From positions 1-22,649 of the IMG/VR virus record IMGVR_UViG_3300010392_000141: 22,649 nt of DNA; one strand, written 5' to 3'. Numbering within the stretch: position 1 is the first letter of the stretch; each line of letters starts with the position of its first letter. The DNA comes from a virus. Of this stretch, positions 1-22,649 are shown piece by piece. The position numbers and the translations under genes are program-made. A model generated the notes under the pieces. That model ran no database searches and had not been told where the DNA came from. It saw nothing but the letters and a program-made list of their open reading frames with translations.

Positions 1-37
1 ACGCGAACAATACCAGTACCAGCATAAAATATTTCAT
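1..37 (-). CDS. Partial small secreted or membrane protein (N-terminus only)
   Basis: Only the first 12 codons are in the window; they read MKYFMLVLVLFA, a start followed by a run of hydrophobic residues as in a signal peptide or membrane anchor. The start is supported by a strong ribosome binding site (AAAGGGG) about 6 bases upstream. It lies 35 bases after the stop of the preceding gene, so it is probably in the same transcript. The function cannot be told from so short a piece; a small lipoprotein or membrane peptide are both possible. Confidence 0.6.
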   Translation of the reverse strand, partial: MKYFMLVLVLFA

Positions 38-72
38 TACATACCCCTTTCGTTGGTTAAATAGTTACAAAA

Positions 73-252
73 CTATGTTTTCACGTTAATGTAATTCACG
101 CGCGCGTACGGCCGGTCATAGTTGACGGCTTTCCAGCTATTGTTAAGCTGTTCCGCGTGCTTTTTAGCGTGCTTTTTCTTCATGTACGTTTCGACAGTGA
201 ACCATTGCTTTGTCAGCGGACTGAGCCTGCGCTCTACTGTGTAAACTTTCAT
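73..252 (-). CDS. Small basic hypothetical protein, 59 aa
   Basis: The reading frame begins MKVYTVERRLSPLTKQWFTV and ends RVNYINVKT. It is rich in Lys and Arg, with a central stretch MKKKHAKKHAEQLNNSW, and has no membrane segment or cysteine motif. The start overlaps the stop of the upstream gene by ATGA, which suggests translational coupling; an AGGGG ribosome site lies about 10 bases upstream. I do not recognise a family. The basic composition would fit a nucleic acid- or ribosome-binding peptide, but that is a guess from charge alone. Confidence 0.7.
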   Translation of the reverse strand: MKVYTVERRLSPLTKQWFTVETYMKKKHAKKHAEQLNNSWKAVNYDRPYARVNYINVKT

Positions 253-809
253 TTGTGAATAGCCCCTTTCGTTTTCTTTTCGTCAAATAGTACTCCGCAG
301 AATTCCATCGCGACTCGCAGCTGCTGGAAGTCGCCCGCAATGACCCTGTCGGTATCAATGAATGCACCACCGTCGATCTGCTGCCGCTCTCGCATAACAG
401 CGAACCGCCACTTTGCCGCCTTCAGTGCTTCGTTGTAGTCGACCGATCGCTTTGAAACGATCGATGCTGCAACGTCTTCGGGTTTTCGTAGCAAAAATAC
501 ATTGAACGGTGCCAGCGGCTGGAACGCGTTGAAGTACTCGATGCCTGTTTTAACCAACCACGTCTCATTTTGTGGCACGACGCCATACAATTCCTTGAGA
601 AAAGACTCGCTAGGGTCGATCAATTCACAATATGGTAACCCATAATGCCGTTTCTGTAGGTCCCTGACGGCTTCGTTTTCGAAGGTATCATACCCCATCG
701 ATTGAAGTCTTTTTTTGCCCATGTTCACGCCGTGCGCGGCGAAAATGCCGCTAATCATCGACGACCGGCTGCGGGAAGTCATCCACAAACAAATCGGGCT
801 GCGCATCAT
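249..809 (-). CDS. Sulfotransferase-like P-loop protein, 186 aa
   Basis: Residues 11-29 (TSRSRSSMISGIFAAHGVN) match the 5'-phosphosulfate-binding loop region of sulfotransferases, usually written GxPRSGTSMxxGIxxxHGV. The segment YDTFENEAVRDL fits the GYFEN motif that follows in phage members, and FLLRKPEDVAASIVSKR fits the later helix contributing to 3'-phosphate binding. Family members move sulfate from PAPS to a hydroxyl or amine. The P-loop here is degenerate (SRSRSS for PRSGTS), so activity is uncertain. At 186 residues the protein is at the short end of the family. The ribosome site AAAGGTG lies just upstream; ATG at 809 or 806 could start it. It overlaps its upstream neighbour by 4 bases. 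A P-loop kinase is the alternative. Confidence 0.65.
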   Translation of the reverse strand: MMRSPICLWMTSRSRSSMISGIFAAHGVNMGKKRLQSMGYDTFENEAVRDLQKRHYGLPYCELIDPSESFLKELYGVVPQNETWLVKTGIEYFNAFQPLAPFNVFLLRKPEDVAASIVSKRSVDYNEALKAAKWRFAVMRERQQIDGGAFIDTDRVIAGDFQQLRVAMEFCGVLFDEKKTKGAIHK

Positions 810-1081
810 TTGTCACCTTTCTGTCGTTCAACGCTGTTGGTTATCTGGTCGGCCGCTTCTGCAAGCATGGTTTCAATAATGCCCCCCACGTCGCCGGGTG
901 TCAATTGTCGCTTCTGCTTCATTACGGTTGCAATGCGTATCGCCGACAATCCTAACGCGGCAGCGGCGCCCAGAAAATATACTGTTTCGGCAATGTTATA
1001 AAATTCCGGGTCAAGTGCGCGCGGTTCGCTGTTGACGTAATTCATAAACGCTTCAGTGAGATTTGACGTTGTGCTGTTCAT
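806..1081 (-). CDS. Small predicted membrane protein, 91 aa
   Basis: One hydrophobic segment lies at about residues 33-53 (VYFLGAAAALGLSAIRIATVM). It follows a polar N-terminus and precedes a charged region, KQKRQLTPGDVGGIIETMLAEA, that looks helical. The start has a strong ribosome site (GGGAGGTAAAGCA before ATG). It is the first protein gene downstream of the tRNA-like pair and its promoter, and its stop overlaps the sulfotransferase-like gene. I do not recognise a family. It could be a membrane-anchored adaptor; the hydrophobic segment is alanine-rich and only moderately convincing as transmembrane. Confidence 0.7.
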   Translation of the reverse strand: MNSTTSNLTEAFMNYVNSEPRALDPEFYNIAETVYFLGAAAALGLSAIRIATVMKQKRQLTPGDVGGIIETMLAEAADQITNSVERQKGDK

Positions 1082-1106
1082 TGCTTTACCTCCCGGCTAA
1101 AAGGGA

Positions 1107-1194
1107 CCCCGCGGAAGGACTCGAACCTCCATTGCTTCCGTATCGGCGCCCCCTTCAACAGAGCTATAGTGTCGTCGGTTCTTCCTACGCGGGG
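1107..1194 (-). tRNA. tRNA-like gene, class II length, possible Ser(TGA)
   Basis: Seen directly on the minus strand: a perfect 7-bp acceptor stem (CCCCGCG with CGCGGGG) and a T arm (GGAGG, loop TTCGAGT, CCTTC) in the correct register. The total is 88 nt, as for tRNAs with a long variable arm. The best anticodon arm I can build is GCTCT-GTTGAAG-GGGGC: five pairs with two G-U, T33 present, anticodon TGA (Ser). The variable region would contain the short stem CCG/CGG. The D arm does not pair well and lacks the usual GG in the loop, the discriminator is T, and CCA is not encoded. It may be a diverged phage tRNA or a decayed one. The amino-acid call is weak. Confidence 0.5.
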
Positions 1195-1202
1195 AAATTG
1201 GG

Positions 1203-1271
1203 TGCTCGAGGTGGGGTTCGAACCCACATTGACCGTACTATCAGTTCACCCGCCGGCTCACCTACACGAAC
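1203..1271 (-). tRNA. tRNA-like gene, 69 nt, anticodon arm unclear
   Basis: Seen directly on the minus strand: a perfect T arm (GTGGG, loop TTCGAAC, CCCAC) and an acceptor stem GTTCGTG with CTCGAGC (six of seven pairs, one T-T mismatch), discriminator A, no encoded CCA. The start of the D region (TAGGTGAGCCGG) has the usual TA, AG and GG spacing. Only 35 nt separate TA from the T arm, about 4-5 fewer than in a normal tRNA. No proper 5-bp anticodon stem forms; a CTGATAG loop (anticodon GAT) can be drawn but with only three of five pairs. A reduced, degenerate or misread tRNA is likely. It lies 8 bases upstream of the other tRNA-like gene. Confidence 0.4.
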
Positions 1272-1280
1272 AAATTAATT

Positions 1281-1296
1281 GCGCCGTCCTTGGCGC
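1281..1296 (-). promoter_or_regulatory. Leader hairpin ahead of the tRNA-like pair
   Basis: GCGCC and GGCGC form a 5-bp stem around a 6-nt loop in the short leader between the predicted transcription start and the first tRNA-like gene. No T-run follows on the minus strand, so it is not a terminator. It may protect the 5' end or aid processing of the transcript; that role is inference. Confidence 0.35.
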
Positions 1297-1313
1297 GTGC
1301 TGAGAATTAAATA

Positions 1314-1341
1314 AGTGTATCTGTTTCGCGGTGAATGTCAA
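1314..1341 (-). promoter_or_regulatory. Sigma70-type promoter for tRNA-like genes and downstream operon
   Basis: On the minus strand a perfect -35 TTGACA (1336-1341) is followed after 16 bases by TACACT (1314-1319), a good -10. Transcription would start near 1307 and read through both tRNA-like genes into the genes at 1081 and below. The -35 overlaps the end of the preceding small gene. Confidence 0.65.
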
Positions 1342-1574
1342 GCGTTGATAAGTGCGCCGGCCAAGTGCTTCAGGAAGTGATTAACGTTGCCATTCGCGAA
1401 GTCTATCTTGCGGATAACGTTGGCAATCTGTTCCTGCTCACTGCGCGGTGCTGCGTGGATGTGCTCAATAACAACTTCGTTGCTTATCCAGTGGGTAACA
1501 CCGTCGTTGTCATCCAGTTCCCAGTTTTCAAGTGGCAGGTTCTTTTCGTTGAAAAATGTAGTCAAGTAGCGCAT
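1338..1574 (-). CDS. Small hypothetical protein, 78 aa
   Basis: The protein starts MRYLTTFFNEKNLPLENWEL and its C-terminal half (SEQEQIANVIRKIDFANGNV and following) looks amphipathic and helical. There is no membrane segment or metal-binding cysteine pattern. The ribosome site GGGGAAAACAAA before ATG is the same type used across this small-gene array. It is the first gene after promoter-like element copy 1 and the last before the tRNA-like pair. No family recognised; its placement among tiny early-type genes suggests a host-modifying or regulatory role, which is inference. Confidence 0.75.
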   Translation of the reverse strand: MRYLTTFFNEKNLPLENWELDDNDGVTHWISNEVVIEHIHAAPRSEQEQIANVIRKIDFANGNVNHFLKHLAGALINA

Positions 1575-1599
1575 TTTGTTTTCCCCGTCGTTGTGTGCC

Positions 1600-1636
1600 T
1601 GTTATATAGTTTAACGGCAGCGGCGGGAAATCCTTT
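1600..1636 (-). promoter_or_regulatory. 37-nt promoter-like element, copy 1
   Basis: On the minus strand it begins AAAGGATTT, has an 11-base variable centre, and ends in the 20-base block TGCCGTTAAACTATATAACA, which is identical in copy 2. It sits in the gap upstream of the gene starting at 1574 and directly after the stop region of the gene ending at 1665. TATATA can serve as -10, with start about 25 bases before the ribosome site. Copies 2 and 3 keep exactly the same 37-nt length, which argues for a functional unit. Confidence 0.65.
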
Positions 1637-1664
1637 AGGAAAATATACCTGTTTTCCTAAAATT

Positions 1665-1976
1665 TTACGGTTTAAATTCAACGTACAGTTTAAACTGCTC
1701 CCTGTCGATAAGTCCCGCATCGTAAAGGAAAAACAGGTCGACCATGCATTCCGGAATCGATTCTATCCAGTCCGCCTTGCCCATAAGGGTCGTTAAAATC
1801 TCGTTTTCCGCGTCGTTGAATGTCTGGTACAGTCCGTCGGAACTTGTCAGGTTTTGGTGTACGCTGCGGTCTGGCGCGCAGACTTCCACGGCCCATCCGG
1901 GCCCGGCGCTGTGCGTCTTCGTGAATATAGCGCCTTTATTAAGGAACGGCAGGTCTTTTTTCAGCATGTGTTTCAT
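1665..1976 (-). CDS. Hypothetical protein, 103 aa
   Basis: The sequence starts MKHMLKKDLPFLNKGAIFTK, has a Gly/Trp segment (SAGPGWAVEVCAPDRSV) that may form a small beta structure, and an acidic helical C-terminal half ending EQFKLYVEFKP. The start has ribosome site AAGGCGG and overlaps the upstream stop by ATGA. It has no transmembrane segment. No family recognised. It is the last gene before promoter-like element copy 1, so two transcription units probably meet here. Confidence 0.75.
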   Translation of the reverse strand: MKHMLKKDLPFLNKGAIFTKTHSAGPGWAVEVCAPDRSVHQNLTSSDGLYQTFNDAENEILTTLMGKADWIESIPECMVDLFFLYDAGLIDREQFKLYVEFKP

Positions 1977-2215
1977 GGGTTCCGCCTTTTGTCTTCTGCC
2001 CGGCTGATCGCTATAGGAACTTCCGGACTTATGGTGTCAAGGTTCGCTTCAAGGAACTGCCACAGCTGCGAATGCTCTACCGGGTCGCTGTACTGCCCGT
2101 TCCGCATAAGAACCCGTGAACGCGTCCTGTCGTGCGCCTTGAATACTCGCTTATGGCATGGCGGGACGTCGCCCCGTGCAAGCCGTGCTTCAAGCATGCT
2201 CGCTATTTTGCCCAT
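1973..2215 (-). CDS. Small basic hypothetical protein, 80 aa
   Basis: The frame reads MGKIASMLEARLARGDVPPC and continues through an Arg-rich middle (HKRVFKAHDRTRSRVLMRNG) to an acidic helical stretch. The start overlaps the end of the upstream gene by 13 bases and has GGGGACGTTGACGA in front of ATG. The Cys-His pair in PPCHKR alone is not enough to call a zinc site. No family recognised. Confidence 0.7.
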   Translation of the reverse strand: MGKIASMLEARLARGDVPPCHKRVFKAHDRTRSRVLMRNGQYSDPVEHSQLWQFLEANLDTISPEVPIAISRAEDKRRNP

Positions 2216-2544
2216 TCGTCAACGTCCCCTTTTTTCCAAGTCACGCCGCTTTCGTCGGTAAATTCCACGTCGGCAATGACGGTGTATGTTAGGTCGAACC
2301 CGTTGTATTCGTCCGGGTTACCAGAATAAACCGCGCGTTCTTCACGGTCCAACAGACCGGCCATGTGCAGCGTTGCATAGCCGCCAATCGGTGATTCCGA
2401 CGACCACCCGGCACACGGCACCGGTATTTCAATTATAATCTTAGCGAATACGCCAGCCCGATACAACCTGCCGGCGCGAAAAATCGCGTTCCGTGTGTCG
2501 GGCCCCAAATCAACAACAGTTCCGCAAGGTAATATCGCTTTCAT
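2203..2544 (-). CDS. Hypothetical protein, 113 aa
   Basis: It begins MKAILPCGTVVDLGPDTRNA and ends DESGVTWKKGDVDEWAK. The pattern of short hydrophobic strands (KIIIEIPVP, TYTVIADVEF) suggests a compact beta-rich fold, and there is no signal or membrane segment. The start overlaps the upstream stop (ATGAAATGA). No family recognised. It belongs to the overlapping array downstream of promoter-like copies 2 and 3. Confidence 0.75.
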   Translation of the reverse strand: MKAILPCGTVVDLGPDTRNAIFRAGRLYRAGVFAKIIIEIPVPCAGWSSESPIGGYATLHMAGLLDREERAVYSGNPDEYNGFDLTYTVIADVEFTDESGVTWKKGDVDEWAK

Positions 2545-2783
2545 TTCATTTCAACCCTATTGAAATCAAAAACAGGTTTGCACACTGCGCGGCCCCGTCC
2601 CGGGTAGTCCCAATCCTGTTGCAGCTCGATTTCGAACTGCTGGAAGTCACGCGCAACCGCTTGTTTGCATTCCTTCGCTGTTTCGTACACCGCCGCGGCC
2701 GTGAAGATTTCCGGCGCGTCCTTCGGCCCGTCACCGGGCCACGACCAAAGAATAATAATTGCAAACCCCGCTTCGGTTATCAC
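2541..2783 (-). CDS. Hypothetical protein with GTG start, 80 aa
   Basis: The frame stays open upstream to 3038, but I choose the GTG at 2783 because it overlaps the stop of the preceding gene (GTGA) and has GAGG seven bases upstream, as elsewhere in this array. The product begins (M)ITEAGFAIIILWSWPGDG and contains a helical segment VYETAKECKQAVARDFQQFE. It might adopt a small alpha/beta fold. No family recognised. Its RDFQQFE stretch faintly resembles AGDFQQL in the sulfotransferase-like protein, probably by chance. Confidence 0.65.
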   Translation of the reverse strand: MITEAGFAIIILWSWPGDGPKDAPEIFTAAAVYETAKECKQAVARDFQQFEIELQQDWDYPGRGRAVCKPVFDFNRVEMK

Positions 2784-2926
2784 GTCAAATCCTCGATTTG
2801 CTGTTCCAGTTTCGCCAGAAGTGCGTCGAACAGTGCAAATTCCGCCTGCGCTTCCGCAATGATCGTATACACTGGCCGATGGTCGGGCGTACGTTCTTCC
2901 TGCCGTGTGTGCGGTATGAATTCCAT
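2780..2926 (-). CDS. Very small hypothetical protein, 48 aa
   Basis: The predicted product begins MEFIPHTRQEERTPDHRPVY and ends in a helix with heptad-like spacing (LFDALLAKLEQQIEDLT), which could dimerise. The ATG at 2926 is preferred over an upstream in-frame ATG at 2977 because it forms a TAATG junction with the preceding stop and has AGGGCGG upstream. It overlaps both neighbours. No family recognised; the short length leaves doubt. Confidence 0.6.
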   Translation of the reverse strand: MEFIPHTRQEERTPDHRPVYTIIAEAQAEFALFDALLAKLEQQIEDLT

Positions 2927-3174
2927 TACGCCGCCCTGACAATGTGCAAATAGTCTTCGTGCATAACCTTTTGCCATTTCTTCGACCGGTACGGGTCAAC
3001 GATCGAAATTGGCGTGCCGTCTTCGGCAACCAAAACATAACCCGTGTGGTTGTGGTAACCCCACGCGGCAGCGATTTTCAGCGCGTCAAGGTACGCCGAC
3101 TTTTTGGTGTCGCGGTGCCCTTCGGCTTCGAATGATTCCACGGTAACACAGTTCTGTTCGATCGTAAATTTCAT
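2926..3174 (-). CDS. Hypothetical protein, 82 aa
   Basis: It starts MKFTIEQNCVTVESFEAEGH, then a helical part (SAYLDALKIAAAWGYHN) and a strand-like VLVAEDGTPISIVDP. A fold with beta strands flanking a helix is likely. The ribosome site GAGGG is about 8 bases before ATG, and the start overlaps the upstream stop by ATGA. There is no membrane segment. No family recognised. Confidence 0.75.
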   Translation of the reverse strand: MKFTIEQNCVTVESFEAEGHRDTKKSAYLDALKIAAAWGYHNHTGYVLVAEDGTPISIVDPYRSKKWQKVMHEDYLHIVRAA

Positions 3175-3341
3175 GTTGCAACCCTCAAATCGGAAATTGT
3201 GTACGGAACGTTCAGCGACTTTGTGACGATGTCGGCCCAGTCGGCGGCGCCTGCGAAATCGACGAAATTCATTCGTTCATCAATTATGAACCCTTCGAAA
3301 ATTCCGCCGGTCATGTGCTTTTTGAATGCGACTGTTACCAT
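3171..3341 (-). CDS. Very small hypothetical protein, 56 aa
   Basis: The product begins MVTVAFKKHMTGGIFEGFII and ends NVPYTISDLRVAT. It has a GGIFEGFIIDERMNF strand-turn-strand pattern and a helix FAGAADWADIVTKSL. The start has GGGAG ahead of it and a TAATG junction with the upstream gene; the stop overlaps the next ATG. The tight coupling on both sides is the main evidence that it is real. No family recognised. Confidence 0.7.
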   Translation of the reverse strand: MVTVAFKKHMTGGIFEGFIIDERMNFVDFAGAADWADIVTKSLNVPYTISDLRVAT

Positions 3342-3526
3342 TATTTTGACTCCCGGTTGCGCAGTTCCATTGCAGCGTAATGAACTTCGTCAGCGTAGAA
3401 GCCGGCATTTTCGCCGTGCGGCATGGCTTCCATGGCTTCGCGTGCGTCCGTGGCAATGAACCGCAGTTCTGCAACCGTCTTGCGCTTCAGGTTTTTCTGA
3501 TATTCTGCATGGTTCATTGTTTTCAT
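3341..3526 (-). CDS. Small conserved-type phage protein, 61 aa
   Basis: Residues 12-60, from LKRKTVAELRFIATDAREAM to EVHYAAMELRNR, form two predicted helices of a type I recall from small proteins in unrelated phages and prophages, with a Gly-Tyr or Gly-Phe before YADEVHYxAMEL. No biochemical function is known to me. AAGGGG lies about 8 bases before ATG, with promoter-like element copy 3 immediately upstream. It overlaps both neighbours (ATGA and TAATG). Confidence 0.8.
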   Translation of the reverse strand: MKTMNHAEYQKNLKRKTVAELRFIATDAREAMEAMPHGENAGFYADEVHYAAMELRNRESK

Positions 3527-3873
3527 GGTGTGCCCCTTGTGTTGTTACTAAGGTTATCGGCGTCCGTGCCAAAACCTTTAACTATTTTTTCCGCTTCCCA
3601 AACGCCGTCATTATACCCAACAATTACAACGTTCCAGCGCTTAACAGCTTCGTGTAAACTCTTGTAAAAATAGCCAAAACCCGTTAGAGGACAAACAGCC
3701 CACCAGCCGCCATGTGATTCAGCGAATTGAATACTTCCAAGCGGTATACCAGCATCGGAATATTTTTCCAGCTCGTTTAACCGGTCCATAATTTCAAATT
3801 CTACCGGTCTACGATCACGTTCTAGCAGCGAACTAATTAACGCTGATCCTCTATTGTATGCTGCTACACCCAT
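3523..3873 (-). CDS. Hypothetical phage protein, 116 aa
   Basis: The N-terminus MGVAAYNRGSALISSLLERD is of a type I associate with small phage or plasmid proteins that begin with an AYNRGS motif; function unknown. The middle (IQFAESHGGWWAVCPLTGFG) followed by FYKSLHEAVKRWNV suggests a strand-helix unit. The ribosome site AAGGGG overlaps the upstream stop. The last 20 codons overlap promoter-like element copy 3, so part of its coding constraint may be regulatory. Confidence 0.75.
   Translation of the reverse strand: MGVAAYNRGSALISSLLERDRRPVEFEIMDRLNELEKYSDAGIPLGSIQFAESHGGWWAVCPLTGFGYFYKSLHEAVKRWNVVIVGYNDGVWEAEKIVKGFGTDADNLSNNTRGTP
3543..3579 (-). promoter_or_regulatory. 37-nt promoter-like element, copy 3 (diverged, intragenic)
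   Basis: On the minus strand it starts AAAGGTTTT, then a variable centre, then CCGATAACCTTAGTAACA, matching the other copies in length and outer blocks but with TTAGTA where they have TATATA. It lies inside the 3' end of the gene above and 16 bases ahead of the next ATG, followed by CAAGGGG. It may be a weaker promoter or a relic of the duplication that also carried the ribosome site. Confidence 0.45.
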
Positions 3874-3883
3874 GTTTTTCCCC

Positions 3884-4054
3884 TTATTTCCAGACCGTGA
3901 TTTTTTCGCGGTTGTCGAATGCGACCATTGTTACAGCGATGTTGCTGGTCATCGTTCCTTCGGTGCTTACAACTTCCCAGTCGCGGTTTAAGAAAACAAC
4001 CCGAACACCGGTTTTGATTTCGCTTGCAAAGGTTGATTCAAAAATTTTAATCAT
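3884..4054 (-). CDS. Very small hypothetical protein, 56 aa
   Basis: It reads MIKIFESTFASEIKTGVRVV to DNREKITVWK and looks like a small all-beta protein. The ribosome site AGGGGAAACAAG before ATG is strong, and promoter-like element copy 2 lies directly upstream, making this the first gene of the array. It ends 10 bases before the next gene, with AAGGGG spanning the stop. No membrane segment and no family recognised. Confidence 0.7.
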   Translation of the reverse strand: MIKIFESTFASEIKTGVRVVFLNRDWEVVSTEGTMTSNIAVTMVAFDNREKITVWK

Positions 4055-4070
4055 CTTGTTTCCCCTGTGT

Positions 4071-4107
4071 TGTTATATAGTTTAACGGCACGCCCCGGGA
4101 AACCTTT
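4071..4107 (-). promoter_or_regulatory. 37-nt promoter-like element, copy 2
   Basis: On the minus strand AAAGGTTTC, an 11-base centre, then TGCCGTTAAACTATATAACA, the last block identical to copy 1. TTTCCC and TATATA are 17 bases apart and could be read as -35 and -10. It is placed upstream of the small-gene array starting at 4054. No gene for a phage RNA polymerase or sigma factor is visible in the window, so which polymerase uses it is unknown. Confidence 0.65.
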
Positions 4108-4183
4108 AATCTTTTTTCACAACTCTGTAAATATTTTGCAATCGGTGCCAGCGGCCGTTGACCCAGTCTTTTGACACGTTCAT
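4106..4183 (-). CDS. Possible 25-aa peptide
   Basis: ATG at 4183 opens a short frame, MNVSKDWVNGRWHRLQNIYR and five more residues, basic and Trp-rich, ending where promoter-like copy 2 begins. GCGGGGAA is immediately before ATG, closer than ideal. It lies in the otherwise gene-free gap 4108-4244 after the methyltransferase gene. Basic composition and position favour a real peptide, but the length makes chance likely. Confidence 0.3.
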   Translation of the reverse strand: MNVSKDWVNGRWHRLQNIYRVVKKD

Positions 4184-4200
4184 TTCCCCGCTGTGTACAT

Positions 4201-4244
4201 TATTAATGGACAGCGGCCGTCCGTGGCTAAGCTTTATTTACGAT
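4201..4244. other. Gap with a short palindrome and repeated ACGGCCGCTG
   Basis: Between the methyltransferase stop and the possible 25-aa peptide lies GGAC-GGCCGCT-GTCC, a 4-bp stem hairpin, and the decamer ACGGCCGCTG occurs here and again inside the peptide frame at about 4150. No T-run follows, so I do not call a terminator. No other structure is seen. Confidence 0.3.
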
Positions 4245-4754
4245 TTATTTTTGGTTTATAGGATACACAAGGACGTTATATTCAGTCGGCGACACGCTGA
4301 CGCATTCGATACGTTCGAAAAATTCCGATAATGCTTTATTCCACCATTTAGCGTCTCTAATTATCAAATGCGCGTTCCTACCGTCCTTCAGTGATTTGTT
4401 TGCCCGGCGCGTGCTGATATTCAGGAACGCCACGGTTCCGGTCAGTTCGGCAATGTGCCGCAACACGGAACGCAGGTTTTTCGGTTCGACGTGTTCCAGA
4501 ACATCGGTAGACACAACGATATTTGCAGGGAGTGGAATAACCGGGAACGTGGCCGGGTCATACTGCTGGATTGGGAACGGCAGTGTTTCGGCCAGTTTCC
4601 CCTTTCCGGCGCCGTAATCGAGTACGTCGGTCGTGTCGTGTTCCTTACACAGTTCCAGCGTCTGCTCTGTCCAGCGTGCCCCGGCGCAGCCGAATCCCGC
4701 CTTGTCGCGGTGTAATTGCTTGTTTAATTGAATATAACTATTTGAAATTAACAT
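4245..4754 (-). CDS. Class I SAM-dependent methyltransferase-like protein, 169 aa
   Basis: Motif I is LDYGAGKGK (residues 45-53), the SAM-binding glycine loop. An acidic turn YDP (65-67) follows, then STDVLEHVEP (82-91), the motif IV/post-I segment typical of small-molecule or RNA/protein methyltransferases (Methyltransf_11/23 type). There is no NPPY or PC motif, so a DNA base methylase is unlikely. The length is a bare Rossmann domain, with no target-recognition domain. GAGAGGG precedes the ATG at 4754; a GTG one codon upstream is possible. It overlaps the helicase stop and ends the replication operon. Substrate unknown. Confidence 0.8.
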   Translation of the reverse strand: MLISNSYIQLNKQLHRDKAGFGCAGARWTEQTLELCKEHDTTDVLDYGAGKGKLAETLPFPIQQYDPATFPVIPLPANIVVSTDVLEHVEPKNLRSVLRHIAELTGTVAFLNISTRRANKSLKDGRNAHLIIRDAKWWNKALSEFFERIECVSVSPTEYNVLVYPINQK

Positions 4755-6325
4755 CACACAGCCCTCTCATTGAATGTTGGGAATTTGTATCGACTCTCAC
4801 CTTGAGCGTCGCAGATGTACAGGTTTTCCTTCGTCCGACTTGCCCCGACATAGAAAACGCGGTGTTCTTCGTCCCGGTATTTCGTCCCCCGGTTGAATAT
4901 TTTGGCCGTCTGTCTTGCCATATCCGGCAACAAAAGCACGTTATCGGCTTCCCCGCCCTTTACCCCGTGAATAGTCGACAGCGTAACGCGCGGATTCAGC
5001 AAGCTTTCGCCGTTTTCGCGCACTCGGCGGTAATAGGCGCGCTTTTTTTCCGGGATTTTATAGAGCGTATCCCACCAGTTCGCTGAAATGTCAGCCAGCA
5101 AACCGAATTCGTCCCGCAGTTCGTCGTAACACAGCACGGCGTCGTCCGCCAGATCGGCAACGCGGATTTTCGCGCCGTACGCAACGTGTTTCTTGGTCGT
5201 CAGAACGTCGTATAGCTGTTTTACGCGGCCGCCGGCTACGCACTCACCCTTTGCCAGCGCTGCCCACGCGTGAATCGCCCCCATGTCGTCAGGTTTGATT
5301 ATATCGTAATCGCTGCGCTTGATCGGAACGCCTTTGTTAATCAGCCACGTTTGCGCCGACTTTAAAAACGCGTTATTACGTGACAACACCATCCAATCGC
5401 CGCCTTCCAGTATCGGCGCTTCACCCAGTTTTTTCACGTTCGTAACAATTCCTTCCCCTTCGCGGTGTGTCCACTGCTTTTCGTACCGTTCGGTAATTTT
5501 TCCAGCAATCCAGTTCGCCAACATCCACGGCCGGCGCGGCAGGCGCCACGACTTCGACAGCACCCGGCGTTCGCCTTCAAGGTTCAGGAACTGCCCAACG
5601 TCGGCCCCGTTCCACTGGTAAATAGCTTGATCGTCGTCGCCGGCGATATACAGTTCCTTGACGCCGGAAAACATGTGGTTGACGAAATCCCACTGCGTCG
5701 CCGTCAGGTCCTGCGCTTCGTCGATAATGGCAATGTCAACGTCAAGTGGTGGATATTCAAGCTTTACGGGGTCAATTATCAGGTCGGTGAAATCACGCAG
5801 ACCGAACGTTTGCTTGTAGGCGTTCAGCTCGGCCGCCAGCGCTTTGAATTCCTTGCCGCTGCGCCCTACACTGTAATACAGTGCGTCAAGTGGTAGCGAC
5901 AACAGGTATTCGCCAAGTGGCAGCTTCATGTTTCTAGCCACGTCGACCATACTTAACAAGTGGTTGCCAACGTTGACGTTGCGCTGTTCTGTGCTTGTCC
6001 AGTTGGTTTTCTGCCCGGTAAGGTTCTGCAACCCGATCCGGTCGCCGATTTCCTTGTAGTTTTCCGCGTGCATGAAGTCGTCATTTTTCAATGACATAAC
6101 CCGCGCCGCCAACGAATGCAGCGTGCGGAAATATGGGAAATCTTCCGCCGTGTGGTCGAACCGATCCATTGCACGGCCGCGCGCTTCGTATGCCGCCTTT
6201 TGTGTGAACGACACGTACGCGATTTTTTCCGGCGGCACACCGCGCGTCAGGCATTCGTCGACGATATCAAGTAACGACGTCGTTTTGCCTGTGCCCGGCG
6301 GTCCCAGTATTAACTGCCGCTTCAA
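4754..6325 (-). CDS. UvrD/Rep-type superfamily 1 DNA helicase, 523 aa
   Basis: All main SF1A motifs are visible: Walker A GPPGTGKT (8-15), motif II DEAQD (202-206), motif III GDDDQAIYQWNGAD (229-242), motif IV around SKSWRLPR (257-264), motif V IHGVKGGEADNV (452-463) and motif VI YVGASRTKENLY (492-503). It should be an ATP-driven 3'-5' ssDNA translocase. At 523 residues it is shorter than cellular UvrD (about 720), as in other phage versions. Its start overlaps the stop of the primase gene by ATGA. With no hexameric replicative helicase in the window, it may help unwinding at forks or in recombination. Confidence 0.92.
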   Translation of the reverse strand: MKRQLILGPPGTGKTTSLLDIVDECLTRGVPPEKIAYVSFTQKAAYEARGRAMDRFDHTAEDFPYFRTLHSLAARVMSLKNDDFMHAENYKEIGDRIGLQNLTGQKTNWTSTEQRNVNVGNHLLSMVDVARNMKLPLGEYLLSLPLDALYYSVGRSGKEFKALAAELNAYKQTFGLRDFTDLIIDPVKLEYPPLDVDIAIIDEAQDLTATQWDFVNHMFSGVKELYIAGDDDQAIYQWNGADVGQFLNLEGERRVLSKSWRLPRRPWMLANWIAGKITERYEKQWTHREGEGIVTNVKKLGEAPILEGGDWMVLSRNNAFLKSAQTWLINKGVPIKRSDYDIIKPDDMGAIHAWAALAKGECVAGGRVKQLYDVLTTKKHVAYGAKIRVADLADDAVLCYDELRDEFGLLADISANWWDTLYKIPEKKRAYYRRVRENGESLLNPRVTLSTIHGVKGGEADNVLLLPDMARQTAKIFNRGTKYRDEEHRVFYVGASRTKENLYICDAQGESRYKFPTFNERAV

Positions 6326-7884
6326 AACTCCAGCCTGTCGGCGTAATCGTTGTCAGACGCGACCTTTCCTGTGCGTATGAACGATTCCGGAACAACCCAG
6401 TAGTTCAACTTGCGGTTGCCGGTCGCCGTGGTGCTTTTCTTTTCAAGCCCAAGGTTGCGCAACTGATTCCACAGCACGTTTGCGACCTTGACCGGGTACC
6501 TGTGTTGCTGTAAATACTTCGAAAAGTGTTCGAAATGAAACAGATACGACCCGTTTTCGAATAGCACCATTCCGCCCAGTATGTCGACGCGTGATTGCGC
6601 TTCCGGCGCCACTTCAATGTAGTCTTTCAGGAACGCGCCAAGGCTGGCCGTTTCGGTCAGTTCGTATGGTATTTCGACAACTTCGTGATTCATCAACCAG
6701 TGTTGAATCATTTGGTCCCACATGTTGTTGTTCATTCGCGGCGGCATTTTATCGAGTTTTTCAAACACCTTTTCGCGGAATTTCACATTGCTGGTCAGTT
6801 CGGGCCGCGAAAATTGGACGTCCCGGCCGTTGATCGAAATAATGTACCGCGGCGGTTCGTCCATCTGTTCGCCGGCTGCGTTCACCTGCACAAGCTTGCG
6901 TATCCCTTCAATGTTCCAATCGTCCCACACCTGCACAAGTGCGCCCATAACGCCGAATTCGCGGGTTTGGCACAACGGCTTGTTGCACACTTCCGCGCAC
7001 ACCGGTTCTTTGCATAGATAGCCGTACTCTTTGTCGCCGGCAAGCGACTTGAATATTGTTGCCTGAACTTCCTTGAACGGCAGCGACGGGCTGAAGTATT
7101 CGCCGTTCCATTCAAGCACTTTTTCTTCCCAGTCTTCGCCGTGCTTTTTCTTCGCGAACACTGCGAACTGAAACAGCGCTTTGTTGCGCTCACCGTCGCC
7201 GACTCCGGATGTGGCCATTTGCTGAATGCAAGGTGGCGCGTCTGAAAATGGTATATCCTGACTGACGACTTTCTGCGCTTCGAAATCTTCGGGCAGAACG
7301 CGCTTGCTTTCCGCGTAGTCAAGGAACGCTTCAAAGTCCGCAATCGGCTGGCTGTCGTCGTCGAATGCGTACCGCGCGGTGTATTTCGCGTTGAAGTACG
7401 GCAGGTTTATCCAGTTGCCGACTTGCCCCTTTTCAAGTTTTTCTTGTTTCGGGAATATTTCGATTTTCGGGTACCCAAGCGTTCGCGCCAGATCGCCAAG
7501 CTTTTTGCGCACGGGTCCCGCGTCCATCGGTTCGGCAAAGAACATATACAGATGTGCGCCGCCTGATTTGGATTTGCACCAAACGAACGGAAAGCCGGAT
7601 TTTTTCGCGTCGGTAACGAACCGCTTAACCGCGAATTCATCGTACACGTCGAAGTCGACGGCCGCGAAATTACACGTGCCTTCGTCGGTTATCGGCACAA
7701 TGCCAATGCCGTATTCGCCCGACAAGTGGGCTCCCCAGTGCTCCCGGGTCACTTCGCCTTCAACGGTCTTTGCGCTGCCTTCAACCTTGTTGTCGCGCGC
7801 TCGAGGGTCGCCTTTTTCGCGGAATTCGCCGTGCGCCCTGTCAAGGCCTGAAAATAATTTGCTTATTCGTTCGATATTATCCAT
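6322..7884 (-). CDS. Archaeo-eukaryotic-type primase (TOTE-like), 520 aa
   Basis: The catalytic core shows VDFDVYD (Asp77 and Asp79, metal ligands), SGGAHLYMFF (His111, nucleotide binding) and EIFPKQ (Glu142, third acidic residue), the three AEP motifs in the TOTE-conflict style with its FPKQ tail. Further on, residues 229-280 (GDGERNKALFQFAVFAKKKH onward) fit a primase C-terminal helical domain. Cysteines 291, 296, 300 and 305 form a likely metal site. The C-terminal 200 residues are not recognised. It should make primers for DNA synthesis, perhaps also acting as polymerase. It begins just after a terminator-like hairpin and overlaps the helicase gene. Confidence 0.88.
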   Translation of the reverse strand: MDNIERISKLFSGLDRAHGEFREKGDPRARDNKVEGSAKTVEGEVTREHWGAHLSGEYGIGIVPITDEGTCNFAAVDFDVYDEFAVKRFVTDAKKSGFPFVWCKSKSGGAHLYMFFAEPMDAGPVRKKLGDLARTLGYPKIEIFPKQEKLEKGQVGNWINLPYFNAKYTARYAFDDDSQPIADFEAFLDYAESKRVLPEDFEAQKVVSQDIPFSDAPPCIQQMATSGVGDGERNKALFQFAVFAKKKHGEDWEEKVLEWNGEYFSPSLPFKEVQATIFKSLAGDKEYGYLCKEPVCAEVCNKPLCQTREFGVMGALVQVWDDWNIEGIRKLVQVNAAGEQMDEPPRYIISINGRDVQFSRPELTSNVKFREKVFEKLDKMPPRMNNNMWDQMIQHWLMNHEVVEIPYELTETASLGAFLKDYIEVAPEAQSRVDILGGMVLFENGSYLFHFEHFSKYLQQHRYPVKVANVLWNQLRNLGLEKKSTTATGNRKLNYWVVPESFIRTGKVASDNDYADRLEF

Positions 7885-7896
7885 GATTCACCGGTT

Positions 7897-7926
7897 AAAA
7901 AATGCGGCCCGGGTTACCCCGGGCGC
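7897..7926 (-). terminator. Rho-independent terminator after the ssDNA-binding gene
   Basis: On the minus strand GCCCGGG-GTAA-CCCGGGC forms a perfect 7-bp GC stem with a tetraloop, followed four bases later by TTTTTT. It sits between the abundant-type ssDNA-binding gene and the primase gene, so it probably lowers expression of the primase and helicase relative to the binding protein. Confidence 0.75.
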
Positions 7927-7961
7927 ACTATTATGTAGCGAAAAGAACAACTTTGGTACCG

Positions 7962-8765
7962 TTAGAATTCGGTACCTTCGCCGCCGTGGTACGCTTCTAC
8001 GGCCTCTTCGTCCGCATCAACCAGCGTGTCGACGGCTTCCTTAACTTCGCCGGCACGAATTTGACCTTGGAATTCAACAGCAGCGTCGAATAACGCTTGA
8101 TCCTGCACCAAACCGCTGAATTTCAGGTCCCAGCCCCACCACGAATTGTCGTCCTTGCTTTCGCCTTCAACACCGACTTTGTACATAAGCGCGGACGTTG
8201 GCACGCCTTTTGCTTTGCGCTTCAGGTTAATGTCGGAATTCAACCGCTTGCTTTTCTTCAACTGCGAACGCTCCATGGTCAGCGCCAGCGGTTCAAACGA
8301 ACCGTCGTCGTGTACCAGCATCACATAATGATACCGGGTATCCGAAATCTGGTTGCCGTTTGGCAGGATATCGCGGTTAGTGTCGTCGCGCGTGGCCTGC
8401 TTCACCAGTTCAGCGCCTTCAATCGGCGAATGCTCGGCCACGTAACCGCCGCCCTCTTCGCGTGTCTTCCATTCCATGAACGCCCGGCGATAGTATACCG
8501 GCACAATGTACAAGTCTTCCGCGGTCGTGTCGACAAATTCCTGCGAAACGGTGTTGAATATCATGCCCTCTTCGGCGCCCTTGATATACTTGCCGTTCGA
8601 CTTGGAAGCTTGCGGCGACAACCCTTGCAGGATACGCAGGAAGGGGATTGCGAACGCTTCACCGTCGGCCTGTTCCAGCCCCGCGTCTTCGAAATCTGCG
8701 TACTTGTTGTCGTTCAGGAATGCGGGCAGTGTTTCGCCCTTTTTGGCTATTGCTTTCGTCGTCAT
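7962..8765 (-). CDS. Probable single-stranded DNA-binding protein, 267 aa
   Basis: I place the start at ATG 8765 (MTTKAIAKKGETLP) because AAAGGTG lies six bases before it; an in-frame ATG at 8780 lacks this. The protein has a mixed beta-rich core (FAIPFLRILQGLSPQ, GMIFNTVSQEFVD, DLYIVPVYYR) and an acidic tail, DADEEAVEAYHGGEGTEF, ending in Phe. An acidic tail with terminal Phe is a hallmark of phage T7 gp2.5-type and bacterial SSB proteins. I recall this family next to phage primases and recombination genes. It has its own promoter, leader palindrome and terminator, as expected for a highly made protein. The function is inferred from tail and context. Confidence 0.65.
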   Translation of the reverse strand: MTTKAIAKKGETLPAFLNDNKYADFEDAGLEQADGEAFAIPFLRILQGLSPQASKSNGKYIKGAEEGMIFNTVSQEFVDTTAEDLYIVPVYYRRAFMEWKTREEGGGYVAEHSPIEGAELVKQATRDDTNRDILPNGNQISDTRYHYVMLVHDDGSFEPLALTMERSQLKKSKRLNSDINLKRKAKGVPTSALMYKVGVEGESKDDNSWWGWDLKFSGLVQDQALFDAAVEFQGQIRAGEVKEAVDTLVDADEEAVEAYHGGEGTEF

Positions 8766-8785
8766 TTTAGCACCTTTCATCGTTT

Positions 8786-8809
8786 ATGGGCGTTGGATGC
8801 CGCGCCCAT
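8786..8809. promoter_or_regulatory. Palindrome in the ssDNA-binding gene leader
   Basis: ATGGGCG and CGCCCAT form a perfect 7-bp inverted repeat around a 10-base spacer, between the promoter and the ribosome site. In RNA it makes a hairpin that could control translation, as seen in autoregulated ssDNA-binding protein genes; in DNA it could be an operator. There is no T-run. Confidence 0.45.
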
Positions 8810-8822
8810 GTCGGCATTTTTA

Positions 8823-8851
8823 ACAGTAACCGTTTATCGGCTTCCTGTCAA
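8823..8851 (-). promoter_or_regulatory. Sigma70-type promoter for the ssDNA-binding gene
   Basis: Minus strand TTGACA (8846-8851), a 17-base spacer and TACTGT (8823-8828). The -35 starts two bases after the stop codon of the upstream gene. Start would be near 8816, giving a leader of about 50 nt. Confidence 0.65.
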
Positions 8852-8852
8852 A

Positions 8853-9419
8853 TCACTTTTTCTTCCGTGGTAATGTGACTTTAGCCACAGAAAACCGAAA
8901 TACACTAATGATTTCTTCCGGTATTGCCTGTTCCGGGTCCTCGACTTCAAGCTGCCGTTTCGCCCACGCGTTCAGCGTGCCGGCGTGTATCGCTTCCTTG
9001 ACCGAATAAGGCAGGTCCTGTTCTTCGGCATAGTCGATCGCTTCCTGCTTGGCGTCGTCTTGCCCGGTACCGAATGAAAACAGAACGTCGTTCTTGATAA
9101 TGTCGCCGTGGCCATGTTCCCGCAGCCAGTCATACGCCGGATTCTTGTTCTCCGCCTTGATGTTGCAATTAAGGTCGTCTTTAACCGAAATTTTGGCGCC
9201 GTTCGACAGCGTAAATTCGGACAGACCGACTTGTTTCATTGCTTCCGGCAACGCTTCAGTGCGCATTTGCAGGTACGCGGCCTTCAGGTCCTGCACGTTT
9301 CTTTCGGCGTCCTTTATCCGTTGTTCAAGGTCAACTTGCTGTTCGGCCAATTCTGCGATTGTTGACAGTTCGCCTTCGTTCGGCAGTTCGGCCTTTTTGC
9401 CTGCTGAATAATCTACCAT
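8853..9419 (-). CDS. Conserved phage replication-region protein with coiled coil, 188 aa
   Basis: Residues 15-60 (TIAELAEQQVDLEQRIKDAE and on) have coiled-coil character. Then follows FTLSNGAKISVKDDLNCNI, a strand region, and DWLREHGHGDIIKND. A Lys-rich end (PRKKK) closes the protein. I recall similar proteins beside phage helicase and SSB genes, without a proven function; a DNA-metabolism accessory or structural adaptor is plausible. The start has AGGAG upstream, spanning the previous stop. It is the last gene of the helicase operon before the ssDNA-binding promoter. Confidence 0.75.
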   Translation of the reverse strand: MVDYSAGKKAELPNEGELSTIAELAEQQVDLEQRIKDAERNVQDLKAAYLQMRTEALPEAMKQVGLSEFTLSNGAKISVKDDLNCNIKAENKNPAYDWLREHGHGDIIKNDVLFSFGTGQDDAKQEAIDYAEEQDLPYSVKEAIHAGTLNAWAKRQLEVEDPEQAIPEEIISVFRFSVAKVTLPRKKK

Positions 9420-9425
9420 TTCTAT

Positions 9426-9770
9426 TTAACTCCTGATATCAAAAGAAAGCTTGATGTATTCCCTCCGGGTTCTGTCCCAGCGAAGAACGTTGAACTTTCC
9501 GCGGTTAATTTCTGACGCCAGCGCCAATGATAACCCGATCGCCGCCGGGTCCCCAATGCACAAAATGCAATCTTCGTCGCTGTAATCCTTCAGCAATCTT
9601 CGTACTTCGTGAACGTCGTGCTGTGTCAGGTATGAAACCCCATTGTGCGGAAACATTGGTGCCGTGATATCGCCAAAAAGTGAAGCTGACGAAATATCGT
9701 GGATATTCACGCGCCGGCCCTTTTCTTGATCGTAGCGTGAAGGTTGTTGCACTAGGTAAACTTTCGGCAT
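9426..9770 (-). CDS. Conserved hypothetical replication-region protein, 114 aa
   Basis: It reads MPKVYLVQQPSRYDQEKGRR, then FGDITAPMFPHN and a segment DEDCILCIGDPAAIGLSLAL with a glycine-containing turn, resembling a small alpha/beta fold. I recall similar short proteins next to SNF2-type helicases in phages, always uncharacterised. The start has TTTAAGGA about 9 bases upstream overlapping the helicase stop, so translation is likely coupled. Confidence 0.75.
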   Translation of the reverse strand: MPKVYLVQQPSRYDQEKGRRVNIHDISSASLFGDITAPMFPHNGVSYLTQHDVHEVRRLLKDYSDEDCILCIGDPAAIGLSLALASEINRGKFNVLRWDRTRREYIKLSFDIRS

Positions 9771-9780
9771 TCTAATTTCC

Positions 9781-11247
9781 TTAAAGCCATGACGTCGGGT
9801 CGTCTTGCATAATGACGTCCGATATGCTCTTTTTGGTCCGCCGTGCGGTTATAATTTTCGTGTCGATCGTCTTTTCCGCTTCTAAATCTACATAAGTCAC
9901 CTTGTCAGTTTGCCCTATACGGTGCGCCCTGTCCTCGCTTTGTAATCTCGCTTCCAATGAAAAGTCATTGCTGTAGTATATTACAGTCTTTGCCTGTGTG
10001 AGTGTCAAGCCATAACCGCCGGAATGCTGCTGTCCGACGAAGAAAAGGCATGTGTCGTCGTTCTGAAAACGGTCAACGTTCACTTCGCGGTCGTGCTTAT
10101 CGACGCCGCCGTGGTACTGTACAACAGATTTGCGGCCATATTCCTTCATAAGCGTGTCGCTGATCGCCTGAAGTTCGGCACGGAACCGGGCCCAAATAAT
10201 AAGTTTACCGTCTGGCAACGCCTCTTCGACGACGTCGGCAAGTGCTGCCAAACGGTTGTTCGGCCCCGGTATAGGTACCGCGGGCGCGTACTCTTCCGCC
10301 GGTATGAACCCGCCCAGAACCTGCTGTAATCGCAACAGCTTCGTCAGAACGTTGGCAACGCTGATTTCTTCCCCATGCGTCAGTTCATACAAGCTCTTTG
10401 ACTTGATGTCGTTGTATAGCTTCGCCTGTTCGGTACTCACCGGTACCAGACGCCGCTCAAAAATCTTGTCCGGCAGGTCCAGACATTCGTCTTTCGTCAC
10501 GCGGTAGCTTACCGCTTGAATTTTCCGCGTCAGTTCGTCCATGTTCTTGTAGCATACAAGCGAGTCGTAATGCTTGTTCGTCTTGCGGTTCAATTCCCGC
10601 TTCCATTCAGCATACCGATGTTTGAAACTGTAAAAATTGTCGAACCCAAGGTATTTCGTACCAAGGAAGCCCATTTGCGCGAAGGCGTCAAGCGGCCCGT
10701 TCGTAATCAGGGTTCCGGTCATGATCCGGCGGAACGCTGCGCGCTTGCCAAGGGTCGTCAGGGTTTTTGTGCGCTTGGCGCCCGGCGTCTTTATCTTGCT
10801 TGATTCGTCGACACAGATAATTGTCGGGAATGCGTTCACCAACTGGGCAAGGAACTTGGCCGCTTTGCCGGTCATACCACTGCCGAACGCTTCGATATTC
10901 ATTGCCACGACGCGCAGCCCGGGCCCTTCGTCCCACAGTTTTTCGATTTCCTTTTTCTCGGCCGCCTTCATGGTCGACGCCCAGACCGCCGCGCGGTACC
11001 GGGTCCATTCCGGCATATGCGCCGGCACTTCGCGCAGAATCCAATTGCGGTGCACGCCGTTTGGCGCAATGACTACCAAACACCGGACCTTGTCGCGCGC
11101 CCACAACCACGCCGCGGTATCGCAACCAACCTTCGACTTGCCCGTACCCATGCCCATTAAAAACGCAAAGTCGGTATCATCCCGGCTCAGTTTAAAGACT
11201 TTGTCTTGATGGTCAAAGGGTTTAGTCTTGTAATCGTAATCAAGCAT
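9781..11247 (-). CDS. SNF2-type superfamily 2 helicase/ATPase, 488 aa
   Basis: Walker A is MGMGTGKSK (31-39), motif Ia region VVIAPNGV, motif II VDESS (146-150; a DESS variant of DEAH), motif III MTGTLITNGP (176-185), motif V GYGLTLTQA (about 411-419) and motif VI QSEDRAHRIGQ (436-446). The RAHRIGQ motif is typical of SNF2/RapA translocases. These proteins move on dsDNA using ATP and remodel protein-DNA complexes; in phages they sit in replication or recombination modules. It is the first gene of the left replication operon, driven from 11282-11309. There is no nuclease domain attached. Confidence 0.92.
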   Translation of the reverse strand: MLDYDYKTKPFDHQDKVFKLSRDDTDFAFLMGMGTGKSKVGCDTAAWLWARDKVRCLVVIAPNGVHRNWILREVPAHMPEWTRYRAAVWASTMKAAEKKEIEKLWDEGPGLRVVAMNIEAFGSGMTGKAAKFLAQLVNAFPTIICVDESSKIKTPGAKRTKTLTTLGKRAAFRRIMTGTLITNGPLDAFAQMGFLGTKYLGFDNFYSFKHRYAEWKRELNRKTNKHYDSLVCYKNMDELTRKIQAVSYRVTKDECLDLPDKIFERRLVPVSTEQAKLYNDIKSKSLYELTHGEEISVANVLTKLLRLQQVLGGFIPAEEYAPAVPIPGPNNRLAALADVVEEALPDGKLIIWARFRAELQAISDTLMKEYGRKSVVQYHGGVDKHDREVNVDRFQNDDTCLFFVGQQHSGGYGLTLTQAKTVIYYSNDFSLEARLQSEDRAHRIGQTDKVTYVDLEAEKTIDTKIITARRTKKSISDVIMQDDPTSWL

Positions 11248-11281
11248 TCTGTCGCTTCCCGCGTCTGTTTCGTTGTTCAGT

Positions 11282-11309
11282 ATCTTACCGCGCGGCCGTT
11301 AACTGTCAA
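11282..11309 (-). promoter_or_regulatory. Sigma70-type promoter for the replication operon
   Basis: Minus strand TTGACA (11304-11309), 16 bases, TAAGAT (11282-11287), 35 bases before the helicase ATG. The left copy of the 23-bp inverted repeat ends 7 bases upstream of the -35, where an activator or UP-like element would act. Confidence 0.65.
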
Positions 11310-11315
11310 CCACGC

Positions 11316-11338
11316 AAACTTCCCTATAAGAGAAATAC
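11316..11338 (+). repeat. 23-bp inverted repeat, left copy
   Basis: AAACTTCCCTATAA followed by GAGAAATAC. It matches the reverse complement of 11575-11597 at 22 of 23 positions. Read on the minus strand its end is TTATAGGGAAG, reminiscent of the core of T7-family promoters (CTATAGGGAG). It sits just upstream of the replication promoter. Confidence 0.85.
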
Positions 11339-11342
11339 CTAC

Positions 11343-11517
11343 TATACCACCCCTTTTTCATTTTGTCTCAAAAAACCCGATACCCATATTGCAAGCGTGG
11401 TTGAAGAGTAGAGTCATGCCAATTTTGTATACCATGTATACCATAGTCTAGTATTTGCTTGGTATACAGTTCGGCGTTGATTTATAAGGGGAAACAGGTC
11501 AATATACCAGTATACCA
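11343..11517. repeat. Cluster of six TATACCA/TGGTATA sites (iteron-like)
   Basis: TATACCA occurs at 11343-11349; TGTATACCA twice in tandem at 11426-11434 and 11435-11443; the inverted form TGGTATACA at 11460-11468; and ATATACCA then GTATACCA in tandem at 11502-11509 and 11510-11517. The two tandem pairs have 9- and 8-bp periods. The core GTATAC is itself palindromic. Such arrays bind an initiator or a dimeric repressor. No candidate binder is obvious in the window. Confidence 0.75.
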
Positions 11518-11574
11518 TACCCTAGAGAAAATTAAGGGTCATTTTGGGGACTTCAATTTTTTGCCTAGTATATA

Positions 11575-11597
11575 GTATTTCTATTATAGGGAAGTTT
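11575..11597 (-). repeat. 23-bp inverted repeat, right copy
   Basis: The minus strand reads AAACTTCCCTATAA then TAGAAATAC, one mismatch from the left copy. It contains a perfect TATAAT and follows the terminator T-run directly. A -35 at the right distance is not evident, so it need not be a promoter. Confidence 0.85.
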
Positions 11598-11598
11598 T

Positions 11599-11622
11599 AA
11601 AAAGCCCAGCCCGCCCGGCTGG
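11599..11622 (-). terminator. Rho-independent terminator after the spanin gene
   Basis: On the minus strand CCAGCC-GGGCG-GGCTGG forms a perfect 6-bp stem, followed by GC and TTTTT (11599-11603). It lies about 30 bases after the Rz1-like gene and would end the late transcript before the control region. Confidence 0.8.
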
Positions 11623-11649
11623 AAGCGTACCGATTTGGCGGACTGGGAA

Positions 11650-11970
11650 TCACTCGGCTTTGATCCATTCCCGAAGCGCTTCATGTTTGCGCTTGCAGTC
11701 ATGGTATGCTGCTATGTCGTCTAAATGTGCCGACAGGATCAACGACACGGCGTCAGACACGCCAATTTCAGGGAGGTTATCTGGCAGCACGGACAGCGGT
11801 CCGCAGTCTGAAAACGCTTCTACGGGCTTCTGGCGTGTCAGGTCGTCACTGACTAGCCGGCTGGTCGTTCCACAACCAGCTAAACAAAACGCTGTAAATA
11901 TAAAACAGCACCTTTTAACGTGTCGATATTGTCTTTTAATTGTCCTATTCCTCGATTGCACGGGCCACAC
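11650..11970 (-). CDS. Outer-membrane spanin lipoprotein (Rz1-like), 106 aa
   Basis: After a basic start (KRQYRHVKR) come a hydrophobic stretch and the lipobox CLAGC, with Cys33 as the lipidated residue, giving a mature chain of about 74 residues. The C-terminal part ends in a helix HDCKRKHEALREWIKAE, similar to Rz1-like proteins in which a Cys-rich helix follows. The o-spanin binds the i-spanin across the periplasm and fuses the two membranes at the end of lysis. The start is GTG at 11970 with AAGGGG 7 bases upstream. Its first 91 bases overlap the end of the HNH frame, while the i-spanin gene lies beyond that gene. Confidence 0.75.
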   Translation of the reverse strand: MWPVQSRNRTIKRQYRHVKRCCFIFTAFCLAGCGTTSRLVSDDLTRQKPVEAFSDCGPLSVLPDNLPEIGVSDAVSLILSAHLDDIAAYHDCKRKHEALREWIKAE

Positions 11971-12285
11971 AATAAGCCCCTTACTTTCCCCGTATCGTGA
12001 CAGTGGTCAACTTGCAGGGGGTCGTCATTAGCGCCACATATCGCACACTTACCATAATGCTCTTCGACAAGCTTAGTGTATTCTTCAACAGAAAGCCCAT
12101 AAGCTTGTTTAATACAATGTTTTTTTAAGCTTTTCTTTGCTTCGAGTTGAGTTATAAATATGACTTTGGCATGGTTTACAGCGCTGCACCCCGTCGCGAC
12201 ATGCTGTGGCAAACATTTTTCTAAATGTGTTCCCGCATTCACCGCAAACGAACTCTTTTAGATCATTGACTCTCCTTGTTGACAT
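11880..12285 (-). pseudogene. Endonuclease VII-type HNH nuclease, split by a frameshift
   Basis: The first frame (12285-12109) starts MSTRRVNDLKEFVCGECGNT and carries a zinc ribbon with CGEC and CKPC. The second frame (open 12242-11880) continues with YGLSVEEYTKLVEEHYGKCA, CAIC, DHCHDTGKVRGLLC and CGPCNRG, the endonuclease VII/HNH signature with DHCH as active site. Typical family members join these parts in one chain. The frames meet at A7 (12120-12126); reading it as A6 restores one protein of about 134 residues. A +1 event, a mutation or a sequencing error would explain it. Free-standing HNH genes are mobile, and this one lies between the two spanin genes. The start overlaps the i-spanin end by 23 bases. 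Confidence 0.75.
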
Positions 12286-12643
12286 TGTTCCACACCTTGA
12301 CGAAGTCTTTAGCAAATGGGTTACACGTTACACCAACTTTCACCACAGCCGCGGTACGCAGCTTTTCTTGAAGGGCCCGGCGCTGTACTCGCAGGGAATC
12401 TAGGTCGGCGGACAGCTCTTCTGCCGCCGCTTCGTCAATCTGTTGCTGTTCCCGGTACTTCAGCATATAGGATTGCCGCTGCTTCGCATAATCGCTCACG
12501 ATTGCGGCTTGCCGCTGCGCCATCTTTGTTTTGTACCGCCACCCGTTCGTCGTCCACCCCGCCGCAAAGATCGCCAGAACGGCGACCGTTATTGCGGCCC
12601 TTTTTGGAGTCACGAACTTTAAGATTTGCAAATACATCGACAA
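12263..12643 (-). CDS. Inner-membrane spanin (Rz-like), 126 aa
   Basis: A short N-terminus is followed by one membrane segment (about residues 15-32, RAAITVAVLAIFAAGWTT), then a long periplasmic helix rich in Gln, Glu, Ala and Arg (KMAQRQAAIVSDYAKQRQSY to RVQRRALQEKLRTA), the classic i-spanin layout. TTG at 12643 is favoured by AAGG six bases upstream; ATG at 12637 is the alternative and would only remove two residues. It overlaps the frameshifted HNH gene, and its lipoprotein partner follows. This order, i-spanin then o-spanin, is normal except for the insertion. Confidence 0.75.
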   Translation of the reverse strand: MSMYLQILKFVTPKRAAITVAVLAIFAAGWTTNGWRYKTKMAQRQAAIVSDYAKQRQSYMLKYREQQQIDEAAAEELSADLDSLRVQRRALQEKLRTAAVVKVGVTCNPFAKDFVKVWNNVNKESQ

Positions 12644-12652
12644 TAAACGCCT

Positions 12653-13192
12653 TCATGCTGATGTGTCCCAGCGCAAAACACTGTATAGGCCTTCCGCTGC
12701 TATATGTAATTGCTCTATTGTACCAGTATTTTTAACGGTTGTGTCGATATACGCCGGGTGCACGCCGCTTTCTGACGCGTGTTTGTGGTTGTCTACAGCC
12801 ATTCCCCGCGCTTCAACGCTGACCACATAGCCGCCGTGTTCCTTGATCCATTCGGCTTCGTTGTCAAACCGGACGTCCGGAATTATTACGCGCTGATAGC
12901 TCGCACTAAACTGTTCTGCAAGCAAAAGCCACAGATCATGGTGTACTAATTCGCGGCCCCATTCGGTGCCCAACGTCTGCGCAAGGTACCGCGGCGAACG
13001 CCCAAGCCATTCAATTTCCTGTTCTTTTTTCTCGCGGTCGTCCCAAACATCGGGGGTTAACCCAAATCCGGCTTCGACCATTCGTTTGATAGGGTCCGCT
13101 AAGGAATAACGGAAAAAATCTCGTTGTTCAATGAAGTATTTCGCGAAAGTGTCTTTGCCGCTCCCGGCTTTTCCCGTTACACCGATAAGCAT
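12653..13192 (-). CDS. Deoxynucleoside monophosphate kinase, 179 aa
   Basis: The N-terminus MLIGVTGKAGSGKDTFAKYF is a P-loop (GKAGSGKDT, 7-15) with the KDT ending usual in phage dNMP kinases. LADPIKRMVEAGFGLTPDVW and LGRSPRYLAQTLGTEWGR are the nucleotide-binding lid and substrate segments, and VIIPDVRFDNEAEWIKEHGG matches the conserved DxRFxNE motif of the T4 gp1-like family. It should phosphorylate dNMPs to dNDPs to feed phage DNA synthesis. I use ATG 13192 because GGGG lies seven bases before it; the frame stays open further upstream. Confidence 0.88.
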   Translation of the reverse strand: MLIGVTGKAGSGKDTFAKYFIEQRDFFRYSLADPIKRMVEAGFGLTPDVWDDREKKEQEIEWLGRSPRYLAQTLGTEWGRELVHHDLWLLLAEQFSASYQRVIIPDVRFDNEAEWIKEHGGYVVSVEARGMAVDNHKHASESGVHPAYIDTTVKNTGTIEQLHIAAEGLYSVLRWDTSA

Positions 13193-13215
13193 TTTAGTTC
13201 CCCATATTTCCTTGT

Positions 13216-13695
13216 TTATTTTTCCCGTGAAATCCAGTGATCCCAATTAGCATAATTTCTTACCTTTTTGATTTCGTTCAAATTTAGCGCAGATATTCCT
13301 ATTCCGGAATATGCGTCGTGTCTAATACCGATGTCGACCGCCATTACCGCGTCGGCGCCAGCTTCCATTGCGCCCATGGCCAGATCGCAGCCACTGCCCC
13401 ACGAATCGAATTGACCATAAACCGGCATGGGTACCATGTTTGAATCGTATTCTACAAGCTCGCCCGTGTTCAGGTCAACAACAACAATCGTCGTGTCGTC
13501 GCTGATATGCCACCCGTTGTCGGGTTTGCCGTCCTGCCACCAGTCGCGGAACTTCAAGCCGTCCGATAACACGCCGGCAACCGCAATCACGGCGCCCTTG
13601 ACTGCCCACATTTTCGCGCATTCCTTCCGGCCGTTCCCGCAAGTGGTCTGCCGGTCGGATGCCAGAATGCCGTCCTTGTAGGCAATCGTCGTCAT
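13216..13695 (-). CDS. HslV/proteasome beta-like Ntn hydrolase, 159 aa
   Basis: The protein begins MTTIAYKDGILASDRQTT, matching HslV (MTTI followed by a Gly-Asp segment), so after Met removal Thr2 would be the nucleophile, with Asp14 and Lys28 in the usual supporting places. GSGCDLAMGAMEAGADA (100-116) fits the GSG...A..A.AL.. helix, with Ser101. Known HslV is about 175 residues and acts with HslU ATPase; no ATPase partner is here. The start overlaps the upstream stop by ATGA. In phages such proteins may be head proteases or protease mimics; the role here is unknown. Confidence 0.8.
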   Translation of the reverse strand: MTTIAYKDGILASDRQTTCGNGRKECAKMWAVKGAVIAVAGVLSDGLKFRDWWQDGKPDNGWHISDDTTIVVVDLNTGELVEYDSNMVPMPVYGQFDSWGSGCDLAMGAMEAGADAVMAVDIGIRHDAYSGIGISALNLNEIKKVRNYANWDHWISREK

Positions 13696-15230
13696 AACTT
13701 CCAACGACCATCAATGACGTGCAACAACGATCGCTTGCCGTTCGCGTACACAACGCAGTTCGTGTGCAACCAACTTGACGGCCCGCGGTTGTACTGAACC
13801 TTCAACTTGCTGTTCGTGCCAACCTGAAAACAGCCCTCTTCAATTCCCGGGCTGTGACTGTGGCCGATTACGGATTTCACGCCGATTCGTCGCAGGTTCT
13901 TGATGCTTCCCCGGGCGCCGTTCGGCCCGATGTCGCCGTGCATGCCAAGTTCAATGCCCATTGCCGCATAGGCTTCGTCACGCAATAGTAACTTATGTGG
14001 TACTTTCAGCAGTTCCCGTGCCCAGTGTGAAAACGGGTCGACGGTGCTTGCGCCACTTTCCGTCATTTCTGTTTGTTGGACCATTGCAAGCGCTGTTTCC
14101 AGATAGAATTCCATGTTTGCCGGGTCGCTGCGCCAGTCGGTTTCCTTGATCCATCGGGACAACCCTTCGTTGTGGTTGCTCGGCACAATGATGTTTTCGC
14201 GCCCGGCGCCGTACTGGTTGACGTAATCGCAGGTCAGTTCGACTTCTGCGCGAACGCACGACATTTGCGCACGGTGCTTGGCCAGTGCGATAAATGGATT
14301 TTTCTGGTCGTGGTGGTTGCGGGTGTAGTTGTCGAAAACGTCGTGCCAGACGAACCGCCGCGGATTGAGTACGGCGGCCATAGACTGCGGACCGTCGAAA
14401 TTAGCGTGCGCAACCTGTTCGTCTGCGAATGCTGCATGCGTATCACCAAATATTAAAGCGGCAGCCGGCGGCGCCTGTTCAACACCCTGCGGAGTGTACT
14501 TTTTATCCTTGTCAATGAAGGATCCGTTTTTGCAAGCGCTCAATTGTCGCAGGTAAAAAACGTCGTTTTCAATCTCAACGACAACGGCCCCGAACGAATG
14601 GTGGAAGTCGCCTTTTTTGCCGGCTACCGTATCGGTGTAGTTTCCCACGGTGCATGCGCCGGTCGTCGTCATTAGTTTGGGCAGTTTGTGGTTCGGGGTC
14701 GCAACGGATTTCAGTTGAACTTTCGGGTGCGCAAGGATGCCGGAACACGCCCCCGTTATCGCTTCGAACCCTGTCAGCGGTAAAACTGCGGTCGGCTGTG
14801 TCCGGATGTCGCCCAGCAGTATTAGGTTTTCATTAAGTGCGGCCCGGGACGAATACAGGTACGGCATGACGTCGTCGTGCCACCAATCGTCGTCTTGTTG
14901 CTGTTGCCCCCACTGACTTGTAGCGTTCTTGTACCTGATCGGCACGACAACCAACTGCGCGTCGTTGTGATCGCAGTAAACTTGCAGGGTTTTCAGTGAT
15001 ATATGCGGCGGCGTCGCGTTCTGCGCGGCAGTGATTACGAACCGCGCGGACGTCGGCAGGTTTCGTTCGAACTGCTTATACGTCGGCGGTGCTGTCGGTG
15101 CTTTGTCAAGTGGATTCGCTGTTGTCTTGTGGCATTCCTTGCACTTGTACATCTGTTGCTTCCCATGCTGGCGAACCCGCGACCCGTTCTTTATCAGCGA
15201 ACCGCGTTCGCCACAGTGCGGACAATACAT
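13692..15230 (-). CDS. T5 A1-like metallophosphoesterase with N-terminal zinc ribbon, 512 aa
   Basis: Cysteines 3, 6, 30 and 33 (CPHC and CKEC) form a zinc ribbon like that of IS1 InsA or TFIIS-type proteins. Calcineurin-like phosphoesterase motifs follow: GDTH (262-265), HD at 296-297, SNHNE (351-355) and GHSHS (456-460). Residues 140-230, including GDIRTQPTAVLPLTGFEAIT and TTTGACTVGNY, match what I recall of T5 A1-type DNA transfer proteins, which are needed for host DNA breakdown and second-step transfer in T5. A strong AAGGGG lies 5 bases before ATG. The zinc ribbon suggests nucleic acid contact. A DNA nuclease or phosphatase role is inferred from the family. Confidence 0.75.
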   Translation of the reverse strand: MYCPHCGERGSLIKNGSRVRQHGKQQMYKCKECHKTTANPLDKAPTAPPTYKQFERNLPTSARFVITAAQNATPPHISLKTLQVYCDHNDAQLVVVPIRYKNATSQWGQQQQDDDWWHDDVMPYLYSSRAALNENLILLGDIRTQPTAVLPLTGFEAITGACSGILAHPKVQLKSVATPNHKLPKLMTTTGACTVGNYTDTVAGKKGDFHHSFGAVVVEIENDVFYLRQLSACKNGSFIDKDKKYTPQGVEQAPPAAALIFGDTHAAFADEQVAHANFDGPQSMAAVLNPRRFVWHDVFDNYTRNHHDQKNPFIALAKHRAQMSCVRAEVELTCDYVNQYGAGRENIIVPSNHNEGLSRWIKETDWRSDPANMEFYLETALAMVQQTEMTESGASTVDPFSHWARELLKVPHKLLLRDEAYAAMGIELGMHGDIGPNGARGSIKNLRRIGVKSVIGHSHSPGIEEGCFQVGTNSKLKVQYNRGPSSWLHTNCVVYANGKRSLLHVIDGRWKL

Positions 15231-15247
15231 AGAAACCCCTTAGCTGC

Positions 15248-15523
15248 TTAATTCTGACCCCTATTTTTATATTTTTCTTGCAGACTTTCAACCTGTAACT
15301 GCAAGAAAAGTTTTTCAGTTTCAGTTTTGTTTCGATCGGATTCAGCACGGATAGCCGTAACCACCTGTTCAAGATGGTCGGACAGTTCTTCGCGAGTAAC
15401 GCACTGACTTAGTCGTTTGTTAACCCAGTACACCCAGTTAATCCCAAAAAATCCGGCAATTGAAGCACCAACACCCGCCAGATACTTCCATATCGCAACA
15501 CCGCTCAAAACTTCAACCGACAT
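15248..15523 (-). CDS. Small membrane protein with coiled coil, lysis-associated, 91 aa
   Basis: From ATG 15523 (MSVEVLSGVAIWKYLAGVGA) there is one hydrophobic segment, about residues 8-30, ending GINWVYWV, then a charged helix (REELSDHLEQVVTAIRAESD to LFLQLQVESLQEKYKNR). This is the layout of some single-pass phage proteins next to holins, possibly an antiholin or a second holin component. The start overlaps the holin stop by 11 bases with CAGGA upstream. A longer in-frame start at 15559 is less likely. Confidence 0.65.
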   Translation of the reverse strand: MSVEVLSGVAIWKYLAGVGASIAGFFGINWVYWVNKRLSQCVTREELSDHLEQVVTAIRAESDRNKTETEKLFLQLQVESLQEKYKNRGQN

Positions 15524-15713
15524 CGTCCTGTTTTCCCCTACGCCACTTGAATAACCCAATCGCGACGGCCGGAATCCCTACAACGGCGGTCAGCGCACCC
15601 GTGACCGCGGCGTTAATCAGGGTGACATCGTCGAACACCCTGTAAACAACCCATGTCATGAGTCCATAGGTCCATAATACCAGAATCGACGAGATAATTT
15701 TGTTCTTTTCCAT
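15513..15713 (-). CDS. Putative holin, two membrane segments, about 66 aa
   Basis: From ATG 15713 the protein is MEKNKIISSILVLWTYGLMT, with a first membrane segment, then a short loop (VFDDVTLIN) and a second one (AAVTGALTAVVGIPAVAIGL), closing with the charged tail FKWRRGKQDDVG. Two segments with a basic, charged C-terminus directly after the endolysin gene is the usual class II holin pattern. The start is uncertain: TTG at 15731 overlaps the endolysin stop and ATG at 15725 is also possible. Ribosome sites are weak, in keeping with tightly limited holin synthesis. Confidence 0.7.
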   Translation of the reverse strand: MEKNKIISSILVLWTYGLMTWVVYRVFDDVTLINAAVTGALTAVVGIPAVAIGLFKWRRGKQDDVG

Positions 15714-15727
15714 GTACAACCACATGT

Positions 15728-16267
15728 TCAAAACGCTGCCCGCCTATACCAACCCAGTGAAAACGCCTGCAACTTCGGCTTTCTCTTCATTATACCGGTA
15801 TAGAACGCCTTTTGCATCTCGCGGATAGTTATCACCAGATCATAATCGAAATTGATAAGAGAATTAATCGCTTGCAGTGTGTTCGGACCAACCACCCCGT
15901 CGTCAATCAGTGGCGTGCCCATGGCGCTGACTGCCCGCTGCGCTATTTTCCACGCCTGTTCACTGCCCATATTTACGCACATGTCGAAAATTTTCGTTGC
16001 AACCATTTGGCTTTTGACGTCGCCAAGCTTGTTCGGGTCCCAGAACCCTGTCCGGTACGTCGTTTGCGCCATGGGAACCGTCATTGCCCGGATGTCGTCG
16101 ATGTCTACGTCGCCGTCGCCGTCGAAATCGCCCAACAGGTCGCCGCGTTTGCGCAGATATCGCAACGAAATCCCGTACTTGGTAGCGCCGCCCGGGTCAT
16201 TCGGGTGGTTCACATAGCCGCCTTCGTGTTGCAGGATGTGGGGTACTGCCGTTAGGAAATTGGCCAT
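15728..16267 (-). CDS. GH108-type endolysin (N-acetylmuramidase) with Ca-loop motif, 179 aa
   Basis: The motif HEGGYVNHPNDPGGATKYGI (14-33) is the glycosyl hydrolase 108 signature with Glu15 as catalytic acid. FWDPN (75-79) and the C-terminal half, including DGVVGPNTLQAINS, match the peptidoglycan-binding domain 3 found in this family. Residues 47-58, DFDGDGDVDIDD, have the spacing of a dockerin/EF-hand calcium loop, often present in GH108 enzymes. There is no signal peptide or membrane anchor, so release depends on the holin. AGGACATAAAA precedes ATG. It cleaves the glycan strands of peptidoglycan during lysis. Confidence 0.9.
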   Translation of the reverse strand: MANFLTAVPHILQHEGGYVNHPNDPGGATKYGISLRYLRKRGDLLGDFDGDGDVDIDDIRAMTVPMAQTTYRTGFWDPNKLGDVKSQMVATKIFDMCVNMGSEQAWKIAQRAVSAMGTPLIDDGVVGPNTLQAINSLINFDYDLVITIREMQKAFYTGIMKRKPKLQAFSLGWYRRAAF

Positions 16268-16269
16268 TT

Positions 16270-19200
16270 TTATGTCCTGTTGATTGATTCCGGAACAGTG
16301 CTTGTATTGGGCTCAAGTACACCGAACGCAATAACTTGCGCCGATGCTTGGTCTTCGATATGGAAGAAAATAGGGCGTCCAGTATTATGATAATGTATAA
16401 CGTTCAGTGTCTTGCCCGCGAAATCGCTTGGACTATTCCCGTCGTCTATGTTCGGGAAGTCGTCTTGATCGGCCGGCGAATCAATCTGCGAATTATAGAC
16501 CAACGTCGCCGGGCTGGCGTCGTCAATTAACAGGTAAAACTTGCCGTTTTCACCGCCGCCTGTGTCGTCCAATCTGGCGCCGTTTGCGAAGCGTATGCGT
16601 GTCAATGGTATTGGCGCCGGGCTGCCGGGCGAACCGGGCTTGACGGCGATTACGCCGGGCGAAACGACCGTTCCGTACGGTATGCGGCCAAGGTTAATCG
16701 CCGGGTCATAATAGTACGATGTTATTGATTCCGTCCAGTCGAAACTGTGTATAAGTTTTTCGCGGGAAAGCAGTCCCGGGCTTGTCGTGCGGTGAAACCC
16801 CTGAATTTCTATGCGCAGTCGCCCGCCGTTCGGGTCCGCTATCATGCCAAAAATATCATTCATGTCAATGCCAAACGATTGGTTATTCGGCTGGTCAATG
16901 TCTGTTTCGCTGGTAGCTATCAGCGACGGGCTGCCGATCGATGGGCTGCCTTCGTCGTACAGTTCCCAGATGAACGACAAACCGTCGCCCACGTCGGCCG
17001 GGTTGAACGTGGTACCGTCGCTGTTTTGCCCGTCCATTGTTCTTATGCCGCCAACCGTGCGCCAGTTCAACGCCCTGAAAACAAAGTCCATATCGTTTGT
17101 CGTTATATTGATTGGCACCAAATCGTCGTAACGGGCGCCGTTTATTGTTAGCTCGTTCGGCTTCAGCGGTAAGTTTTGGCGCAGACCGTCGTCAATTCGA
17201 ACGGTATTCGTCGGGTTTGCGCTACCTTCAGGAAGCGTGCCGCTTTCCTGCGTACTCGGCAACAGCTTTGCGTCTGCAAAATACAGGTTTGTGAACGATT
17301 CGGACGTGATGTCTGCGCCCCCGAACCCGATAAACCATACCTTTGAACCGGCTGGCCAGTTCTGTATCGCGCTATCCATTACCCCGCGCCAGCAGTCGTT
17401 CAACTGCAACCCTGTCTGTTGAGGCGAACCGCCGATTGATTCCACGGCCTGCGTGTACAGAATGAATTCGCCGCGGTCGCGGTCAAGGTCCGGACTGCCC
17501 GGCGTCGCGTTGCTGGTAATGTAAACCAGCGACACAAGGTTGTTTATTTCGGTTTCCGTGCGCGCGCTGTCGTCGATCAGCGGTGCCAACGATTCACTTA
17601 TCGGGTCAACCTGAATGTCTTGCGTACCCAATAACGGCCACGGCGCGAAGTTGCTTGTTGATGGTAAAAGGTTCCGTAAAACTCCAGCAATCACGAAATT
17701 TGGGGTCGCCCCTAAATTTTCGGTGAACGATGTAGCTTGAAGTGATCCTTGCGAAGCATTTTGCCGCGTCAGGGTCACGTATTCGTCGCCAGCGCCGCCG
17801 GACAACCGCGCAAGGGTCGTGATCCTTGGTGCCAGCAGTGGCTGGTCTGGGTCCTGCAAATTCAGGTTGCGCGGCGTTTCGAATATCAACTGGTCGACTT
17901 CTGACAACGCAGCAACAACCTGGTCAAGCGGCGCCCACCCGCTGTCTATCGGGTCACCAAAACTCGCCGGCTGCGTGGTAAAGACATCTTCAACGGCGTC
18001 AACGGTAATCTTGTTGTTCAACAGTTCGCCAAAATCAAGTCGGTTGACCCGCATCAATAGATTGCTTATCCCAAGCGGCGGCCACGTCAACAGGAACGGG
18101 TCGCCAGGTTGAATTTCGAAAAATTCCCTGTTAACTGTAATCGTGGCTTTAGCCAATGGCGTTGCCAGTGCGCGCAGATCGCGCCATGCAAGGTTGTTCG
18201 CCAGTGTTGCGTTCTTTACGCCCATGAACGATTGTGTAACCGACACGTTCGCGTTTTGAATAATGCCGTTGGCCATGTCTTGCGCCAAGGCAAACGTTTT
18301 CTTGAAGTCTTGTTGAAGGTCGTTGAAGTCAACACGAACTTCATTCGTTGTTTCTGACCATGTCGACCGGCTGAAAGCTACCTTTTCCGTGTTCGTGCTG
18401 TCAGCGGTTAACAGCAACGTTATTGGGCTGGGTATAGACGCTTCACGAATCAGGTTGACCGTATACAGCGCTGTTGACGGATTCAGCACAAGCACGCCGT
18501 CAATCTGGTTTTCAATCTCTTGTATAATCTGTTCGGACTTCCGCTGATTGTCCAACACTCCAGAAAAGCCGTTTCCTTCCTCGAACAGAACTTGCGCGGC
18601 TTCCCTGAACCCGTGTATGTCAACGTTAGCAGGACTGATTGCCAGCCCCCAATCGGAATTCGTCAGCAGTTCAAATAAAACATTCATCGGGTTTGCGTCG
18701 AACTGATTTACAATTTCCGTGCCCGTGCCCGGCGAACCGGTTGCCAGCCCCAACCCGTCGGGTATGCGGCGAACAGTGAACTTGAACGGGCGCAAGCTTG
18801 GCTGATTGCCGATGTAAATTTGTTCGGCGACAACATAATGCGTGCCGCGGTATGCCGGCAGGATATCCGGCGAACTTGTAATGACGCCTTCAAGATACGT
18901 GCTGCGCGCCTGCGTTTCAGTTCCAGGCTTTATGGTAAAGTTTCCGGCGATGCCGCCAGAATCCACGCCGAAAAGTTGAGGTTCGTTAATGAAAATTGAC
19001 CCGTCGTCTATCGCGAACGGCGGCGACGCGTTCAGCCCGTCAAACACTATGTTTTCGTCGATCTTGATTTGCATCAAACCATCGTTCGCACCCATCGGGC
19101 CGCGACACAAGCCAAACTGCATGCCGACGTTGTACTGATAGCCGACGGTCACCTTTTTCGACGAAAAAATACCAGTCTTGACCTTTTCCCGAATCCGATC

Positions 19201-19410
19201 TGTGCGTAAATCACCGAACCATATAACGTTTGGCGCCGACAGTTCAACCGTACCCCACACAAGGGGGATTACGCGGCCTTCAGTGGCTGTCGGAAAGTTG
19301 AAGTCGCCCAGCCCGGCAGGTTTGGCGTTTTCAATGTCAGGCTTCGGCTTGAATAGCTCGGCAACCAAGAACGCAGCGGCATAAATAAGCAGATATATGA
19401 AAAAACCCAT
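16270..19410 (-). CDS. Tail tip / host-specificity protein (J-like), 1046 aa
   Basis: The start MGFFIYLLIYAAAFLVAELF is a hydrophobic segment seen in several phage tip proteins. Residues 30-120 (LGDFNFPTATEGRVIPLVWG and VGYQYNVGMQFGLCRGP) match the N-terminal domain of the putative phage tail protein family related to lambda J. The remainder is beta-rich, with seven Gly-Ser-Pro tripeptides in presumed loops, and a receptor-contact C-terminus likely from about residue 700. It is the last tail gene before lysis, as J is in lambda and gp15 in GTA. No peptidase motif is evident. The start has AAGGAAT upstream. Confidence 0.82.
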   Translation of the reverse strand: MGFFIYLLIYAAAFLVAELFKPKPDIENAKPAGLGDFNFPTATEGRVIPLVWGTVELSAPNVIWFGDLRTDRIREKVKTGIFSSKKVTVGYQYNVGMQFGLCRGPMGANDGLMQIKIDENIVFDGLNASPPFAIDDGSIFINEPQLFGVDSGGIAGNFTIKPGTETQARSTYLEGVITSSPDILPAYRGTHYVVAEQIYIGNQPSLRPFKFTVRRIPDGLGLATGSPGTGTEIVNQFDANPMNVLFELLTNSDWGLAISPANVDIHGFREAAQVLFEEGNGFSGVLDNQRKSEQIIQEIENQIDGVLVLNPSTALYTVNLIREASIPSPITLLLTADSTNTEKVAFSRSTWSETTNEVRVDFNDLQQDFKKTFALAQDMANGIIQNANVSVTQSFMGVKNATLANNLAWRDLRALATPLAKATITVNREFFEIQPGDPFLLTWPPLGISNLLMRVNRLDFGELLNNKITVDAVEDVFTTQPASFGDPIDSGWAPLDQVVAALSEVDQLIFETPRNLNLQDPDQPLLAPRITTLARLSGGAGDEYVTLTRQNASQGSLQATSFTENLGATPNFVIAGVLRNLLPSTSNFAPWPLLGTQDIQVDPISESLAPLIDDSARTETEINNLVSLVYITSNATPGSPDLDRDRGEFILYTQAVESIGGSPQQTGLQLNDCWRGVMDSAIQNWPAGSKVWFIGFGGADITSESFTNLYFADAKLLPSTQESGTLPEGSANPTNTVRIDDGLRQNLPLKPNELTINGARYDDLVPINITTNDMDFVFRALNWRTVGGIRTMDGQNSDGTTFNPADVGDGLSFIWELYDEGSPSIGSPSLIATSETDIDQPNNQSFGIDMNDIFGMIADPNGGRLRIEIQGFHRTTSPGLLSREKLIHSFDWTESITSYYYDPAINLGRIPYGTVVSPGVIAVKPGSPGSPAPIPLTRIRFANGARLDDTGGGENGKFYLLIDDASPATLVYNSQIDSPADQDDFPNIDDGNSPSDFAGKTLNVIHYHNTGRPIFFHIEDQASAQVIAFGVLEPNTSTVPESINRT

Positions 19411-19415
19411 GCGCG

Positions 19416-20234
19416 TTATTCCTTCGTTATTTGAGTTTGATTAAACGGGTTTATTGTCGGAACGAACGGGTGCCCGCCATGGTTCAATATATTGTTGAAC
19501 TTCTGGGCGCATGTCGTCGCGGTATGGTCGCACCCTTGAAACGCGTCAAGTGTTCCGCCGCTGACGTCCTGCAAGAATGGGTACAAAATGGTTACCTCGA
19601 TTCCTGTTTGGTCAAGAATCAGCCTTTGTTCCGAACCCCCGGGGATTTCTACATAACCCCCGATAAACGGTAACCCTGCGGTAGGTAGCCCCTGAATTTG
19701 TATCTTTGTGCCAACCACGCCAAGGACGGTGCCCGAATGCTTGAAACTTCCGGCAACAACCTTGCAGCGCGCATCATAAAGAACGTGATTGCATAACCCT
19801 TGATATTGGAACCTTGGAATTTCACGTGTAAACAATTCGTTGAAAGGTATACACCGCAGTTCCGCCGTTTCATCTTCGAACGATACAGACGACACGAACC
19901 CGTCGAACATTATTATACTTGTCCCGCCAGGTACAGCGTCAGGTTGAATGCGCTGTATAATCACGGTCATTTGCTCGGATGGTTGAACGGCGATGTACGG
20001 CCGCGCCGGGTCGGAATCCGACGGCAAGGTAATGCGCAGCGCTGTTGATCGCTGTTCCTTTGACTGCGTCGGGTTAGATCGCTTGACCGGCAACGGCGCG
20101 TAATCGGTGCCGCCAAACGTCACAATTCCTTCGGCGCTGGTAAACAAAAAGTTTTGCGCGCCTATTGTAAACGTATATAGTTCAACGGGCCGTGAACTTT
20201 CAATGCTTTTTTCAAGCTCGCTTAATGTGGCCAT
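19416..20234 (-). CDS. Tail hub protein (DUF2163/gpL-like) with likely Fe-S cysteines, 272 aa
   Basis: The N-terminal part (VELYTFTIGAQNFLFTSAEG) and C-terminal part (GCDHTATTCAQKFNN and GHPFVPTINPF) match the BR0599/DUF2163 family of baseplate hubs. GLCNHVLYDARCKV (146-159) is the lambda gpL signature. Cys148, Cys157, Cys235 and Cys242 have C-x8-C and C-x6-C spacing and are the likely [4Fe-4S] ligands, as established for gpL and seen in GTA hubs. It joins the tail tube to the tip. Cys128 is extra. The start overlaps the upstream stop by one base and precedes the tip gene by 6. Confidence 0.85.
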   Translation of the reverse strand: MATLSELEKSIESSRPVELYTFTIGAQNFLFTSAEGIVTFGGTDYAPLPVKRSNPTQSKEQRSTALRITLPSDSDPARPYIAVQPSEQMTVIIQRIQPDAVPGGTSIIMFDGFVSSVSFEDETAELRCIPFNELFTREIPRFQYQGLCNHVLYDARCKVVAGSFKHSGTVLGVVGTKIQIQGLPTAGLPFIGGYVEIPGGSEQRLILDQTGIEVTILYPFLQDVSGGTLDAFQGCDHTATTCAQKFNNILNHGGHPFVPTINPFNQTQITKE

Positions 20235-22099
20235 TATTCGTCGTATGCTCCCGTTACAGGTACATCAACCTGTGAATCAATCTGCTGTCCAAGTGCGTCT
20301 GTCCATCGGTGAACCAATTCCACAGAATCGCTGTTAAGCCGCGATTTTACAATGAATTCAATTCGTTCGACGTCTTCTGGTTCGAAACCGAAAGGCGTAG
20401 CCGGAGCAATATCCAGTCGTTCAACTTCGCTTGTGATTTCCGTACTACTCAGTATATCGAAAAACGCGAAGTTTTGCCCGGGAACCCATATGTTCGGACT
20501 TCCTACGGGCACCTGCGGGCTCGGAAATATCCCGGCGCCGGGCTTCAGGACTACAGCAATCTGCGTGAATGGTTCGCGCGTCTTCATGAACTGCGTGTAC
20601 CCAATATTCACGATATCAATTGCACTACTGCCGATCGCGGTTGTGGTTACCGGCTCGACATCCCGGTTAAATGTGGGCAACAGGAACGATACTTGCCTGC
20701 CGCGAAGCGCGTACAGCAGCTGTTTGATTTCCCACAGCCGCTGCGCTTCGTCCACGTTCCAGCGCTTGTTCGTCGCCGGCGTTGACCGGTCTTCCGTCGA
20801 AACCTGCAATATTTCGCCCGTGTCGCCGTCGATTCTGGTAATTTTCTTCGTCCACGATTCCTGCAACTGCCGGTCCATGCAGTTTGGGTCGTCAATAACA
20901 GTCTTATCGTCGAACGAATTGAACGCCGACGCGTCAGGTACAAGTCGGGTACCGTCGTTATCTAGCGCCGTGAACGTAACAGTTGTTGCTTGATCGGTGC
21001 TTGGAAAACGTCTTTTCTGAATGCCGTTGTTCACCACGCCCGGAACAACAGGTATCAGCAACGCCCGGCCAGCTGTGTACGCGTTGGATGTGCCGCTGCT
21101 GAACTCGATCGTTGACGGCGACGCGTTGACGGCGGTAATTTCCAGTGTGTCGGCCGTGGTATTACCCTCTTCGTCGAAAGCTATTGCGACGGCAAGCCCA
21201 CCAACGCGGAAGTCTGCCCATTCAGTTGTAACCACGTGAATTTCTGCGTCGTTTATCGCAACGTTCTGGTCAATTACGCGCGCGTCCCACCATAACGGAA
21301 CGCCGAAAACCCTGCTGTGCCAGTCGAAAAGGAATGCGTTCAGTCGGTTGCGGTCGATGTCCCGCACGGTAAGCGCTGAATAGCTTATTTCCTGCCGTGG
21401 GAATAGTCGCGTTGAAAGCCGTTGTTCTGTACCATCTGACGCTTTCATGACGTCCGTCAACCACGAAAGTTTTTCTGTTATCACACCATCAGATGGAACA
21501 AATCCAAACAGAATTATTCTAGTGCCGGTGATCGGCACTGAAATTGCTGCGACGCCGAAAGTGAAATCCAGTGTGCCATCTATCGTCGGCGGGCCATCCG
21601 ACGAAATCTGAACTTCGACATTAAATGACGATTGTTTCCGAATATCCTGCGGAAGTGTCGGCAAGTTGGCAATCGTTATGCCGATACCAGCGTTGTTTAC
21701 AAACACCGTCCACTGACGGTCATCGATGCGATACGCGTTATACAGTTCGAGGATTTGTGTCACATCACTGACGACATTACCCATGTCGAGGCGTTGTGGT
21801 TTTGTGTGAATTTTTTCAAACCAGTCAAATCCAATGCCCATACCATCAATTGGCGCCTTGCCTAAATTCGCCTGTCGATTATTACGGTCACCTGTTTGTG
21901 GGTTACTTAAAACGGGCACAATTGTATGTTGCGCAGTGCTTTCACGCGTAGCGTAGCCAATCGGCAGTAATACCGGTTGCAGTTGCGCTGTAGGATACGG
22001 CAGCCCTGCTGTGACAAGGGTCGATACAGCGCCCGCCCAGCCTGTCGTCGATTCCGCAAGGCTTATTGAAATAGTTTTGAAGCCGGCTAATGTGGCCAT
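20234..22099 (-). CDS. Tail tip structural protein, Dit-like (distal tail), 621 aa
   Basis: It starts MATLAGFKTISISLAESTTG. A middle segment, EQRLSTRLFPRQEISYSALT to WHSRVFGVPLWWDARV (about 220-270), fits the Dit-type pattern E.R...R..PR with a downstream Trp/Pro strand. A later WNVDEAQRLWEIKQLLYALR helix is not recognised. The protein is much longer than GTA Dit (about 210), so it may fuse a tail-tube-like ring domain with other domains. Gene order Dit, hub, tip supports the call. ATG has no strong ribosome site; ACGACATAAAATG lies upstream. A baseplate spike protein is an alternative. Confidence 0.6.
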   Translation of the reverse strand: MATLAGFKTISISLAESTTGWAGAVSTLVTAGLPYPTAQLQPVLLPIGYATRESTAQHTIVPVLSNPQTGDRNNRQANLGKAPIDGMGIGFDWFEKIHTKPQRLDMGNVVSDVTQILELYNAYRIDDRQWTVFVNNAGIGITIANLPTLPQDIRKQSSFNVEVQISSDGPPTIDGTLDFTFGVAAISVPITGTRIILFGFVPSDGVITEKLSWLTDVMKASDGTEQRLSTRLFPRQEISYSALTVRDIDRNRLNAFLFDWHSRVFGVPLWWDARVIDQNVAINDAEIHVVTTEWADFRVGGLAVAIAFDEEGNTTADTLEITAVNASPSTIEFSSGTSNAYTAGRALLIPVVPGVVNNGIQKRRFPSTDQATTVTFTALDNDGTRLVPDASAFNSFDDKTVIDDPNCMDRQLQESWTKKITRIDGDTGEILQVSTEDRSTPATNKRWNVDEAQRLWEIKQLLYALRGRQVSFLLPTFNRDVEPVTTTAIGSSAIDIVNIGYTQFMKTREPFTQIAVVLKPGAGIFPSPQVPVGSPNIWVPGQNFAFFDILSSTEITSEVERLDIAPATPFGFEPEDVERIEFIVKSRLNSDSVELVHRWTDALGQQIDSQVDVPVTGAYDE

Positions 22100-22100
22100 T

Positions 22101-22649
22101 TTATGTCGTTACTTTTTTATACGCTAACCCGAAATTATAACTTTGCTCTTGATCGAAGGACAGCCCCTGATTCCCTTTTCTCGTCACGGGGAAAACGACC
22201 CACGTATCCGAGCCAACAACCACCTCTTGCGCCGGGTTTAAGCCCAGTAGGTTAATATCGCGCGCATCAGGGAGGTATCCAAGTAATCGCCCATTGTCAG
22301 GCGTCGCGGAAAAATCCCATTGATATACTGGGATTGGTATAAGTGGCGCGAACCCGTTCAGCTGCGATTGCTGGCACGCCATAAAATGCACGTTTTGCCC
22401 ATCCTGCCACCCGGAAGGGAACATGTTATCTATCGGGTCGGAATCAACGTCAGTAGTTATGGTTGATGTTGTGTTGCGCAAGTATTTTGACCCCACTGAC
22501 TGCCCCGGAAGCCCTGACGCGTGCATGCCGGCGGCGCCCCGCGCATCAGTCGTATTCGACCCGCCAAAATGAACGAGATGTTGTAACGCGGTCGGGTCGT
22601 CTATTACGCTCGCGGCTTGATTCCAGAAATGGCCATATGAATACATCCC
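22101..22649 (-). CDS. Virion structural protein, truncated at the window edge
   Basis: At least 181 residues are present, ending DQEQSYNFGLAYKKVTT; the frame is open to the window end, so the true start is probably outside. The sequence has a Gly/Ser-rich, beta-rich look with WQDGQNVHFMACQQSQLNGF and YLPDARDINLLGLNPAQEVV. No family is certain. The position immediately before the Dit-like gene (2-base gap) suggests a tail-associated or minor tail protein. Confidence 0.55.
   Translation of the reverse strand, partial: GMYSYGHFWNQAASVIDDPTALQHLVHFGGSNTTDARGAAGMHASGLPGQSVGSKYLRNTTSTITTDVDSDPIDNMFPSGWQDGQNVHFMACQQSQLNGFAPLIPIPVYQWDFSATPDNGRLLGYLPDARDINLLGLNPAQEVVVGSDTWVVFPVTRKGNQGLSFDQEQSYNFGLAYKKVTT

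Follow-up and report, generated by a model that had tools for sequence, protein, structure and literature searches.

The window analyzed here, a 22.6-kb fragment of a phage genome (22,649 nucleotides), carries a run of DNA-metabolism genes that ends with a methyltransferase-like gene on the minus strand (4245..4757), followed by a series of small genes. Ahead of these small genes, which like the elements themselves are on the minus strand, lie the three equal-length 37-nt elements (1600–1636, 3543–3579 and 4071–4107) of the original prediction, all of which were re-found. When one upstream T is added, which bears on the identification of the element, each copy reads TAAAG(G)(T/A)T-N11-GCCG(T/A)TAA. 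We therefore describe them as predicted promoters P1 (4071..4108), P2 (3543..3580) and P3 (1600..1637). P1 sits in the 190-nt gap behind the methyltransferase-like gene, 16 nt before the ATG at 4054, and is followed by a 56-aa ORF (3884..4054) and a 116-aa ORF (3523..3873), neither with a family match; folding of the gap before P1 gave no notable terminator signal (z-score −0.77). P2 lies inside the 3′ end of the 116-aa ORF and precedes a 61-aa ORF (3341..3526), behind which a series of small ORFs that overlap or abut one another (56, 82, 65, 80, 113, 80 and 103 aa; 1665..3341) is assigned to P2 on the basis of gene spacing. P3 lies 25 nt before the ATG at 1574, which opens a 78-aa ORF (1338..1574) of PHROG 6004, a family of unknown function.

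Every copy is followed by a GGGG ribosome site and an ATG 16–25 nt past the 37-mer. The elements had been placed 10–30 bases before a ribosome site, but the measured distances to GGGG are approximately 13, 6 and 5 nt for the copies at 1600, 3543 and 4071, with 25, 16 and 16 nt from the element end to the ATG. A 20-base block, TGCCGTTAAACTATATAACA, occurs twice in the window and in none of 100 shuffles. The two copies that share it are those at 1600 and 4071, whereas 1600 and 3543 had been named at first. P1 consists of a −35 block TAAAGGTT (4108–4101), an 11-nt spacer, a −10 block GCCGTTAA (4089–4082) and a start-region block ACTATATAACA. P2 combines the same −35 block with a −10 of GCCGATAA, found in this copy only, and a start-region block CCTTAGTAACA, while P3 has TAAAGGAT as its −35 and shares GCCGTTAA and ACTATATAACA with P1. 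Identity is focused in the two octamers and the start region, with a variable spacer whose 11-nt length is exact in all three copies. The promoter-like character proposed earlier, with two contact blocks at fixed spacing and a single orientation, is supported.

The sigma-28 (FliA/RpoF) promoter is the usual bacterial start signal for flagellar genes. Compared with the sigma-28 consensus TAAAGTTT-n11-GCCGATAA given in Table 1 of PMC2859248, P2 (3580) has one mismatch out of 16, P1 (4108) two and P3 (1637) three; in 30 shuffles, no site had two or fewer mismatches, and sites with exactly three averaged 0.17 per shuffle. A scoring matrix built solely from 18 E. coli FliA sites in PMC4183435 ranked P2, P1 and P3 first, second and third in the whole window. 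The third of these scores, 14.8, exceeds the third-best over all 100 shuffles (13.6); the top shuffle scored 20.6, and neither P1 nor P3 would therefore be significant by itself. P3 is a weak match that scores close to the lowest of the E. coli sites. Bacterial flagellar promoters of class III/IV, among them those of E. coli fliC, tar and flgM and of Marinobacter fliC, have the same TAAAG..T, 11-nt spacer and GCCG(A/T)TAA as the window copies, and the E. coli fliC −35 in the table of PMC4183435 is TAAAGGTT, as in P1 and P2. GTTAA replaces GATAA in two of the three window copies, as in Marinobacter. Whereas sigma-28 flagellar promoters drive motility genes, the window copies precede small phage genes. 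A weak, unconserved site of the same type occurs at 8860; otherwise, the window's visible genes for structure and DNA metabolism are without one.

The element also recurs in relatives, in line with the original prediction; there it precedes the same gene and forms a multi-site set. P2 is kept in the related locus L004 (17346, plus strand) and ahead of the orthologue of the 61-aa ORF in G211 (43780, minus strand), a complete 67-kb relative with a 144-bp terminal repeat. The two sites in L004 rank first and second by the E. coli FliA matrix, and both have the TAAAG core found in all three window copies. G211 carries ten sigma-28-type sites at two or fewer mismatches, placed before small genes that include this orthologue, and another phage record, G210, carries nine; the reversed-pattern control gave none in either. 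In both records every site is followed by a ribosome site and start codon, and sigma-28 sites occur, as in the window, behind the methyltransferase-like gene. Conservation of the −35 and −10 among the G211 sites is partly a product of selection by the two-mismatch pattern, but the block TAAGTAACA after the −10 recurs among them though absent from that pattern. The gene content between the methyltransferase and the 61-aa ORF differs between the window and L004, and no site was found in the more distant relative L005/G002.

Some other phage records have these sites in dense arrays, with 38 in one 120-kb record (G046). The multi-locus check behind these observations covered L004, L005 and 47 of 64 loci from the pattern scan; the other 17 were L065, which is the L004 contig, and 16 loci that mostly resemble copies of listed ones. 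For the GTTAA pattern, 47 of 49 stretches were examined, and the reversed control covers the GATAA form. Most single matches in these scans fall within long open reading frames and probably reflect chance. An exact 18-mer scan of viral contigs gave six stretches, which all look like chance matches and lack the −35 block. Among 20 loci with a homologue of the 78-aa gene, none has a sigma-28 site at three or fewer mismatches; in other phages these homologues are mostly preceded by TTGACA-N17-TATAAT-like sigma-70 sites. Helicase relatives at 34–38% identity were found at 80 loci, and FlgM-like genes in none of 13 records.

When 84,980 species genomes of bacteria and archaea were scanned, the extended element turned up in eight places, of which seven precede flagellin (four), FlgM, FlaG or chemotaxis receptor (MCP) genes; three are Marinobacter flagellin genes. 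The phage-specific class suggested at first is therefore not supported, since flagellar and chemotaxis genes carry the element too and the complete G211 has no recognizable phage sigma factor. The −10 of P1 and P3, GCCGTTAA, is present in 10 of 15 listed sites from three Marinobacter genomes, where GTTAA is the main form; the genes behind these sites include fliC, flgM, fliD and fliS, named by eye except for the tested flagellins. The flagellin of Marinobacter persicus has GCCGTTAAACCTAGTAACA, which is one base from the GCCGATAAACCTAGTAACA of L004. Our guess is a Marinobacter-like host. Positions 1–20000 of the window gave weak matches in 12 of 124 genomes of the genus of Marinobacter koreensis, with no CRISPR repeats around the three of these matches that were checked. 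A helicase search of genome contigs for a host found nothing, and the nearest cultured phages have no DNA match to the window. Window proteins match many phages at less than 60% identity and so do not fix the host.

The identity of the element, its spacing and placement, its conservation in relatives and its match to bacterial flagellar promoters together make it very probable, as judged from sequence, that the three copies are sigma-28 promoters wiring small-gene clusters of the phage to the flagellar sigma factor of its host. We infer recognition by the host's rather than a phage sigma factor, actual transcription and the start point. A mechanism is proposed where host sigma-28 RNA polymerase would bind TAAAG(G/T)TT and GCCG(T/A)TAA across the 11-nt spacer, with initiation close to the conserved block that resembles TA(A/T)GTAACA. 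P1 would then transcribe 3884–4054 and 3523–3873, P2 would transcribe 3341–3526 through 1665–1976, and P3 would transcribe 1338–1574. With flagellar start signals ahead of the small-gene clusters, part of the phage program is probably limited to cells with an active flagellar regulator; the clusters are likely to be on in motile cells, in which FlgM is exported and sigma-28 is free.

T4 gp55 and SPO1 gp28 are phage-encoded sigma factors with dedicated middle or late promoters, and these phages likewise have a multi-site promoter regulon apart from sigma-70. A sigma factor or RNA polymerase of the phage itself could read the promoters proposed here, having either converged on the sigma-28 class or been captured from it, but this is unlikely. 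The window is only part of its genome, the conserved start-point block exceeds the textbook consensus, and G046 encodes a 260-aa protein of the sigma-70 family (TIGR02937 at 40.6 bits, slightly under the 42.9 cut-off). However, this start-point block is also present at the M. persicus flagellin promoter, and G211, complete and with ten sites, has no TIGR02937 match. The lack of a TIGR02937 match in G211 and the host flagellar consensus sequence set the system apart from T4 and SPO1. No sigma gene was found in the window or L004 (PF04545, PF04542, TIGR02937) or in G210 (TIGR02937), and among ten G211 ORFs searched against Pfam there were matches to DNA polymerase, helicase and terminase and none to an RNA polymerase. 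G211 also encodes a 114-aa helix-turn-helix protein that matches Sigma70_r4 weakly (24.8 bits; cut-off 24.1). Promoters of T7-like single-subunit polymerases have a single uninterrupted conserved stretch of about 20 bp, a type that the two blocks and the variable 11-nt spacer do not fit.

It is highly improbable that the elements are sigma-70 promoters of the ordinary kind, in which TATATA or TAAACT would serve as −10. TATATA is present in two copies and a sigma-70-like site (9/12) lies upstream of gene 3341–3526, but the copy at 3543 lacks TATATA, and ahead of genes 1574, 3526 and 4054 the sigma-70 scores reach at most 7, 9 and 7 of 12, against 13, 15 and 14 of 16 for sigma-28. Positions 1–9500 hold nine sigma-70-like sites versus 6.9 expected, and P1, P2 and P3 are not among them. 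If the elements are read as sigma-28 promoters, GCCG(T/A)TAA is the −10, and the TATATA of the original prediction falls at the start point or just before it. It is just as improbable that the sites serve chiefly as decoys, retained to sequester flagellar sigma and shut down motility: several phages have multi-copy sites, but all ten G211 sites and all three window sites lie just before a ribosome site and start codon in the same direction, an arrangement that a decoy has no need of. Titration of sigma-28 might nevertheless come about as a by-product. A transcriptionally inert linker, repeated because recombination spread it among gene cassettes, would account for the identical 20-mer, for the gene differences between window and L004 and for the similar spacer sequences that recur in unrelated phages; it is scarcely credible given that identity is confined mainly to the sigma-28 blocks and start region, that the spacer varies and that bacterial flagellar genes show the same layout. 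Spread of a working promoter cassette is compatible with sigma-28 promoters as well.

Phages usually depend on the main sigma factor or on one that they encode themselves, and classic phage early promoters mimic the host's main sigma-70 promoter. The promoters proposed here would likewise be read by unmodified host holoenzyme, but with the alternative flagellar sigma in place of the main one. In the open-access literature, with subscription papers mostly outside the scope of the search, we found no description of sigma-28 promoter sets in phages. Tentatively, and at somewhat less than even odds, several phage lineages may have independently tied part of their program to the host flagellar checkpoint, with genes on only after hook completion and FlgM export; many sites may also divert sigma-28 from flagellin synthesis, and in some lineages (G046) a phage sigma might run the same promoter code genome-wide. 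Expression confined in this way would mean that the phage reads the motility state of the cell. A flagellar-sigma phage regulon would make infection depend on motility and surface state, properties that differ between individual cells, and would connect phage gene expression to host physiology in a direct and testable way. TldR/FliCP prophages and a FliA-dependent inverted promoter near csrA-tldR, described in PMC13418256, likewise tie phage-borne genes to the flagellar circuit; in that system the phage regulates or replaces flagellin, whereas here the promoter is carried by unrelated small phage genes. The promoter variant itself offers a host clue that needs neither a spacer nor an isolate.

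The three 37-nt elements of the window are indeed present with the same length and in one direction (all minus strand), although the identical 20-mer attributed in the original prediction to copies 1 and 2 is actually common to copies 1 and 3, at 1600 and 4071. With one extra upstream T included, the three elements take, in the 5′ to 3′ direction, the form TAAAGGTT-N11-GCCGTTAA (P1, 4108–4071), TAAAGGTT-N11-GCCGATAA (P2, 3580–3543) and TAAAGGAT-N11-GCCGTTAA (P3, 1637–1600), which differ at 2, 1 and 3 of 16 positions, respectively, from the consensus for the flagellar sigma factor sigma-28 (FliA) given as TAAAGTTT-n11-GCCGATAA in Table 1 of PMC2859248. No site with ≤2 mismatches was present in any of 30 shuffled versions of the window, where 3-mismatch sites averaged 0.17. 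An independent matrix built from the 18 E. coli FliA sites tabulated in PMC4183435 ranked P2 first (23.7), P1 second (17.5) and P3 third (14.8) in the window, while 100 shuffles gave a mean of 12.6 (maximum 20.6) for the best match and 9.7 (maximum 13.6) for the third best; the set of three is therefore significant and P2 is strong alone, but neither P1 nor P3 is significant individually. A fourth sigma-28-like site with 3 mismatches lies at 8860–8834 (minus strand) in the gap ahead of ORF 7962–8780, where it overlaps TTGACA-N17-TACTGT; nothing comparable is listed at that place in the related viral locus L004.

Genes of this 22,649-base virus record lie nearly all on the minus strand, in the order tail proteins, endolysin, T5 A1-like protein (512 aa, 13692–15230, minus strand; T5 A1/DNA transfer family, phrog_1745, E 7.7e-147), helicases, primase, methyltransferase and then small genes. 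P1 occupies the 190 nt that separate the methyltransferase from the first of the small genes. P2 falls within the tail of ORF 3523–3873, ahead of 3341–3526 and the overlapping run behind it, and P3 sits in a 90-nt gap ahead of 1338–1574. In each copy, a start-region block (ACTATATAACA or CCTTAGTAACA) comes after the −10, and an ATG is found 16–25 nt past the 37-mer. Further along the same strand, a tRNA-like sequence at 1203–1271 scores 25 bits against an Rfam gathering score of 29, with no call by ARAGORN, and a second T-arm-like stretch was noticed by eye near 1110–1190.

A scan of 84,980 bacterial and archaeal species (one genome each) for the extended element TAAAGNTT-N11-GCCGWTAA-N5-GTAACA returned eight places. 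By Pfam, the next gene encodes flagellin in four of these (Marinobacter persicus, M. koreensis, M. santoriniensis and a Granulicella MAG), FlgM in Methylobacillus, FlaG in Gallionella, a chemotaxis receptor in Kluyvera and a large unrelated protein in the eighth. The GTTAA form occurs in three of the eight, every one Marinobacter. Fifteen sites (≤1 mismatch) were listed in the genomes of these three, ten of them with GCCGTTAA. Genes named by eye behind these sites include a PAS-domain (Aer-like) receptor as well as fliC, flgM, fliD and fliS, but other sites in the list have nothing flagellar behind them. These similarities tentatively suggest a Marinobacter-like host for the phage.

As the original prediction proposed, we searched relatives for the motif and found it in L004, G210 and G211, whereas the more distant L005 has no sigma-28-type site. 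L004 is approximately 80% identical to the window at the DNA level across most of the shared stretch and lacks the two genes behind P1; its element is directly ahead of its copy of ORF 3341–3526, and a second, weaker copy precedes another small gene. These two sites rank first and second in L004 by the matrix from the tabulated E. coli FliA sites. G210 and G211 were reached by scanning for the GTTAA form. G211 (IMGVR_UViG_3300010413_000025; 67,191 bases) has a 144-base exact direct terminal repeat and is by that criterion complete, which makes it a useful reference genome for this group. It is collinear with the window, with protein identities of approximately 32–72% per aligned segment (most 42–72%). 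Ten sigma-28-type sites in G211 and nine in G210 all lie ahead of a ribosome site and a start codon. In G211, the orthologue of ORF 3341–3526 (62.7% across 59 residues) is likewise preceded by a site, at 43780 (minus strand), and the block TAAGTAACA past the −10 recurs in G211 although it was outside the search pattern used there.

The element had been proposed to be a phage-specific early promoter. This specificity is not supported, given its occurrence ahead of bacterial flagellin, FlgM, FlaG and chemotaxis genes and the lack of a TIGR02937 match in G211. Sigma-factor models gave no match in the window, L004, G210 or G211 (TIGR02937 only for the latter two), so host sigma-28 would be the simplest reader of P1–P3. 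A 114-aa helix-turn-helix protein of G211 does give a marginal Sigma70_r4 match. No FlgM-like gene was found in 13 records including the window, a set outside which G210 and G211 fall. In other phages, a sigma-70-like site (at least 10 of 12 matches) is present in 13 of 17 distinct regions, some mutually close, upstream of homologues of the 78-aa gene of P3, and no sigma-28 site was detected there at ≤3 mismatches; genes of this kind are thus predicted to be under a different host sigma in the window lineage. The biology of FlgM and sigma-28 ties sigma-28-driven expression to motile cells, so the genes behind P1–P3 might be switched on only in such cells.

Similar sites are found in other phage records. 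In viral contigs, the pattern TAAAGGTT-N11-GCCGATAA matches 64 stretches compared to 33 for the reversed pattern, or 52 versus 20 sites once copies are removed; 14 of the 52, versus 2 of the 20, are not within long frames and are followed by a ribosome site and a start. Arrays were counted at ≤2 mismatches, a threshold at which 33 control-selected records had three sites, in two records. At this threshold, the 120.6 kb record G046 (IMGVR_UViG_3300020048_000048; loci L043, L132, L137 and L139) contains 38 sites, spread over both strands, where the reversed control gave 0; it also encodes its own 260-aa sigma-70-family protein and looks like a phage that runs its entire programme on the flagellar promoter code. 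G073 (IMGVR_UViG_3300031886_000010; L135, 76–8397) has 11 sites, all on the plus strand, within the first 8.4 kb. A conserved GGTAT/TCAT-like block comes after the −10 in most of them, and they mostly lie just ahead of ORF starts; three models found no sigma gene in this record, which may be incomplete. G050 has eight sites, and G043 and G037 six each. Three to four sites were seen in G075 (L226), G049 (L227, L228)/G216 (L240) and G057 (L231). G075, G049 and G057 have no tblastx similarity to the window, and some sites in this group carry a TA(A/T)GTAACA block or a spacer as in L004.

Follow-up and report, generated by a model that had tools for sequence, protein, structure and literature searches.

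We find that a gene-free control block in the DNA of an uncultured phage (IMG/VR record IMGVR_UViG_3300010392_000141, positions 1-22,649; this whole stretch of 22,649 nt is referred to as the window) is one member of a conserved family of cis-elements. The comparison of related blocks confirmed that el1, the copy in the window, and el2, a second copy in front of terS, form a real family with two copies per genome, beyond chance. The copies mark the two points at which the map passes between its replication part and its late part, and judging by its organisation the block probably acts as a master switch or as a replication start site. The carriers are an unclassified lineage of tailed phages.

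The block of the window and its immediate surroundings comprise the following features:

9781-11247, minus strand: SNF2-type helicase gene (phrog_62), the first gene of the replication module beside el1
11282-11309, minus strand: sigma70-type promoter TTGACA-16-TAAGAT, just outside arm D; the TTGACA is retained in the el1 of L004, L053 and G004
11316-11338, minus strand: gene-side arm D, GTATTTCTCTTATAGGGAAGTTT, reading toward the SNF2 gene (inverted-repeat search and arm scan)
11342-11349, minus strand: single site TGGTATAG, abutting the gene-side arm (site search, arm comparison)
11388-11401, minus strand: conserved ACCACGCTTGCAAT block, which adjoins the gene-side arm in el1 and el2 alike
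11426-11443, minus strand: GGTATA direct pair C (TGTATACCATGTATACCA on the plus strand), period 9 (site search and comparison of relatives)
11460-11467, plus strand: inverted single site TGGTATAC, retained in L004 and L053 and altered in the el1 of G004
11470-11482, minus strand: counterpart of the el2 IHF-like site, degenerate (AATCAACGCCGAA) and not matching the consensus (el1/el2 alignments)
11502-11517, minus strand: GGTATA direct pair A (ATATACCAGTATACCA on the plus strand), period 8, a conserved pair in the el1/el2 alignments
11575-11597, plus strand: upstream (outer) arm U, GTATTTCTATTATAGGGAAGTTT, reading outward, with a counterpart in all 11 blocks
11598-11623, minus strand: Rho-independent-type terminator (stem 11623-11605 and T tail), which closes the lysis-end transcription unit and adjoins the right arm

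A sequence-only reading of this DNA had described an AT-rich interval free of genes, framed by an inverted repeat and holding six sites as two tandem pairs, one inverted and one single copy, next to a promoter, and each part of that description was borne out. The two arms are 23 nt each, complementary at 22 of 23 positions and 236 nt apart, and their inverted-repeat score of 20 exceeds chance (60 dinucleotide shuffles of the 1 kb around the block gave a mean of 10.8 and a maximum of 14); allowing fewer than three mismatches, the arm core TATAGGGAAGTTT occurs in the window at the two arm positions only. Between the arms the six TATACCA/TGGTATA sites start at 11343, 11428, 11437, 11460 (the inverted copy), 11503 and 11511, and the single site TGGTATAG forms a further 9-bp-spaced pair with the arm's own GGTATTTC. 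At one mismatch or fewer, the window has 26 occurrences of GTATACCA where 10.0 would be expected, and none of 100 shuffles reached the observed number. The block is also the AT-richest 290-bp stretch of the window (64.5%). Two features were absent from the earlier description, namely the GTAT(A/T) half-repeats within and beside the arms and the terminator, which is found at the matching position in the el1 of L004, L053 and G004.

All recognised genes of the window lie on the minus strand. The SNF2 helicase heads a module with an AEP-type primase (window 6322-7884, minus strand, Pfam AEP-TOTE match) and a second, UvrD-like helicase, and this module includes relatives of phage Pam3 gp32-gp34. 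On its other side el1 follows the terminator ending the lysis-end genes, which encode endolysin, an A1-like protein, a dNMP kinase, a spanin and endonuclease VII. The A1-like protein, akin to the T5 A1 "DNA transfer protein" (phrog_1745; 13692-15230, minus strand), adjoins the endolysin region, and the phage lineage carrying it has genomes of roughly 55-67 kb. An HslV-family peptidase-like protein (phrog_1040; 13216-13704, minus strand) overlaps the reading frame of the dNMP kinase.

In every member of the clade whose sequence includes the block position the anatomy of el1 is kept. In L004 (SNF2 92% identical in amino acids) both arms are present and lengthened to 29 nt, and the terminator, GGTATA pairs, inverted single site, ACGCTTGCAAT block and TTGACA are likewise retained. 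In L053 and L054 (SNF2 72%) the plan is unchanged and both arms are altered alike, CTC becoming TTT with one extra G/C. All SNF2 relatives of at least 67% identity carry el1, which at 67% (G004) is present in a degenerate form, and relatives of 38-49% identity are without the block. Thus the counter-case named in the sequence-only reading, the same replication genes lacking both repeats, does exist outside the clade (SNF2 at most 49%) and does not occur inside it (at least 67%). Upstream of the homologous SNF2-like helicase gene of YuA the region appeared unrelated by eye.

When viral contigs were scanned for the arm sequence, a second framed block came to light in G001, a 51-kb contig that carries an el1 as well. 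This el2, at 38264-38595, lies between a small HTH gene and terS-terL-portal, and the same arrangement is seen in L064, L073 and L079. A survey based on TerL, and so unbiased with respect to the arms, placed a block upstream of terS in L064, L073, L079, L095 and G001, with degenerate arms in L094 and G004; the L092 upstream region was too short to judge, and L097 includes one arm only. The block was present in every genome with TerL of at least 69% identity and an upstream region, and none of the TerL relatives below 60% had an arm-framed block. The el2 of the window's own phage is deduced from these relatives, because the window ends before it. Most single-arm matches of the pattern scan (L063, L065, L066, L068, L070, L071 and L075-L078) show one good arm and few or no sites, and were rejected as chance; a second arm scan also matched L087-L089.

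Some el2 regions hold additional sequences. The interiors in L094, L095, L069 and L098 carry a further dyad-like motif, TTTAGAGTNNACTCTAAA, with half copies, which suggests a second regulator of the late block, and in L095 the stretch from the gene-side arm to terS contains further TATACCA/TGGTATA sites in inverted orientation (1517-1580). An unrelated repeat-rich region precedes terL in L116 (2240-2544) and L137 (961-1277), with TerL of 51-54% identity, and consists of GTCACCAAGTAA repeats in both orientations and inverted repeats of 40-52 nt.

Taken over 11 blocks from the window's lineage, the el1 and el2 copies measure about 240-350 bp, and in all 11 the arms face outward and GGTATA-type direct pairs are present. 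The count of GGTATA is 40, where 5.9 would be expected, and that of its direct pairs is 23, where 0.2 would be expected. The IHF consensus is found in seven blocks (0.39 expected), six of which are el2; it is perfect and at a constant position in six of seven el2 blocks while its N positions vary (TAAG, TGGG, CAGG), and its el1 counterpart is degenerate. Arm similarity is higher within a block than between blocks (0.94 vs 0.83; permutation p about 0.0006 for the seven clear blocks), a p-value that overstates independence because the blocks share ancestry, which the permutation and shuffle tests leave in place. The gene-side arms of el1 and el2 in G004 share a variant, GGTATACGTGTTTATA, not seen in the other genomes, and this suggests adaptation to a genome-specific binding protein.

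The positions of both copies can be read from G004, a 67,047-bp contig that we treat as a complete circular genome because its ends match over 144 bp, an overlap that may be an assembly artefact in a record that IMG/VR does not class as complete. Its map is one-directional, as judged by ORF lists, matches to window proteins and overall skew, and the two blocks split it into replication and late parts. From el1, at about 53.8-54.0 kb, it leads into the replication genes, a part that ends with a gene for a tandem-XRE protein; from el2, at 15.85-16.13 kb, it leads into packaging, structure and lysis, a late part that runs up to el1. In G004, and likewise in G001, no 300-bp windows are richer in AT than those of the two blocks, and the gene-side arm motif GTTTATA(T)GGGAAG occurs in G004 at el1 and el2 only.

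In all seven genomes aligned, el2 is located between the tandem-XRE regulator gene, directly upstream, and terS/terL; the window itself stops short of this gene. The protein of 112-129 aa contains two Pfam HTH_31 stretches and invariant WRRR/RRR motifs, and its predicted structure (pLDDT 87.6) consists of two HTH units, the closest solved structures being XRE/CI-type regulators, matched weakly and with no E-value below 0.03. A protein with tandem HTH units would suit direct pairs spaced by 8-9 bp. In phage lambda the late regulator Q is encoded in the matching position before the late region.

Based on these data, all of them from sequence comparison, we favour, at an even chance, the reading that el1 and el2 are nucleoprotein control regions for early and late transcription, to which the tandem-XRE protein and IHF are candidates for binding, because both copies are at operon heads, carry regulator-like repeats and one lies beside a regulator gene. 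In the mechanism that we infer, as regards protein binding, looping, direction of regulation and identity of the regulator alike, each block would be a multi-site assembly platform with arms at both ends and GGTATA pairs within, to which el2 adds an IHF bend site. A phage DNA-binding protein, with the tandem-XRE protein, whose gene directly precedes el2, as the leading candidate, would occupy the pairs and arms, bending would help fold the block into a loop, and the folded block would set how active the promoter next to arm D is, thereby controlling the SNF2/primase operon in the case of el1 and the terS/late operon in that of el2. As the same sites are found at both heads, one regulator could repress one part while activating the other. 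The claim that the block controls the replication promoter would be only half of the picture, since the second copy heads the packaging/late operon.

Several observations speak against transcription control. No convincing sigma70 promoter was found in the gene direction inside the el2 blocks scanned, and the spacing between arm D and TTGACA in el1 varies (about 15, 15, 8 and 22 nt), unlike that of a fixed activator site. A plain promoter model, moreover, does not need the outer arm U, which is conserved though it faces a terminator in el1 or the end of the regulator gene in el2; as this arm is kept with no gene to drive, an architectural or loop role of the arms is favoured over a simple promoter role.

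The main rival, a serious if less probable one, is that el1 and el2 are paired replication origins resembling oriL and oriR of SPP1, in which an initiator would bind the GGTATA repeats, the AT-rich interior would melt, replication would start or stall and the arms would orient the complex. In SPP1 the two origins share a similar organisation and lie about 13 kb from each other (PMC6316719), which sets a precedent. The blocks match such origins in being two similarly organised copies with direct repeats in AT-rich DNA, as in iteron regions, one of them heading replication genes; both arms point outward and are kept about equally, el2 has the IHF site, and the phages encode the AEP-type primase and, in G004, a DNA polymerase. 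However, the DnaA boxes show no convincing enrichment over the 11 blocks, with two exact boxes against 0.2 expected (those of L004 and L073; the window's block has none) and three with one mismatch allowed against 5.2, and no initiator gene was identified. The turn in GC skew looked for at an origin is missing at both blocks of G004, in which genes run one way and the skew may be transcriptional. The six arms folded were no better than shuffles, contrary to the hairpins of RSF1010 ssi-type sites, and both copies stand exactly at operon heads.

Control and origin functions can coincide. It is even conceivable, if unlikely, that the arms and GGTATA pairs which el1 and el2 share join them into a single nucleoprotein complex, so that replication start and the early-late switch in transcription are coupled; if true, this would be a two-site control system unlike that of any characterised phage.

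That el2 is a packaging site (cos or pac) and el1 its duplicate is very improbable. It abuts terS and contains the IHF consensus site, for which lambda cosB is a precedent, but el1, with arms and pairs of the same kind, is nowhere near a terminase gene, and contigs continue through both blocks. A lambda-type cos region was rejected for the window, as the position and IHF site fit el2 and not el1. We give scarcely any credence to the arms being promoters that a phage single-subunit RNA polymerase would use. There is a likeness between GTATTTCTCTTATAGGGAAGTTT and the T7-type core, TATAGGGA, and in el2 the gene-side arm stands just before terS; yet no RNA polymerase gene was recognised among the ORFs of G004 and G001 or in a PHROGs scan of ten selected G004 proteins, and the arm is present in four copies per genome only, half of them antisense. 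The PF00940 search, empty in three relatives, is uninformative because its controls were silent too. A MITE-like mobile element or an invertible segment, as the near-perfect terminal inverted repeats of 22-29 bp and two copies per genome might suggest, is largely refuted by the two fixed places across genomes and by aligned interiors conserved in one orientation; no target duplication was seen at the flanks by eye, and we regard this too as most improbable.

The anatomy conserved in the clade and the lack of known counterparts strongly support the view that the block is a genuine and so far undescribed control region. A 3.6-kb region had no DNA match in the phage collection, and the block itself gave one unusable 30-bp match among phage records (E 0.4) and none among plasmids. 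Rfam contained no match for the block, and on this ground a structured RNA was rejected. The parts of the open-access literature consulted held no description of the block family. With a candidate trans-factor named, the tandem-XRE protein, and natural variants at hand for comparison (the GGG/GGGG arms and the arm version of G004), early-to-late or replication control of an uncultured lineage becomes testable using small DNA fragments and one small protein.

Among known systems, the CI/Cro (XRE) operators and the lambda Q layout resemble el1 and el2 in having multiple short regulator-like sites at operon heads and an XRE-type gene before the late region. CI/Cro operators, however, are paired dyads, whereas the present blocks have GGTATA direct pairs, a tandem two-HTH regulator and long outward arms, with both heads alike. 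T7-type promoters share the TATAGGGA-like arm core; here, however, the arm has four copies only, half of them antisense, and no RNA polymerase gene was recognised among the G004 and G001 sequences covered. In SPP1, two AT-rich direct-repeat regions of similar organisation lie in one lytic siphophage genome, on the replication side and in the late region (PMC6316719), but oriL sits inside initiator gene 38, whereas el1 and el2 lie between genes, at operon heads, with inverted arms at their ends. The ssiA and ssiB sites of RSF1010 oriV are likewise two like sites on opposite strands, and the phages encode an AEP-type primase, yet an ssi site has a length of 40 nt and forms a hairpin (PMC4434180), unlike the arms, which fold no better than shuffles. 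A multi-site control or origin region is a known kind of phage element, and it is the el1/el2 family and its two-copy layout that appear new.
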